Source: Opitutaceae bacterium
GTDB lineage: Bacteria > Verrucomicrobiota > Verrucomicrobiia > Opitutales > Opitutaceae
DNA length: 64,000 bases
NCBI GenBank assembly: GCA_027482185.1
Contig: JAIXWF010000003.1
Span: 310,001 to 374,000 of the forward strand
Direction of reading: 5' to 3'
Below the pieces are notes generated by a model. That model was not told the DNA's origin. It did not search any database and saw nothing but the letters and a program-made list of their open reading frames with translations. The translations under genes and the position numbers were made by a program. Position 1 is the first letter of the stretch; each line of letters begins with the position of its first letter. Below, one piece after another: positions 1 to 64,000 of the stretch.

Positions 1-510
1 CACATCCACCATCAGGTCGGCCGCGATTTGCTCAAGATCCGCCCGCACCGCCGCGAGTTTCACGGTCGGCGGAATGAAGACCGTCGCCCGCGCCTGAAAA
101 AGCACGCCGCCGTCCATCGGCGCATTCACGCGCTCGGAGGCGAGTTCCTCGACGTTCACGCCGTGGGCCGCAAAGACGCCCGACACGCTGCGCAAAATCC
201 CCGGCCGGTCCGTGCCCACGAGTTCGAGCGTCACGAGCGTCCCGCCCGCCGCCGCCGCACCTGCCGGCGCGCCTTCCGCGTGGATGATCACGCGCAGGCC
301 GTCGACCTCGAGCGTGCGCAGCGCATTGACCAATTCGTCGCGCCGCTCGCGCGGCACCTCGACGCGCAGAATGCCCGCGAATTGCCCGCCCAGCCGGCAC
401 ATCCGGCTCTCGAGCCAATTGCCGCCGTGGTCCGCCACGCGCGCCGCCACCAGCTGCACCAAACCGGGCCGGTCCGCCCCGATCACCGTCATGACAAGAG
501 TTGCGAGCAT
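1..510 (-). CDS. ACT-domain regulatory protein, GcvR-like (3' end outside window)
   Basis: The frame begins with ATG at 510 and stays open to base 1, so about 170 residues are visible and the C-terminus is missing. Two tandem ACT domains can be read: the first opens with MTVIGADRPGLV (residues about 7-18), the second with LELVGTDRPGIL (about residue 98), both showing the ACT ligand-loop pattern [IV]GxDRPG. This two-ACT layout and size match the GcvR family, which senses glycine or related amino acids and acts on the glycine cleavage regulator. A GcvA partner is not visible, so the regulatory target is unknown. No Shine-Dalgarno sequence precedes the ATG; an internal ATG at 492 is a less likely start because it would remove the first beta strand. 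The family call is well supported, the function is inferred. Confidence 0.8.
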   Translation of the reverse strand, partial: MLATLVMTVIGADRPGLVQLVAARVADHGGNWLESRMCRLGGQFAGILRVEVPRERRDELVNALRTLEVDGLRVIIHAEGAPAGAAAAGGTLVTLELVGTDRPGILRSVSGVFAAHGVNVEELASERVNAPMDGGVLFQARATVFIPPTVKLAAVRADLEQIAADLMVDV

Positions 511-747
511 GCGGCTACCGTGGAAACCGCCATGCTCCGCGGCAATCCCCGGTTTTTGCCCGGCCGGCCGCCGCGACGAACGGTCCGCGCCCGCCTTCCA
601 CCCGTTCCCACCTGATTCCGCCCCGTCCATCCGTCACTTTCGCGGGCCGCATCGCCCCGCGAATCTGAATTGGTTTGCCGCCCGCGCGGCCCGACCGCCT
701 AGCCTTCGCGCGCGGCCCCCGCCCGCCGCCCAACCCGCCTCATCCCC
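511..747. other. Divergent intergenic region, no recognised element
   Basis: This spacer separates the leftward ACT-domain gene from the rightward RCC1 gene and must carry both promoters. No convincing -35/-10 pair, hairpin with a T-tract or operator palindrome was seen. The RCC1 start is preceded by CATCCCC rather than a Shine-Dalgarno sequence. Confidence 0.4.
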
Positions 748-3700
748 ATGCGCCAACGCCTCGCCCTCCGTCGCCTTTTCCGCCTCGCCGCCGGCCGTCT
801 GCTCGCCGCTCTGGCCTGCGCCTCGCCGGCCGCCGCCGCGGATCTCACCGCCACCTTCGTGACCGGCGGCGCCACCCACAACCTGTTCATCAAGTCCGAC
901 AAGACCCTGTGGGGCATGGGCTGGAACCTCTCCTACGAACTCGGCGACGGCACCACGACGCGGCGACCGGCCCCGATTCTCATCGCCACCGACGTCGTCT
1001 CCGCCGCCGGCGGCGGAGGTCACACCCTGTTCGTGAAGTCCGACGGCACGCTCTGGGCGACGGGCGCCAATAGCCGCGGCCAACTCGGCACCGGCACCAC
1101 GGCCACGCGGACCACTCCCGCGCAAATCGCCACCGGCGTGGTGTTCGTCGCCGCCGGCGACCGGCACACCCTGTTCATCAAGTCCGACGACACGCTCTGG
1201 GCCATGGGCGACAACCAGTACGGGCAACTCGGCAACGGCAACCGCATCGACCAGTCTACGCCCGTCCTCGTCGCGACCAACGTCGCCACGGTTTCCTCCA
1301 AGGCTTACCACACGATGTTTATCAAGAAGGACGGCTCGCTCTGGGGCATGGGCCTGAACAACTACGGCCAGCTCGGCAACGGCACCGACCTCACGCCCGC
1401 CGCGCCCGTCCAGATCGTGACCGGCGTCGCGTCCGTCTCCACCGGATCCTACCACACCACGTTCGTCAAAACCGACGGCTCCGTCTGGGTCACCGGCTTC
1501 CAGAGCCTCGGGGCGCTGGGCGACGGTGTCACCGGCACTGCCTACCGCACTTCCCCCCTGCAGATCGACACCGGCGTGATCTCCGCTTCGGCCGGGGACG
1601 GACACACGATGTTCGTGAAATCCAACCAACAGCGCACCGAAACTTCCCTCTGGGCCACCGGCAGCAACATCCGCGGCCAGCTCGGTCTCGGCAACACCAC
1701 CTCGCGCTCCACCCCGATCCGCGTGCTCAACGGCGCCCTCATGGTCTTCGCCGGCAACGGCACCAGCTTCTACATCACGCTCGACGGTTCCCTCTGGGCC
1801 ATGGGCTACAACGACTACGGCCAACTCGGCGACGGCACCACGACCCAGCGCACCAGCCCCGTCCTCATCTTCGGCAGCGGCTCCGCCGGCGGACCCAACC
1901 AAGCCCCCACCGATATCCTCCTTTCCAATTCCACCGTCCCCCAATCCGCCGGCGCCAACGCCGTCGTCGGCACCCTCTCCACCGTCGACGCCGATTCCTC
2001 CACGTTCACCTACAGCCTCGTCGCCGGCACCGGCTCCACCCACAACGCCTCCTTCAACCTCTCCGGCACTTCGCTCCGCGCCAACAACCCCGCCGCCCTC
2101 GCCGTCGGCTCCTACTCCGTCCGCATCCAGTCGACCGACAGCGGCGGCCTCTCCTTCGCCAAAGCCTTCACGATCTCCGTCGTCGCCGGCCCGATCTTCG
2201 GCCAATCCCGCCGTTTCGCCGCCGGCGGTTTCAACACCCACATCGTCCGCTCCGACGGCTCCCTCTTCGCCATGGGCACCAACCCCAACGGCGAACTCGG
2301 CGACGGTACCCTCGAGACCCGCCGCACCCCCGTCGCCGTCGCCACCGGCGTCCACAGCGTCGCCACCGGCGGCACCGGCACCACCCTCTTCGTCAAGAAC
2401 GACGGCTCCCTCTGGGCCACCGGCAACAACAACATCGGCGCCTACGGCGACGGCACCGCCGTCTCCCGCCGCTCCCCGGTCCAAGTCGCCACCGGCGTCC
2501 TCGCCGCTGCCGTCGGCACCGACGGCAGCTTCGTCCTCCGCAACAACTTCGCCCTCTTCGCCTCCGGCTGGAACCAGTACGGCACCCTCGGTATCGGCAA
2601 CACCGACCGGCAATTCGCGCCGGTCGCCGTATCCACCGACGCGACCATCTTCGCCGCCGGCACCGACCACGCCGCCTTCATTCGCTTCAACACCCTCTAT
2701 ACGATGGGACGCAACAACCGGGGCCAACTCGGCGACGGCACCCGCACCAGCCGGCTCACGCCCGTCCAGGTTGCCACCGATGTCGCGACCGTCGCCGTCG
2801 GCTACGGCCACACGCTCTTCGTGAAACTCGACGGCTCCCTCTGGGCCTTCGGCCAGAATGACAGTGGCCAACTCGGCGACGGCACCACCCTCGTCGATCG
2901 TCTCGTCCCCGTCCGCATCGTCGCCGCCGATGTCCGCTCCGTCGGCGCCGGCGACTACCATTCCCACTTCGTCAAGGCCGACGGCTCCCTCTGGTCCATG
3001 GGCTACAATATCAACGGCGCCCTCGGCGACGGCACCTTCGTTTCCCGCAGCACCCCCGTGCAAGTCGCCACCGGCGTCAACGCCGTCGACGGCGGCGCCT
3101 ACCACTCCGTCTTCGAAAAACTCGACGGCACCTTCTGGGGCATGGGCGGCAACGTCGGCAATCTTGGCGACGGCACCACCGTCAGCCGCCCCACGCCCGT
3201 GCGCATCCGCCTCGGCCCGGCCAACGACGCCTTCGCCGCCGCCGCCACCCTCGCCGGCGCCTCCGGCTCCCTCGCCGGCACCACCGCGTTCGCCGACCGC
3301 GACGCCACTGATCCCACCGTCGGCAACCTCACGTTGACCGCTTCCGTCTGGTACCGTTGGACGGCCCCGGCCTCGGGCAACGTCACCTTCCGCCTCACCG
3401 GCGCGAGCTCCGGCACCTTCCTCGCCGCCTACACCGGGACGACCGCCGGCGCGCTGACCCAGGTCGCCGCCGACACCCTCGCCGGCACCGTCACCGTCAA
3501 CGCCGTCGCCGGCACCGTTTACCACGTGATGGTCGACCGCTGGAGCAGCGGGGGCACCGCGTTCACGCTCGGTTGGGAACAGGCCGGCGCTCCGCCCGCG
3601 CCGCCCGCGGCCTCCGGCCTCGCCTACCTGAGCAACCTCTCCGTCCTCGCCCGCGCCGGAACCCAGAGCGAAACCCTCACCGCCGGCCTCACCGTCGGCG

Positions 3701-4425
3701 GCGGCACCGGCGGCAAGAGCGTCCTCATCCGCGGCGTAGGCCCCGCGCTCTCCGCCTTCGGCGTCGGCAACGCCCTCGCCGACCCCATCCTCACGGTCAA
3801 CCGCAACAATGTCCGTCTCTCCACCAACGACGACTGGGCCGGCGCCACCGAAATCGCCGCGGCCGCGACCACCGTCGGCGCCTTCGCCCTCGCGCCCGCT
3901 TCCCGCGATGCCGCGATTCTGGGGCCCGGCTTCACCGCCGGCAGCTATGTGATATCCCTCGAGGGCAAGAACAACGCCGGCGGTACCGCGTTGATCGAAG
4001 TCTACGACACGACCGCCGCTGCTACCATGACCTCCGCGAGCCCGCGTTTCACCAACATCGCCGCGCGCACCTTCGGCGGCACCGGCTCCGACACCCTCAT
4101 CGTCGGCTTCAGCATCGCCGGCTCCGGCTCCCTCCGCGTCCTCGTCCGCGCCAGCGGCCCCGGCCTCGCGCCCTTCGGCCTCACCGGCCTCATGCCCGAC
4201 CCGAAACTCGAACTCTATTCCGGCAACACCAAGCTATCGGAGAACGACAACTGGGACGCCGCCACCCTCGCCACGCAGAATTCCGTGGGCGCGTTTCCGT
4301 TTCCCGCCTCGTCCCGCGACGCCGTCCTCGTCGCCACGCTCACCCCCGGCAGCTACACCGCCCAGGTCGTCGCCCAAGGCGGCACCGGCGGCGTCGCCCT
4401 GCTCGAGCTGTACGAAATACCCTGA
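748..4425 (+). CDS. Large secreted RCC1-repeat protein with cadherin/Ig-like and C-terminal envelope modules
   Basis: 1225 residues. An N-terminal signal peptide ends near the AAAA of residues 25-31. About seven RCC1-type blades follow (to about residue 375), each with the pattern SDGTLWxxGxNxxGQLGxG. A cadherin-like insert begins NQAPTDILLS (about 388-480), then a second set of about seven RCC1 blades runs to about residue 820. Next is a beta-rich domain beginning GPANDAF and two tandem copies of the approximately 125-residue module found in the 8-19 kb proteins (patterns LIRGVGPALSAFG and LVRASGPGLAPFG). The chain ends LLELYEIP. RCC1 propellers bind proteins or other ligands; in secreted bacterial proteins the role is usually adhesion or is unknown. 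Start: ATG followed directly by a signal peptide, no Shine-Dalgarno. It is transcribed alone. Exported location is well supported, function is not. Confidence 0.88.
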   Translation: MRQRLALRRLFRLAAGRLLAALACASPAAAADLTATFVTGGATHNLFIKSDKTLWGMGWNLSYELGDGTTTRRPAPILIATDVVSAAGGGGHTLFVKSDGTLWATGANSRGQLGTGTTATRTTPAQIATGVVFVAAGDRHTLFIKSDDTLWAMGDNQYGQLGNGNRIDQSTPVLVATNVATVSSKAYHTMFIKKDGSLWGMGLNNYGQLGNGTDLTPAAPVQIVTGVASVSTGSYHTTFVKTDGSVWVTGFQSLGALGDGVTGTAYRTSPLQIDTGVISASAGDGHTMFVKSNQQRTETSLWATGSNIRGQLGLGNTTSRSTPIRVLNGALMVFAGNGTSFYITLDGSLWAMGYNDYGQLGDGTTTQRTSPVLIFGSGSAGGPNQAPTDILLSNSTVPQSAGANAVVGTLSTVDADSSTFTYSLVAGTGSTHNASFNLSGTSLRANNPAALAVGSYSVRIQSTDSGGLSFAKAFTISVVAGPIFGQSRRFAAGGFNTHIVRSDGSLFAMGTNPNGELGDGTLETRRTPVAVATGVHSVATGGTGTTLFVKNDGSLWATGNNNIGAYGDGTAVSRRSPVQVATGVLAAAVGTDGSFVLRNNFALFASGWNQYGTLGIGNTDRQFAPVAVSTDATIFAAGTDHAAFIRFNTLYTMGRNNRGQLGDGTRTSRLTPVQVATDVATVAVGYGHTLFVKLDGSLWAFGQNDSGQLGDGTTLVDRLVPVRIVAADVRSVGAGDYHSHFVKADGSLWSMGYNINGALGDGTFVSRSTPVQVATGVNAVDGGAYHSVFEKLDGTFWGMGGNVGNLGDGTTVSRPTPVRIRLGPANDAFAAAATLAGASGSLAGTTAFADRDATDPTVGNLTLTASVWYRWTAPASGNVTFRLTGASSGTFLAAYTGTTAGALTQVAADTLAGTVTVNAVAGTVYHVMVDRWSSGGTAFTLGWEQAGAPPAPPAASGLAYLSNLSVLARAGTQSETLTAGLTVGGGTGGKSVLIRGVGPALSAFGVGNALADPILTVNRNNVRLSTNDDWAGATEIAAAATTVGAFALAPASRDAAILGPGFTAGSYVISLEGKNNAGGTALIEVYDTTAAATMTSASPRFTNIAARTFGGTGSDTLIVGFSIAGSGSLRVLVRASGPGLAPFGLTGLMPDPKLELYSGNTKLSENDNWDAATLATQNSVGAFPFPASSRDAVLVATLTPGSYTAQVVAQGGTGGVALLELYEIP

Positions 4426-4442
4426 AGAATAAATGCGGAGTG

Positions 4443-4545
4443 CGGAAACCGGAGACCGGAAACACCCGGCCGAACCAACCGACTTGCGCCCCACGGTTTT
4501 TGCCGCGCGCGCTCCGCATTCCTGAGTTCCGGTCTCCGGTTTCCG
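4443..4545. repeat. Family A inverted repeat (perfect 19-bp arms)
   Basis: Bases 4443-4461 (CGGAAACCGGAGACCGGAA) are the exact reverse complement of 4527-4545, separated by 65 bases. More degenerate copies of the same CCGGTCTCCGGTTTCC unit continue to about 4592. The element lies between the convergent RCC1 gene and HNH gene and could form a long hairpin serving as a bidirectional terminator, but no T-tract follows either arm. Related tracts occur at 5319-5560, 7450-7672 and 31345-31480. Confidence 0.75.
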
Positions 4546-4597
4546 AACTCCGGTTTTGCAAACTCCGGTCTCCGCACTCCGGTTTCCGGTCTTCAAA

Positions 4598-5215
4598 TCA
4601 TTCTTCCAGCTCCACGTTCCAATACGCGACGTCGAGGAAGTCCTTCCAGTGTTCGTTGCGCTGGTTGCCGAGCACGAGGGAAATGACAGGGCGCCACTTC
4701 GGGCGCACGGGCTTGCGGATCAGGCGCATGCCGGCCTCGTGCGGGAGGCGGTTGGCCTTGCGCGTGTTGCACTTGATGCACGAGCAGACGATGTTTTCCC
4801 ACGTCGTCTTCCCGCCTTGGTCGCGCGGGATCACGTGGTCGAGGTTCAGCTGTTCGCGCGGCAAAATCCGCGAGCAGTACTGGCAGGTCTCCTTGTCCCG
4901 CTCGAAGACGTTGTTGCGCGTCAGCTTCAGCTCCTTGCACGGCAGCCGGTCGAAAAACGTCAGCAGAATCACGCGCGGCAGCCGGATGATGCGGCTCGGC
5001 GTGCGCACCGCCTCGACGGCCTCGAGCGGCGGGTTGCTCACCGAGAAATCGATCCAATCCAGCATCGAGAACGTGCGGAAATCGTCGTCGTGGTGATGCA
5101 CGACCTGCGCGTGCCCGCGGGCCAGCAGCCCGAAAGCCCGTTTGGCGCCGATGACGTTGACCGCCTGCCACAGGCGATTCAGCACGAGCACAGGTTGATC
5201 CAGCGCGACGTCCAT
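4598..5215 (-). CDS. HNH endonuclease family protein
   Basis: 205 residues from ATG 5215; the frame is open further upstream but MDVALDQPVLVLNRLW is the natural start for this family. The C-terminal half is a classical HNH domain: the first zinc pair CQYC, the catalytic core LDHVIPRDQGG with the general-base His, WENIV, and the second zinc pair CIKC followed by N and R. The N-terminal part with VLNRLWQAVNV is typical of small chromosomal HNH proteins common in Verrucomicrobia, Planctomycetes and Bacteroidetes whose substrate is unknown. It stands alone between two repeat tracts, with no restriction-modification or phage genes nearby, so a housekeeping or DNA-repair role is as likely as defence. 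Confidence 0.85.
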   Translation of the reverse strand: MDVALDQPVLVLNRLWQAVNVIGAKRAFGLLARGHAQVVHHHDDDFRTFSMLDWIDFSVSNPPLEAVEAVRTPSRIIRLPRVILLTFFDRLPCKELKLTRNNVFERDKETCQYCSRILPREQLNLDHVIPRDQGGKTTWENIVCSCIKCNTRKANRLPHEAGMRLIRKPVRPKWRPVISLVLGNQRNEHWKDFLDVAYWNVELEE

Positions 5216-5318
5216 ACGGGGCCACGGCAATAATCGTGCCAGCGCAACCCTGTCAAGGACGCCGCCCTTGCGCCACATCATCCGTAGCCGCGGGCGCCAG
5301 CGAGGGGGCCCCTCGCCG

Positions 5319-5560
5319 ACGCCAACTCCCAACTCCGAACCCTAAACTCCGAGCTCCGGGATCCGAACCCAAAACTCAAAAACTCCGCGGATTCTCCGGC
5401 ATCAGTGCGGATCAGTGAAAATCAGTGGTTCCCGGTTTGGAAACTCCGAACCCCGAACTCCAAACTCCGAACTGCCCCCGCCCGCCGCAGCTCCGCCCCG
5501 GAACCCAAAACTCAAAACCCAAAACTCGGAACGCGGAACCGCGGTCGCGAAACCCGCGAT
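5319..5560. repeat. Family A low-complexity repeat tract
   Basis: Irregular repeats of an AACTCCGAAC / CCCAAAACTC unit fill most of the gap between the HNH gene start and the helicase stop. Inside lies ATCAGTGCGGATCAGTGAAA followed by ATCAGTGG, a short tandem of a different unit. No open reading frame, hairpin with T-tract or tRNA was found. The HNH promoter must lie within or next to it. Confidence 0.65.
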
Positions 5561-5567
5561 TGCCGCC

Positions 5568-7394
5568 CTAGTCGGCGATCGCCGCGCCCGCCTTCGCCGG
5601 CTCCAGCGCGATGCCCTTGACGCGGATGCCCGCGAGTTTCTGCAGCACCGTGTCCGCGGCCTCCGCCCGCACGTCGACCAACGTGTGCCGCTGGTGGATG
5701 TCGATCGCGCCGACGACGTCGGCCGGCAGCCGCGTCACGCCCGCGATCTTGCCGACGACGTCGGCCGGCGTGATCAGTTGCTTGCGGCCAACGTTGAGGA
5801 AAATCGTCGCCATGCCCGACTCGCGCCCGGTGCGCGCCGGCCGCTCGTACTTGGACTTCCGGGACGCGCCGCCGTCGGTCTCTTCGTTTTCCGGGAATTC
5901 CTCTTCCGCTTCCGTTGCCGCCGGAGCGGGGGCCGCCGCGCTCTTCGGCGCCGGGGTTGCCCGCGGTTTCCCCGCGCTCACGCCCTTCGCCCAGCCCGGA
6001 GCCGCTTTCGCCGGCGCCGCGCCGAAGCCGCCGCCCGACGCCGCCGTCGGTGCCGGCGCCGGAGCGCCTGCGGCCGGTTTGCCCGGGCCCATGCCTTCGC
6101 CGCCCGCGCCGCCCTGCAGCAGATGGATCAGCGCCGAGCAGATGTCCGTGCTCGCGTAGCCCTGGTCGAGCAGCCGGTCGATCATGCGGTCGTGCGGCTT
6201 GAATTTCTTTTCCTCGAGCGTCGTGCGGATCTTTTCGAAGAACACATTCGTCCGCGCCTCCTCGACTTCGTCGAGCGACGGGATCTTGCCGCGGCGGATG
6301 TCGAGCTTCGCCCAGCGCACCATGCTCTGGAGCTTGTAGATCTCCTGCCCGGAAACGAAGGTGAACGCCTGCCCCTTCCGCCCCGCGCGCCCCGTGCGGC
6401 CCACGCGATGCGTGTAATCCTCGGCGTCGTTCGGCAGGTCGAAATTGAAGACCACCTCGAGGTCGTCCACGTCGAGCCCGCGCGCCGCGACGTCCGTCGC
6501 CACGAGGAACTCGAATTTCCGTTCCCGGAATTTCTGCATCACGCGGTCGCGCTGCGCCTGCGTGATGTCGCCGTGCAGGCGATCCGTGAGATAGCCGCGC
6601 GAGTGCAGGTGCTCCTCGAGATCGTCGACCATGATCTTCGTGCTGCAGAAAATGATCCCGTAGCGGAAATCGTTCACGTCGATCAGCCGCGTCAGCGCCT
6701 CGATCTTCGAACGCCGGTCGACCTCGAAGTACGTCTGCTCCACCTGCGGCCGGTTCTGCGCGACGGAGTCGATCTTGATCCACGCCGGGTCTTTCGAATA
6801 GCGCCCGATCAGGTCCTGGATCGCGCGCGGGATAGTGGCCGAGAAAAACAGCAGCTGCCGCGTCGCCGGCACCGCGGACAAAATCTTCTCGATGTCGTCG
6901 CGGAAACCCATGTCGAGCATGCGGTCGGTCTCGTCGAGGATCACGAGCTTCAGTTGCCCGAGTTGCATCGTGCCGCGCTCCATGTGGTCCATGACTCGCC
7001 CCGGCGTCCCGATCACGACCTGCGCGCCCGCGGCCAGCGCCCGGAATTGCCGCTCGTAACTCTGGCCGCCATAAATCGGCACGCCCATCACGCCGCGTTT
7101 GAACAACGCGATCTTCCCGGTCTCCTCCGCGACCTGCACCGCCAACTCGCGCGTCGGGCACAGAATCAGCACCTGCACCGCGCGGATCTTCGGGTCGACT
7201 TTCTCGATCGCCGGGATGGCGAACGCCACCGTCTTGCCCGAGCCGGTCGACGATTGGCCGACGACGTCGCGCCCGCCCATGATCGTCGGAATGACCGCCG
7301 TTTGGATCGGCGAGGCTTCCTCGAAGCCCATTTTCTCGACGGCCTTGAGGATGTCCGGCGAGAGGCCGAGTTGGTCGAACGGTTTCTTTTCCAT
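5568..7394 (-). CDS. DEAD-box ATP-dependent RNA helicase with C-terminal RNA-binding domain (DeaD/DbpA type)
   Basis: 608 residues from ATG 7394 (an in-frame TTG lies 15 bases upstream). Q motif FDQLGLSP...SPIQ at residues 6-31, Walker A SSTGSGKT at 48-55, Ia PTRELA, Ib TPGR, motif II LDETD (a D-E-T-D variant of DEAD), motif III SAT, then the helicase C domain with ATDVAARGLDV and HRVGRTGRAGRKG. After an Ala/Pro/Gly-rich linker comes a DbpA-type RNA-binding domain (GMATIFLNVGRKQ to VKGIALE), which in DbpA and CsdA binds structured RNA such as 23S rRNA. The expected role is ribosome assembly or cold-shock RNA remodelling in the cytoplasm. It is flanked on both sides by family A repeat tracts and is probably transcribed alone. 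Confidence 0.93.
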   Translation of the reverse strand: MEKKPFDQLGLSPDILKAVEKMGFEEASPIQTAVIPTIMGGRDVVGQSSTGSGKTVAFAIPAIEKVDPKIRAVQVLILCPTRELAVQVAEETGKIALFKRGVMGVPIYGGQSYERQFRALAAGAQVVIGTPGRVMDHMERGTMQLGQLKLVILDETDRMLDMGFRDDIEKILSAVPATRQLLFFSATIPRAIQDLIGRYSKDPAWIKIDSVAQNRPQVEQTYFEVDRRSKIEALTRLIDVNDFRYGIIFCSTKIMVDDLEEHLHSRGYLTDRLHGDITQAQRDRVMQKFRERKFEFLVATDVAARGLDVDDLEVVFNFDLPNDAEDYTHRVGRTGRAGRKGQAFTFVSGQEIYKLQSMVRWAKLDIRRGKIPSLDEVEEARTNVFFEKIRTTLEEKKFKPHDRMIDRLLDQGYASTDICSALIHLLQGGAGGEGMGPGKPAAGAPAPAPTAASGGGFGAAPAKAAPGWAKGVSAGKPRATPAPKSAAAPAPAATEAEEEFPENEETDGGASRKSKYERPARTGRESGMATIFLNVGRKQLITPADVVGKIAGVTRLPADVVGAIDIHQRHTLVDVRAEAADTVLQKLAGIRVKGIALEPAKAGAAIAD

Positions 7395-7449
7395 GCCGCA
7401 CGGTGGCAACGCCCCCGCAAAAGGAGAGCCAAAAGCGCGCCGCCGGGCG

Positions 7450-7672
7450 GCGCGCGGTCGAAAGTTGAAAGACCCAAGTTGAAAGCCGAACCGCCGTATC
7501 CGGTATCCGGTTTCCCGTTTCCCAAATCCCCAATTTCTCGATTTCCCAGTTTCCGCCTTCCTCTTTCCCCCATTTCTCCTTTTCCGATTTTCGCCCTTCG
7601 CCTTTCTTCAGCTTCCCGATTTTTCGGTTTCCGGTCTCCGAATTCCGGTTTCCGGTCTCCACTTTCCGCCGT
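7450..7672. repeat. Family A low-complexity repeat tract
   Basis: Lies between the sigma factor stop (7677) and the helicase start (7394). It opens with GAAAGTTGAAAG and AAGTTGAAAGCC, passes through pyrimidine-rich CCCATTTCTCC / CCCAATTTCTC units and ends with tandem TTCCGGTTTCCGGTCTCC. The last unit is the same sequence as the arms at 4443-4545. No RNA gene was recognised. The helicase promoter is expected here. Confidence 0.65.
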
Positions 7673-7676
7673 CCCG

Positions 7677-8312
7677 CTACGCCGCCGGCCGTTCCGCGGG
7701 TTCCGCGCCGAGGAGCATCGGCACGTGCTCCCGCAGGCGGCAGCGCAGGCGGTGCACCCGGGCCTTGATCGCGCCCACGGTCATGCGTTCCTGCCGGGCG
7801 ATCGCCTCGTAGCTCGCCCCGGCGACGATTCGATCGAAGATCCGGCGCTCCACCGGCGTGAACGTCAGGGCGGCCTGATCGAGCGCTTCGAGCAGTTCCT
7901 GGAGTCGCGATCCGTCCGCGGGATCCGGCGCACGCAGCCACGCGGCGTGGTCCCATTGCAGCGCCGGCTGCCGGCGCATCCGCCGCAGACGGTCGAGCAC
8001 GGAGTTGCGCGCCAGCGCAAACAGCCACGATTCGAAACGCAACGGCTCCCGCAGCCGCGGCAGCCGACGGACCAACTTGATGAGCACGTCCTGCACGGCG
8101 TCCTCCACGCCGTCCTGACGCCGCAGCATCCCGCGCACAAAGCCGGCCAGACGGACCTGGTAGAGGCCGACGAGCCGGGTCTGGGCGGCGACCTCGCCGC
8201 GCTGGGCCCGCTCGATGCACTGCAGCAACTCGGGCGTGGGGGTGCGGGACGGCGCCGATTCCCCGCTCGCGCGCGGGCGCCGGCGGAAGGTGGGGTTGAT
8301 CCGGATACTCAT
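7677..8312 (-). CDS. RNA polymerase ECF-type sigma factor
   Basis: 211 residues. Region 2 is readable from LVGLYQVRLAGFVRG through QDGVEDAVQDVLIKLVRRL and RFESWLFALARNSVLDRLRR (residues about 45-120), the core-binding and -10 recognition helices. Region 4 covers LTFTPVERRIFDRIVAGASYEAIARQERMTVGAIKARVHRLR (about 150-195), with the HTH recognition helix near TVGAIKARVHR. No zinc-finger anti-sigma partner is next to it. Its ATG lies three bases after the stop of the YHYH gene (TGA-ACC-ATG), so it is almost certainly the last gene of the envelope-protein operon that begins at 19186. This suggests a self-reinforcing switch in which the operon makes the sigma factor that may drive it; that is inference. 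Confidence 0.92.
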   Translation of the reverse strand: MSIRINPTFRRRPRASGESAPSRTPTPELLQCIERAQRGEVAAQTRLVGLYQVRLAGFVRGMLRRQDGVEDAVQDVLIKLVRRLPRLREPLRFESWLFALARNSVLDRLRRMRRQPALQWDHAAWLRAPDPADGSRLQELLEALDQAALTFTPVERRIFDRIVAGASYEAIARQERMTVGAIKARVHRLRCRLREHVPMLLGAEPAERPAA

Positions 8313-8315
8313 GGT

Positions 8316-11300
8316 TCAGGGCAGGTCGTAGAGTTCAAGCAGCGCCACGCCGGTCGTCGCTCCGGCGCCGGCGACCTGCACCGTGTAGGCGCCCGGTTCG
8401 AGGACCGCGATGCAGGCGGCGTCACGCGAGCCGACCGGCAGGGCGAAGGCCCCCGCGCGGGTGGACAGGGCCGGTACCGTCGCGGCGTCCGGATCGCTGC
8501 CCCAGTTGTCGTTGGTGCGGATCGCCGTCGCCGCGCCCTGCCGGAAAATCGCCAACTGCGGATCCGCCAACAGGCCCGTGACGCCGAACGGCGCCAACCC
8601 CGGCCCCACCGCGCGCACCAGCAGGCGCTTGGGCTCGGGCCCGGATACCACGAACCCGGCGATCAATACCTCGCCCCCGGTGCCGACGCGCGTGCGCGCG
8701 GACAGATTCGCGAGCGCCGCCGCGCCGCTGCCGGAAACCTCGTAGGCTTCGACAAGCGCGACGCCGCCCGCGGCATCCTTGCCCGTCACCTGCGCCGTAT
8801 AGGCTCCGGGCGCGAGCGGCAGCAGGACAGCGGCATCGCGCGCCGCCGGCGCCAGCGCGAAGGCCCCGGCCCCGGCCGCCGTCGCCGCGATCTCGCCCGC
8901 GTTGGCGGCCGCGCCCCAGTCGTCGTTGGCGGCGAGGTTGCCGCTGTTTCCCGCCAAGGTGAGCACCGGGTCCGCCAAGGTGCCCGCGACGCCGAACGCG
9001 CCGAGCGCGGGCCCGATTCCTCGCACCAGCAGCCGCGGCGCCGTCCCGGGGCCAACCACGAAGCCCACGATCAAAGTCTCGCTGCCGCTGCCGGCCCCGG
9101 CGCGCACCGACAAATTCGCCAGCCGCGCCGCGCCCAACACGATCCGCGCGTCGGCCGAGACGACCGCGCCGGCGGCATTGGTGACCGTCACGCTGTACAC
9201 GCCCGCATCGGCAGTCTGCACCCGAGGCAGCGAGAGTGTCGCTGCCGTCGCGCCGGGAATCGCGGCACCGTTGCGCCGCCACTGGTAAGCGACGGGGGTC
9301 GCGCTGGTCGCGGCTACGGTCAGGCTGGCCGCCGCACCGGCCGCGACGGTCTGGAAAGCGGCCGGCTGCGTCGCGATGACCGGCGGCTCGGCCAACGTCG
9401 CCGTGCGTACCACGAAAAACGGATACGACGACGCCATGGTCTCGTAGCTGATGATGCCCTGCGCCCCGCGCGGCGGCCCGGCGGCCGCGGGCACGGCGTT
9501 GTTGACGCCGAACTCGAGCAGCCACGCGCTCGTGGGCGCCCCGCCGCCGCCGCCGCGCAGCGCGGTCGACGACCAGTAGGCGGTGGCCGGCGTGGTCGCG
9601 ACGGGAAACAGCACGCGGTTCACCGGCGCCTGCGCGGCAGCTGCCTGCGTGGCGGTCGTCAGCGTGTAGTCCGTGAGGGTCTGCAGTTCCTTGATGTTGG
9701 GCAGGCGCCAGTCCGAGTAACCGGCAAGTGTCAGGCCCTCGGCGAAGGCCAGCGCGGCGGACCACGTCATCGCCGGCGCCGGGACCTGCGACCACATCAG
9801 GCGCGTGTCGAGGTCGGTCACGGTGCCGTCGAGGTTGTTGACGTAGTGGTGGCCGTTGCCCGGGCGGCCGCCGCGGACATAGCGCGCGTGATAGCGGAGC
9901 GTGCCGCCCGCGGACACCGTCTCGGCCTTCGGCTTCGGGCCGAGGCCGCCGCCCCGATTGAAGCACCAGACGCGGGTCGCATCGGCGCCGTAGATATCGC
10001 TGGTCCACCAGTACTCGGCGGCCCCGGCGGGGTTGGCCGGGAAGTACGTCGCGTTGAACGCGGGGTTGCCGTTGAAATTGCCGAGGCTGAAGAGCTCCGT
10101 CGGCGTCGGCAGGCGCCAATCGCCGTAGCCGCCGGTGGTCACGCTGCCGGCGCGGGCCACGGCGTTGTCCCAGGTCGTTTCCCCGGCGTCGACTTTCTGC
10201 CACATCAGTCCCGTGACGCGATCCGTGATGGTGCCGTCGCCGTTGTCCACATACGCGGGCGGATTGAGGGTGTAGTCGGAATCCTCGCCGAAGACCGGCG
10301 TGGCGTCGACGGTTTGGTCGGTATCCGGCAGCCGCGCGAGGCTCGGTCCGGCCATCGGGTAGGCCGTGAGCCGGTTGTTGTTGCTGTTGTAGGTCGTGGT
10401 CGTGGGCGGGATGTCGGGCAGGCGCCACGTCACCGTCATCGTCTTCGGGTTGGCCGCGCGGTTGAGCCGCCAGCAGAGGTCGTAGGTGGCGTTGCCGATC
10501 GCGATGCGCATCAGGTACTGGTCCGGCGACGGCGTCCCCGCCGGATCCTCGGCGAGATGCCCGGCGGCATCGGCCGCGAGCGCGACGGGGTGGCGGAAGG
10601 CGCGCACGCTCGCGCCCGGCACGGCCCGCGCGGTGTAGCCGCCCGTGCCCGAGGCGCGGATCGAACCCACCGTCGGCTGGCCGTCGACCTGACCGCCGTA
10701 GTTGATCACCGTGCCGTGGAACGCCGTCGGCAGATACGGGCTCTGCGGGCCCGCCGCGGCGCTGCCGACCGCATGGTAGTGGTAGCGCCAGACCCCGTGG
10801 TCGTGGCCGCCGTCGGCGTCGAGCGGCAGGCGGGCGGTGCCGTCTGGCTCCGTGTAGCCGTAGATCGGATACCCGTCGAGGGCCCAGGCCACGGGCTGGC
10901 CCGCGCCGACGACGGCCTGCAGGTGCACGGGCGCGAGATGGTAGTGGTAGTCGTCCGCGAGGCCGCAATGGCCGCCGTAGGCGTCCAGTTCGCCGATCTC
11001 GTAGGATACGCGGCCGGTGTTGTTCCGCGGGTTGAAGATCGGGATGCCGTCGGCGCCGATGGCGATCGCGCCGCGCTGGAAGTTGCCCGCGGAAATCGGG
11101 ATCGGCGCCGCGGACGGCACCGGCACGAGCGGCAAGCGCCAGACATTCGGTTTGGCGAAGCCGATGGACCCGGCGTCCCGCTCGGGATTGGTCGTGCTCC
11201 CGAAATAGGAAACCGGCACGGGAATCTGCTGCTGCCACGACGTGATGCCCACCATCAGATTCGGCATGCGCGCGGGGTCCGGCAGGCCGTCCGATTCGAC

Positions 11301-11561
11301 GTAGAAGGTCGTCGCGTCCCAGTACGCGCGCACCTTCGGCCGGAAGGCGCCGAACGAAGAGGCCATCGTCGGCCCGTAACCCGCCGGCGGCGCCGCGGCC
11401 ACCGCGGGGCTCGCGCCGTCCGCGCCGGTCTGGGCGCGCCACGCCGCGATCATGGCGTCGAGCTCGGCGTTGCCGTGGCTGCCGTCGTGGGCGAACGCCG
11501 GCAGCGCGGGCAGCAGCAGCGCGACCGCGCAAAGGAGAAATCGGAGGAGCGGCGAAAACAT
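8316..11561 (-). CDS. Secreted YHYH-domain protein with two DUF1566/Lcl domains, Ig-like domain and C-terminal modules
   Basis: 1081 residues from ATG 11561. Signal peptide LLRFLLCAVALLLPALPAFA. The first 350 residues form a YHYH domain with the diagnostic DDYHYHLAP and WRYHYHAVG motifs and conserved DGYPIYGY. Two DUF1566/Lcl C-terminal-like domains follow (DGTITDRVTGLMW...GDWRLPT and DGTVTDLDTRLMW...SDWRLPN), then an Ig-like domain (PAAFQTVAAGAAASL...YQWRRNG) and two copies of the approximately 125-residue envelope module (LLVRGIGPALGAFG, LLVRAVGPGLAPFG), ending LLELYDLP. YHYH proteins are exported and of unknown biochemical role; DUF1566/Lcl domains occur in adhesins. The frame is open upstream of 11561, but the signal peptide fixes this start, 13 bases past the previous stop. 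It is gene five of the six-gene run. Confidence 0.88.
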   Translation of the reverse strand: MFSPLLRFLLCAVALLLPALPAFAHDGSHGNAELDAMIAAWRAQTGADGASPAVAAAPPAGYGPTMASSFGAFRPKVRAYWDATTFYVESDGLPDPARMPNLMVGITSWQQQIPVPVSYFGSTTNPERDAGSIGFAKPNVWRLPLVPVPSAAPIPISAGNFQRGAIAIGADGIPIFNPRNNTGRVSYEIGELDAYGGHCGLADDYHYHLAPVHLQAVVGAGQPVAWALDGYPIYGYTEPDGTARLPLDADGGHDHGVWRYHYHAVGSAAAGPQSPYLPTAFHGTVINYGGQVDGQPTVGSIRASGTGGYTARAVPGASVRAFRHPVALAADAAGHLAEDPAGTPSPDQYLMRIAIGNATYDLCWRLNRAANPKTMTVTWRLPDIPPTTTTYNSNNNRLTAYPMAGPSLARLPDTDQTVDATPVFGEDSDYTLNPPAYVDNGDGTITDRVTGLMWQKVDAGETTWDNAVARAGSVTTGGYGDWRLPTPTELFSLGNFNGNPAFNATYFPANPAGAAEYWWTSDIYGADATRVWCFNRGGGLGPKPKAETVSAGGTLRYHARYVRGGRPGNGHHYVNNLDGTVTDLDTRLMWSQVPAPAMTWSAALAFAEGLTLAGYSDWRLPNIKELQTLTDYTLTTATQAAAAQAPVNRVLFPVATTPATAYWSSTALRGGGGGAPTSAWLLEFGVNNAVPAAAGPPRGAQGIISYETMASSYPFFVVRTATLAEPPVIATQPAAFQTVAAGAAASLTVAATSATPVAYQWRRNGAAIPGATAATLSLPRVQTADAGVYSVTVTNAAGAVVSADARIVLGAARLANLSVRAGAGSGSETLIVGFVVGPGTAPRLLVRGIGPALGAFGVAGTLADPVLTLAGNSGNLAANDDWGAAANAGEIAATAAGAGAFALAPAARDAAVLLPLAPGAYTAQVTGKDAAGGVALVEAYEVSGSGAAALANLSARTRVGTGGEVLIAGFVVSGPEPKRLLVRAVGPGLAPFGVTGLLADPQLAIFRQGAATAIRTNDNWGSDPDAATVPALSTRAGAFALPVGSRDAACIAVLEPGAYTVQVAGAGATTGVALLELYDLP

Positions 11562-11574
11562 GGGGACGCGGGGT

Positions 11575-12669
11575 TCAGGGCAGAACATAAACTTCCACGA
11601 GCGCGACGCCGGTGCCGCGCGCCGCACCTTCGACGCGGAACGTGTACGCCCCGGGCTCCAGCGTGAGCACGAGCGCACTGTCCCTGCTCCCCGCCTCGAG
11701 CGGAAACGCGCCCGCACGTTGCGCCGCCGCCGCAACGGCGGCCCCTCCGCCGCCCTCCTGCCAATTGTCGTTGGCGCCGACCGGCGCGCCGCCGCGTTGC
11801 ACGGTGAGCACGGGATCCGCCAGCAAGCCGCCGACCCCGAACCGCGCGAGGCCCGGCCCCACCGCGCGGACCAGCACGCTGCGGCTCGTGCCGCCGGCGA
11901 GCACGAAACCGGGAATCACCGCGGCGTCGTCCAAGCCCACCATCGCCCGCGTGGAGAGGTTGGCCAGCTGGCCGGCGCCGGCACCCGCCGCCGCCACCGG
12001 CAGAATCTCCGCGGGCAGCTGCGTCACGTCGAGGTCGGGCACCGTGTTCCAGCGCTTTGCGTGGCCGCGCGGGGCCGCGACGGTGGTGCGGAGGACGACG
12101 GTGTTGTCGAGGTTGAGATCGCCGGTCCAGATGAAGCGGGCGCCGGCGAAATCCGCGGCGACGTAGTCGCCGTCCGGCCCCACCCGCTCCGCCGGATACT
12201 CCGTGGCGAACTCCCAGGCGCGGTCGTCGAAATCGGGCGCGTACCAGCGGTCCGGCAGCGGGATCCGCTCGACCACCGGACCGTTCGGTCCGGTCCCGAG
12301 CGGCCCGCGGAAGAACGCCTTTGCCTTCCAGCGCGCGTCCGTGACGGTGCCGTCGCCCAACCTGAGGATGAAGCCCGCGTCGCCGATGCGGTCGCCGTAT
12401 TCGTAACCGCTGGCCGGGGCGGCGTTGTCCTTGGCGAGCACCGCGATCGTAAGCGGATACTCCGGCAAGATCCGGACGGAAATCTGGTTGTGCGGCAGGA
12501 AGTCGATCGCGTCGGCGGCCACGAGCTTCCCGTTGACGAAGATCGCGCACCAATTGTCGGCGTAGGCATGCAGCGTGATGGTATCGGCGACCGTCGGCTT
12601 GACGGTACCGGCCGGCTGGGCGAACGCGGCCAGAGCAAGCCACGGGAACAGTCCAAGGAGTCGTTTCAT
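11575..12669 (-). CDS. Secreted protein with one C-terminal envelope module, N-terminal domain unassigned
   Basis: 364 residues. A short signal peptide (MKRLLGLFPWLALAAFAQP) is followed by a beta-rich region of about 200 residues reading ITLHAYADNWCAIFVNGKLV and ARFIWTGDLNLDNTVVLRT. This resembles galactose-binding or cohesin-like sandwich domains, though I cannot name a family. One copy of the approximately 125-residue envelope module (VLVRAVGPGLARFG, then NDNW) closes the protein, which ends VEVYVLP. Its ATG overlaps the stop of the upstream phosphatase gene (ATGA at 12666-12669), a strong sign of translational coupling. Likely exported and envelope-associated; substrate unknown. Confidence 0.82.
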   Translation of the reverse strand: MKRLLGLFPWLALAAFAQPAGTVKPTVADTITLHAYADNWCAIFVNGKLVAADAIDFLPHNQISVRILPEYPLTIAVLAKDNAAPASGYEYGDRIGDAGFILRLGDGTVTDARWKAKAFFRGPLGTGPNGPVVERIPLPDRWYAPDFDDRAWEFATEYPAERVGPDGDYVAADFAGARFIWTGDLNLDNTVVLRTTVAAPRGHAKRWNTVPDLDVTQLPAEILPVAAAGAGAGQLANLSTRAMVGLDDAAVIPGFVLAGGTSRSVLVRAVGPGLARFGVGGLLADPVLTVQRGGAPVGANDNWQEGGGGAAVAAAAQRAGAFPLEAGSRDSALVLTLEPGAYTFRVEGAARGTGVALVEVYVLP

Positions 12670-15164
12670 GGCACTTCGTAAATCTCCACCAGGGCCACGC
12701 CGGTGCCGCCGCCCACGCCGCTGACCTGCGCCGTGTAGGCCCCGGGGGGCAGCGTCACGAGCAGCGCCGCGTCGCGCGAGGCCGGCGGCAGGGCGAACGC
12801 GCCGACCTGCGCGCCCGCAAGCCCGAGCTGGGCCGCGTTGGGCGCGGCAAGCCAGTTGTCGTTTTGCTGGAGCGCCGCGGCGGTGCCGTTGCGGAAAAGC
12901 GCGAGCTGCGGATCGGCCAGCACGTCGCCGACGCCGAACGCCGCCAGCGTCGGGCCCACGGCCCGGATGAGCAGCTGCTTCGGTGCGTCGCCCTGGATGA
13001 CGAAACCGGCGATGAGGATATCGCCGCCGGTCCCGACCCGCGTGCGGGCGGACAGATTCACGAGGCGCGCCGCGGCGGGGGCGGCGGCGGTATCGTACGC
13101 CTCGACCAGGGCCACGCCGGTCGCGGCCGCCTTGCCCGTCACGGCGGCGGAGTAGGCGCCGGGGGTGAGGTTGGCGAGCAGCGCCGCGTCGAGGCTGTTG
13201 GCGGCGAGCGCGAAGGCGCCGACGCGGGCCGCCACCGCCGCCGTCTGGTTGGCGTTGGTGCCGCGGGACCAATCGTCGTTCGCGGCGACCACCGCGCCGC
13301 CCGCGCCCGTCAGGGTCAGGACCGGATCCGCGAGGGCGCCGCCGACGCCGAAGGCTCCGAGCGCCGGCCCGACGCCGCGCAGCAGCACGGGCAGCGGTTC
13401 GCCCGGACCGACGACGCAGCCGACGATCAGGGTTTCGCCCCCCGAGCCCGCGGCGGATCGCACCGAAAGATTGACCAGCCGGCTGGCGCCGATCGCCAGC
13501 GTCGCCGGCGCGGACACGGTCGTGCCCGCCGACGTCGTCACGGCCACGGTGTAGACCCCGGCGTCCGCGGCCTGCACCCGCGGCAGCGAGAGCAGGGCGC
13601 CGGTCGCGCCGGGCAGATCGACGCCGTTGCGTTTCCACTGGTAGGACAGCGGCAAAGCGCTGGCGGCGCCGACAGAGAACGTCACCGCCGCCCCGGCCGA
13701 GACGGTCTGCGAGCGGGGCTGTTCCGAAATCACGGGCAGGCCGCCCTGGTCCGCGGCGGCGGCGAGCGTGTAGCTGTACGCGATCTCGCCGTTGCGCCGG
13801 CCGCCGGTCTCGTCCGCCGGCAGATATACGCGCACGTAGTCGACCTTCACGCCGGCGGGGCCGACGGTGACACGGGCGTAGCCGGAGTTGGGGAAACATT
13901 CCCCGGTGGCGTAGGCGTCGGAGTTGAACAGCGAGTAGTTGGGATCGGCGGGATTGCCGAGCGACTGGTAGACGACGCCGTCGAGCGACTGGCGCACGAA
14001 GATATGGTCGTGGCTCTGGAAGAAGACCGTGACCTTGTTGGCCGCCATCAGCTGGTGGATGGGCAGAGCCCAAGTAGGCCGGCGGGCGGCGAAGCCGGGC
14101 GTGCCGTTGTTGTTCTGGCCGCCCCACTCGTACTTCAGCGCGACGTCGATGCCGCCCCGTTGCGTGCCGAGGACGTGGTGCGCAAAGACGAATTTGTATT
14201 TCGCGCGGCTGGTCTCGAGCGTGGTCTTGAGCCATTGGTACTGCGCCTCGCCATGCGTGACGTTCCAGAGGTCGGCGGTCTTGGGCCCGCCGTAGAAATC
14301 GCCGTCCACCACGACGGGCGAACCCCAATAGGGATCGAGCGTCACGAACAGCGCGTCGCCCCAAGTGAACGCGAAATAGTTCCGCAGGAGCCCGATGTGC
14401 TCCACGGTTTCCGCGTTGCCGGTGTAGAAACCGTCCGGGGCCGGCTGCGGATAATGCGAATTCCGGGCGTTCTGCGCCCACACCGCGACATTGTTGGGCG
14501 TGCCGTCGAGCAGGTACCGCGCGGCCTGCTCGTGGTTGCCGTTGACGAGGAAGATCGCCGCGGCGCGGCCGAGGACGCCGAGATACGGACGCTGGATCGT
14601 GTAGCGTTCGACCACCTGCGCCTGCGTGACCGCGCGGGGATTGGCCTGGTTGATGGTGTCGACGCTGAAGTCGTCGCCGAGGGTGAAGAAGAAATCGGGT
14701 GTATCGCCCGCCACCGTCTGCATCATCCGCGTGTAGAGGGCGGAATCGAACATCTGGCGCGCGCGTTCCGGATGGGAATCGCCCTGCACGCCGAACACGA
14801 AGGTCGAGCCCGGGGCCCGACGGGTCATGAACGAAGCCTCGGGCGCCGCGTCGTAGACGGCGGCCCCGGCCGGCCGGAACCGGATCCGGTAATAGTAGCG
14901 CGTGTCGGGCTGCAGGCCGGCGAGCGCGATCTCCAGCGGCCGGCCCGCCGCCAGCGCCGCCGGCGCGGACTCGGCGGCATAGGCGCCGGACCGCGTCCCG
15001 TATTCGAGATAGACGGACAGATCCGCCGGCGCGAGCAGGTTGGCGGCGACGGCATTGCCTGTTGGCCGGCCGAGCACGAGCGTGCCCGGAAAATCGGCGG
15101 CGCGCAGGGCCGCGGCGCTTCCGAGGAGCGCCGCGAGCCGCCAGACGGTTCCGAATTTCGCCAT
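12666..15164 (-). CDS. Secreted purple-acid-phosphatase-like metallophosphoesterase with Ig-like and envelope modules
   Basis: 832 residues. Signal peptide to about residue 22, then an FN3-like N-domain (LEYGTRSGAYA...TRYYYRIRF). The calcineurin-like core follows with motifs in order GDSH, LGDDF, VNGNHE, FAHHVLG and FFQSHDH (residues about 130-385), the expected dinuclear metal ligands. The last motif is SHDH where GHxH is usual. After the enzyme come an Ig-like domain (PRSQTVSAGAAVTF...YQWKRNG) and two envelope modules (LLRGVGPALGAFG, LIRAVGPTLAAFG), ending VEIYEVP. Expected reaction: hydrolysis of a phosphomonoester or diester outside the cytoplasm. It starts 22 bases after the upstream Cys/His protein stop and its own stop overlaps the next ATG. 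Paralogue of the 16559-19186 product. Confidence 0.9.
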   Translation of the reverse strand: MAKFGTVWRLAALLGSAAALRAADFPGTLVLGRPTGNAVAANLLAPADLSVYLEYGTRSGAYAAESAPAALAAGRPLEIALAGLQPDTRYYYRIRFRPAGAAVYDAAPEASFMTRRAPGSTFVFGVQGDSHPERARQMFDSALYTRMMQTVAGDTPDFFFTLGDDFSVDTINQANPRAVTQAQVVERYTIQRPYLGVLGRAAAIFLVNGNHEQAARYLLDGTPNNVAVWAQNARNSHYPQPAPDGFYTGNAETVEHIGLLRNYFAFTWGDALFVTLDPYWGSPVVVDGDFYGGPKTADLWNVTHGEAQYQWLKTTLETSRAKYKFVFAHHVLGTQRGGIDVALKYEWGGQNNNGTPGFAARRPTWALPIHQLMAANKVTVFFQSHDHIFVRQSLDGVVYQSLGNPADPNYSLFNSDAYATGECFPNSGYARVTVGPAGVKVDYVRVYLPADETGGRRNGEIAYSYTLAAAADQGGLPVISEQPRSQTVSAGAAVTFSVGAASALPLSYQWKRNGVDLPGATGALLSLPRVQAADAGVYTVAVTTSAGTTVSAPATLAIGASRLVNLSVRSAAGSGGETLIVGCVVGPGEPLPVLLRGVGPALGAFGVGGALADPVLTLTGAGGAVVAANDDWSRGTNANQTAAVAARVGAFALAANSLDAALLANLTPGAYSAAVTGKAAATGVALVEAYDTAAAPAAARLVNLSARTRVGTGGDILIAGFVIQGDAPKQLLIRAVGPTLAAFGVGDVLADPQLALFRNGTAAALQQNDNWLAAPNAAQLGLAGAQVGAFALPPASRDAALLVTLPPGAYTAQVSGVGGGTGVALVEIYEVP

Positions 15165-15186
15165 GACTCAGCCTAGCGCCCGCGCA

Positions 15187-16581
15187 TTACGCGAACCCGC
15201 GGGAAAGGATTAACAGGCGGTAATTTTTCCCCCTGCCCCGCGACCGCTTGCGGCGGTAGACCTGCACCCGCACCGCGTCGCTGTGCCGGTAGATCGCGGC
15301 CACGTCGCCGAACCGCATCAACGCCCAGGGCACGAGAGGGCTCACCCCGTTTTTGGTGAAGACCAGTTCTCCCGCCACGTGCACGCAGGAGTGCAGGACT
15401 TCGCCCGCGGGGCCGAGAAAACAGACGAGGTCGCCGAGTTGCTCCGCCCGCGGCACCGGGTCGTACCCCTGCGTCAATTCGAGAAACGAGGGATACGGTT
15501 CGATAAAATAGAATCTGGGCTGCGGGGCGAAGAAGTTGAGCGCGGTCCAGTTGCAGTCGGGCATTCGGCCGCCGATCGCATCGCCGAGCCCGGGAAAGGT
15601 ATTCAAACGCAGACGGGCCAAAGGCGGCAGCAGCAAGGCGGCGTCGACTGTGCGTCCGCTTCCCGCGGCCGCGAGCGAACGCAGGAAAGGCAGCGCGGCC
15701 TCGCTCCTGCCGGCTGCGCTCCAATAGTCGACAAATTCGGACTCCCGGCCGGCCGGCACCCGTACCGTCGCCGAAACGGTCTGGAATCGGCCGAACGACC
15801 GTTTCGCCGCCACCACCTCCGCCCGGCTGCCCGACGCCAGGATCAGGGCGGGCAGGTCGCTGAACACCCGCGAACCGCCGCGGCGCCAGATCAGACGACG
15901 AAACAGGTCGCGCTGCGTCGCGGACAAGCCCGCCGCCGTCGTCTCCGGATCGCCGACGACCACCTGCGGGTGTCGATGGTACTGGTTCGAATCGCTCCTT
16001 CCGAGCTCGGCGTACAGCCGATCCCGCACGTCTCCCCCCACGGCCAGCAGCTGCTCGACCGTCAGTCTCACCGCCACCCCGGACCCGTCGAGCGCCATCT
16101 CCGCGCCGCGCATCAGGTCGGCCGTCGCCTCGTCGCCGAGACCGCAACGCCGCAGCCGCTCGGCAGTCCCGCTGAGATCCAAACCCGGAAACCGCCAGAT
16201 CGGACGCTGGTCGGCGACGGCGGCGGCTTCCAGAAACGCCTCCGTCGGCTCGAGGAAGAGATCCGTCGCCTCGAGTTCGCCCCACGGACCCACCTGCCGC
16301 AGCCGGCTTGCCTCGCGCCCGCCGGGCACGGCCGAAAATTCGGGCTCGGATCCGTCCGCCGCCGTGTGGTCGAACCACGCGGCCACTGCGACCGCGCCAA
16401 CCAGGCCGACCCACCGGATCCACGTCCCGAACGCTCCCCGGATCCGGTGCGTCGCCGCCGGCCGCCGGAGTATCGAGCGTTTCGGCCCCGCCGCCCTCGA
16501 CCGTTCCCGGTCCAGGCCGCCGGCCGGCCAACGGTCGGGCCCCGATAGCCTCGCCGGTTCAATTCGCCGGCTGGATGACAT
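15187..16581 (-). CDS. Membrane-anchored protein with NlpC/P60-like Cys/His domain, uncharacterised
   Basis: 464 residues. A basic N-terminus precedes one membrane segment (WIRWVGLVGAVAVAAWF, about 53-69), so the bulk faces the periplasm. The middle (about 85-330) is helical and unassigned. The C-terminal part has the arrangement of a papain-like/NlpC-type hydrolase: Cys343 in PDCNWTALNFF at the start of a helix, then GDLVCFLG, then LHSCVHVAGELVFTKNG with His397 or His401 as the possible base, and a final PWALMRFGDVAAIY. Possible activity is peptide or amide hydrolysis in cell wall or acyl transfer; this is inference from motif spacing. Its start overlaps the end of the upstream phosphatase gene by 23 bases, so it belongs to the same operon. 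Later in-frame starts are possible but would cut into the segment before the membrane helix. Confidence 0.72.
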   Translation of the reverse strand: MSSSRRIEPARLSGPDRWPAGGLDRERSRAAGPKRSILRRPAATHRIRGAFGTWIRWVGLVGAVAVAAWFDHTAADGSEPEFSAVPGGREASRLRQVGPWGELEATDLFLEPTEAFLEAAAVADQRPIWRFPGLDLSGTAERLRRCGLGDEATADLMRGAEMALDGSGVAVRLTVEQLLAVGGDVRDRLYAELGRSDSNQYHRHPQVVVGDPETTAAGLSATQRDLFRRLIWRRGGSRVFSDLPALILASGSRAEVVAAKRSFGRFQTVSATVRVPAGRESEFVDYWSAAGRSEAALPFLRSLAAAGSGRTVDAALLLPPLARLRLNTFPGLGDAIGGRMPDCNWTALNFFAPQPRFYFIEPYPSFLELTQGYDPVPRAEQLGDLVCFLGPAGEVLHSCVHVAGELVFTKNGVSPLVPWALMRFGDVAAIYRHSDAVRVQVYRRKRSRGRGKNYRLLILSRGFA

Positions 16582-19186
16582 AGGAATGCGAGATGGTCCG
16601 GTTGCGCAGCGTCGCGGTTTCCTGCGTGGGCAAGGCGGCCCGCACGTACTCGACGCGCGCGTTCTCCGGGCCGACCGTGATCCGGAGGTGGCCGGAGTTG
16701 GGCAAGATCACGCCCGTGGTGTATTCCCCCTCCCGGGCGCTGCCGGTGGAGAAGTTGCCCGTGCCGGGCTGCGGACATTCCTGGTACACGATCCCGTCGA
16801 GTTGCTGGTAAGCGTAGAGATGGTCGTGGCCGTGGAACACGGCGCTGACGCGGTTGGCGACCAGCAGGGCGTGGATGGGCATGTCCCAGCCGGGCCGTTT
16901 CTCGGCGAAGCCTTCGGTGCCGTCCGCGTTCTTCCCGCCCCACTCGTAGCGGTGCGCGGTTTCGACGCCCCCGCGGGCGGAGGCGATGCCGCCGACCAGG
17001 TGGTGCAGAAACAGGAATTTGTATTTGGCGCGGCTGCCCTCGAGCGTGCGTTTCAGCCAATCGTACTGTGCCCGGCCGAGCGACCAGCGCCAGTTGTCCG
17101 CGGGGTTGGAATTCGGATTGGCAACGGTGTTGTTGAACGGATCGAGCACGACGAACAGCGCATCGCCCCACTCCCACGCGTAGTAGTTTTCCAGCAGTTC
17201 GTTCCGCCCTTGCACGAGGCGCGTCTCCGCGCTGCCGCTGTAGAAGGCGTCGGGCACCGGCGTGGGAAACCAGCGTTTGCGCGCGATCAGGTTCCACGAG
17301 CTGAGGTTGTTGTCCTTCGTCGCCGAGCGGTCCGCGTCGTAGACGTACCGGTATTCCGCCTCGTGGTTACCCAAAGCGAAGAAGAACGGCACCGAATGCG
17401 CGAAAGCCGCGAACTGGTTGCGCAGCTGGAGTGCGCGGAACTCCACCGCCCCGTAATTGATCGCGAGGCCGGGAATGATCGTCGCGATCTTGTCGGTCAT
17501 GAAGATGTCGCCGAGATCGACATGGAAGTCCGGCGCATCGGCGGCGATGTTGCGCATCGCCAGCGCGAACAGGCCTGGATTCGTCACCTCGTCGAGATGG
17601 GGGTCCGCCGTGAGGGTAAACGCATACGTGTCCCCGCGCGGCCGCTGGGTGCGGAAGCTCCGCTCGCCGCGGCTGCGGTAGGCCGTTTCCCCGGCCAGCC
17701 GATAGCGCACCCGGTAAACATAGCGGCGGTTGGCCTGCAGCGGCACCCGCGGATCGCCCGACTCGAGCCTGATCTCCACCGGCGCGCCGGCGGCGAACGT
17801 CGCCGGCGCCGTCCGGTATTCGTAGCTGCCCGGCGCGGTGCCGATCTCGACGTACGCCTCGACGGCCGCCGCGGCCTCGAGGTTCACCGTCGCTCCCTGC
17901 ATCGTCGGAATTCCGAGAAACTCCGGCGAGGTGATCGCCGCATCGGTCAGCTCCGCCGCCACGAGATAGGACTGCGCCGCCGAAGCCGCCGCGCCGCCGC
18001 GGTCGTCGGTCGCGGCGACCGTGTAGGTCACCGTGGCTCCCGCGGGCTGCACCGGGATCGCCGCCCCGAAAACACCGTCGCCGGCCGCGCCGTCCGCATG
18101 CTTGCCGTCGTCGAACATCGTCGCCGTGGACGACGCCGACCCGACCCGCGATTCGAGCCGGACCTGCGCGACCGTCGCGCCCGCCGGCGGACGGATCCGC
18201 GCCGTCACCCAGACGGCATCGGCGTACGTCGGCACGGTCGGCGCCGTCGCCACCGCCTCGATCGTGAAGCCGGGCGTCGAAGCCGGCGCCGCCGCGGGCG
18301 GCTCGCTGTAGATTTCCACCAGGGCGGTGCCGGAGCTCCCGCCCACCCCGCTGACCACGGCCGAATAGGCACCCGCCGGCAGCGTCACGACCAGCGCCGC
18401 GTCGCGGCTGCCCGCCGGCAGGGCAAAGGCGCCGAACGCCGTCGCCGCCGCCGCCACCTCGCCCGCATTCGCGCCGGCGGACCAGTTGTCGTTCGTCGCC
18501 AGCGGCGCCCCGGCCCGGAAGAGCGTCAGCGTCGGATCCGCGAGCGCGCCGGCCACGCCGAAGGAGGCCAGCGTCGGCCCCACGGCCCGGACCAGCAGTC
18601 GCACCGACCCGGGGCCCGCGATCACGAAGCCCGGGATCAAAACGGCGTCGCCCGTGCCGACGTGCGCGCGGGTGGACGCGTTGACGAGAAAAGATCCGCC
18701 GGCCGGAGCCGCATCGTAGACTTCGACCAGCGCGACGCCCCCCGTCGCGTCGGCGCCGGCCACGGGCACCGTGTAAGCCCCGGGGGCCAGCGTCGCCACC
18801 AGCGCCGCGTCGCGGCTGCCGACCGGCAAGGCGAAGGCGCCCGCGCCTGTCATGCTCGCCGCATCCGCCACGAGCCAATTGTCGTTGGCGGCAACCGTCG
18901 TGGTACCGGTGAGCACGGTCAGCCGCGGATCCGCGAGCACCCCGCCGACCCCGAAGCCGGCAAGCGCGGGACCGACGGCCCGCACGAGGACGGGTTTGCC
19001 GCCAGCTCCGCCGACGACAAAACCCGGGATCGGCGTTCCGGCCGTGCCGCCGACGGCGACGCGCGTGGCGATGTTCACCAACCGGGCGGACGAGGGCTCG
19101 GCCGCGGACGCCGCCGCGGCCAGCACCAGCCATGCGGCTCCGGCCAGCCAACGAACGGGGACAAGGCGACGGAATCGTGCGATCAT
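16559..19186 (-). CDS. Secreted metallophosphoesterase with N-terminal envelope modules
   Basis: 875 residues from ATG 19186 (an in-frame ATG at 19210 adds eight residues). Signal peptide ends LVLAAAASAAEP. Here the two envelope modules are N-terminal (VLVRAVGPALAGFG about 60-75 and LLVRAVGPTLASFG about 190), followed by a Big-type domain (VTARIRPPAGATV, FDDGKHADGAAGDGVFG) and an FN3-like segment. The calcineurin-like core then shows TADPH, LGDIF, ALGNHE, FLHHLVGG and FHGHDH, a full set of dimetal ligands including the canonical GHDH. It is the first gene of the leftward operon that runs to the sigma factor. The 12666-15164 paralogue carries the same catalytic core with modules at the other end, so the modules have been shuffled between termini. 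Confidence 0.9.
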   Translation of the reverse strand: MIARFRRLVPVRWLAGAAWLVLAAAASAAEPSSARLVNIATRVAVGGTAGTPIPGFVVGGAGGKPVLVRAVGPALAGFGVGGVLADPRLTVLTGTTTVAANDNWLVADAASMTGAGAFALPVGSRDAALVATLAPGAYTVPVAGADATGGVALVEVYDAAPAGGSFLVNASTRAHVGTGDAVLIPGFVIAGPGSVRLLVRAVGPTLASFGVAGALADPTLTLFRAGAPLATNDNWSAGANAGEVAAAATAFGAFALPAGSRDAALVVTLPAGAYSAVVSGVGGSSGTALVEIYSEPPAAAPASTPGFTIEAVATAPTVPTYADAVWVTARIRPPAGATVAQVRLESRVGSASSTATMFDDGKHADGAAGDGVFGAAIPVQPAGATVTYTVAATDDRGGAAASAAQSYLVAAELTDAAITSPEFLGIPTMQGATVNLEAAAAVEAYVEIGTAPGSYEYRTAPATFAAGAPVEIRLESGDPRVPLQANRRYVYRVRYRLAGETAYRSRGERSFRTQRPRGDTYAFTLTADPHLDEVTNPGLFALAMRNIAADAPDFHVDLGDIFMTDKIATIIPGLAINYGAVEFRALQLRNQFAAFAHSVPFFFALGNHEAEYRYVYDADRSATKDNNLSSWNLIARKRWFPTPVPDAFYSGSAETRLVQGRNELLENYYAWEWGDALFVVLDPFNNTVANPNSNPADNWRWSLGRAQYDWLKRTLEGSRAKYKFLFLHHLVGGIASARGGVETAHRYEWGGKNADGTEGFAEKRPGWDMPIHALLVANRVSAVFHGHDHLYAYQQLDGIVYQECPQPGTGNFSTGSAREGEYTTGVILPNSGHLRITVGPENARVEYVRAALPTQETATLRNRTISHSYVIQPAN

Positions 19187-19312
19187 CGTCGGATTGTAGG
19201 CCGCCAACATGAAAACCGGCCCCGCGCCGCAATTAACACTCTGTCATTTTCCCCGGCGCGGAGCCTGCGAAACCCGTTGCCTCGCTCCCGCCGGCCCGCG
19301 TTGCTCCCGGGC

Positions 19313-19855
19313 ATGTCCGCCCGCCGCCCGCCGTCTCCGTCCGCCCTCGTCGTCGCCACCGCCTCCGCCATCCACGGCCGCGGCGTCTTCGCCCGCGCGG
19401 CCATCGCCGACGGCACCCGCATTCTCGAATACACCGGCGAGCGCATCACCAAGGCCGAATCCGAACGCCGCGACCAGGCCCGCATCGCCCGCGCCCGCCG
19501 TGGCGGCGACGGCTGCGTCTACATCTTCACCCTCAACGCCCGCACCGACCTCGACGGCCGCACCCGCCGCAACATCGCGCGCCTGATCAACCATTCCTGC
19601 GCGCCGAACTGCCGCGCCGAGATCGACCGCGGCCGCATCTGGATCTTCGCCCGCCGCGACCTCGCCGCCGGCGAGGAACTCACCTTCGACTACGGCTTCA
19701 GTTTCAAGAACTGGGAAACGCACCCCTGCCGCTGTGGCACCGCGCGGTGCCCGGGCTTCATCGTCGGCGCCCCCCACCGCTGGCGCCTCCGCCGCATTCC
19801 GCGCTCCCGCCGCCTCGCGATCGCCGCCGCCGCCCGCGGCCAAATTTCCCCTTAA
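19313..19855 (+). CDS. SET-domain protein-lysine methyltransferase
   Basis: 180 residues. The full SET core is visible: SAIHGRGVFARAAIADGTRI (N-SET), EYTGERI, then NIARLINHSCAPNC with the catalytic RLINHSCAPN motif, GEELTFDYGF, and a post-SET cysteine cluster CRCGTARCPGF that would bind zinc together with Cys of the SET core. It uses S-adenosylmethionine to methylate lysine side chains. Bacterial SET proteins of this size are found sporadically in Verrucomicrobia, Chlamydiae and others; their targets are mostly unknown. It is a single gene between the divergent operon start at 19186 and the riboswitch. The start is ATG 19313, because the open frame upstream is antisense to the phosphatase gene. 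Confidence 0.9.
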   Translation: MSARRPPSPSALVVATASAIHGRGVFARAAIADGTRILEYTGERITKAESERRDQARIARARRGGDGCVYIFTLNARTDLDGRTRRNIARLINHSCAPNCRAEIDRGRIWIFARRDLAAGEELTFDYGFSFKNWETHPCRCGTARCPGFIVGAPHRWRLRRIPRSRRLAIAAAARGQISP

Positions 19856-19944
19856 GCGACCCGAAGCAACGCCACTTAGCGGGCCGGCCCCAACGTATTC
19901 TTGCGGTGGCGCGCCGGCGCCGCATCCTCCCGCTCCGTTCTTTG

Positions 19945-20112
19945 GATCGCTACGCCTAAGCTGCCGCCGCTTCCTCGGCGGACAGCACGGGGGAACCGAA
20001 TTCCGTCGCGCACGCCGCGGCGGACGGGGCGCACGGCCGCAGGCAACTGCGGCCAAGGTCACTTCCTAGGACCGAGCCCGTCAGCTAACCTCGTCGGCAT
20101 TGGGAAGGGTGA
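19945..20112 (+). ncRNA. c-di-AMP riboswitch (ydaO-yuaA type)
   Basis: The conserved ydaO elements occur in order: a GGATCGC segment near 19945, a stem CCGCCG/CGGCGG at about 19963-19982, the signature GGGGGAACC at 19989-19997, a variable GC-rich arm, a GACGGGGCG segment (about 20023-20031), a hairpin GGCCGCAGGCAACTGCGGCC, then CCTAGGACCGAG and the near-invariant CCGTCAGCTAACCTCGT at 20078-20094, closing with GGGAAGGG at 20102-20109. This class binds cyclic di-AMP and in known cases turns off potassium uptake and cell-wall genes. Here it lies upstream of a small ORF and a KimA-like potassium transporter. Exact ends are approximate; a terminator hairpin within 20110-20200 is possible but not obvious. 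Confidence 0.9.
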
Positions 20113-20222
20113 TCCACTGCGCTGCCGCTCGGGCGGCGGCGTCATGGTCGCTCCCATCGCAACCGCAGGTCCCACCGGCGTCCATCCGCGCCGGCGGAGC
20201 CTTGCCCGTTCGGAGTCACAAC

Positions 20223-20429
20223 ATGTCCTCTCGCTCCTCTGCCGGCCGCTTCCGCGGCCGGCTTGCCGCGGCGCTCGCCCTGGCCGGCCTTGCCGTTTTC
20301 ACCTCCGGCCTCGTCGTCGCCGCCGCCTCGGCCACGCTCTCCGTCGATCCGGCCGCGGCGCTGTCGCCGCTGTCCGTGCTGTCCGCCCCGCTCCATCTTT
20401 GCCTGACGCTGACCGGGAGGCTCCCGTGA
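20223..20429 (+). CDS. Small membrane protein, possibly a leader ORF coupled to the transporter
   Basis: 68 residues from ATG 20223, with a GGAG eight bases upstream. It has a basic Ser/Arg-rich start and one strong membrane helix (LAAALALAGLAVFTSGLVVA), followed by a short tail ending LTGRLP. Its TGA stop (20427-20429) overlaps the GTG start of the transporter (20426-20428), which suggests translational coupling. No family is recognised. It could be a small transporter subunit, or a leader whose translation opens the transporter ribosome-binding site. Being a real gene rests on the coupling, the ribosome-binding site and the hydrophobic helix. Confidence 0.55.
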   Translation: MSSRSSAGRFRGRLAAALALAGLAVFTSGLVVAAASATLSVDPAAALSPLSVLSAPLHLCLTLTGRLP

Positions 20430-22423
20430 AGAATCTCCTCCGGTCGGTCACCGTCGGACGCCCGCGTTCGCTTCGGGAGCCCGGGCTCTTCCACAAGGTT
20501 TCCCTCATCGCCGTCTTCGCCTGGGTCGGACTCGGCGCCGACGGTCTTTCCTCCTCGTGCTACGGTCCGGAGGAAACATTCCGCGCGCTCGGCGCAAATC
20601 CCCACCTCGCCGTCTTCGTGGCCCTCGCCTCGGCGGTCACGATCGCCGCGATCTGCCTGAGCTACTCCCAGATCATCGCGCTCTTCCCGAGCGGCGGCGG
20701 CGGCTACCTCGTCGCCAGCAAGCTGCTCGGGCCGACCGCCGGCGTGGTCTCCGGCAGCGCCCTGCTGATCGACTACGTGCTCACGATCACCATCTCGGTC
20801 GCGAGCGGAGCGGACGCACTCTTCAGTTTCCTGCCGCCGGCCTGGGCCCAGTGGAAACTGCCCTTCGCCTTCGCCGGCATCGCGGGGCTCACGCTGCTGA
20901 ACCTCCGCGGCGTGCGCGAATCCGTGCTCCTGTGGGTGCCCGTGTTTTTCGTGTTCGTCGGCACGCACGCCTTCGCGCTGCTGTATGCGTTTGTCTCCCA
21001 CGCCGCCGGCTTCGGCGACGTCGCGCGCGCCACCGTGCAGGAGGTCCGCACCGTCAGCCAGGAGGCCGGCTGGTTCGGGTTGTTCGCGATTCTGCTCAAG
21101 GCCTACAGCATGGGCGCCGGCACCTACACCGGTATCGAAGCCGTGAGCAACGGTCTCCCGATCTTGCGCGAGCCGCGGGTGCGCACCGGACGCCGCACCA
21201 TGGCCTACATGGGCGTGTCCCTCGCGCTGACCGTGTCCGGCCTGCTCTTCGCGTACCTCCTGTACCGCGTCGAACCCGTCGAAGGCAAAACCCTCAACGC
21301 GGTCCTCTTCGAAAAAATCGCCGCCGGCTGGGGCGGCGCCGGGCCGGTCTTCGTCGCCGTCACCCTGGCCTCCGAGGCCGCCCTGCTCCTGGTCGCCGCC
21401 CAGGCCGGTTTCCTCGACGGTCCCCGCGTGCTCGCCAGCATGGCGCTCGACCGCTGGTTCCCGACGCGCTTCGCCAGCCTCTCCGACCGCTTCGTCACGC
21501 AGAATGGCGTGCTGCTGATGAGCGGCGCCGCCCTCGCGATGCTGCTTGTGACCGGCGGCTCGGTCGGACTGCTCGTCGTGCTCTACGCGATCAACGTGTT
21601 CATCACGTTCACGCTCTCGCAACTCGGCATGGTCGTGCATTGGTGGCGCGAACGCGCCGTGGAGCCGCGCTGGCGGCGGCGCCTTGCCGTCAACGGCTTC
21701 GGCCTGGTGCTCACGTCCTTCATCCTCTGCTCGCTCACCGTCGTGAAGTTTGGCGAGGGCGGCTGGGTCACGCTCCTCGTCACCGCCCTGCTCGCCGCCG
21801 CAGCCTTCGGCATCCGGCGCCACTACCGGGGTGTTGCCGCCCAATTGACGCGCCTCGATGCCGCCCTCGCGGACGCCCCGCCGGCCGGGCCCGCCGCCCC
21901 CGCGTCCGCCCCCGATCCGCAGGGCCGCACCGCCGTCGTGCTCGTCAACGGGTTCAACGGTCTCGGCCTCCACACCGTGCTGCACGTGCCGCGGCTCTTC
22001 GGCGACACGTTCGACAACTTCGTCTTCCTCTCCGTCGGCGCGGTCGACGCCGGCAACTTCAAGGGCGTCGCCGAACTCGACGCGCTCCGCGCGCACACCG
22101 CGGCCGGCGCCGAACGCTACGCCGCCTGGGCCCGGGCCCGGGGCTACGGCGCCGCGACGTTCACCGCCATCGGCCACGATGTCGCCCGCGAGTTGCTCGC
22201 GCTCGCGGCAACCGCCCGGAAGGAGTTTCCGCGGAGCGTGTTCTTCGCCGGTCAGCTGCAGTTCGCGGAGGAAACGCGGCTCAACCGCCTCCTCCACAAC
22301 CACACCGCCGCCGACCTGCAGCGCCGGTTCTTCGCCGCCGGCCTGCCCTTCGTCGTGCTGCCGATCCGCGTGGCCGACACGCCCGATCCGGGCCCGGCGG
22401 CCGGCGCCGCCGCACCGGCCTGA
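20426..22423 (+). CDS. KimA-like APC-superfamily potassium transporter
   Basis: 665 residues from GTG 20426, preceded by GGGAGG at 20415-20420, one of the few good Shine-Dalgarno sequences in the window. About twelve membrane helices fill residues 25-475. Sequence recalled from B. subtilis KimA (YdaO) aligns well: LSYSQIIALFPSGGGGYLV, LLIDYVLTITISVASGADAL, and LLKAYSMGAGTYTGIEAVSN. The C-terminal ~150 residues (from about 515) form a soluble domain like the cytosolic domain of KimA. Expected role: high-affinity, proton-driven K+ uptake. A c-di-AMP riboswitch lies about 310 bases upstream, as for kimA in Firmicutes, so expression should fall when c-di-AMP, and hence K+, is high. The amino-acid-permease label these proteins often get is less likely here. 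Confidence 0.88.
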   Translation: MKNLLRSVTVGRPRSLREPGLFHKVSLIAVFAWVGLGADGLSSSCYGPEETFRALGANPHLAVFVALASAVTIAAICLSYSQIIALFPSGGGGYLVASKLLGPTAGVVSGSALLIDYVLTITISVASGADALFSFLPPAWAQWKLPFAFAGIAGLTLLNLRGVRESVLLWVPVFFVFVGTHAFALLYAFVSHAAGFGDVARATVQEVRTVSQEAGWFGLFAILLKAYSMGAGTYTGIEAVSNGLPILREPRVRTGRRTMAYMGVSLALTVSGLLFAYLLYRVEPVEGKTLNAVLFEKIAAGWGGAGPVFVAVTLASEAALLLVAAQAGFLDGPRVLASMALDRWFPTRFASLSDRFVTQNGVLLMSGAALAMLLVTGGSVGLLVVLYAINVFITFTLSQLGMVVHWWRERAVEPRWRRRLAVNGFGLVLTSFILCSLTVVKFGEGGWVTLLVTALLAAAAFGIRRHYRGVAAQLTRLDAALADAPPAGPAAPASAPDPQGRTAVVLVNGFNGLGLHTVLHVPRLFGDTFDNFVFLSVGAVDAGNFKGVAELDALRAHTAAGAERYAAWARARGYGAATFTAIGHDVARELLALAATARKEFPRSVFFAGQLQFAEETRLNRLLHNHTAADLQRRFFAAGLPFVVLPIRVADTPDPGPAAGAAAPA

Positions 22424-22486
22424 TCCGGCCGTTTGCAATCGCGGGCCGGCCTCATCCCACTGTCCGACCTCGCCCGCTGCGCCGGC

Positions 22487-22514
22487 CCCGCGTTTGCCTG
22501 TCACCAAACGCGGG
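22487..22514 (+). other. Hairpin between transporter and PL11 lyase genes
   Basis: CCCGCGTTTG at 22487-22496 is perfectly complementary to CAAACGCGGG at 22505-22514 with an eight-base loop. No T-tract follows, so an intrinsic terminator is doubtful. It ends 24 bases before the ATG at 22539 and could shape the 5' end of the lyase mRNA. Confidence 0.5.
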
Positions 22515-22538
22515 CCCGCGCGTAAGGCTCAATACCCC

Positions 22539-24683
22539 ATGGCCGCCCCGTCCCCGCTCCGTTTCGCCCTCGTGGTTTTCGCCTTCGGTCTCGCCGCCGC
22601 CGGCGGTCGCGCCGCCCCCGCCCTCGAAGCCCTCGACCGCGGCGTCGTCGCGATCCACCAGCCCGACGGCCGCGTCGCCGTCGGCTGGCGCCTGCTCGGC
22701 GACGAACCCGCCGACACCGCCTTCAACCTGTATCGGAAAACCGAATTCGTCCCCGGCCGCGCCCCCGTCGGCCTCGGCGGCGCCGGCCCGGGGGGCGGAG
22801 GCGCCGGCGGCGCCGGCAACCGCGGTCCGGCCGGCGGTCGCGGCGGCAACGGCCCCGGCGGCGGGGCTCCGGGCGCGCCGGTGAAGCTCAACGACGCCCC
22901 GCTCACCGGCCCGACCTTCTTCGTCGACGCCTCCGCCAACCTTTCCGCCAAGGTCTCCTACTTCGTCCGCGCCGTCGTCGCCGGCCGCGAACTCGAACCC
23001 AGCCGCCCCTTCCAACTCGCCGCCGGCGCCCCGCCGCTCCCCTACCTGTCCCTGCCGTTGCAGCCGCCCGAAGGCACCCAGCCCAACGACACCTCCGCCG
23101 CGGACCTCGACGGCGACGGCGACTACGACCTCGTCGTGAAATTCGAGCAGCGCCCGCGCGACAATTCGCAGGGCGGCCCCACCGGCGAAACCAAGCTCCA
23201 GGGCTACGCCCTCGATTTCACCGGCGCCGGCCCCGTCACCAAACTCCTCTGGACCATCAACCTCGGCCGAAACATCCGCGAGGGCGCGCACTACACGCAG
23301 TTCCTCGTTTACGATTTCGACGGCGACGGCCGCGCCGAGGTCGTCTGCAAAACCGCCGACGGCACCGTCGACGGCACCGGCAAGGTCATCGGCGATCCCG
23401 CCGCCAACTGGGTGCAGCCCGAGGGCGCCACCGCCAAAGTCATGCTCCCCGACCGCCGCACCGGCGTTGTCGCGGAACGCACGCTCAACCTCGGCGGCCA
23501 CGTCCTCAGCGGTCCCGAATATCTCACCGTCTTCGACGGCCGCACCGGCGCCGCCCTCGCGACCACCGCCTACGTGCCCGGCCGCCTCGACGGCAATCCC
23601 GCCCTCGATCCGCGCGCCCTCGCCGAGCGTTGGGGCGACGGCACCGGCAACCGCTCCGACCGCTACCTCGCCGCCGTCGCCTACCTCGACGGCGAGCGCC
23701 CGAGTCTCGTCATGTGCCGCGGCTACTACACGCGCACTGTCCTCGCCGCCTGGGATTGGCGCGACGGCAAGCTGTCCCCGCGTTGGGTCTTCGACAGCGA
23801 CACCTCCGACGAAAACCGGAAGTTCCGCGGCCAGGGCAACCACAACCTCTCCGTGGCCGACGTCGACGGCGACGGCCGCGACGAGATCGTCTACGGCGCC
23901 GCCGTCATCGACGACAACGGCCGCGGCCTCTACTCGACCGGCTGGGGCCACGGCGACGCCATGCATGTCACCGACCACCTTCCTTCCAATCCCGGCCTCG
24001 AGGTCTTCAACATCCAGGAACGTTTCGCCGGCGAAGGCATGAATCTCCGCGACGCCGCCACTGGCCGCCCGCTCTTTCTGTTGCCGTCGACCCAAGCCGC
24101 CGCCACCGGCGGCGATGCCGGCGAAGGCCCGGGCCGCGGCGCCGCCTTCAACATCGACCCGCGCCACCCCGGCTCCGAACTCTGGGCCGCCGGCGCCGGC
24201 ATGACCGGCCTCTATTCCGCCGCCGGCCAACGCATCTCCGACCGCCGCCCGCGCGCCGTGAACTTCGCCGCGTGGTGGGACGGCGATCTCCTCCGCGAGC
24301 TCCTCGACCGCAACGTCGTGACGAAATGGAATTGGGAAAACGGCACCGAGACTCCGCTCCTCGTCGCCCAAGACGCCACGTCCAACAACGGCACCAAGGC
24401 CACCCCCACCCTCAGCGCCGATCTGCTCGGCGATTGGCGGGAGGAAATCATTTGGCGCTCCACCGACGGCAAAGAGCTGCGTCTCTACACCACGACGATC
24501 CCCACCCCGCACCGCATGCCCACGCTGATGCACGATCGCCAGTACCGCCTTGCCGTCGCCTGGCAGAATATTGCCTACAACCAACCGCCCCACCCGAGCT
24601 TCGCCCTCGACGAAGGCGCGCCGTTGCCCGTCCGCGCTCCGGTCGCCACCGTCGCCGCGAAAACCGCTCCCCGTTCCCCTTAG
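22539..24683 (+). CDS. Secreted rhamnogalacturonan lyase, PL11 family
   Basis: 714 residues. Signal peptide to about residue 27. An N-terminal FN3-like domain (GRVAVGWRLLGDEPADTAFNLYR) is interrupted by a Gly/Pro/Ala-rich insert of about 35 residues (about 82-118). The rest is the eight-bladed propeller of PL11, with repeated calcium loops DLDGDGDYDLVVK, DFDGDGRAEVVCK, DVDGDGRDEIVYG and conserved WGDGTGNRSDRYLA, SLVMCRGYY and LLGDWREEIIWR. PL11 enzymes cleave the alpha-1,4 bond between rhamnose and galacturonate in rhamnogalacturonan I by beta-elimination. It is followed by a second PL11-like gene 82 bases downstream, so the two were probably acquired or kept together as a pectin-degrading operon. 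Start: ATG after ATACCCC, no good Shine-Dalgarno. Confidence 0.92.
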   Translation: MAAPSPLRFALVVFAFGLAAAGGRAAPALEALDRGVVAIHQPDGRVAVGWRLLGDEPADTAFNLYRKTEFVPGRAPVGLGGAGPGGGGAGGAGNRGPAGGRGGNGPGGGAPGAPVKLNDAPLTGPTFFVDASANLSAKVSYFVRAVVAGRELEPSRPFQLAAGAPPLPYLSLPLQPPEGTQPNDTSAADLDGDGDYDLVVKFEQRPRDNSQGGPTGETKLQGYALDFTGAGPVTKLLWTINLGRNIREGAHYTQFLVYDFDGDGRAEVVCKTADGTVDGTGKVIGDPAANWVQPEGATAKVMLPDRRTGVVAERTLNLGGHVLSGPEYLTVFDGRTGAALATTAYVPGRLDGNPALDPRALAERWGDGTGNRSDRYLAAVAYLDGERPSLVMCRGYYTRTVLAAWDWRDGKLSPRWVFDSDTSDENRKFRGQGNHNLSVADVDGDGRDEIVYGAAVIDDNGRGLYSTGWGHGDAMHVTDHLPSNPGLEVFNIQERFAGEGMNLRDAATGRPLFLLPSTQAAATGGDAGEGPGRGAAFNIDPRHPGSELWAAGAGMTGLYSAAGQRISDRRPRAVNFAAWWDGDLLRELLDRNVVTKWNWENGTETPLLVAQDATSNNGTKATPTLSADLLGDWREEIIWRSTDGKELRLYTTTIPTPHRMPTLMHDRQYRLAVAWQNIAYNQPPHPSFALDEGAPLPVRAPVATVAAKTAPRSP

Positions 24684-24711
24684 TCCGACTTGTGCGAGCC
24701 GGGACCGCCGC

Positions 24712-24765
24712 GCCTTCCCTCCTCCTCGCTCCTCACTCCTCGCTCCTCGCTACTCCCTCCACCCC
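24712..24765 (+). repeat. Short pyrimidine repeat CTCCTCGCT/CTCCTCACT
   Basis: The 82-base gap between the two PL11 genes is filled by imperfect tandems of CTCCTCGCT, ending CCACCCC directly before the ATG. It has the same style as the other low-complexity spacers and leaves no room for a Shine-Dalgarno sequence. Confidence 0.55.
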
Positions 24766-26802
24766 ATGCCCCTGCCGCGTCTCCCCTCCGCGCTCCTTGC
24801 CTGCATCGCCGCGCCCCTCTGCGCCCAACCCGTCGCACCGAACTCGCCGCCGCCTGCCGCACCCGCCGCCGGCGCGGCAATGCAATTCGCCACCCGCCCC
24901 ACCGCGGAAAACGACACCACGCTGCGCCCGCTTTCCCCCGAGGAAATCCCGCCGAATCTCAACTTCTACGCCATCGATCCGCTGTATCGCCCCGGCACGC
25001 CGCTCGGCTGGGCCCAGGAACGCATCGAGGAGAAAATCGACCGCGGGCTCAACGCTCTCGTGACCGCGCCCGGCTCCGTCTATCTTTCGTGGCGCCTGCT
25101 CAAATCCGATTCGGCCGATTCCGCCTTCAATGTTTACCGCAGCGTCGCCGGCGCGCCGTTGGAAAAACTGAATTCCGCGCCGCTCGCGCGCACCACCGAT
25201 TTCACCGACGCCGCCGCGCCCGCCGATCGCGAACGCCGTTACGTTGTCCGCGCCGTCGCCGCCGGCCGCGAGGGTCCCGATTCGCCCGCCGTCGTCGTTG
25301 CCGCCGGCGCCCCCGTGCAGAATTACCGCGCCATCAAGCTGCGGCCCGATGTGACGTCCGTTTCCCTCGCGGGCGTCGGCGATCTCGACGGCGACGGCGT
25401 CTACGACTTCGTCGTCAAGCATCCCGGCGGCGGCAAGGACCCCGGCCGCATCAGCGTCAGCCGCGACACGTACAAGTTCGACGGTTACAACGGCCGCACC
25501 GGCGAATTCATGTGGCGCATCGACCTCGGCTGGAACGTCGACATGGGCATCTGGTGGACACCGATGGTCATCCGCGATCTCGACGGCGACAACCGCGCCG
25601 AGATCGTCCTCCGCACCAAGCCCTACGCCGCCACCCTCGAGGCCGCCCTGCCCGGCGCCCGCACCGGCAACGTCCTCGAAGGCCCGGAATGGGTCTCCGT
25701 TTACGACGGCCTCACCGGCCAGGAAATCGACAAGGGCGATTGGATCGAACTGCAGTCCGTCCAGCATTGGGGCGACAACACCGGCAACCGCGCCAGCCGC
25801 CACCTCCTCGGCATCGCCTACCTCGACGGCAAGACGCCCGCCATCCTCGTCACCCGCGGCACCTACGGCGTCATGAAAATCGACGCCTGGGTCCTCGAGA
25901 ACCGGAAACTGAAAAAGCTGTGGCGCTGGACCAACGAGCGCGCGCCGTTCCTCTTCCACGGCCAGGGCCAGCACAGCCTGAAGATCGGCGACACCGACGG
26001 CGACGGCCGCGACGAAATCTTCAACGGCTCGATCGCGATCGGTCCCGACGGCCGCACGCGTTGGAGCAGCGGCCTCGGCCACGGCGACCGTTTCTACCTC
26101 GCCGACATCGATCCCTCCCGACCCGGTTTGGAAATCGCCTACATTATCGAGGAAGCGCACCCGCAGCTCGGCCTCAATGTCCGCGACCCGCGCAACGGCG
26201 ACCTGCTCTGGGGCGCCCGCGAACCCAACCTCGACAACGCCATCGACCAGGTCGCCGTCGGCGACATCGACCCGCGTTTCCCCGGCATGGAAGTCTGGGC
26301 CAACAAAGGCCTCAAACAGCTCTTCTATACCGCGAAGGGCGACCCCATCCCCGGTCCCGTCCCGCCCACGAGCGAACTCGTCTGGTGGGACGCCGATCTT
26401 CTCCGCGAACAAATCTTCGGCACGCCCGGCACCGGCCGCGGCGCCCCGGGCAACGCCCCGGCGTCCGCACCGACCACCGCCGCCGCCGCACCCGGCGGTC
26501 CGCCCCCCGGCGGTTTCGCCAACTTCACGCGCTCCGTCGGCAAATGGCAAAACGGCACCCACACGCCGCTCACGACCGAACTCCGCGGCGCCGTCCAGCA
26601 GGTCGCCGACCTGCTCGGCGATTGGCGCGAGGAAATCGTCACGTTCACCAACGGCGAACTTCGCATCTACGCGACGACGATTCCCGCCGCCGACCGCCGC
26701 GCCTGCCTGATGCAGGATCCGATCTACCGCCACGACGTCACCCTCCGCACCATGGGCTACGCCCATGTTCCGCAGGTGAGTTACTACCTCGGCGAAAAGT
26801 GA
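24766..26802 (+). CDS. Secreted PL11-like polysaccharide lyase (second copy)
   Basis: 678 residues. Signal peptide to about residue 21, an extended N-terminal segment (residues 25-90) absent from the first copy, then an FN3-like domain (GSVYLSWRLLKSDSADSAFNVYRS) and the PL11 propeller with DLDGDGVYDFVVK, DLDGDNRAEIVLR, DTDGDGRDEIFNG, WGDNTGNRASRHLLG, ILVTRGTYG and LLGDWREEIVTF. A Gly/Pro/Ala-rich insert of about 40 residues lies late in the propeller (about residues 550-590). The divergence from the first copy suggests a different specificity or endo/exo mode, such as YesX-type exolytic action, but this cannot be told from sequence. Its TGA overlaps the GTG start of the next gene. Confidence 0.88.
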   Translation: MPLPRLPSALLACIAAPLCAQPVAPNSPPPAAPAAGAAMQFATRPTAENDTTLRPLSPEEIPPNLNFYAIDPLYRPGTPLGWAQERIEEKIDRGLNALVTAPGSVYLSWRLLKSDSADSAFNVYRSVAGAPLEKLNSAPLARTTDFTDAAAPADRERRYVVRAVAAGREGPDSPAVVVAAGAPVQNYRAIKLRPDVTSVSLAGVGDLDGDGVYDFVVKHPGGGKDPGRISVSRDTYKFDGYNGRTGEFMWRIDLGWNVDMGIWWTPMVIRDLDGDNRAEIVLRTKPYAATLEAALPGARTGNVLEGPEWVSVYDGLTGQEIDKGDWIELQSVQHWGDNTGNRASRHLLGIAYLDGKTPAILVTRGTYGVMKIDAWVLENRKLKKLWRWTNERAPFLFHGQGQHSLKIGDTDGDGRDEIFNGSIAIGPDGRTRWSSGLGHGDRFYLADIDPSRPGLEIAYIIEEAHPQLGLNVRDPRNGDLLWGAREPNLDNAIDQVAVGDIDPRFPGMEVWANKGLKQLFYTAKGDPIPGPVPPTSELVWWDADLLREQIFGTPGTGRGAPGNAPASAPTTAAAAPGGPPPGGFANFTRSVGKWQNGTHTPLTTELRGAVQQVADLLGDWREEIVTFTNGELRIYATTIPAADRRACLMQDPIYRHDVTLRTMGYAHVPQVSYYLGEK

Positions 26803-27305
26803 TCCGCGGTTTCCTCCTCGTCCTTTGCCTCTTCGCCGCGGCGCCTTCGGTCCTGCGCGCGCATGATCCGTACACGAGCTGGACCGACCTGCGCGTTTTG
26901 CCCGATCGCCTCGAGCTCACCTTCACGCTCTCGCGCGGTTCCGCGCTCCGCCTGCTGCCCAACGCCGACAAGCTCGCGCCCATCACGGAGGAAAACTTCG
27001 CCGGCTACGCCGAGCCGCTGCGCATCGTCGCGCCGTTGCTCTTCTTCCTAGCCGCCGACGGCAAACCGCTGCGCCTCGTCTCCGCGACGCCCAAACTCGG
27101 CGACGAAAAGGATCTGATCTTCGTCCTCGTCTACCCGCGCCCGCCCGCCGCGACGCTGCGCATTCGCGCCGACTACCTGCGGCTGCAGGTCGACGGCCAC
27201 GTCGGCACCGTCGCCGCGATGGACCCCGCCGGCCAAGATCTCGGCTGGGGCCCGCTCAACGTCGACGAACCCGAGCTCACCGTGAAACTCCCGCCCGCCA
27301 AGTAG
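26799..27305 (+). CDS. Small exported protein of unknown function
   Basis: 168 residues from GTG 26799, whose GTGA overlaps the stop of the PL11-like gene. A signal peptide (FLLVLCLFAAAPSVLRA) is followed by AHDPYTSWTDLRVLPDRLEL, an opening like that of small periplasmic beta-sandwich proteins in which the mature protein begins with His near its N-terminus. No catalytic motif is visible. Translational coupling to the lyase is clear, but the content does not by itself indicate a role in pectin breakdown. Confidence 0.75.
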   Translation: MIRGFLLVLCLFAAAPSVLRAHDPYTSWTDLRVLPDRLELTFTLSRGSALRLLPNADKLAPITEENFAGYAEPLRIVAPLLFFLAADGKPLRLVSATPKLGDEKDLIFVLVYPRPPAATLRIRADYLRLQVDGHVGTVAAMDPAGQDLGWGPLNVDEPELTVKLPPAK

Positions 27306-27340
27306 GCGTCGGCCGTTTGGCGTTTTCCGGACCAAGCGTT

Positions 27341-27595
27341 GGACCACAGAGGACACAGAGGAAAACCGGAGGACCACAGAGCCCACGGCCGGAAACTCAT
27401 CCAAGCTCGGAACGAGTGCTCCGTCTCCGCTCCGTGGCCTCCGTGCCTCCTCCGTGACCTCTGTGGTCCCTCCGTGCCTCTCTGGTTCACCTCCGCCATC
27501 TCCGGCGCCGGATCCGTGCCTTCCGTGCCATCCGTGGTCCAACCACCGGTCTCCGCTCCGTGGCCTCCGCGCCTCCTCCGTGTCCTCTGTGTTCC
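27341..27595. repeat. Family B inverted repeat (CCACAGAGGACACAGAGG type)
   Basis: GGACCACAGAGGACACAGAG at 27341-27360 is matched in inverted orientation by CCTCCGTGTCCTCTGTGTTCC-type sequence at 27575-27595 with two mismatches over 21 bases. Between them are more degenerate units (CCTCCGTGACCTCTGTGGTC, CTCCGTGCCTC, CCGTGCCATCCGTGG). The element fills the space between two convergent genes; a hairpin-based transcription stop is possible. A second copy is at 37352-37438. Confidence 0.72.
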
Positions 27596-27631
27596 AAAGG
27601 AAGCGCGAAATACCTCGGGCATACGCCCCGC

Positions 27632-28960
27632 CTATTGCATCGCCAACGGCAGCGTCTTCCGCTCGCCGCCGCGCAGCACCGTGATGTTCACCGTGTCGCC
27701 GACTTTCCGCTCCTGCAGCAGCCGCGCGATCAATTCGCTCTCCCCGGCGCGCGCCGTCCAGGTGTCGATGCCGACGACCACGTCGTCCTTCAGGAAACCG
27801 CTGCGTTTCGCCAACCCGTGTTTGTTGTACTGGCCGACCCCTTTCACGAGCAGCGCGAGTCCGTCCTTCGCCAATCCCCGCTGCGCCCGCGCCGCATCGT
27901 CGAGATCGACCAACGTCATTCCGCCGAATGCCATCGCCCGCATCGACCATGTGCCGACCCGCCGCGAAATGTCGCTCCGCAGCCGCCAACCCGCCGGCAG
28001 CTCCAGCGTCAGCGCCGCGTCGCGTCCGTCGCGCCGCACGGTCGCCGCGACCTTCCCCGCGTCCGGCGCGCGGTGCAGCGCCCACGCGATGTCCGCGACC
28101 GAGATCGGCGGCTGACCCGCGAACGCAGCGATTTCATCCCCGACGCGGAAGCCCGCCGCCGCCGCCGGTGAATCCGGCGCCACCGCCGTCACCTTCGCCG
28201 CATGGTCCGGCGCCAGGGTCAGGCCGATCACGCCCGGCGCCGGCATCGGGAAAATGAGATTCGTCGGCACCGGCTTCCCTTGGTCGCGGATCGAGGCGCG
28301 GTAGGCCTCGCCGACCTGATGGCAGTGCACGCAGCTCTTCAGCACTTCGCCGCCCCAGGCCAGGTCGCGCTGGTACTTGCCGGCCAAAGCCGGGATTTCG
28401 AGCGGCGTGCGGAACGGAATCTCCCCGCCCTGCTTGCCCGCGAGCGCGTCCCGGTTTCCCGGATACCCCGCGTGCAGCGCCAGCGCGCCTTCGAGCGCCT
28501 TGCGGTAGCCGATCGTCTCCCGCGCCTCCGGATCGAGCTGGTGCGTCCACGAGCCGTACCGGCCGTAGAGCGTGCCGTCGGCATTGAAGATCAGCGTCGA
28601 AAACGAGAGGTCGTAGTCGAACTGGAACCGCGCGAGGTCGAGCGCGTTGGCGTTGATCACGCGCACGCACACGAAGCGATCCAGCAGCGGCTGCAGCGCC
28701 GGCTCGTTCAACACCTCCGCGTCGAGCCCGCCGCACGCGAGACAGGGCACGCAGCGCAGCACCACGAGCAGCGGCTTGCCCGTGCGCTTCGCCTCGGCGA
28801 ACCCGCGTTCGAAATCTCCGTAGATCCAACGCGCGTCGCTTTCCATCGCCGCCTTGTCCTTGCGCACCGCGCCTTCGCGGTCCTTCACCGTCGCGGCCGG
28901 CAGCAACGCCGCCGTCGTCCCCGCCAGCAGCCCGGCGAGCAGAAATCGGGGTAAGCTCAT
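27632..28960 (-). CDS. Exported thioredoxin-fold/PDZ redox protein with a CxxCH motif
   Basis: 442 residues from ATG 28960, chosen because a signal peptide (FLLAGLLAGTTAALLPAA) follows. A thioredoxin-like domain covers about residues 35-150 (DFERGFAEAKRTGKPLLVVL), with CVPCLACGG where the CxxC active site is expected. Near residue 210 lies KSCVHCHQVG, a CxxCH haem c attachment motif. Two PDZ-like domains follow (VTAVAPDSPAAAAGFRVGDEI and SGFLKDDVVVGIDTW). Similar proteins in Planctomycetes and Verrucomicrobia are annotated as thioredoxin/PDZ or Trx7-type and are thought to act in periplasmic redox chemistry. It is transcribed opposite to its pectin-degrading neighbours and faces repeat family B at its 3' end. 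Confidence 0.8.
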   Translation of the reverse strand: MSLPRFLLAGLLAGTTAALLPAATVKDREGAVRKDKAAMESDARWIYGDFERGFAEAKRTGKPLLVVLRCVPCLACGGLDAEVLNEPALQPLLDRFVCVRVINANALDLARFQFDYDLSFSTLIFNADGTLYGRYGSWTHQLDPEARETIGYRKALEGALALHAGYPGNRDALAGKQGGEIPFRTPLEIPALAGKYQRDLAWGGEVLKSCVHCHQVGEAYRASIRDQGKPVPTNLIFPMPAPGVIGLTLAPDHAAKVTAVAPDSPAAAAGFRVGDEIAAFAGQPPISVADIAWALHRAPDAGKVAATVRRDGRDAALTLELPAGWRLRSDISRRVGTWSMRAMAFGGMTLVDLDDAARAQRGLAKDGLALLVKGVGQYNKHGLAKRSGFLKDDVVVGIDTWTARAGESELIARLLQERKVGDTVNITVLRGGERKTLPLAMQ

Positions 28961-29039
28961 GCCTCGGGTCTGTCCGCCCCGCCTCCGTCGGGCAAACCGT
29001 TTGTCGCGCCGCTGCGTCTGGCCAACCGTGCTTCCCGCA

Positions 29040-29876
29040 ATGCTCCGCTCCATTCTCCTCTGGCTCGGCCTCGCCGCCGTGATGTCCGCCCAGTCGCCGG
29101 CCCCGACGCCCGCGCCCGATCTCGCCGCCAACCCCGCCCCGGTCCGCGGCCGCCTGAATCCCGCGCTGCCCACGCTCTTCGTCGCCGGCGACTCCACCGC
29201 CGCCCGCGGACGCGGCGAGCGCCAGCAGGGCTGGGCCGAACCCTTCGCCGCTTTCTTCGATTCCGCGAAGGTCAACGTCGCCAACCGCGCCCGCGGCGGC
29301 CGCAGCAGCCGCACCTTCGTCACCGAAGGGCTCTGGGACCAGGTGCTCGCCGATCTCAAAGCCGGCGACGTCGTCCTCATCCAGTTCGGCCACAACGACG
29401 GCGGCGCCCTCAACGACGAACCGCCCCCGCCCCTCCGCGCCCGCGGCTCGATCCCCGGCCTCGGCGACGAATCCAAAGCGATCGACAACGTCCTCACCAA
29501 GAAACCGGAAGTCGTCCGCACCTTCGGCTGGTACCTGCGCAAGATGATCGCCGACACCCGCGCCCGCGGCGCCACCCCAGTCCTCGTCACACTCACGCTG
29601 CGGAACGTCTGGAAAGACGGAAAGATCGAGCGCGGCACCCGCTACAGCCGCTGGACCGCCGAACTCGCCGCCGCCGAGAAAGTCGCCCTCGTCGATCTCA
29701 ACACCGCCATGGCCGACCGCTTCGACGCCATGGGCCCCGAGGCTGTCGCCGCCCTGTACCCGCAGGATCACACGCACTTCAACTCCGAGGGCGCGCACCT
29801 CCACGCCGCCGCCGTCGTCGCCGCTCTCCGCGCCCTTCCCTCGCCGTCCATCACCCGCTGGCTCGCCACCCCGTAG
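29040..29876 (+). CDS. Rhamnogalacturonan acetylesterase, SGNH hydrolase (CE12)
   Basis: 278 residues. Signal peptide to about residue 17. SGNH blocks are all present: FVAGDSTAARG (nucleophile Ser), NRARGGRSSRTF, the oxyanion Asn in QFGHNDGG, and the Asp/His pair in YPQDHTHFNSEGAHLHA. The family removes acetyl groups from galacturonate of rhamnogalacturonan I, making the backbone accessible to PL11 lyases like those at 22539-26802. It is divergently placed from the thioredoxin/PDZ gene, 79 bases away. Start: ATG 29040, directly before a hydrophobic leader. Confidence 0.92.
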   Translation: MLRSILLWLGLAAVMSAQSPAPTPAPDLAANPAPVRGRLNPALPTLFVAGDSTAARGRGERQQGWAEPFAAFFDSAKVNVANRARGGRSSRTFVTEGLWDQVLADLKAGDVVLIQFGHNDGGALNDEPPPPLRARGSIPGLGDESKAIDNVLTKKPEVVRTFGWYLRKMIADTRARGATPVLVTLTLRNVWKDGKIERGTRYSRWTAELAAAEKVALVDLNTAMADRFDAMGPEAVAALYPQDHTHFNSEGAHLHAAAVVAALRALPSPSITRWLATP

Positions 29877-30003
29877 CCCGGGCCTTAAGCCCGGGTCCCA
29901 TCCCCCTTTCCCCCTTCTCCTCTCCCCGCGTTTCATCTTTTCCAATTCTCCGCCTCCCGACTTCAACATTTCGTCTTCCGTCTTTCCTGTCTCCGCCGCC
30001 GCC
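29875..30003. other. Palindrome and pyrimidine tract between acetylesterase and thrC
   Basis: Starting right at the acetylesterase stop is CCCGGGCCTTAAGCCCGGG, a near-perfect palindrome (about 29879-29897). It is followed by more than 80 bases of C/T-rich low-complexity sequence up to the threonine synthase ATG. The palindrome may work as a terminator or REP-like element; no T-run follows directly. Confidence 0.5.
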
Positions 30004-31170
30004 ATGCACCTCACCCACCTCGCCTGCACCCTCTGCGGCCAGCAACACGACGCCCGCGTCCCGCAAAACGTCAGCGCCTGCTGCGGCAAGCCGCTCTTCG
30101 CCGTTTACGACCTCGCCGCCGCGGCGCGCACGCTGACGCGCGAGTCGCTCCGCACGCGCGAGAAATCCCTCTGGCGCTACCGCGAGGTGCTGCCGGTACG
30201 CGACGCCGCCTCCATCGTCACGCTCGGCGAAGGCTGGACACCCCTACTGCCCGCCCCGTGCCTCGCCGCGAAGCACGGTCTCGCGCAGGTCTTCATCAAG
30301 GACGAAGCCCAGAATCCCACCGGCAGCTTCAAGGCGCGCGGCATGACCGCCGCCGTCTCGATGGCGAAGGAGTTCGGCCTGAAGAAACTGGCCGTCCCAT
30401 CCGCCGGCAACGCCGCCGGTGCCCTCGCCGCCTATGCCGCGCGCGCCGGCATGGAAGCGCACATTTTCATGCCGCGCGACACGCCCCGCGCCAATATCGT
30501 CGAATGCGAACAGACGGGCGCGCACGTCACGCTGATCGACGGCCTCATCACCGATTGCGGCGCCGAGGTCGCCAAACGCAAAGCCGCCGCCGGCTGGTTC
30601 GATGTCTCCACCCTCAAGGAACCCTACCGCGCCGAGGGCAAGAAGACCCTGGGCTACGAGGTCGCGGAACAGCTCGGCTGGACGTTGCCCGACGTCATTC
30701 TCTACCCGACCGGCGGCGGCACCGGCCTCATCGGCATGTGGAAGGCCTTCTCCGAAATGGAGGAACTCGGCCTGCTCCCGCGCGGCACCAAACGCCCGCG
30801 CATGTACACCGTCCAGGCCGAGGGCTGCCAACCGATCGTCCGCGCCTTCCGTGCCGGCGAGAAATTCGCCGCCGAGCACCTCGGTGCGCAGACGCGCGCG
30901 TCCGGCCTGCGCGTGCCGAAGGCCATCGGCGACTTCATCATGCTCGACGCCCTCCGCACCAGCGGCGGCGGCGCCGTCGCGATTCCAGACGCCGATATGA
31001 TCTCCGCCACGCGCGAAGTCGGCGCCGCCGAAGGCATCTTCCCCGCGCCCGAGGGCGCCGCCTGCTACGCCGCCCTGAAGGTCCTCGTCGCCGCGGGCCA
31101 AATCCGCCCCGACGAATCCGTCGTCATCTTCAACACCGGCACCGGCCTGAAGTACCTCGAGTGCTATTGA
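30004..31170 (+). CDS. thrC: Threonine synthase
   Basis: 388 residues. PLP-dependent fold type II enzyme that converts O-phosphohomoserine to threonine in the cytoplasm. The N-terminus carries a small zinc-ribbon-like part (CTLCGQQHD...SACCGKP), followed by [11 protein letters not shown], the PLP lysine Lys110 in [10 protein letters not shown], the phosphate-binding SAGNAAGAL, and [13 protein letters not shown]. The C-terminus ends FNTGTGLKY, a typical thrC ending. Length and motif order fit the shorter bacterial and archaeal form rather than the long E. coli form. It is probably monocistronic. Confidence 0.95.
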
Positions 31171-31177
31171 GGTCCGC

Positions 31178-31229
31178 GTAGGGGCGCGCCTCGTGCGCGC
31201 CCGCGGGCGCCGACCAGCGGCGCCCCTAC
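31178..31229 (+). repeat. REP-like GC-rich palindrome downstream of thrC
   Basis: GTAGGGGCGC at 31178-31187 is perfectly complementary to GCGCCCCTAC at 31220-31229, with further internal pairing (GCGCGC, GGGCGCC). It starts eight bases after the thrC stop. A strong RNA hairpin would form, useful for mRNA 3' end protection or termination. Confidence 0.6.
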
Positions 31230-31322
31230 CCCAAGAGATCCCGCCCCACCGGCCCCTTCTCTCGGCCCCGAGCGACCGCCTTGAAAGCTGAAGGTTGAAG
31301 GACCGGCCCCACGCCGGCCGAC

Positions 31323-32843
31323 CTAGCCCCGCGCCGCCGTCGACCGCTTCCGAGTTCCAATCTCCGGTCTCCGCATCCCGGTCTCCGGTTTCGCCAATTC
31401 CGCATTCCGCAATCCGCGATCCGCGATTATCAACTCCGGTTTCCGCATTCCGGTCTCCGGTTTTGTTTCGGCCGCCTTGCCCTGCAGCAAATCCCCGAGC
31501 CCGGCCTGCAATTCCTGCGTGTGCCGGCGCATGGACTCCGCCGCCGCCGCGGTTTCCTCCGCGGCCGTCGCATTCGAATGCGCGAGGCGGTCCATTTCCT
31601 TCATGCCCGCGACCGCTTGGTCGATGCCGCGGGCCTGATCCGTCGAGGCATCCGCGATCTGCGCCACGAGCGCATCGACGCGCCGCGTGTTCTCCAGCAA
31701 CCCGCCGAGGGCCGTGCTCACGCGGTTCGCCAACTCGGCCCCGCGTGCACTCGTATTCACCGCCACCTCGATCCGGCCCGTCGTCTCCTTCGCCGCCTGC
31801 GCGGAACGCATCGCGAGGCTGCGCACTTCCTCGGCCACGACGGAAAAACCCGCCCCCGCCTCGCCCGCGCGCGCCGCTTCCACCGCGGCATTGAGCGCGA
31901 GCAGATTGGTCTGGAACGCGATCTCGTCGATCGACTTCACGATCGCGCCGACGTTCTTGCTCGCCGCCGAAATGTCCTGCATCGCCGCCAGCATCTCCGC
32001 GATCGCCGCCGCGCTCTGGTCCGCCGCGGCCTGGTTCCCGTGCGACACTTCCCGCGCCTCGCGCGCCCGCTCGGCGTTCTGCGCCACCGTCGCCTGTACG
32101 CCCGACATCGCCGCGCTGCTCCCGTCGACGGCCCGCGTCTGCCCGCCCGACGTTTCCGACACGCTGCGGCTCGAGCCCGCGACCTGCTCCGCCGCCGCCG
32201 CCACCTCCGTGGTCCGGTCCCACATCCGCTGCGCCAGCGACCGGATGTGCCGCACCACCGCATTGATCGTGAACCATCCGAACAACACCCCGATCAACAC
32301 GCCGATCACGGTGCCCACCGCCATGAAGCCGCCGATCCAGGCCGCGCGTCGCTCGAGCACGCCGCGCTCCTGCCGCTCCCGTGCCGTCGCCGCCGCTTCC
32401 GCCGCCTCGACCGCCCGGTCCAGATTCGCCGACACGGCGCGCTGCTGCTCGGCCGGCACCGCCGTTGCCGCGGCCGCGCGCGCGGACAACGCCGCGATCT
32501 CCGCCTTCGCCGCCGTCACCGGCTCCACCGCCGCGCCCAGCGGCGCAAGAGCCCGCTCGGCCTCCGTCAAAGCTGCCAACGTCGCCTGCTCCGCCGTGCG
32601 CCACCGCTCGGTCGCCGCGCCGCCGGCCTCGGCCGGCCGCAGCCACGCGAGTTGCTGTTCGCGCCACGCCGTCTGCGCCCGCCGCGCCGCCGTAAGGCCC
32701 GCGCTGAGCGCATGGTCCGCCGCCATCTGCGCCGCCGATTCCTGCAACACGGTCCGCTGCGCATAGAGCCCGAGCGCACCGCCCACGAGCGGGATCGCGG
32801 CGGCGACGCCGAAGGCAAAACTGAGTTGGGCACGCAGGGTCAT
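31323..32843 (-). CDS. Methyl-accepting chemotaxis protein with a repeat-derived C-terminal tail
   Basis: 506 residues from ATG 32843; upstream in-frame starts would precede the first membrane helix by over 20 residues. Layout: TM1 ([21 protein letters not shown]), a helical periplasmic domain, TM2 ([21 protein letters not shown]), then the signalling domain with the hairpin tip [21 protein letters not shown] and the coiled coil around it. No HAMP is evident. The last ~45 residues after LLQGKA change character to [12 protein letters not shown]...[12 protein letters not shown] and are encoded by a family A repeat tract (about 31345-31480), so the stop codon comes from repeat DNA. The receptor should relay a periplasmic signal to CheA; its ligand is unknown. 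It is divergent from a second receptor gene. Confidence 0.9.
31345..31480. repeat. Family A repeat tract inside a chemoreceptor coding region
   Basis: Units such as CTCCGGTCTCCGCATCCCGG and TCCGGTTTCCGCATTCCGG, with CAATCCGCGATCCGCG, are the same family as 4443-4545 and 7620-7672. Read on the minus strand in frame they give the Lys-Pro-Glu-Thr-Gly-type repeats at the C-terminus of the receptor. Confidence 0.75.
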
Positions 32844-33131
32844 CTCGTCGGCCGACGGCCCTTCCGCCGCCACCGGGCGGAGGAAGGTCGGGCCTAGCCC
32901 AACCATCGGCGCCGGTCGGAAAAACTTAGTCCGCCCGCGCGGTCATTAGCCCCGCTCTCGCGCTTCCCAACAAATGCACACCCGCCCTCGACCGAGGCGT
33001 CCCGGCCCGCCGAGTCCGTTCCGGCCCAGCACGTTGCAGGGTCCGCCGGAACGCTCCCTCAATCGCCTCGGCCGCGCGCCGTTGTACCGGGGATGCCGGC
33101 GCCGAGTGTTCGGCACCAGCGAGTTGTCCCT
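32844..33131. other. Divergent promoter region between two chemoreceptor genes
   Basis: 288 bases with no ORF of note. Both receptor promoters must lie here. A GGCCCAGCACGTTGCA segment near 33025-33042 looks a little like a sigma-54 site, but the GG-GC spacing is off by one, so no call is made. Confidence 0.35.
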
Positions 33132-34961
33132 ATGAAAACAAACCTCCGCTCGCTCCCGATCGGGACCCAGTTTGCCCTGGGCTTCGCGAGTATCCTGGCC
33201 CTCACCGCGCTGTTCAGCGCGTTCATTATTCTCCGCGCCCGTTCGACGGCCGCGGCCTCCGTTTCCACCGGAGACATCTACCTGCCGGTCGCCGCCCGGG
33301 CCGGCGCCGTCGAAAGCCTGCAGCGCGAGGTCGGCTACTTCGCCGTCGCCTACAGCCAGGGCTTCGATCCTTCGTGGCTCGCGAAAGCCCGCGAACGCGT
33401 CCCGCTGCTCAAGCAGGCCGCCGCCGAGCTCGCCGCGCGCATCGCCGGCGAAGCCTGCCTCGCCGATCTCCGGGCCGAGGCCTCCGAGCTCGCCGGCCTC
33501 GTCGGCGCCTATGAAAAGGCCATCGACGAAAACGAAACCGTCGCCGCGCGCATCGTCGCCGGCCGGGAAACCCTGCACACCGCGCACCTCGCCTTCGCCG
33601 CCGCCCTCGGCTCCGCCCCGGCCGTCGGCGCCGCGCTCGAAACCGCGCACCGGGAAACGATGCGGGCGCTGCTCGCCCGCCGCACCGGGCATCTTGCGGA
33701 GGCGGCCGGCGCGGTCGACCGGCTCGTCGCCGAACACCCCGCGGTCTTCGCCGGCCGCGCGCCGGGCTCGCCCGCCGGCCCCGCCACCGCGTATCGGAAC
33801 GCCTTGGACGGACTTGCCGCCGCCCATGCCGACCTCGCCGCCTCGCTCGCGCGGCGCCTCACTGTCTACAACCGCACCCTCGCCGTCGCGAAGGCGCTGC
33901 GCGAAGACGCCGCCGGCCACGCCGGCGAGGCCGCCGCCGAGACCGCCGCCACCGCCCGCAGCATGTTCCGCGCGAGCCTGCTCGGATCCGTCCTCACCGC
34001 CGTCCTCGGCACGGCCGTCGCCATTTTCCTCGCCGTCCGCATCCGGCGCGCCCTCGCCCGGGCCACGACCTCCCTCGCCACCGGCGCGGGCGAAGTTTCC
34101 GCCGCCTCCGGCCACGTGTCGCGGGCCAGCGAATCGCTCGCCGGCGGCGCCAGCGAGCAGGCCGCCGCCCTCGAGCAGATCGCGTCGTCCCTCCACGAAA
34201 TCTCCACCCGCACCAAAGCCAACGCCGGCAACGCCCTCGCCGCCAAGACCACCGCCAACCGCACGCTCGCGCTCGCCGACGCCGGCGCCCACGATCTCGC
34301 CGACCTCGGCCAGGCGATGGCCGACCTCGCGACGTCCTCCGCCGAGATCCGCAAGGTCGTGCAGACGATCGACGAGCTCGCCTTCCAGACCAACCTCCTC
34401 GCGCTCAACGCCGCCGTCGAAGCCGCCCGCGCGGGCGAGGCCGGCGCCGGCTTCGCCGTCGTCGCCGAGGAAGTCCGCCGCCTCGCGCAGCGCAGCGCCC
34501 AAGCCGCCCGCGAAACCGCCGGCCAGGTCGAGACCGCCACCCGCCGCAGCCAACTCGGCTCCGCCTGCAGCGGCAAGGTGCAGACCAGCCTCGGCTCGAT
34601 CGTCGCCGCCGCGCGCGAACTCGACGGCCTCGTCGGCGAGGTCGCGCAGGCTTCGAACGAACAGAGCGAGGGCCTCGCCGCGCTCAACGGCGAGATCGAC
34701 CGCATGAACACCGTGACGCAGGCCAACGCCGCCACCGCCGAGGAAACCGCCGGCGCCGCGCAGGAGCTGAACGCCCAAGCCGGCGAACTGAACCGCGTGA
34801 CCGAGGTGCTGATCGCGCTCGCCGGCACGAAGGCCGCCCCCGCCGCCGACTTCCGCCCCGTCGCCCCCGCCGCCCCGCGGTCGTCCCCCGCGCGCACCGC
34901 GCCGCCCGCGACCCCGGCCCGCCGCTCCGCCGCCCCCGCCCCCGAACTCGCGTCCGTCTAA
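33132..34961 (+). CDS. Methyl-accepting chemotaxis protein
   Basis: 609 residues from ATG 33132. TM1 ([21 protein letters not shown], about 17-37), a periplasmic helical-bundle sensor region of about 250 residues, TM2 ([20 protein letters not shown], about 285-305), then a cytoplasmic signalling domain with tip [21 protein letters not shown] and [17 protein letters not shown]. The C-terminus is Pro/Ala-rich and lacks a clear NWETF-type CheR tether. It would control CheA kinase activity; its ligand is unknown. It is divergent from the shorter receptor at 31323-32843, with which it shares the tip sequence, so the pair may respond to related signals. Confidence 0.92.
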
Positions 34962-35052
34962 CCGCAACCGGCAACGCGAGCGCTGGTATCGTCCCGCGCT
35001 CGCAGCCACCCGGCGACGAGATCCCCCGCGTTTTTCAGAGCTTCCCCCCGCT

Positions 35053-35088
35053 CTCAACTCTCAGCTCTCAACTCTCAACTCCTCCCCT
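35053..35088. repeat. Short CTCTCAACT tandem repeat
   Basis: Four imperfect copies of CTCTCAACT lie between the convergent chemoreceptor and RDD genes, one more example of low-complexity intergenic sequence. On the other strand it reads GTTGAGAG, resembling the GTTGAAAG units at 7456-7490. Confidence 0.6.
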
Positions 35089-35896
35089 CCAATACCACCG
35101 TGCCCGCGATGCGGTCCTCGACCGCCTGGCGATTGGGATCCCAGAGGAGCTTAAGAAAACCGATCATGCCCATCGCCACGCCGGCGACGTAGCCGCCGTG
35201 CCGGATGAACGCGTCGAAGAACGTGAACGGCAGCCCGTTCGTTTTCACCGCACGGATCCCCAGCAGCAGTTTGCCCGGCGTCCGCCCGCCCAGCGCACCG
35301 GCCAGCAGCGTGAAGTACACGCCCGACCAACCGAAGGTCACGCCCAGCGAGCGCGCGAAGGACTGCGCCTGCGTCACCCACGAACGCTGCGCCGCCGCCT
35401 GCGCGCGCTGCTCCGCCTTCAACGTTTCCACCTGTTTTTCCAATTGGTCCACCGCCGTGCGCAGCTCGCCCGCCGACGCCGTCGGCGCCACATAAACCGT
35501 CTCGCGCAGCGCCGCGCTCTCCGTCGCCTCCAGCGCCGACAGCTTCAGCCCGTCCGCCCGCACGAGATCCGAATGCCCCAACGCCAAGAGCGACAGCCCA
35601 GCGATCACCGCGCCGAGGCCCCTTAGCGCGACGCGCGCGACCTTCAGCGCCGCCGGTGCCGTGGCCGCGTTGCCGAGCAGCACGGTGAGCATAGCGCCGG
35701 TGGCGATCCCGAGCCAAGGCCCGGAGAGCAACGAGAGCGCCGAGACCAAAACGAGATCGACGCCCATGGCCGCGAGCCGCCGCCACGGCGCCGCCAACGG
35801 CCGCCCGATGACCAGCGACGACACCGCGAGCGTGGTCTCGGTAACCGCCCGCGGCCCCTTGTTTCTGATTTCAGCTCCCGCATCCGCCATCCCCAT
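35075..35896 (-). CDS. RDD-family membrane protein
   Basis: 273 residues from ATG 35896. The RDD signature is visible at the start (RPLAAPWRRLAAMGVDLVLV) and near the C-terminus (GRTPGKLLLGIRAV followed by DRIAGTVVL). Three to four membrane helices lie around residues 45-110 and 185-250. Between them is a soluble coiled-coil insert (LRTAVDQLEKQVETLKAEQRAQAAAQ, about 140-170). RDD proteins are small polytopic membrane proteins with mixed roles, including ion transport; none can be assigned here. The start was chosen at the ATG before GMADAG; a further ATG six bases downstream is equally possible. It lies 48 bases behind the M28 peptidase stop on the same strand. Confidence 0.82.
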   Translation of the reverse strand: MGMADAGAEIRNKGPRAVTETTLAVSSLVIGRPLAAPWRRLAAMGVDLVLVSALSLLSGPWLGIATGAMLTVLLGNAATAPAALKVARVALRGLGAVIAGLSLLALGHSDLVRADGLKLSALEATESAALRETVYVAPTASAGELRTAVDQLEKQVETLKAEQRAQAAAQRSWVTQAQSFARSLGVTFGWSGVYFTLLAGALGGRTPGKLLLGIRAVKTNGLPFTFFDAFIRHGGYVAGVAMGMIGFLKLLWDPNRQAVEDRIAGTVVLEGRS

Positions 35897-35944
35897 CGAA
35901 GGAGCCGCCCCCGCCCCCCGCCGCAAGCGCGGAGTTGGCCCACC

Positions 35945-37330
35945 TCATTTCCGCGGCGCGAGCCCCATCGCCTGCAGGCGTTTTTCCAGGCCGAAGCGAG
36001 TGAAGAGTTTTTCCGTTTCGCCGGGGTCGCGGCGCCAGGCCGCCAAGGCGGAATCGTCGGCCAAGGCCCGTGCAAGGCTCGTCACCACCTCGGCCGAATC
36101 GGCGATGAGCGCCGGGGCCACCTTGTCGATCGTGTCGGCAACGTCGTGGTAGTAACGCACCGACTCGCGCGGGATCGGGCCGTTGAAGGTGATCGTCCGC
36201 ACCCCGGCCAATTGGTACGGCGTGTGGTCGCTGCCGATCCAGTTCAGGTTCTCGACCCCCTTCGCCAGTTTGCCTTTCTCCCCGCGGGCGTCGTGCCACT
36301 TTTCCAGATACGGCACGAGCGAATCGTCGCCGAGGGCGTTCACGCCGATGGGCACGCCGACCATGTCGAGGTTCACCATCGCCGCGACCGGCGTGTCGCC
36401 GAGCTGCGCGGCCGCGTGCCGCGAACCGAAGAGGCCCTGTTCCTCGCCGTTGAACCAGATCAGCTCGACGGTGTGGTGCGGCGTCGCCCCGCGCAGCGCC
36501 ACCGCCAGGGCGTACAGCTGCGCGATGCCGATGCCGTTGTCCATGGCGCCCTGCCCGAGATCCCAGCTGTCGAAATGCGCCCCGACGATCACGCGCGACG
36601 CCGCGCGGCCCGGAATGACGACCCGGAGGTTCGCGGTCTCGATCGGCCGGCAGCGGGACTTGGTCTCCAGTTTCACCTGCACGGCGCGGCCGCGCGCGAG
36701 CAGGCGCTGCAGCCAGCGGCCTTCCTCCTGCGCGAGCGAATAGATCGGCACTGCCAGCGGCGTCCCGCTGAAGCTGCCCGTGCGCGCCAGCAACTGCGCG
36801 CCGCCTTCGCGGTTGATGAAAAGAATCGCCCGCAGGCCACGCGCCTCCGCCAGCGCGGCGATGTCGCGGGTCTGCAGCGCGGTGCTCGGCGCGAGCAGGC
36901 CGATCTTCCCGCGGGTCGCGAGGCGGTCGAGATCCGCGGCGACCGCGTTGCCGAGGTCGACGACGTCGGCCGTGAACGCCGCGTGCGGCTGCGTGTAGCT
37001 GAGCGACGCGACGCGCAGCGGCCGCGCGAAGGGCGCGACCACCTCGGCGCGGTCGTCGCCGCGTTCCCAACCCGGCATGGAAAACCGCTGCCACTCCGGC
37101 GCGTAGCCGAGCGCGCGCAACTCGCCCGCCAACCGTTCCATCGCCTGCGCATTGGCGGCGGACCCGGTCAGCCGCCCGCCGAAGTCGTCGCAGAGCTGCG
37201 TGAGAAACGCATGCGGCGCGAGCGGCTCGGCGGCCGGCGCGATACCGCCGGCCAGAAGTGAAATCGCGATCACCGCCGACCGGAAACAACGGCGCGCGGG
37301 CCGGGATGGATTTGAACTACGGAGATTCAT
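35945..37330 (-). CDS. Exported zinc aminopeptidase, M28 family
   Basis: 461 residues from ATG 37330, just before a signal peptide (AVIAISLLAGGIAPAAE). An N-terminal PA-like insert (GKIGLLAPSTALQTRDIAAL) lies within the region before the catalytic core. Zinc ligands in order: His in GAHFDSWD, Asp in GAMDNGIG, the catalytic Glu pair in WFNGEEQGLFGS, Asp in VNLDMVG, and His in IGSDHTPYQ. This is a full M28 set, so the enzyme should be active in removing N-terminal residues from peptides in the periplasm or outside. A family B inverted repeat sits upstream, in its leader region. Confidence 0.92.
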   Translation of the reverse strand: MNLRSSNPSRPARRCFRSAVIAISLLAGGIAPAAEPLAPHAFLTQLCDDFGGRLTGSAANAQAMERLAGELRALGYAPEWQRFSMPGWERGDDRAEVVAPFARPLRVASLSYTQPHAAFTADVVDLGNAVAADLDRLATRGKIGLLAPSTALQTRDIAALAEARGLRAILFINREGGAQLLARTGSFSGTPLAVPIYSLAQEEGRWLQRLLARGRAVQVKLETKSRCRPIETANLRVVIPGRAASRVIVGAHFDSWDLGQGAMDNGIGIAQLYALAVALRGATPHHTVELIWFNGEEQGLFGSRHAAAQLGDTPVAAMVNLDMVGVPIGVNALGDDSLVPYLEKWHDARGEKGKLAKGVENLNWIGSDHTPYQLAGVRTITFNGPIPRESVRYYHDVADTIDKVAPALIADSAEVVTSLARALADDSALAAWRRDPGETEKLFTRFGLEKRLQAMGLAPRK

Positions 37331-37351
37331 GGTGCGGCGGAGAGGAAATTC

Positions 37352-37438
37352 GAACCACAGAGTCGCAGAGGACACGGAGCCAAGCCCCCTCGGCAAACTC
37401 ATTCATTCTTCTCCGTGCCCTCTGTGTCTCCGTGGTTC
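37352..37438. repeat. Family B inverted repeat, second copy
   Basis: GAACCACAGAGTCGCAGAGG (start of the arm at 37352-37379) is matched in inverted orientation by the sequence at 37411-37438, ending GTCTCCGTGGTTC, with about four mismatches over 28 bases and a 31-base loop. It occupies most of the gap between the toroid-protein stop and the M28 start on the same strand. It may end transcription of the upstream gene. Confidence 0.72.
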
Positions 37439-37455
37439 AATCCCGTCGCTTGCAC

Positions 37456-39333
37456 TCAGGGGTTCACGGTATCGGTGGCCGTGACCGAGTTGAAATCGAG
37501 CACGCGTTTCAGCCGGCCGTGCGTGATCGTGAGCGTGCCGCTGCCGACCTCGGCGTTGAGATAGGGCCCGGCGAAGAGTTTCCATTCCTTCGCGTGGTCG
37601 ATCGTGCGGCCGTCGACCTTCGGCGCGGCGCCGTAGGCGAGTTCGAGTTTGCGCCCGCGCAGTGTCGTGAAACTCACGCGCGGCACCGGGTCGGTCGCGA
37701 GCGTCAGCGGCAACGCGCGGATCGCCGCCTTGAAATCGTCCCAGGTCTTGAACTCCGACGCCGAGGCCACCTGCAAAATCGTGCCGTTGCGGCGCGATTC
37801 CGAATAGAGCCGTTTCCCGCCGCCCTCGATCGGCTGCCACGTGTACGGCGCGAGCGGCCGATACGCGAGGTAAGCGCGGCCGCCCTGCGCGAAGATCCAG
37901 CCCGAGGCATCCTCCTCGAGTTTCGCGAGGTCCTTGGAGAAAAATCCATTCACGTGCTCGAACGTCGTCCCGGGCGGGACCTTGGTCAGCGAGACGAGCG
38001 CGTCGTCCCGCTGGAAGATCTGCTCGTAAGGCGAACCGCCGAGCAGCTTGGTCGGCGCCGTGTAGGTCGGCTTGCCCTGGAAGGTCACCGAGGCCGGCAT
38101 GTAGTCCGGCATCTCGGTGAAATACGTCATGAGTTCGTCGGCGCCGTAGTGCGGCTGCACGGAGAACATCGTGTTGTGCACGCCGCGCGGATCGGGCACC
38201 GCCCACGTCACGTCCCACGAATGCTGCTGGATCGGCTGAAGGAGCCCGCCCTGGTCGGAGCCGAGGGCGTAGTCGGCGGTGACGTAGCTCTGCTTGTAGA
38301 CGGGAGCATTGCGCACGTCGCTGTTGCGCCAACGGTGGCGCGTGCGCTTGCGCTCGAACTGAGTGTACGGGCCGCTGCGGTCCGTGCCGATGCGGTAGAC
38401 CACTTCGGGCAAATCGTAGTGGTCCGCAGCCGCCGCGAAATACAGGCCCCAGCCGCCGTAGGCCGCCGGCGGCGGACAATTGCCGAAGAGCAACCAACCG
38501 AAGAACGACGAGAGTCCGTTCCATTTTTCCAACACCTGTCGGTCGTCGGTGCGCGCATGGGCGCCGATGTAGATGCCGTCGAGCGTGTCCACGGCGTAGT
38601 CGGCCATCACGTAGTCGAGCATCATGCGGCCGCGTTGCCGCATCGCCGGGTCCTGCGCCCACGTGGCCAGGTACAGCATCGAGATCGCGTATTCGCCGAT
38701 GTAGTGCGTGCAGTCGTACTCGCCCTGCCCGATGGTCGTGGTGAGCTTCATCCAGTCGAGCAGCCAGGCCTGCGCCTCGGCCGAGATTTCCGCGGAGCTT
38801 TTGCCGTTGAACCAACGCTCGCCGGGTTCGTCCGGCCAGAGCTGGGCCATGAGGTAGAGCGACGTATAGTACATCACCCAGTGGTTCTCGGTGTCGCCGC
38901 GCAGCGGCATGTAGGTCCGCCACGCCTCGCGGATCGCGGCTTTCGCCGCCGGCGTCAATTGGTCGCGGCCAAGGTACGAGATGCACGCGACGGGAAACAT
39001 CCAGAACATGTCGCCCGTCGGTTTCTTCATCAGCTCGATCACGCGTTCCGAGACGGCGGCGGCGTCCTCGCGCCGCGCCAATTTCGCCGCCGCTTCGGCC
39101 AGGCCCAAGGTCGCCGGCTCGCCCGGCTTCGCCTGCGCGGACCGCCACGCTAGCACCTCCGCCCGGCGCTCGAGGTACTGGTTGCGCCGGAGCGAGGCGT
39201 CGTTGACCGGACCACGGGCCGGCATGGGTCCGGTAAACGCGGGCTGCGCCGAGGCCGCCGCCGCGAGCGCACCGAAAACAACGCCGGTCAGGAAACGGGA
39301 AAAGCGCATGGGAAAAAAGGTCGCGGGGTTCAT
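37456..39333 (-). CDS. Exported uncharacterised protein, probably alpha/alpha-toroid glycan-active
   Basis: 625 residues from ATG 39333, which overlaps the TGA of the preceding propeller gene (ATGA); an internal ATG at 39309 is the alternative. Signal peptide FSRFLTGVVFGALAAAASAQP. The first ~330 residues are helical with conserved aromatic and acidic stretches (ENHWVMYYTSLYLMAQLWP, GEYDCTHYIGEYAISMLYLATWA), as in toroid-fold lyases and glycosidases of the heparinase/alginate-lyase type. A beta-rich C-terminal half follows (GRAYLAYRPLAPYTW). I do not recognise the exact family. The location beside carbohydrate genes supports a polysaccharide role. Confidence 0.7.
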   Translation of the reverse strand: MNPATFFPMRFSRFLTGVVFGALAAAASAQPAFTGPMPARGPVNDASLRRNQYLERRAEVLAWRSAQAKPGEPATLGLAEAAAKLARREDAAAVSERVIELMKKPTGDMFWMFPVACISYLGRDQLTPAAKAAIREAWRTYMPLRGDTENHWVMYYTSLYLMAQLWPDEPGERWFNGKSSAEISAEAQAWLLDWMKLTTTIGQGEYDCTHYIGEYAISMLYLATWAQDPAMRQRGRMMLDYVMADYAVDTLDGIYIGAHARTDDRQVLEKWNGLSSFFGWLLFGNCPPPAAYGGWGLYFAAAADHYDLPEVVYRIGTDRSGPYTQFERKRTRHRWRNSDVRNAPVYKQSYVTADYALGSDQGGLLQPIQQHSWDVTWAVPDPRGVHNTMFSVQPHYGADELMTYFTEMPDYMPASVTFQGKPTYTAPTKLLGGSPYEQIFQRDDALVSLTKVPPGTTFEHVNGFFSKDLAKLEEDASGWIFAQGGRAYLAYRPLAPYTWQPIEGGGKRLYSESRRNGTILQVASASEFKTWDDFKAAIRALPLTLATDPVPRVSFTTLRGRKLELAYGAAPKVDGRTIDHAKEWKLFAGPYLNAEVGSGTLTITHGRLKRVLDFNSVTATDTVNP

Positions 39334-40352
39334 GAGCGCGGGACGAAGACGAGGTCGAACACGATGGCTTTCTCGAAGTGCAGCGGCCGCCACGTCGCGC
39401 CGAGGTCGTCGGACACGAACAGCGGCTGCTGGTACGGCGCGGCGTAGAGCCGGCCCGGGATGTCCGGGTCGAGGGCCACGCGCCAAATCTCGCGGTTCGG
39501 CAACCCGGCCGTGCGGTCCGTCCACGTCGCGCCGCCGTCCTCGCTCAGCTGCACGCCCGTGCCCCAGCCGCCGTAGACGAGGCGCTTCGCCTCGCGGCGG
39601 TCGTAGTCGAAATTGTGCAACGTGCGCTCCTTCGGGACCGAAGGCACCGGCTGCCACGTCGCGCCGCCGTCGCGGGAACGGAAGGCGCCGTCGCTCGACG
39701 TGACGGCGAAGAATTCCTTCGGGTCGTGCGGCGATTGCCGCAGGTCGTACGTGGTCTTGTCCGTCGGCTGCACGAGCCGCCACGTCTTGGCGCCGTCCTC
39801 GGTGAGGAAGATGCCCTTCTCCGTGCCGGCGAGCACGCGGCCCGCGCGCGTCCGGTCGACCGTGATGGTCTGGGTGTAGCGCCGGGCAATGCCTTCATTC
39901 TGGCGCCGCCAAGTCTGCCCTCGGTCCGTCGAGACGGCGATGCCGTCGGGCAAACCCGCGTAGATGCGGTCCGGGGCGTTCGGGTCGAACGCGATGCTCT
40001 TCGGCTCCGTCATGTCCCAGCCCGTCATGATGCGCCAATTCGCCCCGTGGTTGCGGGCGCGGACCACGCCGTCGAGCGTGGCGAGGAAGAGCGTCGAAGG
40101 CTCGCGCACGTCGTGCGTGAGGGTGAAAAGCCGGATGTGGGCGAAGCCCATCGGCACGAAGGTCTGACGGTCGACGGAGCGGTAGAGCCCGCTGGGCGAG
40201 GCCACGCGGCTGCCCATCACCTGGGCCTGGCCCGAGACGTTGGCGCAAACATACAGGTCGTGTTTCGGCTCGGCCGCGGCCGCGAGCGCGGCGGCGGTGC
40301 CGGCCGCGGCCAACAGCAGGGCCCGGAGCCATCGGGGTTGTTTCAATTGCAT
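39330..40352 (-). CDS. Exported BNR/VPS10-like beta-propeller protein
   Basis: 340 residues. Signal peptide to about residue 27. Asp-box (BNR) motifs SxDxGxTW recur: STDRGQTWRR, TEDGAKTWRL, SRDGGATWQP, SEDGGATWTD, SDDLGATWRP, giving a propeller of about six or seven blades like sortilin/VPS10 or WSC-type exo-sialidase folds. No sialidase Arg triad or catalytic Tyr/Glu pair can be identified, so binding rather than hydrolysis is likely. It is translationally coupled to the 37456-39333 gene (ATGA), suggesting the two act together outside the cytoplasm. It is divergent from the RidA gene, 44 bases away. Confidence 0.82.
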   Translation of the reverse strand: MQLKQPRWLRALLLAAAGTAAALAAAAEPKHDLYVCANVSGQAQVMGSRVASPSGLYRSVDRQTFVPMGFAHIRLFTLTHDVREPSTLFLATLDGVVRARNHGANWRIMTGWDMTEPKSIAFDPNAPDRIYAGLPDGIAVSTDRGQTWRRQNEGIARRYTQTITVDRTRAGRVLAGTEKGIFLTEDGAKTWRLVQPTDKTTYDLRQSPHDPKEFFAVTSSDGAFRSRDGGATWQPVPSVPKERTLHNFDYDRREAKRLVYGGWGTGVQLSEDGGATWTDRTAGLPNREIWRVALDPDIPGRLYAAPYQQPLFVSDDLGATWRPLHFEKAIVFDLVFVPRS

Positions 40353-40396
40353 AAAGTCCGCTCGCCAAGCCGGGCTGCGCCCGCACGCTTGGCCGC

Positions 40397-40933
40397 ATGT
40401 CGTTCCCCACCCGCGCCCTTGTCTTGCTGTCCCTCGCCCTGTGCTCCGCGGCCGCCGGCTTCGGCGCCGCCCCGCTCACGCCGGAAGAAAAACTCGCCGC
40501 TCTGGGCCACGTGCTGCCCGCGGCCCCGGCCCCGGTCGCCAACTACGTGCCCGCCGTCCGCACCGGCAACCTCGTCTTCCTCGCCGGCCACATCCCGCGC
40601 GGCGCCGACGGCAAGGTGATCGCCGGCCGCGTCGGCGCCGACCTCACCGAGGCCCAGGCCCAGGCCGCCGCCCGCCAGACCACGCTCGCGCTCCTCGCCT
40701 CGCTGAAAAAAGAGATCGGCGATCTCGCGAAAGTGAAACGCATCGTGCGCGTCACGGGCTACGTGCGCGCGACCGAAAACTTCCAGAACCACCCGCAGGT
40801 CATGAACGCCTGCTCCGACCTGCTCGTCGCCGCGTTCGGCGACAAAGGCCGCCACGCGCGCGCCGCCCTCGGCATGTCGTCCCTCCCGCTCGGCGCCGTC
40901 GTCGAGATCGATCTCGTCGCCGAGATCGAGTGA
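40397..40933 (+). CDS. Exported RidA/YjgF-family protein
   Basis: 178 residues. Unusually for RidA, which is normally cytoplasmic, it begins with a signal peptide (ALVLLSLALCSAAAGFGA). The RidA core follows: NYVPAVRTGNLVFLAGHIPR, TTLALLASLKKEIGDLAKVKRIVRVTGYV, and the C-terminal LGMSSLPLGAVVEIDLVAEIE with the conserved Glu that binds substrate. The position where archetypal RidA has its Arg is less clear, and this longer form belongs to the YjgF/RidA 2 or 3 type. RidA proteins hydrolyse enamine/imine intermediates made by PLP enzymes. The adjacent convergent gene is an exported PLP enzyme. Confidence 0.87.
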   Translation: MSFPTRALVLLSLALCSAAAGFGAAPLTPEEKLAALGHVLPAAPAPVANYVPAVRTGNLVFLAGHIPRGADGKVIAGRVGADLTEAQAQAAARQTTLALLASLKKEIGDLAKVKRIVRVTGYVRATENFQNHPQVMNACSDLLVAAFGDKGRHARAALGMSSLPLGAVVEIDLVAEIE

Positions 40934-40962
40934 CGCCCGCGGCGGCGTGGCGCGCCCGCGCC

Positions 40963-42237
40963 TCACGCCGCCCCCGTGATTTTGGCCGTCGCCGCGACCA
41001 ACCGGTCGCACTCGGCGGGCGAGTTGAAAACGTGCAGCGACACGCGCACGGCGTTGATGCGTTGCTCCGTGACCGGCCGGCAACGGAACGAGTGCTCTTT
41101 GAGCAACCGCGTGAACAACGTATCCTGCGGCACCTTCGCGCTGCGGAATGTCACCATCGCGCCGCTCGCCGCCGGATGCGACGGCGTCAGCACCTCGATG
41201 CCGGGAATCCGGGCCAAGCCCGCGCGCACCCGCGCCGCCAACTCGCGGCCCCGCGCGGCGATCCGGTCGCGGCCGATCTTTTCCTGCAGCTGCATCGCCG
41301 CGGCGAGGCCGGCCGCGGCCGCGACGTTGCGCGTGCCGTACTCGTAGCGGAGCGCGGTCGGCGCGATCCGGAATTCGCCGGGCAGAAATTCCAGCTCGCC
41401 GGAATAGGAACCGACGAGCAGCGGCGCGACGGCGTCGAGGCGGTCCGGCCGCACGTAAAGCACGCCCGTTTCCAACGGCCCGCCGAGCCACTTGTGCCCG
41501 CTGGTGGCGAAGGAATCGCAGTCGATCTCGCGCAGCGAAAACGGCAGCATCCCCGCCGACTGCGCGCCGTCGATGTGGAACCAGATTCCGCGTTCGCGGC
41601 AGAGCCGCGCAATCTCCGCCACGGGCAACACGATCCCGGTCGGCGCCGTGATGTGCGATACCTGCACAACGCGCGTGCGCGGCGTGAGCAGCGCGGCGAT
41701 CCGCGCGACATTGCCCGCCGGGTCGCCCGCGTCGGGCGTGAACAGTTTCACCGTCAGCCCGCGCAGCCGCGCCTGCTGGTACCACACGAACGAGCCGCCC
41801 GGGTGCGCATGGTCGTCGAAGATCACCTCGTCGCCCGCCTTCAGTTGCAGTCCGACCGCGACAGTCGCGTTGCCCTCGGTCGCGTTGCGCACGAAAGCGA
41901 TCCCCGCGGGATCCGCGCCGAGGAAATCGGCCACGGTCTTCCGGTGGCCGGCAAACTGCTCGTGTCCGTGCTCGCACTTTTCCTGGAGCTTCGCCGTCAC
42001 CGCCGCCGCGGCGTCGAGCGCCGGCCGCGAAGCCGGTCCGAGTCCGCCGGTGTTGAAGTAGGTACGCTCGCGCGTGAGCGGATAGAGTTCGCGCACTGCC
42101 TGCCAGAAACGCTCCGGTTCGCGCGCGTCGAAAGCCGGCAGGTCCGCCACAGGCGCGGCGCCCAGCTTCGCCCCGGCCGCGAGGGCCGCGGGCGCGAGGA
42201 CGGCGGTGCGCAGGAAGGTTTTGCGGTCGAGGTTCAT
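40963..42237 (-). CDS. Exported class V aminotransferase / isopenicillin-N-epimerase-like PLP enzyme
   Basis: 424 residues. The N-terminus DRKTFLRTAVLAPAALAAG resembles a Tat signal (R-K-x-F-L pattern), fitting a cofactor-containing protein folded before export. Class V signatures follow: YFNTGGLGPASRP, the substrate Asp in FHIDGAQSAG, and the PLP lysine Lys249 in SGHKWLGGP. The C-terminal small domain ends INAVRVSLHVFN. Family members are cysteine desulfurases, epimerases or kynureninase-like; the short form with a Tat leader is usually called isopenicillin-N-epimerase-like, real substrate unknown. Its ATG overlaps the TGA of the DUF6807 gene upstream, so it is the third gene of the GH78 operon. 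RidA converges 29 bases away. Confidence 0.9.
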   Translation of the reverse strand: MNLDRKTFLRTAVLAPAALAAGAKLGAAPVADLPAFDAREPERFWQAVRELYPLTRERTYFNTGGLGPASRPALDAAAAVTAKLQEKCEHGHEQFAGHRKTVADFLGADPAGIAFVRNATEGNATVAVGLQLKAGDEVIFDDHAHPGGSFVWYQQARLRGLTVKLFTPDAGDPAGNVARIAALLTPRTRVVQVSHITAPTGIVLPVAEIARLCRERGIWFHIDGAQSAGMLPFSLREIDCDSFATSGHKWLGGPLETGVLYVRPDRLDAVAPLLVGSYSGELEFLPGEFRIAPTALRYEYGTRNVAAAAGLAAAMQLQEKIGRDRIAARGRELAARVRAGLARIPGIEVLTPSHPAASGAMVTFRSAKVPQDTLFTRLLKEHSFRCRPVTEQRINAVRVSLHVFNSPAECDRLVAATAKITGAA

Positions 42238-43085
42238 GCCGGGGCGAACGTGAGACGGTGATCCAGGCGCAAGACGGCGCCGGAGCCGAGGGGAACCGGA
42301 GCCTCGCGGTGAAACGCGAACGCGGCGAGCGGGTTTTTCCGCCGCACGAACCACGGCAGCGGTCCGCCGAAGTTCTCGAACCGGATGCGCGTGCGCCGCA
42401 GCGTCGTGTCGTGCTGGCACGTCCACTCCATCGCCGCGCTCGCCGCGCCGTGCACGGCCGCCTCGCCGGCCAGCCCGCCGTCGGCCGCGATACCGATCGT
42501 CACGTCGCCGTGGTCGTCGAGCAGGTCGCGCGCCCCGCGGAACTGCAGGCCCGTGTAGTGCGAACCTTCGAGTCCGCCGAGCGAGTGGTAGTTCTCCAAC
42601 GCGAGCTCGCGGCCGCTCGTGTTGCGCAGCTCGCTCGTCCACCGCAGCGCCCAGCCCGCGCCGGAAACTTCGGTCCGCAGCCGGCGCTCTTCCGCCAGCA
42701 GCGGCTCACCGCGGGGGCCGAGCCAGTCGACCGTCTCGAGCAGGTCCTCGGGCGCGAGGCGCAGCCAGGCCGTGTGGCGCTGGACGCCGTGGTCCGCGCG
42801 CCACTGGTAACCGTCTTCACGGCGATGCGACGGGCCGCCCCAGAAGTTGACGCCGCCGACACTCGCGATCGTCAGGCTCAGCGCGTGGTGCCACGGATGA
42901 TCGTTGGGCCGGAAATTGGTCAGCACGTCGCCCGCCGCCGAACAGACCGGATGCGCGTAGGGTCGCGGCGACTCGTTGGCGGGCACGTCGGGTGCGTACA
43001 CGTAGCGCCACAGCTGCGCGCCGGCCGCGGTCGCGACTTCGAGGTGGCGGCCCGCTTCGTGCCGGAGCAACAACGGCGATGTCAT
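42234..43085 (-). CDS. PmoA/DUF6807 family protein
   Basis: 283 residues from ATG 43085. Recognised by the block PNDHPWHHALSLTIASVGGVNFWGG with its His-rich NDHPWHH motif, together with NYHSLGGLEGSHYTGLQFRGA and the ending WFVRRKNPLAAFAFHRE. The family (PmoA-like, DUF6807) is common in Planctomycetes and Verrucomicrobia near sugar-degradation genes and adopts a galactose-mutarotase-like beta-sandwich; its reaction is not established. There is no signal peptide, so it is cytoplasmic. It lies four bases behind the GH78 stop and overlaps the aminotransferase start, so it is the middle gene of that operon. The His cluster may bind a metal or a sugar. Confidence 0.82.
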   Translation of the reverse strand: MTSPLLLRHEAGRHLEVATAAGAQLWRYVYAPDVPANESPRPYAHPVCSAAGDVLTNFRPNDHPWHHALSLTIASVGGVNFWGGPSHRREDGYQWRADHGVQRHTAWLRLAPEDLLETVDWLGPRGEPLLAEERRLRTEVSGAGWALRWTSELRNTSGRELALENYHSLGGLEGSHYTGLQFRGARDLLDDHGDVTIGIAADGGLAGEAAVHGAASAAMEWTCQHDTTLRRTRIRFENFGGPLPWFVRRKNPLAAFAFHREAPVPLGSGAVLRLDHRLTFAPA

Positions 43086-43089
43086 CGGT

Positions 43090-45546
43090 TCAGCCGAGCT
43101 TGGTTTCCGCCGCAAAGCGACCGCCGGCAAAATGCCGTTCTTGGCCGTTCGGCAGCCGGAGCGTCACCGGCGTCGCCGCCGGGGCCTCGATCTCGATCTT
43201 GAAGACGCCGTGGGCCTCGCGCCACGCGACCTTCACCGGCCCGCGCGGCGTGGCCACCTCGCCGCTCGCGTGCGTGAGTCCGCAGCGGTGCGGCGCGATC
43301 GCGATCGTGGCAAAGCCGGGCGCGCGCGGTTCGACGCCGAGCACGCGGGTCAGGAATTCCAGCGCCGGGTGCGCGCTCCACGCGTGGCAGAGCGAACGCC
43401 AGTAGCTGTTTTCCTCCACAAAGGTCGACAGCCCGTAGTCCACCATCTCGTGCCACGGGCCGAGAAATTCCGGCATGCGGTCGTAGCTGCCCGCCAATTC
43501 CAACGCGCGGAAACCCGCGTGCCACCAGAAGAACGATCCCGGCGCCAACTTCGGATCCTGCGGAAACCGCGCCATGATCCGCGCGCGCTCCCGGGCACCC
43601 GCGGCTCCGCAGATGATGGCCCACGCGTTGCCGTATTGGGAAATCTCGGGCCCGCCCGGCCGGTCGAAATACAGTCCTTCGCTCTCCGACCAGAACCGCG
43701 CGTGCAGTTTCGGCCGCAGGGCCGCCGCCTCGGCCGCGAGTTCGTCGGCTTCGCGCGTTTTGCCGAGCAGGCGGCAGAGCTCCGCCGCTTCCGCGAGGCC
43801 CACGATGTATTGCGCCGCGATGATACATGTCGGCCCGGTCTCGGAACCGGGCACCACGCCGCGCGGCCACCACGGGCACCAGTCGGTGATGTTCCAGAAC
43901 GGCAGTTTTTCCGGCAGGCCGTCGGCGTCGCCATGACGCCGGAACCAATCCAGCACCGCGCGCATGCCGGGCAAAAGTTCCCGCGCCACCGCGAGGTCGC
44001 CGGAGCACCAGGTGTAGTCGCGCACGTTCGTGATCCAATGCAGCGACCACGACGGAATCACCTGCACGAGACGCGAGGGATAGCGGCTCTGCGTGAGGCC
44101 TTCCGGCAAACGCGACCAGTCGAAATGCCGCAGCGCCTGCGCCGTCAGCCGGTAGTCGCCCGCCGTCAGCATGCCGAGCCGGGCCGTGATCATCGTGTCC
44201 CCGGCATACTGCATCTGCTCGTAGTACGGGCAGTCCTCGAAGGTCTCGTGGGAGCAGAGCCGCATCGTGCGCAGGGCGCGGTCCCAGATCTTTTCCAGCT
44301 TCGGATCGGAACAGGCAAACGACGCCGTCACCGCATACGGATACGCCGTGTAGCGGTGCCGCACCGACCGCAGGCGCAGCGCCGCGGCGCCGGTCTCGAT
44401 CCGCAGGCCGACGTAACGGAAGGCCCGCCAATGGAGCGGCTCGAAAATCTCGGCCGGGCCGTCCGCGCGGGCGCGGCCCGCCGGTTCCCAGCGGTCGCAC
44501 CAACCGGTGACTTTGCCGCGGCGGTCGAAGGTCCAGCCCGTGCTCTCGTCGGCGAAATGGGACGCGAGGTTCGCCAGCGGCTGTTGCCGCCCGAGCAGTT
44601 TCGCCCCCGGCGTGCTCCACGGCAGCCGCAAGGCCTCGGCATAGGAAAGTTTCACCTTCGCGCCGGCGCCGCCGTCGATCGCGAGCTCCGGAAACGCCGT
44701 CGTCAGGTCGGCCGCATCAAGGACAACCTCGACCACGGCATGAGGCGGCACCGTGACCGCCGCGCCGCCCGTCAGGAGCTCCCGCCAACCGGCCGGCGCC
44801 TCGCCGCCACCGGGCACAAACACATCGGCGAACGGCTCCGCCCGTCCTTCCTCGAGCAGCGGGATCGTCCGCGGCATCAGGCCGTAGGGGCTCGTCGGGT
44901 CGCGACGGTTTTCGTAACGCTCCGCCTTGTACAGCACGAGCGCCGCCGGCCAGCCGGCATCGTCGAAACCCGGCTCCGTCCACCCCGCCGGCGCTTCGGC
45001 CGCCACGCGGTGCTCATAATATCCCTGGTAGCCTTCGAAGGTCGTGCCGTCGTTCTGGAAACGGTGCGCCGTATCCACGGCGACCTTCCACTGCGCATCG
45101 GTACTGAGGTCGGCAATCACGTTGCCCCCCGCGTCGGCCAGCGCCCCCTCCAGCACGAAGCCGCCGGCGTAGGTCATCACCGAGCACGGGGCGCCCAGCA
45201 GGGCCGGCCGGTGCGCGACGCGGGACATGTCGAGGACGAGCGCCGCCAGGACGTTGGTCCCGGACCGCAGGTGCGGCGCCAGGTCGAAGGTCTCGTAGAA
45301 GTGGTGGTTCACGTCGCCCTTGGCCGGTCCGCGGCCGAGCAGCGTGCCGTTGCACCAGAAGAGGTAGCGGCTGTCGCCCGACACGTGCACCGTCAGCCGG
45401 GCCGCCGCCGGATCCGCCACCGCGAAGGTCCGCCGGAAGAGGCGCACCTGGTAATGCGAGGGCGAGGCCGCGCCGGGCGCGGGTACCGCGTGGGTGCCTT
45501 CGGCGGACCAAATCCACGAGGCGTGATTGAGGAAGGGAAGCGACAT
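43090..45546 (-). CDS. Alpha-L-rhamnosidase, GH78 family
   Basis: 818 residues from ATG 45546; a longer frame upstream would run into the divergent promoter. No clear signal peptide, so probably cytoplasmic. N-terminal beta domains include the galactose-binding-like segment VRLFRRTFAV...LFWCNGTLLGRGP, GWTEPGFDDAGWPAA and a second beta domain. The (alpha/alpha)6 catalytic domain contains the GH78 acid motif FEDCPYYEQMQYAGD, then QVIPSWSLHWITNVRDY and FVEENSYWRSLCHAWSAHP. A C-terminal beta domain closes the protein. It hydrolyses terminal alpha-L-rhamnose by inversion. It heads an operon with the DUF6807 and class V PLP genes and is divergent from the isomerase, with which it shares a 105-base control region. 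Confidence 0.93.
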   Translation of the reverse strand: MSLPFLNHASWIWSAEGTHAVPAPGAASPSHYQVRLFRRTFAVADPAAARLTVHVSGDSRYLFWCNGTLLGRGPAKGDVNHHFYETFDLAPHLRSGTNVLAALVLDMSRVAHRPALLGAPCSVMTYAGGFVLEGALADAGGNVIADLSTDAQWKVAVDTAHRFQNDGTTFEGYQGYYEHRVAAEAPAGWTEPGFDDAGWPAALVLYKAERYENRRDPTSPYGLMPRTIPLLEEGRAEPFADVFVPGGGEAPAGWRELLTGGAAVTVPPHAVVEVVLDAADLTTAFPELAIDGGAGAKVKLSYAEALRLPWSTPGAKLLGRQQPLANLASHFADESTGWTFDRRGKVTGWCDRWEPAGRARADGPAEIFEPLHWRAFRYVGLRIETGAAALRLRSVRHRYTAYPYAVTASFACSDPKLEKIWDRALRTMRLCSHETFEDCPYYEQMQYAGDTMITARLGMLTAGDYRLTAQALRHFDWSRLPEGLTQSRYPSRLVQVIPSWSLHWITNVRDYTWCSGDLAVARELLPGMRAVLDWFRRHGDADGLPEKLPFWNITDWCPWWPRGVVPGSETGPTCIIAAQYIVGLAEAAELCRLLGKTREADELAAEAAALRPKLHARFWSESEGLYFDRPGGPEISQYGNAWAIICGAAGARERARIMARFPQDPKLAPGSFFWWHAGFRALELAGSYDRMPEFLGPWHEMVDYGLSTFVEENSYWRSLCHAWSAHPALEFLTRVLGVEPRAPGFATIAIAPHRCGLTHASGEVATPRGPVKVAWREAHGVFKIEIEAPAATPVTLRLPNGQERHFAGGRFAAETKLG

Positions 45547-45607
45547 GCGCCGGGGGTTGCAGGGGCGGGCGCGCCGGGGCGCCATCGCGGTCGGAATAAG
45601 CTGGCGC

Positions 45608-45649
45608 GGTTCTGAAATTCAACAACCGTTTTCAGGTTTTTTCAGAACC
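45608..45649. promoter_or_regulatory. Inverted repeat and LacI-type half-sites in the GH78/isomerase control region
   Basis: GGTTCTGAAA (45608-45617) is the exact reverse complement of TTTCAGAACC (45640-45649). Within the left arm lies TGAA-A-TTCA (45613-45621), an odd palindrome related to the one 20 bases before the lacI gene. The region is next to the isomerase ATG and upstream of GH78, so a bound repressor could cover both promoters. That the nearby LacI regulator binds here is inference. Confidence 0.6.
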
Positions 45650-45651
45650 CC

Positions 45652-46500
45652 ATGAAAACCGCTTCCCCTGCCCCGCGCCTCGTGCTCTGCGCCGCCACGT
45701 GGTCGATGATCGGCTACCCGTCGGCGCGCCGCGAATGGTCGGTGCCGCAGAAGCTCCGCGCGATCAAGGCGGCGGGCTTCGACGGCGTCTGCGCCTACAT
45801 CACGCCGGAGCTCAAAGCCGGCGCCGACGCCCTCGGCCTCGAGCTGCTCAGCGGCTTCGACGCCAAGAGCGTCGCGGACGCCCTGCCCCGCCTGCGCGCC
45901 CAGCGCGATCTCGGCGTGCGTTTCATCAACGTGCAGCTGCTCAACCACGACACGCCGCCGGCCCAGGCCGCCCGCGTCGCCGTGCAGCTGCTCAAGGCCT
46001 CGCGCCGCCTCGGGCTGGCGGTCCATCTCGAGACGCATCGCGACACCGCGACCGAGACGCCGGAGAAATTCGACGAACTCGCGAAACTCTACCGCCGCGC
46101 CACCGGCGAGCTGCTGCCGGTCACCTGGGACCATTCGCATTTCGCCGTCTCGAAGCACATGTTGCCGCCCGATTATTCGCGGCGCCTGCTCGCCTGGCCG
46201 CAGCTCATCCAGGCCTCGCAGATCTTCCATCTCCGGCCCTTCAACAGCCAGCACTGCCAGGTGCCCGTCACGGACGGCCGCGGCCGGCTCACGCCGGAGT
46301 TCCGCGACTACCTCGCCTTCGCCGAGGACCTCTTCGCCTGCTGGCTCGCCGGCCCGCGGCCGGGCCGCGAACTCTGGGCCTGCCCCGAGCTCGGCATGAG
46401 CCACGGCTACCATGTCAGCACCGACCCGCACGCCTGGCCCGACGCCGTCCGCGCCGGCCGCGAATTGCGCGGGGCCTGGCGCCGGGCGCTCGCCCGCTGA
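45652..46500 (+). CDS. Sugar phosphate isomerase/epimerase-like TIM-barrel protein
   Basis: 282 residues with no signal peptide. It resembles the xylose-isomerase-like TIM-barrel family (AP endonuclease 2 fold): KLRAIKAAGFDGVCAYITPEL, FINVQLLNHDT, the metal Glu in LAVHLETHRDT (about residue 128), the Asp-His pair in VTWDHSHFAV and the late Glu in WACPELGM. The four ligands E, D/H, H, E fit a divalent-metal sugar isomerase or epimerase. It is divergent from the GH78 gene and upstream of lacI, so rhamnose or a related deoxysugar is a plausible substrate. No ribosome-binding site: ATG is preceded by GAACCCC. Confidence 0.83.
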   Translation: MKTASPAPRLVLCAATWSMIGYPSARREWSVPQKLRAIKAAGFDGVCAYITPELKAGADALGLELLSGFDAKSVADALPRLRAQRDLGVRFINVQLLNHDTPPAQAARVAVQLLKASRRLGLAVHLETHRDTATETPEKFDELAKLYRRATGELLPVTWDHSHFAVSKHMLPPDYSRRLLAWPQLIQASQIFHLRPFNSQHCQVPVTDGRGRLTPEFRDYLAFAEDLFACWLAGPRPGRELWACPELGMSHGYHVSTDPHAWPDAVRAGRELRGAWRRALAR

Positions 46501-46574
46501 AACGGCCGGAAACCGCCCCCGCGGCCGGGCGCGATCCCGGTCCGCCCCGGGCGCCGCAAGTCACCGGTCGGTGA

Positions 46575-46628
46575 TGAAAGCGCTTGACGGGGCGAGGTGC
46601 CGTTTCATTCCCTTTCGTGAAAATTTCA
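46575..46628 (+). promoter_or_regulatory. Putative LacI-family operators upstream of lacI
   Basis: Two sites: TGAAAGCGCTTGA at 46575-46587, matching the cre/LacI-type consensus TGAAANCGNTTNCA except for the last half, and TGAAA-A-TTTCA at 46618-46628, a perfect odd palindrome 20 bases before the ATG. The first overlaps TTGACG (46584-46589), a -35-like hexamer, although no good -10 follows. Autoregulation is the simplest reading. Confidence 0.6.
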
Positions 46629-46647
46629 TCCGGTTGAGCAAAACCCC

Positions 46648-47691
46648 ATGCTGATCACCGAGATCGCCCGCAAGGCCCGCGTCTCGCCTGCCACTGTCTC
46701 CCGCGCCATCAATCAACCCCAGATTGTGGCCCCGGACAGCCTTGCGCGCATCCGCGCGGTGATGGAGCAGCACAATTACGTGCCGGCCCCGATCAACCGC
46801 CGCCGCGGACCGAAGCGCGCCGCCTCGGAACAGCGCCGGATCGGCGTGTGGTTCGTCGGCGCCAAGGCCGGCAACGCCAGCCTCAACTGGTTCCACGACC
46901 AGCTCCTGCAGGTGCAATCGACCGACACGCGTTACCGCGTCGACCTGCGTATCCTGTTTTCCAACACCCCCGACGAGCTCCCGCCCGGGCTCGCGTCCGA
47001 GAAGCTCGACGGCCTCATCATCCAGGGCAAGGAACCCTCCGCCGAGTGCCTCGCCCAGCTGCGCGAACTGCCGCACGTGTGGTTCATGACGCGCCGCTCC
47101 GCCACCTACCCGGGCGACTACGTCGAGCCCGACAACGAGGAAAACGGCCGCCTCGCCGCCGACTTCCTCGTCGCCCAGGGCCACAAGGTCGCGGCCGTGA
47201 TCAGCACCGACCCGGAGTACTCCGCGATTTCCCGCCGCGTGCGCGCCTTCGTCGCCCGCGCCGCCGAGCTGAAGCTGCCGGTGCACACCATCCTCGGCGA
47301 GCCCAACCCCGGCGTCAGCTACCTCGAGATCACGCCGGCGCACAGCGAGAGCGACACGCTCGTGCGGACGCTGCTCGGCAGCCATCCCAAGGCGACCGGC
47401 CTCTACATCCCGGTCGACCATTTCTGCGGCTCGTTCTTCCGCGCGCTGCGCGCCGCCGGCAAGAAGCCCGGCAAGGACATCGAGGCCGTCCTCGGGAACT
47501 ACAACCCCGTGATCTACCACAATCTCGACTACCAGCCCGCGGTCATCGACATCAACCTGCCGACGCTCGTCCGCAAGGTCGTCGACCACCTCTTCTGGCG
47601 GATCGAGAACCGCCACGCCGTCGGCCGCGTCGGCATTTCCGTTTCGCCCGTGCTCCGGCCCCGCCCCAACGGGGCCCCGGCCGTATCCTGA
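46648..47691 (+). CDS. LacI-family transcriptional regulator
   Basis: 347 residues. HTH at residues 1-30 (ITEIARKARVSPATVSRAIN) with hinge helix region PDSLARIRAVMEQHNYVP. The ligand domain (about 65-335) has the periplasmic-binding-protein fold: GVWFVGAKAGN, LDGLIIQG, VEPDNEENGRLAADFLVAQGHK, ATGLYIPVDHFC. The position beside GH78, isomerase and a TonB receptor suggests it senses a rhamnose-containing sugar or its breakdown product and controls these genes. Its start lacks a Shine-Dalgarno sequence (AAACCCC before ATG) and lies just downstream of two operator-like palindromes. It is followed within 53 bases by the TonB receptor gene. Confidence 0.95.
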   Translation: MLITEIARKARVSPATVSRAINQPQIVAPDSLARIRAVMEQHNYVPAPINRRRGPKRAASEQRRIGVWFVGAKAGNASLNWFHDQLLQVQSTDTRYRVDLRILFSNTPDELPPGLASEKLDGLIIQGKEPSAECLAQLRELPHVWFMTRRSATYPGDYVEPDNEENGRLAADFLVAQGHKVAAVISTDPEYSAISRRVRAFVARAAELKLPVHTILGEPNPGVSYLEITPAHSESDTLVRTLLGSHPKATGLYIPVDHFCGSFFRALRAAGKKPGKDIEAVLGNYNPVIYHNLDYQPAVIDINLPTLVRKVVDHLFWRIENRHAVGRVGISVSPVLRPRPNGAPAVS

Positions 47692-47744
47692 TCCCACTTA
47701 CGATTGGCTCCGCTTCCGCGGGCCCGATCACCACCCCAACCAAC

Positions 47745-50700
47745 ATGAACCCGACCATCAACAAACCAGTCCATCGCGCCAGGCAAGCCCTGGCCGCCAG
47801 TCTGGCGGCGCTGATTGCGGCCACCTCTGTCTCCGGACAGACGGCGGACGCAGCCGCGCTCCGCCGACTCCAGGAAGAGAACGCCGCGCTGCGCAAGCGG
47901 CTCGCCGAGTTCGAGGCCCGCGTGGCCCCGACGCCGGCCGCCGCCCCCGCCGCCGCCACCGCCACGCCGCCCGCGGCCGCCACCGGCGCCGCCCCGGCCC
48001 GCCTCGCGACCGACTCCGGCGTCGCCACCCTCACGCCCTTCGAGGTCAAGACCGACAAGGACTACGGCTACCTGAAGACGAACTCCGCCACCGCGACGAA
48101 GATCGGGATGGAGATCCAGAACATCCCGCTGAACGTCCAGGTGCTCTCGGCCGAGTTCCTCGCCGACACCAACGCCCGTTCGCTCACGGACCTCTTCCGC
48201 TACTCGGCCGCCGCCTCCGGCGACACCCGTTTCGCGATGCGCGTCCCGGCCAACTCCGCGACCCCGCAGGGCACGTTCACGATGCGCGGCTTCGTGGTGA
48301 ACAGCCTCATGCGCAACGGCGTCTTCCGCTACACCTCGTACAACCTCGACAACGTCGAGCGCGTCGAGGTCGTCAAGGGCCCCGCCGCCGTCTTCTTCGG
48401 CCAGGGCTACCCGGGCGGCGTCATCAACTACATCAGCAAGCTCCCGAACTTCGACCGCACCTTCGGTTCCGTCACCTACCAGGTGAACGACAACTCGGGC
48501 CAGAAATCGACCTTCGACCAGAACGTCGCCGTCGGCAAGAAAGCCGCCATGCGCGTCCTCGGTTCCTGGGAAGACACGCAGGGCGAGCGCCGCTTCGAAT
48601 ACCGCCGCGGCTTCACCGCCAACCCGTCGCTGTCCCTCGTGCCGTTCGACAGCGGCAAGGTGAAGGTCACCGCCGAAGTCGAGATCACCCGCGAGAAGTT
48701 CAGCTGGAACGACTACGACTGGATCTGGTCCGACTTCGCCGGCTGGAACGAAGCCGCCCGCACGGGCCGCTACAACTCGTCCACCGCGACGCTCGCCAAC
48801 ACCATCGTCGCCAACACCGGCAACGGGCTCGCGGCCAACGTCGTCCAGAACACGACGACCCCGACGCTCGCCTACGCGACGTACATCAACAACAAGCGCA
48901 TCGCCACCGGCGACTGGGCCCTGCCGGCGTACACGAGTGTCACCCGCGGCGCCTACATCACCGGCGCCAACGGCCAGCGTTACAAGGACGAGGCCTTCAA
49001 CTACACCAGCCGCGGCGCCAACTTCGACAACCAGATCGAGAACTTCTCGGTCACGGCCGATATGAGCCCGTTCAGCTGGCTCGATGTGCGCTACAACTAC
49101 TTCAAGGAGAAATCCAAGAACTACTCCATCGGCCAGGGCGGCGCCATCACGACGCCCTACGCCAACGGCACCAACTGGAACGTCGCGACCGGCAACCTTT
49201 CGGGTTACTACCGCTTCGCCCAGACGCACAACATCGACGCCGTCTTCAAGGCCAACTTCCTCGGCGTGAAGAGCAAGCTCCTCACCGGCTTCCAGCGCAT
49301 CAACCCGTACCAGCAGTTCCTGGGCGGCCAGACCGCGACGGAAGCGCAGTGGGCCTTCCTCCCCGGTGCCCGCAACACGGTGTCCAACCCGGACTACCGC
49401 GGAACCAACGTCGGCATCTACAATCACGGCGCGGTGCCCGTCAACCAGGTCATCCGCGACCGCGACGGCGCCATCAAGCCGGTCCGCCAGATCTATTCGA
49501 ACTTCGACCCGGGCTTCGAAATCTATCCGGACATCAGCGTCTACCACCAGACGGACCGCAATGCCCTCGACGGCTACAAGGACAAGCAGCACTCCGCGTA
49601 CCTGAACTACCAGGCCACGCTGCTGGACGACAAACTCACCGTGCTCGCCGGCTACCGCAAGGAACGCCGCTGGGCCCGCGGCCAGTTCCAGCCGAACAAC
49701 TACCCGTGGTTCATCTACTTCCCCGACATGCACCTCCGCCCGGACCTCTATCCGGAAGATGTGTGGGGCCACTCGATCAACTACCAGCGCGGCCTGTCGA
49801 CCGACCAGGAAGGCAATTCCTGGATGGGCGGCCTCTCGTACGCCATCACCAAGGAACTCAGCATCTACGCGTCGAACTCGAAGACCTTCAAGTTCAACTC
49901 CGGCCGCGTCGGCGGTCTGTTCGTGGGTGACGAAGTCCTCTGGTACAACGAAGCCCGCGCCTTCGGCGCCGGCGGCACCCCCGGCCAGTCCTTCAGCTAC
50001 CTCGGCCAGACGATCACCTCGCTCCAGCAGTTCCAGACGCTCCTCGGCAGCCGCGGCGTCTACGACCTCATCAAGAACGAAGAGGGCATGAACTGGGAAG
50101 TCGGCGCGAAGATCTCGCGCGGCAACATCGTCGGCACCCTGTCGTTCTTCCGCGGCGAGCGCGAGAACCAGATGCTCGACGACGGCGCCAAGCAGTCGAA
50201 CCTCGAGGAACCGCTCAACTTCAGCACCACGCTGTTCCCCGTCGGTTCCCCGTACCGCAACACCCGCCTGCTCCGCTGGCGCACGACCGACCTGAAGAAC
50301 CGCATCGAGGGCGGCGAAGCCGAAGTCATCTGGAGCCCCCGCCGCAACTTCCAGGCCGTCATCAACGGCTCCTGGCTGTGGACGGCCGAGACGGTGTACG
50401 ACAAGACCCGCGCCGCCCCCGGCACGGCCGCGTACAACGCCCTCGCGCCCGCCGGCAAGGTCGCCTCCGACATCTACTACAACGCCCGCATCGAGAACGT
50501 GCCGGAATTCCGCTTCAACTTCTTCGGGAAGTACACGTTCACCGAGAACCTCGTCGGCGGCTTCGGCCGCGGCGGCAATATCGGCCTCGGCATGCGCTAC
50601 TCGTCGAAGACGGTGGTCTCCCGCGCCGTCGACTGGAATCCGCTCAACGGCGGCTACCAGGCCGGCGACTACGTCGTGTTCGACCTCACGGTCGGCTACC

Positions 50701-50834
50701 CCTGGAAGATCATGGGCTACCAGCTGGAGTCCATGTTCGGCCTCTACAACGTGACCGACGAGAAGTACTCCGAGGGCTCGTTCGCCCAGTCGCCCGCCCG
50801 CAACTGGGTCTTCCGCAACACGCTCCGCTTCTAA
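47745..50834 (+). CDS. TonB-dependent outer-membrane receptor with N-terminal coiled coil
   Basis: 1029 residues. Signal peptide (ALAASLAALIAATSVSGQ) followed at once by a coiled-coil segment (DAAALRRLQEENAALRKRLAEFEARV) and an Ala/Pro linker. The TonB-box-like LTPFEVKTDKDYGY comes next, then the plug domain (about 115-230: VERVEVVKGPAAVFFGQGYPGGVINYIS) and a 22-strand beta-barrel ending in an aromatic Phe (WVFRNTLRF). Opitutaceae-type receptors import oligosaccharides or siderophores without SusD lipoproteins. Location directly behind lacI and the GH78 operon suggests import of rhamnose-containing oligosaccharides. The coiled coil ahead of the TonB box is uncommon. A strong terminator follows. 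Confidence 0.93.
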   Translation: MNPTINKPVHRARQALAASLAALIAATSVSGQTADAAALRRLQEENAALRKRLAEFEARVAPTPAAAPAAATATPPAAATGAAPARLATDSGVATLTPFEVKTDKDYGYLKTNSATATKIGMEIQNIPLNVQVLSAEFLADTNARSLTDLFRYSAAASGDTRFAMRVPANSATPQGTFTMRGFVVNSLMRNGVFRYTSYNLDNVERVEVVKGPAAVFFGQGYPGGVINYISKLPNFDRTFGSVTYQVNDNSGQKSTFDQNVAVGKKAAMRVLGSWEDTQGERRFEYRRGFTANPSLSLVPFDSGKVKVTAEVEITREKFSWNDYDWIWSDFAGWNEAARTGRYNSSTATLANTIVANTGNGLAANVVQNTTTPTLAYATYINNKRIATGDWALPAYTSVTRGAYITGANGQRYKDEAFNYTSRGANFDNQIENFSVTADMSPFSWLDVRYNYFKEKSKNYSIGQGGAITTPYANGTNWNVATGNLSGYYRFAQTHNIDAVFKANFLGVKSKLLTGFQRINPYQQFLGGQTATEAQWAFLPGARNTVSNPDYRGTNVGIYNHGAVPVNQVIRDRDGAIKPVRQIYSNFDPGFEIYPDISVYHQTDRNALDGYKDKQHSAYLNYQATLLDDKLTVLAGYRKERRWARGQFQPNNYPWFIYFPDMHLRPDLYPEDVWGHSINYQRGLSTDQEGNSWMGGLSYAITKELSIYASNSKTFKFNSGRVGGLFVGDEVLWYNEARAFGAGGTPGQSFSYLGQTITSLQQFQTLLGSRGVYDLIKNEEGMNWEVGAKISRGNIVGTLSFFRGERENQMLDDGAKQSNLEEPLNFSTTLFPVGSPYRNTRLLRWRTTDLKNRIEGGEAEVIWSPRRNFQAVINGSWLWTAETVYDKTRAAPGTAAYNALAPAGKVASDIYYNARIENVPEFRFNFFGKYTFTENLVGGFGRGGNIGLGMRYSSKTVVSRAVDWNPLNGGYQAGDYVVFDLTVGYPWKIMGYQLESMFGLYNVTDEKYSEGSFAQSPARNWVFRNTLRF

Positions 50835-50862
50835 GCGGCGCGCGTTCGACCCGACAGCTTCA

Positions 50863-50894
50863 AGCGGAGGCCTTCGCGGGCCTCCGCTTTTTTT
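50863..50894 (+). terminator. Intrinsic terminator after TonB receptor gene
   Basis: AGCGGAGGCC (50863-50872) pairs perfectly with GGCCTCCGCT (50879-50888) around a six-base loop, followed by seven T (50888-50894). It lies 29 bases after the stop and is the best rho-independent terminator in the window. Confidence 0.93.
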
Positions 50895-50989
50895 CCGACC
50901 TTCGCCGCCACTCCCCGTGGCGGCGGACCCGAGCGAACGCCGCCGTTCCCTCGCCTCCGCCGCTCCGCCCTCCCGCTCCCGTTTTCCCG

Positions 50990-51514
50990 ATGCTCCGCCG
51001 TCTCCTCTTCCTCCTCGCCTGCGCCGCGACCGCCGCGGCCGCCCCCGCGCCCGCCGCCGGCCCGTCGCCGCTCGCCGGCCGCTGGCGCATCGACCCCGCC
51101 CTCTCCACCGAGCTCAGCCCGTGGAAGTCCCTCGACCTCACGCTCGCCTTCGCGGGCAACACCCTCCGCGTCCAGCGCGACCTCGCCTGGGGTCGTCGCA
51201 CGTTTTCCGATACGATGACCCTCGACCTCGCCAAGGCGGAAAACACCGTCCCGATCGAATGGTGGGCCGACAACCGCCACCTCGGCGCCTATCTCGGCGA
51301 CCAAAAGACCAAACGCGTCCGCGTCGAGACCCTCGACCAGGGCCGCCTCCTCCGCATCAGCGCCGACCTCGTCCTCGAGACCCAGCAGGGCCCCCGCGAC
51401 GTCAACATCCTCAGCGACTACAAGGTCTCCGCCAGCGGCGCCGTCCTCACCCTCACCGAGCTCCGCAGCACGCGCAGCCGCCCCGTCGTCTACGTTTTCA
51501 AACGCCTGCCCTGA
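50990..51514 (+). CDS. Small exported protein of unknown function
   Basis: 174 residues. Signal peptide (LLFLLACAATAAAAPAPAA), then a lipocalin-like or FABP-like beta-rich body (LAGRWRIDPALST, DLTLAFAGNTLRVQRDLAWG, KTKRVRVETLDQGRLL, VSASGAVLTLTELRST). No metal or catalytic motif is visible. It is followed by the GxGYxYP gene after only eight bases, so the two are likely co-transcribed. I cannot name a family. Confidence 0.78.
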   Translation: MLRRLLFLLACAATAAAAPAPAAGPSPLAGRWRIDPALSTELSPWKSLDLTLAFAGNTLRVQRDLAWGRRTFSDTMTLDLAKAENTVPIEWWADNRHLGAYLGDQKTKRVRVETLDQGRLLRISADLVLETQQGPRDVNILSDYKVSASGAVLTLTELRSTRSRPVVYVFKRLP

Positions 51515-51522
51515 TCCGCGCC

Positions 51523-53184
51523 ATGCCGACTTTCCGCCTCCTGCTGCTCGCCGCCTGCGCCGTCTTTCTCGCCGGCCCCGTCTCCGCCCAACCGGTCCCG
51601 AAGAAAGTGCCCAAGGCCCCGGCCACCGCCGTCCTCGTGCCCACCTCGGAGAATTGGCGCATGGACGGCGATGTCCCCGTCCACTCCCTGCTCCTTTCCC
51701 TCCAGGGCCTCGCCAACCGCGACCAACCGCGCCTGTTTCTCGAATACCCGAAAAATTGGCAGTGGGAAATCGTGCACCCGCTCCGCGACTTCCTCGCCCG
51801 CCGCCACGGCGTCGCCTTCGAACGCCTCCCCGTCAACGACGCCGACGGCGCCCTCGCCCGTTTCGCGCGTTACGCCAAGGGCTGCGTCGTCTGGGACAAA
51901 GCCGTCCGCTCCTCCCTCATCGTCGCCTTCACCATCGCCGGCGTCGAGGACCTCGTCGTCGTCAGCGCCGACCAATTGGCCTTGGCGCAAAAGCACGGCC
52001 TCCAACCCAAGGTCGACCTCCGCGGCAAATTCACCGGCCAGCCCGACCACGTCATTTACCAATGGGCCTACGACAATTACCACGCCCGTTGCTCCCGCGA
52101 CTACTACGTCGTCCTCGGCGGCCACGCCGGCGCCGAGATGCAGCCCGCCGTCGCCGACTTCGCCGTCATGCAGCGCGCGTTCTGTGCCGACCTCTCCGCC
52201 AATCCCAAGCACCCCGAGGAACTCGCCTTGCTGAAACGCATCCTCGGTGGCCAAAACCCCGCCAGCCTCGTCATGGGCTGGCACTCCTACGCCAAAGACA
52301 CCGAGGGCCAGCACACCACCCTCACCGGCAACTACGGCCTCAAGATGGAAGGCCTCCACAATCTGCCGAACGTCTCGTTCAGCTGCCAGATCCCGCTCAC
52401 GCCGGATTTCAAATTCGCCAACAACCACAGCGTCCGCCCCGACGAAAAACGCGTCGCCGAAAAGAAAGTCTACGTCGCCGCCCTCGCCACCGACTCCATG
52501 GGCATCGGCACCTGGACCAAACCCGGCCGCGGCAAAATCCCCTACGGCTGGCAGGTCCTGATGAACTGGGTCTGGCTCAATCCGCCCGTGCTCCAATATT
52601 TCTACGAGGACAAATCCCCCAACGACTACTTCGTCGGCGGCCTCAGCGGCCCGGGTTACATGTACCCGAAGTCGATTCCCGCGGACAAATTCCCCGCCCT
52701 CATGCGCGACGCCCGCGACCTCATGCGCCAGCTCGATCTCCGGGTCCTCGAGATCATGGACTACTCCGAGGGCAACCGCCACGTCGGCAACACCGACCTC
52801 CCCAAATCCGTCGTCGACCGCTACTACGCCGAATTCCCCGATGTCCTCGGTTTCATCAACGGCTACGGCACCGCGCGCACCTTCGACCTGCGCGACACGC
52901 GTCCGTTCATCAGCTACGATTACTATCTCGATGTCGCCCGCCCCGAGGCCGAGGCCGCCGCCGATCTCGAGGAATTGATCCAGCTGAATCCGCAGCGCCC
53001 CTACTTCCTCCTCATGCACGTGCGCGAAAGCAACACGGTCGAAAAGGTCTCCGCCGTCCTCAACAGCCTCAGCGAACCCGTCGAGGTCGTCCCGCTCGAT
53101 GTGTTTCTCAAACTCGCCGCCGGCGCCAAGACCTACCGCACCCGCTACCAGCAGCCCGGCGATCCCGTGGATCACAATCCCTGA
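51523..53184 (+). CDS. GxGYxYP-family putative glycoside hydrolase
   Basis: 553 residues. Signal peptide to about residue 23. Signature GLSGPGYMYPKSI (G-P-G-Y-M-Y-P, about residue 380) defines the GxGYxYP family; other conserved patches are VVLVSADQLALA-like VVSADQL, VMGWHSYAKDTEGQ, PNVSFSCQIP, and LEIMDYSEGNRH. The family is predicted to be a glycoside hydrolase with a Rossmann-like N-domain and a barrel, seen in Bacteroidetes and Verrucomicrobia. An exported enzyme acting on a plant or bacterial polysaccharide is likely, but the substrate is unknown. It is part of a two-gene unit with the small protein upstream. Confidence 0.87.
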   Translation: MPTFRLLLLAACAVFLAGPVSAQPVPKKVPKAPATAVLVPTSENWRMDGDVPVHSLLLSLQGLANRDQPRLFLEYPKNWQWEIVHPLRDFLARRHGVAFERLPVNDADGALARFARYAKGCVVWDKAVRSSLIVAFTIAGVEDLVVVSADQLALAQKHGLQPKVDLRGKFTGQPDHVIYQWAYDNYHARCSRDYYVVLGGHAGAEMQPAVADFAVMQRAFCADLSANPKHPEELALLKRILGGQNPASLVMGWHSYAKDTEGQHTTLTGNYGLKMEGLHNLPNVSFSCQIPLTPDFKFANNHSVRPDEKRVAEKKVYVAALATDSMGIGTWTKPGRGKIPYGWQVLMNWVWLNPPVLQYFYEDKSPNDYFVGGLSGPGYMYPKSIPADKFPALMRDARDLMRQLDLRVLEIMDYSEGNRHVGNTDLPKSVVDRYYAEFPDVLGFINGYGTARTFDLRDTRPFISYDYYLDVARPEAEAAADLEELIQLNPQRPYFLLMHVRESNTVEKVSAVLNSLSEPVEVVPLDVFLKLAAGAKTYRTRYQQPGDPVDHNP

Positions 53185-53231
53185 TCGCGTTTCCCTTTTC
53201 CGCTCCGACCCTTTTTTTTCCCTTAATTCCT

Positions 53232-54389
53232 ATGCAAAACGAATCCTGCTGCGAAGGCTGCGCCCCCGCGCCGGCCGCCAAGTCCGCCCCGCAATTCCGC
53301 CGCGTCCAAACGCGCGCCTTCGCCGCCCAGCCCGCGCCGTCCAAATCGGCCAAAGCCGCGCCCGCGAAATCCCTCTTCGCCAAGGGCCCCCGCATCCTCA
53401 CGACGACCGTCGGTTCCTACCCCGTGCCCGATTGGCTCGCCGCCCTCCCGAGCGAACAGGCCGTGATCGACGCCACCCGCGTCGTCTTCGGTCTCCAGCG
53501 CCAGGCCGGCATCGACCTGCCGACCGACGGCGAGCTCTACCGCTTCGACGTCAATCATCCGGACACGAACGGCATGATCGAATACTTCATCCGTCCGATG
53601 GCCGGCATCTCCTCCGTCGTCGGCCGCAGTGTCGGCGAGGAATTCCAGCGCCACTCGCCCATGGGCTTCCGCCGCAAGCCCGCCGGCGTCGTCACCGGCC
53701 CGCTCGGCGAAGGCTCGCTCAACCTGCTCGCCGACTGCCAGCGCGCCGCCGCCGTCTCCGGCGGTCCCTTCAAGTTCACCGTCACGAGCCCCTACATGCT
53801 CGCCCGCACGCTGCTCGACCACCACTACCGCGACTTCGCCGCCCTCACCCACGCGATCGCCGACGTGCTCGCCGACCAGGTCCGCGGCCTGCCCGCCGCC
53901 TGCATCCAGATCGACGAAGCCAACATCCCCGGCAATCCCGCCGACGCCCCGCTCGCCGCCGCCACCATGAACAAGGTGCTCGACGCCATCGACGCCGGCA
54001 CCGAGCGCGCCGTGCATTTCTGCTTCGGCAACTACGGCGGTCAGTCCATCCAGCGTGGGTCCTGGAAAGCGCTCCACGCCTTCCTCAACGCCCTGCACAC
54101 CGACCACCTGGTGCTCGAGCTCGCGCACCGGCCGGAGTCCGATGTCACCGCCCTCAAGGGCATCGACGCCAAGATCGCCCTCGGTATCGGCGTCGTGGAC
54201 ATCAAGGTAAACCACATCGAAACCGCCGACGAAATCGCCGCGCGCATCGCCGCCGTCGAAAAGAAGGTCGGCCCCGACCGCGTGAAGTGGATCCACCCCG
54301 ACTGCGGTTTCTGGATGCTCAAGCGCTCCGTCGCCGACCGGAAGATCGAGGCCCTCGTCAAAGGCCGCGACCTCTACCTCGGCCGCTGA
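53232..54389 (+). CDS. MetE-like cobalamin-independent methionine synthase C-terminal domain protein
   Basis: 385 residues. The first 45 residues are Cys/Ala/Lys-rich (NESCCEGCAPAPAAKSA). The core is the single catalytic barrel of the MetE/core-MetE family: LTTTVGSYPVPDWL, LPTDGELYR, IQIDEANI, HFCFGNYGG and WIHPDCGFWML. Zinc ligands are His262, Cys264 and Cys358, matching the MetE order. Proteins with only this half act as methyltransferases using methyl donors other than 5-methyl-THF-triglutamate, for example cobalamin carriers. It ends at a T-rich terminator hairpin. The Cys-rich leader may bind a metal; it is not a signal peptide. Confidence 0.88.
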   Translation: MQNESCCEGCAPAPAAKSAPQFRRVQTRAFAAQPAPSKSAKAAPAKSLFAKGPRILTTTVGSYPVPDWLAALPSEQAVIDATRVVFGLQRQAGIDLPTDGELYRFDVNHPDTNGMIEYFIRPMAGISSVVGRSVGEEFQRHSPMGFRRKPAGVVTGPLGEGSLNLLADCQRAAAVSGGPFKFTVTSPYMLARTLLDHHYRDFAALTHAIADVLADQVRGLPAACIQIDEANIPGNPADAPLAAATMNKVLDAIDAGTERAVHFCFGNYGGQSIQRGSWKALHAFLNALHTDHLVLELAHRPESDVTALKGIDAKIALGIGVVDIKVNHIETADEIAARIAAVEKKVGPDRVKWIHPDCGFWMLKRSVADRKIEALVKGRDLYLGR

Positions 54390-54412
54390 ACGCGCCATAG
54401 GTCTCATTCTCG

Positions 54413-54440
54413 GGGCGGGTCCTTTGGACCCGCCCTTTTT
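54413..54440 (+). terminator. Intrinsic terminator after MetE-like gene
   Basis: GGGCGGGTCC (54413-54422) and GGACCCGCCC (54426-54435) form a perfect ten-base-pair stem with a TTT loop, followed by five T (54436-54440). It lies 24 bases past the stop. Confidence 0.9.
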
Positions 54441-54484
54441 CGTGCCCGCGCGGGGGCCCGCGTTGCCCGCGGGCCAGCTATGGG

Positions 54485-54551
54485 CCCCAGGGGACTTATG
54501 AGACCTATAGGTCCTATAAGTCCCATCCATCCCATCCGTCCTATTACCCCT
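54485..54551. repeat. Family C repeat (GGGACTTAT/ATAAGTCCC), copy 1
   Basis: GGGACTTAT (54491-54499) and ATAAGTCCC (54516-54524) form an inverted pair around the palindrome ACCTATAGGT (54503-54512). They are followed by tandem CCCATCC units. The element lies between the MetE terminator and the second TonB receptor; a second copy is at 59733-59805. Confidence 0.7.
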
Positions 54552-54658
54552 CCCCGCCCGGCGCCCCCGAAAATAGTTCGTCCGAAATTCGCCGCCCGCG
54601 ACCTATCGCTCTGTCGAGTCGCGTTCCCGCGCGACCGCTCGGTCCTTTTTCCTACCCC

Positions 54659-57600
54659 ATGCCCCCCACGGATTCCCACCAGTCCGCGGCCTTGCGCCGC
54701 TTTTTCCACGTTGGCCGCTGCCTTGCCCTCGCGCCCTGGCTCGCCCTCGGCCTCGGCGCCCAGACGCCCCCCGCCCCCGGCCTTGCGCCGGCGCCATCCG
54801 CCGAGGAACGCATCATCCTCTCTCCGTTTACCATCACGTCCGAGAAGGACGTCGGCTACGAGGCCAGCGAGTCGCTCTCGGGCACCGGGCTCAAGACCAA
54901 GCTCACCGATCTCGGCGCGGCGGTCTCGGTGATCACCTCGAAGTTTCTCGAGGACACGGCCTCCTTTAATCTCCGCGACGTGCTCGTTTACCAGGCCAAC
55001 ATGGAAACGACCGGCTTCGGCGGCAATTACTCCGGCGCAACCCCCGCGCTGGGCGGCGTCACCGGCGAGCCCTCGCTCAGCAACGGCCCCGTCGGCACCC
55101 GCGTCCGCGGTCTCGCCGAAGCGACGCAGGCGCTGAACTTCTACCGCTCCATCATTCCGATGGACGGCTACAACACCGACCGCGTCGAAGTGAACCGCGG
55201 CGCCAACGCCCTCCTCTTCGGTGTCGGCAGCCCCGCCGGCATCATCAACACCTCCACCGCCGCCGCCAATCTGAGCCGGCAGACCACGACGTTCGACGCC
55301 GCGGCCGGCAGCTACGGCAGCAGCCGTTTCGCCTTCAACCACAACCTCGTCCTCCGCCGCGGCGAACTCGCCGTCCGCGTCGCCGCCGTGAAGAGCGACG
55401 ACAAGTTCCAGCAGAAGTTCACCTACACGACTTCCGACCGCCGCTACCTCGCCGCCGCCTGGGATATCAAATCGCTGCGCAACCGCGGGCTCCTCGATTC
55501 CACCGTTGTCCGCGCCACCTACGAACTCGGCGACATCAAGTCCAACCGCCCGCGCACCCTCACGCCCTCGGACCGCATTTCGTCTTGGTTCGACGCCACC
55601 CTCCCCGCCGATCTCCGCGCCGCCGGCGCCCGCGGCAAAGTCGGCTACGATCCAACCGTCGGTCCCTTCAACACCTTCACCGCCGCCCTGCGCAACGCCA
55701 CCCTCGGCGTTCCGGAAAACGTGAACCGCTCGCCCACGTTCTTCTTCCAGAACGTCGACGCCACCGCCCCGCGCGACAACATCCCCGCCACCGCGACCGG
55801 CCAGGTCCTCCTCGGCCGCCCCCTCGTTTCCAACAACGTCTTCTACCCGTCCTCCGGCCTCACCGGCACCGCCGTCGGCGCCTACTCCCGGGAATTGAGC
55901 CGCGTCCGCGCCGACTACGGCCTCGCCGACCAAGCCTTCTACACTTCGGAGAATCTCACCGACCCGACCGTCTTCGATTTCTTCAACAACCTGCTCGCCG
56001 GTCCGAACTCCGAGGCGAAATCGAATCTGGAGAACATCGAGGTCTCCCTGCAGCAACTCCTTCTCCGCCGCCAGGCCGGCATCGAAGTCTCCTACAACCG
56101 CCAGCGCTGGGAAGAGGGCTACCAGTCCCTCATGAACCAGGCCGCGCCGTACATCTCCATCGACCCGAACACGAAGATGTGGACCGGCGAGGTGAATCCC
56201 AATTTCGGCCGCCCCTTCATCTCCACCGCCGGCGCCGCGAGCTACAGCGAGCAGGAAGTCGAAACCGTCCGCGCCAAGCTCTTCTACGAGCTGAATCTCG
56301 CCGAGAAACTGCGCGGCCGCTGGGGCGGCGCGCTCGGCAAGCACGTGTTTTCGCTGCTCGGCCAAAAGGAGACGTTCACCACCGACTCCCGCACCGGCGG
56401 CTCGATGTTCTACACGCCGGACAATTGGGCCAACGGCAACAACCAGGCCCGCACCGCCGCCCAGAGCAAACAGATCGTCACGCTCGTGTACATCGGGCCT
56501 TCCCTGCTCAACGCCGCCACGCCGAGCGGGGCCAACCTCCGCGGCCTGCAGCAGAACCTGATGAACTTCCACCACGAGGTGAACGGCAAGGGCGTCGTGC
56601 TCGGCCGCCTCCAGGCCCCCACCGTCGGCGTCGCCCGCGATCCCGCCTACGCCCCGTTCACGACGCCGATCACCGTGCTGCGCGAGGACCGCGAGGTTTC
56701 GAACACCGCCGGCGGCGCCATCATCAACGAGCGCACCCTCGATTCGCAGGCCTTCGCGGTGCAGAGCAACTGGCTCTGGGACCGCGTCGTTTCCACCGTG
56801 GGCTGGCGCAAGGAGAAGTCGTCGATCGCAAGCGTGAGCGCCCCTTTCGAACCCAGCGGCGAGGGTTACCGCCTCGTCAACGATCCCCTCTACGATCTGT
56901 CCAACCCCTCCGTCGTCGCGCAGGGCTTCGAGAAACGGCTGTTCGCCTGGAGCGGCGTCGTGAAGCTGCCCGAAAAGTGGCTGCAGCGCGTGCCGCTCGT
57001 TTCCGCCCTGAATGTCTACTACGGCAGCTCGGAAAACTTCAGCCCGCCGACCTTCAAGTCGGTCGACGCCTTCGGCAAGGAACTCGAACCGCCCCGCGGC
57101 ATCACGAAGGAAAAGGGTCTCTATCTGGAAACCTTCGGCGGCAAGGTCACGACGCGGATCAACTTCTACGAGACCACGCAGACCGGCCAGTTCAACGACA
57201 CCGTCGGCAACATCCCCGCCAACATCATGAACCTGTGGGGCCAGGCGGTCACGATGGTCCGAACCGGCAACATCCCCGACGGCGGCGGCGGCAATCCCGT
57301 CGGCTTCGTGGCCCCGCCCCAAGCGCTGATCGATACGTTCCGCGCCTCCATCGTCAACGGCACCCTCCGCACGACCAACCCGGGCGTGCGCGATACGAGC
57401 GACTTCGTCACCAAGGGCACCGAGGTCGAACTCATGGTGCGTCCCGTGCGCGGACTCTCGCTCGTCCTGAACGTGTCCAAACAGGAATCGGTCCGCAGCA
57501 ACACCGGCTCGGCCGTGCGCAAACTTCTCTTCGATACGCCGACATCCACCGGCAAATCCATCGCGGAGGAATGGAAGGGCAACTGGGCCTACAATGTCCC

Positions 57601-58156
57601 GCTCAACGTCGGCGCCCTCCCTGCGATCGGCAGCCGCTCCGACATCAACATCCTCGCCAACGCGTTCCAGCGCGACGCGCTCAACCGCTTCAACACCGCC
57701 GCTTCGGCCGACGGTGCCCTCGTCCAGGAACTCCGGAAATGGCGCGCCAACGCCGTCGCCAACTACGAATTCCAAAACGACCTCTTCAAGGGCTTCGGCG
57801 TCGGCACCGGCCTGCGCTGGCTCGACAAAGCGGCCGTCGGATTTCCCGTGGCGTCGTTCCGCTCGGACCTCGTCACGCGCGTCCCCGCCGGCGGTCCCGC
57901 CCTGGCCAGCGACATCCGCGTCTCCGACGTGCGCAATCCGTTCTACGGCCCGACCGAGATGCGTTACGACGGCTGGATTTCCTACCAGCGCAAAATCCTG
58001 AAAGGCAAAGTCGGCCTCAAGGTGCAGCTCAACGTCCGGAATCTCTTCACGCACAACGAACTCGTCCCCGTCGTCATCAACCCCGACGGCAAAGCCGCCG
58101 TCTATTCGATCGCCGAAGGCCGCAAGTTCACGTTCTCCACGCGCCTCAGCTTCTGA
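54659..58156 (+). CDS. TonB-dependent outer-membrane receptor (second)
   Basis: 1165 residues. Signal sequence near residues 20-35, a TonB-box-like LSPFTITSEKDVGY (about 54-67), a plug domain (VSVITSKFLED...VEVNRGANALLFGVGSPAGIIN), and a long beta-barrel ending FTFSTRLSF with a terminal Phe. Large size and box sequence match the Opitutaceae polysaccharide-type receptors. It is 69 percent-style similar in layout to the 47745 receptor but without the coiled coil; the loops are unlike, so the ligand differs. The GH39-like gene follows within 111 bases, so the receptor probably imports the products or the substrate of that enzyme. ATG is preceded by CTACCCC. Confidence 0.93.
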   Translation: MPPTDSHQSAALRRFFHVGRCLALAPWLALGLGAQTPPAPGLAPAPSAEERIILSPFTITSEKDVGYEASESLSGTGLKTKLTDLGAAVSVITSKFLEDTASFNLRDVLVYQANMETTGFGGNYSGATPALGGVTGEPSLSNGPVGTRVRGLAEATQALNFYRSIIPMDGYNTDRVEVNRGANALLFGVGSPAGIINTSTAAANLSRQTTTFDAAAGSYGSSRFAFNHNLVLRRGELAVRVAAVKSDDKFQQKFTYTTSDRRYLAAAWDIKSLRNRGLLDSTVVRATYELGDIKSNRPRTLTPSDRISSWFDATLPADLRAAGARGKVGYDPTVGPFNTFTAALRNATLGVPENVNRSPTFFFQNVDATAPRDNIPATATGQVLLGRPLVSNNVFYPSSGLTGTAVGAYSRELSRVRADYGLADQAFYTSENLTDPTVFDFFNNLLAGPNSEAKSNLENIEVSLQQLLLRRQAGIEVSYNRQRWEEGYQSLMNQAAPYISIDPNTKMWTGEVNPNFGRPFISTAGAASYSEQEVETVRAKLFYELNLAEKLRGRWGGALGKHVFSLLGQKETFTTDSRTGGSMFYTPDNWANGNNQARTAAQSKQIVTLVYIGPSLLNAATPSGANLRGLQQNLMNFHHEVNGKGVVLGRLQAPTVGVARDPAYAPFTTPITVLREDREVSNTAGGAIINERTLDSQAFAVQSNWLWDRVVSTVGWRKEKSSIASVSAPFEPSGEGYRLVNDPLYDLSNPSVVAQGFEKRLFAWSGVVKLPEKWLQRVPLVSALNVYYGSSENFSPPTFKSVDAFGKELEPPRGITKEKGLYLETFGGKVTTRINFYETTQTGQFNDTVGNIPANIMNLWGQAVTMVRTGNIPDGGGGNPVGFVAPPQALIDTFRASIVNGTLRTTNPGVRDTSDFVTKGTEVELMVRPVRGLSLVLNVSKQESVRSNTGSAVRKLLFDTPTSTGKSIAEEWKGNWAYNVPLNVGALPAIGSRSDINILANAFQRDALNRFNTAASADGALVQELRKWRANAVANYEFQNDLFKGFGVGTGLRWLDKAAVGFPVASFRSDLVTRVPAGGPALASDIRVSDVRNPFYGPTEMRYDGWISYQRKILKGKVGLKVQLNVRNLFTHNELVPVVINPDGKAAVYSIAEGRKFTFSTRLSF

Positions 58157-58267
58157 ACCGGGCCGGCGGCACACGCGAAAAGTGACGGGCCGGGTGTCCA
58201 AAACCGCCGCGGCCGGACCTTGGTTGGGGCGGGCAGTTGTCCGCGGCTCCCGCCCCGACTCCGTCCT

Positions 58268-59719
58268 ATGATCACGCGCTCTTTGCTCGTCTGCCTCTGC
58301 CTCGCGGCCGCCGTCTCCGCCGCCGTTCCCGCGACGGAGATTTTGCCGACCGCCGGTCTCGGCCTCCCCGTCCTCGGCCACATCCAGCCCCGCCACGCCA
58401 AGGATATCGCCGACTCCCCTTGGTCCATCGGCGCCGAGACCATCGACCGCGACTTCACGGTCTACGCCCATTTCAAGGCTTGGCTCGGCCCCCTCGGGGC
58501 CAAACGCGTCCGCCTCCAGGCCGGGTGGGCGAAATGCGAAAAGACCAAGGGCGTCTATTCCTGGGATTGGCTCGACGCCATCGTCGACGACGCCGTCGCC
58601 CAGGGCGTGCACCCGTGGTTGGAATTCAACTACGGCAACACGATCTACCCCGGCGGCGGCGACACCGGCCTCGGTGGCGGCCTGCCCACCTCGCCCGAGG
58701 CCCTCGCGGCCTGGGACCGCTGGTGCCGCGCCCTGGTCGAGCGCTACCGCGACCGCGTCGCCGAATGGGAAGTCTGGAACGAACCCGACCTCAACAAAAC
58801 CGGCGCCGCGGCGGCCGACGCCTACGTCGACCTCTATATCCGCACCGCGCGCATCGTCCGGGAAGTGCAGCCGGCCGGCAAGGTCTGGGCCCTCGCCCTC
58901 GCCCACAATCCCGACTACGCGGACAAGTTCCTCGCCGGCCTGAAGGCCAAGGATGCCCTGCACCTCGTCGACGCGATCACCTTCCACGGGTATCCGAAAA
59001 ACCCGGACGACACGACCCTCGTGGACCGCCTCCGCGCCATCATCGCCAAACACGGCCGCCCGATCGAACTCCGCCAGGGCGAAACCGGCGCGCCGTCGAA
59101 GTACCAGGAAAACTTCGCCCTTTCGAAGCTCTCCTGGACCGAGACGACGCAAGCGAAGTGGAACCTGCGCCGCCTGCTCGCGCACCGCGCGAAAGACATC
59201 CCGATGAACCTCTTCACGCTCTCCGACATGCACTACACGACGGCGAGCGCGCAGGGCGGCCCCGACGGCGTGCTCCGCATGAACTACAAGGGCCTGCTCG
59301 GCACGAACCCCGACCAGACCGTGTCCCACGTGAAACCCGCGTACGTCGCCGCGCAGACGGTGTTCTCGATCTTCGATTCTACCGTGGTCCGCCTCCCCGA
59401 TTACGCCTTCATGTCGACCGCCCCGCGCACCGTCGCGTTGAGCGGCTACCGCCACACGCCCAGCGGCGGCCAGATCGCCGCGTATTGGTTCAGCGATGCG
59501 CCGCCGGATGACAGCCTCGGCGTCACGCGCATCGAACTGACCCTCCGCGCCGGTCAGTTCAAGAACCCCGTGCTCGTCGATCTGCGCACCGGCCAGGTCT
59601 ACGCCGTGCCCGCCGGCTCCTGGGAGCAGACCGCCGCCGGCACGGTCTTCCGCAATCTGCCGGTCTACGATTCGCCCTTCCTGATCGCGGAACAGGCGGC
59701 GCTCTTGCTGAAGCGGTAG
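58268..59719 (+). CDS. GH39-like glycoside hydrolase
   Basis: 483 residues. Signal peptide (SLLVCLCLAAAVSAA). A (beta/alpha)8 barrel of clan A type follows: acid/base Glu172 in WEVWNEPDLN and nucleophile Glu272 in RQGETGAPSKY, 100 residues apart as expected. VRLQAGWAKCEKTKGVYSWDWLD and HLVDAITFHGYP are other barrel strands. A C-terminal beta domain closes the chain (IAAYWFSDAPPDD...YDSPFLIAE). The closest match by motif is GH39 (beta-xylosidase/alpha-L-iduronidase type), but related GH families cannot be excluded. Exported; probably acts on the oligosaccharides of the same uptake unit as the TonB receptor upstream. Confidence 0.85.
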   Translation: MITRSLLVCLCLAAAVSAAVPATEILPTAGLGLPVLGHIQPRHAKDIADSPWSIGAETIDRDFTVYAHFKAWLGPLGAKRVRLQAGWAKCEKTKGVYSWDWLDAIVDDAVAQGVHPWLEFNYGNTIYPGGGDTGLGGGLPTSPEALAAWDRWCRALVERYRDRVAEWEVWNEPDLNKTGAAAADAYVDLYIRTARIVREVQPAGKVWALALAHNPDYADKFLAGLKAKDALHLVDAITFHGYPKNPDDTTLVDRLRAIIAKHGRPIELRQGETGAPSKYQENFALSKLSWTETTQAKWNLRRLLAHRAKDIPMNLFTLSDMHYTTASAQGGPDGVLRMNYKGLLGTNPDQTVSHVKPAYVAAQTVFSIFDSTVVRLPDYAFMSTAPRTVALSGYRHTPSGGQIAAYWFSDAPPDDSLGVTRIELTLRAGQFKNPVLVDLRTGQVYAVPAGSWEQTAAGTVFRNLPVYDSPFLIAEQAALLLKR

Positions 59720-59732
59720 CGGGCTCCCTGGC

Positions 59733-59805
59733 CTAGGACCCATAGGACTTATTGGACCCATAGGTCCCATAAGTCCCATCCGTCCCATGGGTCCTGTTCC
59801 TTCAC
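59733..59805. repeat. Family C repeat, copy 2
   Basis: GGACTTAT (59745-59752) and ATAAGTCC (59769-59776) form an inverted pair flanked by tandem GGACCCATAGG and CCCATCCGTCCCAT units, the same arrangement as at 54485-54551 and in the same orientation. It lies just after the GH39-like stop, so the two copies bracket the receptor-GH39 pair. Confidence 0.7.
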
Positions 59806-60016
59806 GACCACGATATGGACCTCCCTCCGCCAGTCGCCTGCGTGCTATCCGTGTTGGGATGCTCAATCCGCCGGCAACTGGGCGCGGTCCCGCGCGCTTT
59901 CTGCGCCGCTCCGCCCGCCCAGCTTTGTCGGCCCGGACGGTGATGGACCGGCAGGAAGGCGCCTGTCTTTTGGTGTGGATTGCCGCGCAGCCCGGCCATT
60001 GATTCCCCCGGAATCT
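59806..60016 (+). other. Leader region of RCC1 gene, nothing recognised
   Basis: About 210 bases with some paired GC-rich segments but no clear riboswitch, RNA gene or operator. It should contain the promoter of the RCC1 gene. Confidence 0.35.
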
Positions 60017-63000
60017 ATGGTGCCGTTTTTCATTTTTCTCGGCCTGTGGCGGAAATTTGCCGGCCTCACTTGCCTTGGCCTGGCCGGGCTGGCTATGGCC
60101 AGCACCGCTCTGGCCCAGGCGCCCCTGATCACGGCAGTTTCCGCCCCGCGGCAGGTGGTGGCGATTGGGCAGAATCTCACGCTCAGCGTCACCGCGGCGA
60201 ACGCGACCGGCTACCAATGGAAACGCAACGGGCTCCCTATCCCCGGTGCGACCAATGCCAGCTATACGATCACCGCCGCCATACCGTATCGGGACAACGG
60301 CTGGTATCAGGCCGTCGCGACCAATGGCGGCGTTTCGACGACGAGCGCCGTGGTGTTTGTGAATGTGGCGGTGACCCCCTCGAATACGATTTCGATCGGG
60401 AGCAATACCTACGGCCAAACAACCACTCCGTCCGGATTGACCAGCGTGGTATCCGTCGGGTGCGGAGAACTGCACAGCGTTGCCTTGAAGAGCGATGGCA
60501 CCCTCAGCTATTGGGGGTATCGGGATTTTCCGGAGTCAGTCTTGTCGGGTCTTTCCGGCGTCGTCGCGGTGGCGGCCGGCGGCGCTTTCAATCTGGCATT
60601 GCGGTCAGATGGAACCGTCGTCGCGATTGGCCGCAGCGGCAATCCCCAGTCGATCGTACCCACCGGCCTGAACGGGGTTGTCGCCGTGGCCGCGGGAACC
60701 GCCCATAGTTTGGCACTGAGAAGCAATGGAACGGTCGTTGCCTGGGGCGGCGAACGGGACGGGTTGCAAAGCCCTCCGCCTGGTCTGTCCGGTGTTGTCG
60801 CGATCGCGTGCGGCAATCGGCACAGCGTCGCGTTGAAGGAAGATGGCAGCGTCGTGGTCTGGGGTGACAGTTCCAGCGGCCAAACCAATGTGCCTGCGGG
60901 GTTGACCGGCGTGGTGGCGGTGGCGGCCAGCATGCATGCCACGCTCGCCCTGAAAAACGACGGAACGGTGGTGGGCTGGGGTACTTCCTACGCGGGGCTG
61001 CTGAGGATTCCCGAAGGATTGCAGCGCGTGGTCGCCATCGCCATCGGCGGATCGAGCTTCGATGGCCATTGCCTTGCCCTGAGGAACGACGGAACGGTGG
61101 TCGCCTGGGGAACCAACACGGCGGGCCAAACTCAGGTTGCCGGTTTGGGCCCGGTGGTCGCAATCGCGGCCGGGAGCGCTCACTCGGTGATCCTGCGGAG
61201 TGCTTCGGGCGATTTGGCCCCGGCCATCGGTGGGACGACCATCGGCGGGCGGGCCTATAACCTGGGTGAGAAAATCGAGCTATCGACTTCCGTCAGTGCG
61301 GGTACCTCGATGAACAGTTACCAGTGGCGGAAAAACGGCGCCGCGATCGCGGGAGCCACCTCGAGCCGATACGTGATCGATGGCGCCGAGGTCGGCTCCG
61401 GCGGCAACTACGACGTGGTTGTCAGCAACAGTCTCGGCTCGGCAACCAGCTCGGCAGCGACCGTTTCGATCAACCCCGCACCCGTCGTCAGTGCAACCAA
61501 CCGGGGGCGCTACGTGTTGGCCCCGGGCGGAAACCTTCGCCTGGAACTTTCCGATGCGATCGACGCGGCGGCGACCGTACGGTGGAAGCGCAGCGGCCGC
61601 CTGATTCCGGGAGCGACCGGGCGCTCGTTTGCTCTTTCCGCGGCCACGCCGGCGATGTCCGGCTACTACCAGGCCGTCTACCAAGTAGGCTCCACCACGA
61701 CGACAAGTGCGCCCATCTTCGTGATCGTCGCACCGACGAACACCCAGGTGGTGACCTGGGGCGGGGGGCCCGCCTCCATTTCGGCGGTACCCTCCGACCT
61801 CACGACATGTGTCGCCGTGGCGAGCAGTACGAATTACTTGGCCCTAAAGGCGGATGGGACGGTTGCTCGGCCCAATGGGAACGTTCTTTCGGTGGGTCTC
61901 GCGAACGTGGTGGCCGTGGCGCAAGGCAACGCGGGCAATATCGCTCTGAAGGCCGACGGCAGCGTCGTGCAATGGACGAGTGCGGGGGTCCCGACCACGG
62001 CCAACCCCGTGGAGGTGAGCGACGTCGTGGATATTGCTGCCGGCACGAACCACTTTCTGGCCCTGAGGGCCGATGGTACCGTGCATGCGTGGGGCGACTC
62101 GGCCAGCGGGGGCACGGCAGTTCCGGCGGGGCTCGCCGGCGCAGTGGCGATCGCCGGGGGCGTCGGCTTCAGCTTGGCGCTGTTGTCGGATGGCACGGTG
62201 GTCGGATGGGGGGCAAATGAATCGGGACAGAGCAGCGCGCCCGCCGGGCTGAACAATGTCGTCGCGATCGCCGCCGGCTTGTACCATAGCCTTGCGCTCA
62301 AAGCGGACGGGACCGTGGTTGCCTGGGGTTCAAGTGCTTTCGGTGGAATTGCCGTGCCGGGGGACTTGCGCAATGTGGCGGGCATCGCGGCGGGAGGGTG
62401 GTTCAGCGTCGCCCTGAAAACCGACGGCACGATTGTCGCCTGGGGCAACAACGCCGACGGCCTATCCACGCCGCCTGGCTCCCTCGCTCCGGTCCTTGCG
62501 ATCGCGGCCGGGAATTCTCGGGCCGCTGTCCTGCGCGACGCCTCGGGCGATCTGCCGCCGTCGATCGGCAACCAACCCGTCGGCGTTACCGGATTCAACG
62601 GCCAGGAAGTAAAACTCAGAGTCACGGTCAACGCGGGCACGACGTTCCTGAACTACCAGTGGCGCAAGGACGGCGTTGCCCTGGCCGGCGCGACCGCCGC
62701 CACGCTCACCTTGCCGAAATTCGGACCGACCCATGCGGGCAACTATGATGTCGTGGTCACCAGTCGCCTCGGCTCCGTGACCAGCACCACGGCAACCGTG
62801 GCGTATAGCGCGACGCCCGCGCTCTCGGTCAACCTGACCGGCCGTCAGGTCATCACGCCGGGGCAGAGTGTCACCCTCGCGGCAACTTCGGCACTGACCG
62901 GCCCGGTCACCTACCAGTGGCGGCGGGACGGACGGGCGATCGCGGGTGCAACGACCGCAAGTCTTTCCATCACCCGAGCGACCCGCGCCGATTCCGGCGT

Positions 63001-64000
63001 GTATCAGGTTGTCGTGACCGGCGCTTCCGGGACGGCGACGAGCGCGCCGACGTTTGTCATGGTCCCGCAAACGACACGGTTGGTTGCCTGGGGCGATGGT
63101 TCATCGGGCAAGACCACGATTCCCGCGGAAGCGCGCAATGTCGTCGCGGTGGCCGCCGGCCTCGGCCATTCTTTGGCACTGAGAAGCGACGGCACGGTCG
63201 TCGTATGGGGCGAAGGCCAGATGGGTGAAGCCAATATTCCCCGCGGTCTGGCCGACGTCGCCGCGATTGCCGCCGGTTATACCTTCAGCATGGCGCTCAA
63301 AGGCGACGGTACAGTGGTCTGTTGGGGGCTGATCAACTATACGCCAAGCGGGTTGGGCGATGTCATCGCCATCGCGACCGCTGGAACCACCGCCATGGCG
63401 CTCAAGTCGGACGGCACGGTCGTCGAATGGCGCAGCGCAAACTTGCCCAGCGAGGTTCCGGCAGGACTCGGCAACGTCGTTGCGATCGCCGGAGCCGTCA
63501 ACGAACGATTCGCGATCAAGGCGGATGGCTATGTTGTCACCTGGGGCGGAAACGCAGATCGGAAAAACGTGGTTCCGGCGGGTTTGAACGAGGTCCGTGG
63601 GATCGCGGGAGGTTTCGGACGTTTTGCCGCGCTAAAATCGGACGGAACGATCGTTCATTGGGGCGATACGGCGGGCTTTCCTCCGGCCCAATCGGGTTTC
63701 GCGATGATCGCTTCGAGCGCGACGAGTTTCGTGGGCGTCAAGGCCGACGGCACTGTCTCCGTCTGGGGCAACGCGGGATCGAGCATTAGCCAGCTTCCGC
63801 CGGGACTATCCAAAGTTTTCTCAGTCTCGCTCGGCTCGAACCATGCCCTGGCTCTCCGTGATGCGTCCTCCGATGTTGCGCCCGCGATTTCGGGGTTGCC
63901 GATCGTCGGAGGCGTTGCCGGTCAACCGGCGACCCTGAGAATTTCAGCGGCCGGCGAACCCGCGCCGTCCTACCAATGGCGTTACAACGGCACCGCGATC
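60017..64000 (+). CDS. Large secreted RCC1/Ig-like repeat protein (3' end outside window)
   Basis: The frame from ATG 60017 stays open to the window edge, giving 1328 visible codons. Signal peptide LGLAGLAMASTALAQA. Ig-like domains carry the pattern YQWKRNG / YQWRKNG / YQWRRDG / YQWRYNG and alternate with RCC1-type blade sets of the form VVAIAAGxxHSLALKxDGTVVAWG, with at least three blocks of five to eight blades. Cys is rare. The C-terminal part, probably including anchoring modules, is beyond the window. Third codon positions are less GC-rich than in most neighbours (more GGG, TTG, ATT and AAT), suggesting different ancestry. It may be an adhesin or binding scaffold; no catalytic domain is visible. 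Confidence 0.85.
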   Translation, partial: MVPFFIFLGLWRKFAGLTCLGLAGLAMASTALAQAPLITAVSAPRQVVAIGQNLTLSVTAANATGYQWKRNGLPIPGATNASYTITAAIPYRDNGWYQAVATNGGVSTTSAVVFVNVAVTPSNTISIGSNTYGQTTTPSGLTSVVSVGCGELHSVALKSDGTLSYWGYRDFPESVLSGLSGVVAVAAGGAFNLALRSDGTVVAIGRSGNPQSIVPTGLNGVVAVAAGTAHSLALRSNGTVVAWGGERDGLQSPPPGLSGVVAIACGNRHSVALKEDGSVVVWGDSSSGQTNVPAGLTGVVAVAASMHATLALKNDGTVVGWGTSYAGLLRIPEGLQRVVAIAIGGSSFDGHCLALRNDGTVVAWGTNTAGQTQVAGLGPVVAIAAGSAHSVILRSASGDLAPAIGGTTIGGRAYNLGEKIELSTSVSAGTSMNSYQWRKNGAAIAGATSSRYVIDGAEVGSGGNYDVVVSNSLGSATSSAATVSINPAPVVSATNRGRYVLAPGGNLRLELSDAIDAAATVRWKRSGRLIPGATGRSFALSAATPAMSGYYQAVYQVGSTTTTSAPIFVIVAPTNTQVVTWGGGPASISAVPSDLTTCVAVASSTNYLALKADGTVARPNGNVLSVGLANVVAVAQGNAGNIALKADGSVVQWTSAGVPTTANPVEVSDVVDIAAGTNHFLALRADGTVHAWGDSASGGTAVPAGLAGAVAIAGGVGFSLALLSDGTVVGWGANESGQSSAPAGLNNVVAIAAGLYHSLALKADGTVVAWGSSAFGGIAVPGDLRNVAGIAAGGWFSVALKTDGTIVAWGNNADGLSTPPGSLAPVLAIAAGNSRAAVLRDASGDLPPSIGNQPVGVTGFNGQEVKLRVTVNAGTTFLNYQWRKDGVALAGATAATLTLPKFGPTHAGNYDVVVTSRLGSVTSTTATVAYSATPALSVNLTGRQVITPGQSVTLAATSALTGPVTYQWRRDGRAIAGATTASLSITRATRADSGVYQVVVTGASGTATSAPTFVMVPQTTRLVAWGDGSSGKTTIPAEARNVVAVAAGLGHSLALRSDGTVVVWGEGQMGEANIPRGLADVAAIAAGYTFSMALKGDGTVVCWGLINYTPSGLGDVIAIATAGTTAMALKSDGTVVEWRSANLPSEVPAGLGNVVAIAGAVNERFAIKADGYVVTWGGNADRKNVVPAGLNEVRGIAGGFGRFAALKSDGTIVHWGDTAGFPPAQSGFAMIASSATSFVGVKADGTVSVWGNAGSSISQLPPGLSKVFSVSLGSNHALALRDASSDVAPAISGLPIVGGVAGQPATLRISAAGEPAPSYQWRYNGTAI

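Follow-up and report, generated by a model that had tools for sequence, protein, structure and literature searches.

A YHYH, metallophosphoesterase and ECF sigma gene cluster of an Opitutaceae bacterium with predicted CusR-type promoters

Six adjoining genes of an Opitutaceae bacterium code for a set of probably exported proteins and an ECF sigma factor, with two predicted promoters of a type that, in related loci, tracks the recognition helix of a CusR-like response regulator. The cluster was analysed within a stretch of 64,000 nucleotides (the window), and computation gave the gene set, its conservation, the sigma clade, the promoter sites and the helix-site association. As whole explanation we propose an exported set for ester removal from anionic glycans, placed under a CusRS-like switch with the sigma factor as second tier; we give it an even chance. 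Co-regulation of a probably exported protein set, as the sequence-only reading had suggested, is upheld by these predictions, and the accompanying ECF factor belongs to a clade particular to such loci.

The six genes and their products

Translation of the window placed the six minus-strand open reading frames at the coordinates first given for them (Table 1), and all five junctions were exact (23-bp overlap, 22-bp gap, ATGA overlap, 13-bp gap and 3-bp gap). A single operon had been assumed. The six genes do adjoin, but a predicted -10 element lies inside the 22-bp gap before mpp2, thus mpp2 has probably its own promoter and the cluster two transcription units. The sigma gene ends the cluster here, as described earlier, but is internal in the loci L062, L066, L067, L069 and L074. 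The module in these proteins is not confined to the cluster; it had 149 matches across the source genome.

Table 1 Genes and predicted promoter elements of the cluster (positions of the window)
Feature	Position	Strand	Description
mpp1	16559..19186	-	calcineurin-like metallophosphoesterase, probably exported, two N-terminal modules
Cys/His protein gene	15187..16581	-	hydrophobic N-terminal segment; no family match
mpp2	12666..15164	-	metallophosphoesterase, probably exported, with Ig domain and two modules
Small gene	11575..12669	-	CBM67-like domain (modelled stretch 11965-12609) and one module
YHYH protein gene	8316..11561	-	YHYH, 2x Lcl_C, Ig, two modules
ECF sigma factor gene	7677..8312	-	member of cluster-linked sigma clade
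P1 predicted regulator dyad	19232..19247	-	ATGACAGAGTGTTAAT (ATKAM-N6-KTMAT); 47.3 bits
P1 third half-site	19209..19213	-	TTCAT
P1 -10 element	19193..19198	-	TACAAT; mpp1 ATG 6 bases on; predicted leaderless
P2 predicted regulator dyad	15209..15224	-	ATTACCGCCTGTTAAT; within 3' end of Cys/His gene; 37.0 bits
P2 third half-site	15186..15190	-	GTAAT
P2 -10 element	15170..15175	-	TAGGCT; mpp2 ATG 5 bases on

The mpp1 product scored 34 bits against PF00149, above the cut-off of 21.5, with the metal motifs DPH, GDIF, GNHE, HH and GHDH present. The mpp2 product stayed just below this cut-off with 19.3 bits; its motifs are DSH, GDDF, GNHE and HH, and QSHDH replaces the usual GHDH. Among the domains compared, GNH[DE] was found in 54 of 55 metallophosphoesterases and CxPxR in 35 of 42 sulfatases. 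No Pfam or NCBIfam model matched the Cys/His protein or the small protein at E <= 1, and the former had no match of note among Pfam and PDB sequences. C343 and H397 of the Cys/His protein are invariant in 18 aligned rows, K410 and N411 nearly so; by this residue pattern it is possibly papain/NlpC-P60-like. A role as anti-sigma factor was thought unlikely because relatives have a variable N-terminal part or lack it. The gene is weakly tied to the set: it was present in one of 78 loci with the small domain, and 15 further Cys/His loci were without YHYH, metallophosphoesterase or ECF genes.

The YHYH protein combines a YHYH domain with two Lcl_C (formerly DUF1566) stretches, an Ig domain and two modules. 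The block D159-D160-Y161-H162-Y163-H164 was invariant in 55 rows. A Foldseek search of the PDB with the YHYH model returned nothing at E 0.001, which is not proof of a new fold; the best VIA match had a Z of 5.4 over 50 residues. The Lcl protein of Legionella, with its DUF1566/Lcl_C domain, binds sulphated glycosaminoglycans, and the authors of that study regard the generic role of DUF1566 as unclear (PMC11162425). CotH, VTC and DUF4956 were considered as YHYH partners and dropped, none being seen in the loci with genes read, e.g., L070. In the literature searched, which covered subscription journals for the smaller part, no paper linked YHYH with a metallophosphoesterase or sulfatase, and the earlier remark that no system with this gene set had been described agrees with that search.

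The small gene encodes a domain whose predicted fold is that of CBM67, the calcium-dependent rhamnose-binding module. VIA aligned the model with residues 167-299 of 3w5n, the CBM67 of the S. avermitilis alpha-L-rhamnosidase, over 119 residues (Z 10.3, rmsd 3.1). A Pleurotus (mushroom) lectin nearly equalled this match (Z 9.4-9.7). Foldseek returned nothing at E <= 0.001; 3w5m came at E 0.047 with probability 1.00. D18 and N19 were invariant in 61 aligned rows. CBM67 is described as a calcium-dependent module with rhamnose seen bound (PMC4690510). Unlike the CBM67 of 3w5n, the small domain is found on its own, combined with a module, or as part of YHYH fusions that often include PEBP. Against the PDB, profile A2 found 2okx at E 0.062; profile A4 gave five weak matches, four of them antibody constant regions.

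Conservation of the gene content

Conserved gene order had been suggested as the test of the cluster. Within the genus the gene content recurs but the order is shuffled, and order was given up as a test. The window set is an elaboration of a broader cassette that combines YHYH, PEBP, a CBM67-like domain, an S1 sulfatase and a metallophosphoesterase; the MAGs with this cassette carry the labels Verrucomicrobia, Acidobacteria, Planctomycetes and Armatimonadetes. The best 78 of 289 stretches with the small domain (mean length 14.2 kb) were compared with 28 controls, each a locus that surrounds a group-B paralogue of the sigma gene (mean length 17.5 kb). YHYH was present in 62 of the 78 loci and in none of the controls, the metallophosphoesterase in 45 versus none, PEBP in 36 versus none, and the sulfatase in 36 versus four. 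By our own count, small domain and YHYH were fused in one protein at 24 of the 78 loci. All 12 same-genus genomes with the window-type YHYH also carry the canonical YHYH. In the source genome the canonical cassette lies on another contig (L167), together with divergent genes for a response regulator and a histidine kinase.

Predicted promoters and the CusR-like regulator

The search for a common promoter motif before 19186, proposed earlier as a check, succeeded: two predicted leaderless promoters, before 19186 and before 15164, follow the pattern ATKAM-N6-KTMAT-N18-KTMAT-N10-TAnnnT-ATG. The next best score in the window was 7.1 bits and the maximum of 20 Markov copies 9.0 bits, with a scoring model of 43 rows from which the window rows were removed, yet these rows had been gathered with an earlier iterated PWM trained on its own hits, the P1 site being one of its 13 seeds. 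The strict motif had 18 matches (15 different 65-mers) in 2.69 Mb of fetched loci, whereas three Markov copies yielded 1, 0 and 0. The final T of the -10 element, which like the start lies outside the scanned 65-mer, was kept in 47 of 48 non-redundant sites.

Among same-genus genomes the strict pattern was absent in five of 16 with YHYH (G001, G003, G009, G017, G026) and present in two of 11 without it (G019, G020). The G019 site belongs to a Cys/His-ECF locus; G020 has a deletion scar and a likely chance match. Beyond the genus the summed matches, 44 versus 21, were not far above the control level. A full site also occurs at L189, whose fetched stretch contains no response regulator.

The occurrence of the sites follows which recognition helix the nearest CusR-like response regulator carries. 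Where this regulator had the helix LVDVY, 18 of 19 loci had a site of at least 16/18, while none of 12 loci with other helices did (best 13); the test covers loci with a response regulator in the fetched stretch, its rows are not independent (L170/L179 share one contig, L180/L183 are near-copies), and L192, whose helix was unreadable, was left out of the count. Of 400 stretches of 570 bp drawn at random from these loci, 3 reached 16. The canonical copy of the source genome has an 18/18 site. The exception among the LVDVY loci, L182, lacks a site in the tested regions but has sites elsewhere. Two of four 'convergent' regulator cases, L239 and L210, were overlaps of stop-to-stop frames. Histidine kinase and response regulator genes as such are widespread; they occur in 26 and 19, respectively, of the 28 control loci.

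The gap between cusR and cusC of E. coli holds ATGACAATTTTGTCAT, the same dyad (ATGAC-N6-GTCAT), and the recognition helices are similar; a CusR-type dyad can be recognised by sequence at the target promoters. In the CusRS/CopRS systems, as in the canonical copies, the regulator is divergent from the target operon. TIGR01387 was the best-scoring model for the regulators of L167 (203.5), L292 (218.6) and L124 (208.1), TIGR01386 for the L124 kinase; unlike CusRS/CopRS, all stay below the cut-offs (279.2 for TIGR01387). Further differences are the third half-site and the predicted leaderless starts, and the predicted targets are hydrolases and lectin-like proteins instead of metal exporters.

One alternative is a response to metal or oxidative envelope stress, with a CusRS-like system sensing copper, silver or an oxidant, and YHYH and EF-hand partners handling the metal. 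The heavy-metal models are the best for the regulators and the L124 kinase, the box matches the cusC promoter dyad, the invariant D159-H164 block could suit a metal, and L070, a related sigma locus, has an apparent heavy-metal P-type ATPase near EF-hand proteins. We consider this unlikely: regulators and kinase miss the cut-offs of these models, no metal exporter was seen among the labelled genes, the recurring companions of YHYH include sulfatases, phosphoesterases and glycan-binding-like domains, and L160 retains the cassette next to a kinase nearest to CpxA.

Sigma factor and proposed mode of action

The sigma factor scored 69.7 bits against TIGR02937 (cut-off 42.9), 53.1 bits against PF04542 for region 2 (cut-off 24) and 19.5 bits against PF08281 for region 4.2 (cut-off 25.7). 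It belongs to a clade of 12 among 59 sigma factors (support 100/99), of which 10 adjoin YHYH, metallophosphoesterase or small-domain genes; in L086 and L090 the Cys/His gene is the sole cluster companion. In another tree three of 13 cluster sigmas (L067, L069, L118) fell outside; a single clade of the 13 was not rejected (p-AU 0.161). As noted before, Pfam and NCBIfam models gave no anti-sigma candidate among the six genes, so the canonical ECF arrangement with the anti-sigma gene beside the sigma gene does not apply to them.

In the sequence-only reading the ECF factor drives the operon that encodes it, together with a broader envelope regulon. The cluster-linked clade, the six genes without anti-sigma factor and, in L118, L180 and L183, same-type sites that precede the sigma gene itself agree with this. 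The only shared promoter found is nevertheless of the activator/TAnnnT type, a sigma70-like -10 element with a CusR-type dyad in fixed phase. It follows the regulator helix and occurs at loci without a sigma gene in the fetched stretch (L197, L202, L217, L225), although some of these genomes have one elsewhere, e.g., that of L217, whose site is identical to the site of G015 (which has L076). At loci of sigma groups A and B the same prefiltered scan found nothing that scored more than 16 bits, and with up to two mismatches the strict pattern has one site in the whole source genome. Because of the dyad, the sites without sigma gene and the link to the helix, self-amplification is not supported, and we regard sigma-driven control as quite improbable. 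The ECF factor seems to stand among the output genes and not to be the master. Other ECF factors that have no anti-sigma answer to a two-component system: in SigE-CseABC of Streptomyces, CseBC exerts transcriptional control (PMC8999054). Control of this kind is predicted here, but in our case the regulator does not adjoin the operon.

In the proposed explanation the window would hold a second, elaborated version of the conserved cassette. A CusS/CusR-like two-component system beside the canonical cassette on the other contig would sense an envelope signal, and its regulator would act in trans, binding the CusR-box-like dyads and turning on P1 (mpp1, Cys/His protein) and P2 (mpp2, CBM67-like protein, YHYH protein, ECF factor). 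The exported proteins may bind anionic glycans by the CBM67-like domain, Lcl_C and perhaps Ig domain and modules; phosphate esters would be removed by the window proteins and sulfate esters by the sulfatase of the canonical copy, probably for scavenging of phosphorus and sulfur or for glycan preparation. This biochemical role is an inference. Lacking an adjoining anti-sigma gene, the ECF factor would be controlled by its own transcription and act as second tier on further targets.

Instead of external polymers, the proteins might act on the envelope or matrix of the cell itself, for remodelling, a sheath or a biofilm. The possibly papain-like Cys/His protein, the many proteins of the source genome with the module, the neighbours FGE, arylsulfotransferase and Kelch, and, in L164, a cellulose-synthase-like gene close to the cluster would fit, but lectin-like domains and ester removal suit external polymers equally, and we hold the own-envelope role for improbable. 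Like the cassette, polysaccharide utilization loci with S1 sulfatases are regulated clusters that combine sulfatases with carbohydrate-binding-like domains. Unlike these loci, the six genes include no SusC/SusD pair (Pfam profiles) and no glycoside hydrolase, and the YHYH-PEBP-CBM67-like architecture and the metallophosphoesterases are particular to the cassette.

A wider and rather doubtful extension of the ester-removal explanation is an undescribed, YHYH-centred ester-processing system across phyla. YHYH would be a metal-dependent enzyme working jointly with the sulfatase and the metallophosphoesterase, all on the same anionic glycan, and a repurposed CusRS-type switch would command a dedicated ECF factor. 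The predicted regulator site tells which genes belong together, and the cluster provides a well-defined case in which to test whether an ECF factor that lacks a neighbouring anti-sigma is under a two-component system, as well as a predicted leaderless promoter architecture for uncultured Opitutaceae. YHYH (PF14240), for which we found no assigned function, gains a firm genomic context, partners, fusions and a predicted regulator site; in many species it is fused to PEBP, EF-hand and CBM67-like domains.

Gene content of the cluster and of related loci

Translation of the window confirmed the six open reading frames and all five junctions of the sequence-only reading. In profile searches, mpp1 and mpp2 were calcineurin-like metallophosphoesterases (MPP), mpp2 scoring slightly below the PF00149 cut-off with metal motifs largely intact; the fifth gene combined YHYH, two Lcl_C stretches and an Ig domain, and the last gene encoded an ECF-type sigma factor. 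The same searches gave no family match for the Cys/His protein and the small gene. A module of ~128 aa was present in seven copies across the six cluster proteins. It is not restricted to this cluster, because the 6.4-Mb genome (G000) contains 149 matches to it (~130 aa), often as tandem pairs, and it resembles a general-purpose surface or sorting domain. Its match to NF038127 was at threshold level only, and it was also seen elsewhere in the window (see table).

The sigma factor was matched in 56 of 57 relatives at E <= 0.001, with best matches below 1e-20 for the 27 genomes of the same genus plus genomes G028, G029 and G030; the Cys/His protein was present in 21 of 57. Stretches around these matches contained this gene set again, with its order shuffled: all six gene kinds in locus L124, three to five in L062, L066, L067, L069, L074, L076, L087 and L118, and Cys/His and sigma genes only in L086 and L090. 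One scan of the genome contigs with the small domain as query yielded 289 related stretches, of which 78 loci were retained. These contained YHYH (62), MPP (45), sulfatase (36), PEBP (36), response regulator (RR, 27) and ECF genes (16), compared with 0 YHYH, 0 MPP, 4 sulfatase, 0 PEBP and 19 RR in 28 control loci around group-B paralogues of the sigma gene; RR presence by itself therefore proves nothing. A conserved association of the cluster content is almost certain, less so for the Cys/His gene. The link of the latter to the cluster is confined to few close relatives, as it occurred in only 1 of the 78 loci and 15 further Cys/His loci lacked YHYH, MPP and ECF.

The cluster observation leads on to a wider conserved system, a canonical cassette of YHYH, PEBP, small domain, S1 sulfatase and MPP. 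By record titles, mostly of MAGs with single cases possibly misbinned, the cassette loci belong to Verrucomicrobia, Acidobacteria, Planctomycetes and Armatimonadetes. Small domain and YHYH were fused in one protein in 24 of 78 loci (hand count), and 20 of 28 RR-bearing frames were oriented divergently to whichever YHYH or small-domain gene lay closest. A canonical copy also exists in the own genome, on another contig (L167: YHYH-PEBP, sulfatase, MPP and small domain, with RR and kinase divergent), and canonical YHYH was present in 12/12 same-genus genomes with the window-type YHYH. A third own-genome YHYH gene, in an 811-aa frame, was the best of three PF14240 matches (E 3.6e-37). In L293 a regulator site is followed by a short ORF fusing an apparent YHYH-protein N-terminus to an MPP C-terminus, apparently a deletion scar; this genome (G020) had no YHYH match.

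Positions of features in the window and in other loci
Feature	Sequence	Position	Strand
Six-gene cluster	window	7677-19186	minus
mpp1 start, preceded by predicted promoter P1	window	19186	minus
mpp2 start, preceded by predicted promoter P2	window	15164	minus
Further module occurrence	window	748-4425	
Bacterial SET-domain gene, divergent from predicted P1	window	19313-19852	
Pair of family 11 rhamnogalacturonan lyases, beginning 3.4 kb from cluster	window	22539-26799	opposite to cluster
Third YHYH gene	G000:C20	253320-254081	
ECF gene, then 309-aa protein	L165	12347-13797	
Regulator site before fused ORF	L293 (G020:C40)	6144	minus

Predicted promoters and their regulator

Comparison of sequences upstream of first genes revealed the motif ATKACRG-N4-TTAAT. 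The fetched loci, 2.69 Mb in all, contained it 18 times (15 different 65-mers, some contigs being the same or near-copies), where three Markov copies gave 1, 0 and 0. Almost all of the 18 were immediately upstream of cluster genes. From 48 non-redundant sites the general form was ATKAM-N6-KTMAT-N18-KTMAT-N10-TAnnnT, with the start codon ~5-7 bases on; the last T of the -10 element, outside the scanned 65-mer, was present in 47. With window rows excluded from the scoring model, the top two of 127,840 window positions lay before mpp1 (47.3) and mpp2 (37.0); the next position reached 7.1, and the maximum over 20 Markov copies was 9.0. Since the window scan predicted no sites before the other four cluster genes, transcription of mpp1 and the Cys/His gene would start from P1, that of mpp2, the small gene, YHYH and sigma from P2. 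Self-amplification by the sigma factor, as proposed earlier, is not supported by these promoters.

Sites of the strict pattern numbered 32 across the 27 genomes of the same genus, with 3 in controls, and a summed 44 across the remaining 30 genomes, with 21 in controls; the own genome had one site with <=2 mismatches. Counting against the regulatory reading are its absence from 5 of 16 YHYH-positive and its presence in 2 of 11 YHYH-negative same-genus genomes. In L064, same-type sites precede the genes for sulfatase, arylsulfotransferase, FGE and YHYH, and in L283 the FGE-module gene; in these loci, genes for sulfatase-modifying FGE and arylsulfotransferase lie within or adjoin the clusters.

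Where the nearest RR had an LVDVY-type recognition helix, 18 of 19 loci had a site with at least 16 of 18 positions; with another helix it was 0 of 12 (best 13), and a score of 16 was reached by 3 of 400 stretches drawn at random from these loci. A hand calculation would put this association at ~9 in 100 million were the rows independent, but some are near-copies. The best model of three LVDVY-type RRs was TIGR01387 (CusR/CopR) and that of the L124 kinase TIGR01386, all below cut-off. Fifteen aligned LVDVY-type RRs shared 39-44% identity with E. coli CusR, as did several other-helix RRs; the E. coli cusR-cusC gap holds ATGACAATTTTGTCAT. In L160, with a kinase nearest CpxA and another helix, the site was absent. 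Counting against the assignment, L189 has a full site and no RR within its stretch, among 54 loci examined. From sequence comparison, this is probably a regulator site recognized by the LVDVY-type RRs.

Predicted functions of the probably exported proteins

The predicted structure of the small domain (mean pLDDT 86.7) had its best match in a CBM67 module, that of an alpha-L-rhamnosidase (Z 10.3 over 119 residues), a mushroom lectin scoring close behind; Foldseek alone found nothing at E <= 0.001. Passages of PMC4690510 describe CBM67 as a non-catalytic module that depends on calcium and has been seen with bound rhamnose. Legionella Lcl, with the Lcl_C domain type, binds sulfated glycosaminoglycans according to parts of PMC11162425, whose authors there regard the generic role of the domain type as unclear. 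The sulfatase motif CxPxR was present in 35 of 42 domains. The joint occurrence of CBM67-like domain, Lcl_C, sulfatases and phosphoesterases leads us to the tentative idea, slightly short of even chances, that the proteins might bind and de-esterify anionic glycans. YHYH had no clear structural match; its invariant block D159-D160-Y161-H162-Y163-H164 would be fit for metal binding. The two nearby rhamnogalacturonan lyases are of interest beside the CBM67-like domain.

Lineage of the sigma factor

In a tree of 59 sequences, the sigma factor of the window fell into a 12-row clade (bootstrap 100, SH-aLRT 99) from loci of cluster-bearing relatives plus L178 and L209; those of L067, L069 and L118 were placed outside. 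No anti-sigma gene was found beside the sigma gene. Two-component transcriptional control of ECF factors is known (parts of PMC8999054). The sequences suggest that ECF factors may have been recruited repeatedly to the cassette, in a region where the tree is unsure and branches are long. In the Planctomycetes-labelled loci L211, L214, L216, L226 and L244, a different ECF lineage lies upstream of the small-domain gene. The 309-aa protein of L165 has a hydrophobic segment, matched no Pfam family and is encoded immediately before the YHYH-EF-PEBP-small fusion; it is a possible anti-sigma. Group-A sigma loci, L070 among them, show a separate recurring context in which related sigma factors have two-component, EF-hand and Ig/module protein genes as neighbours.
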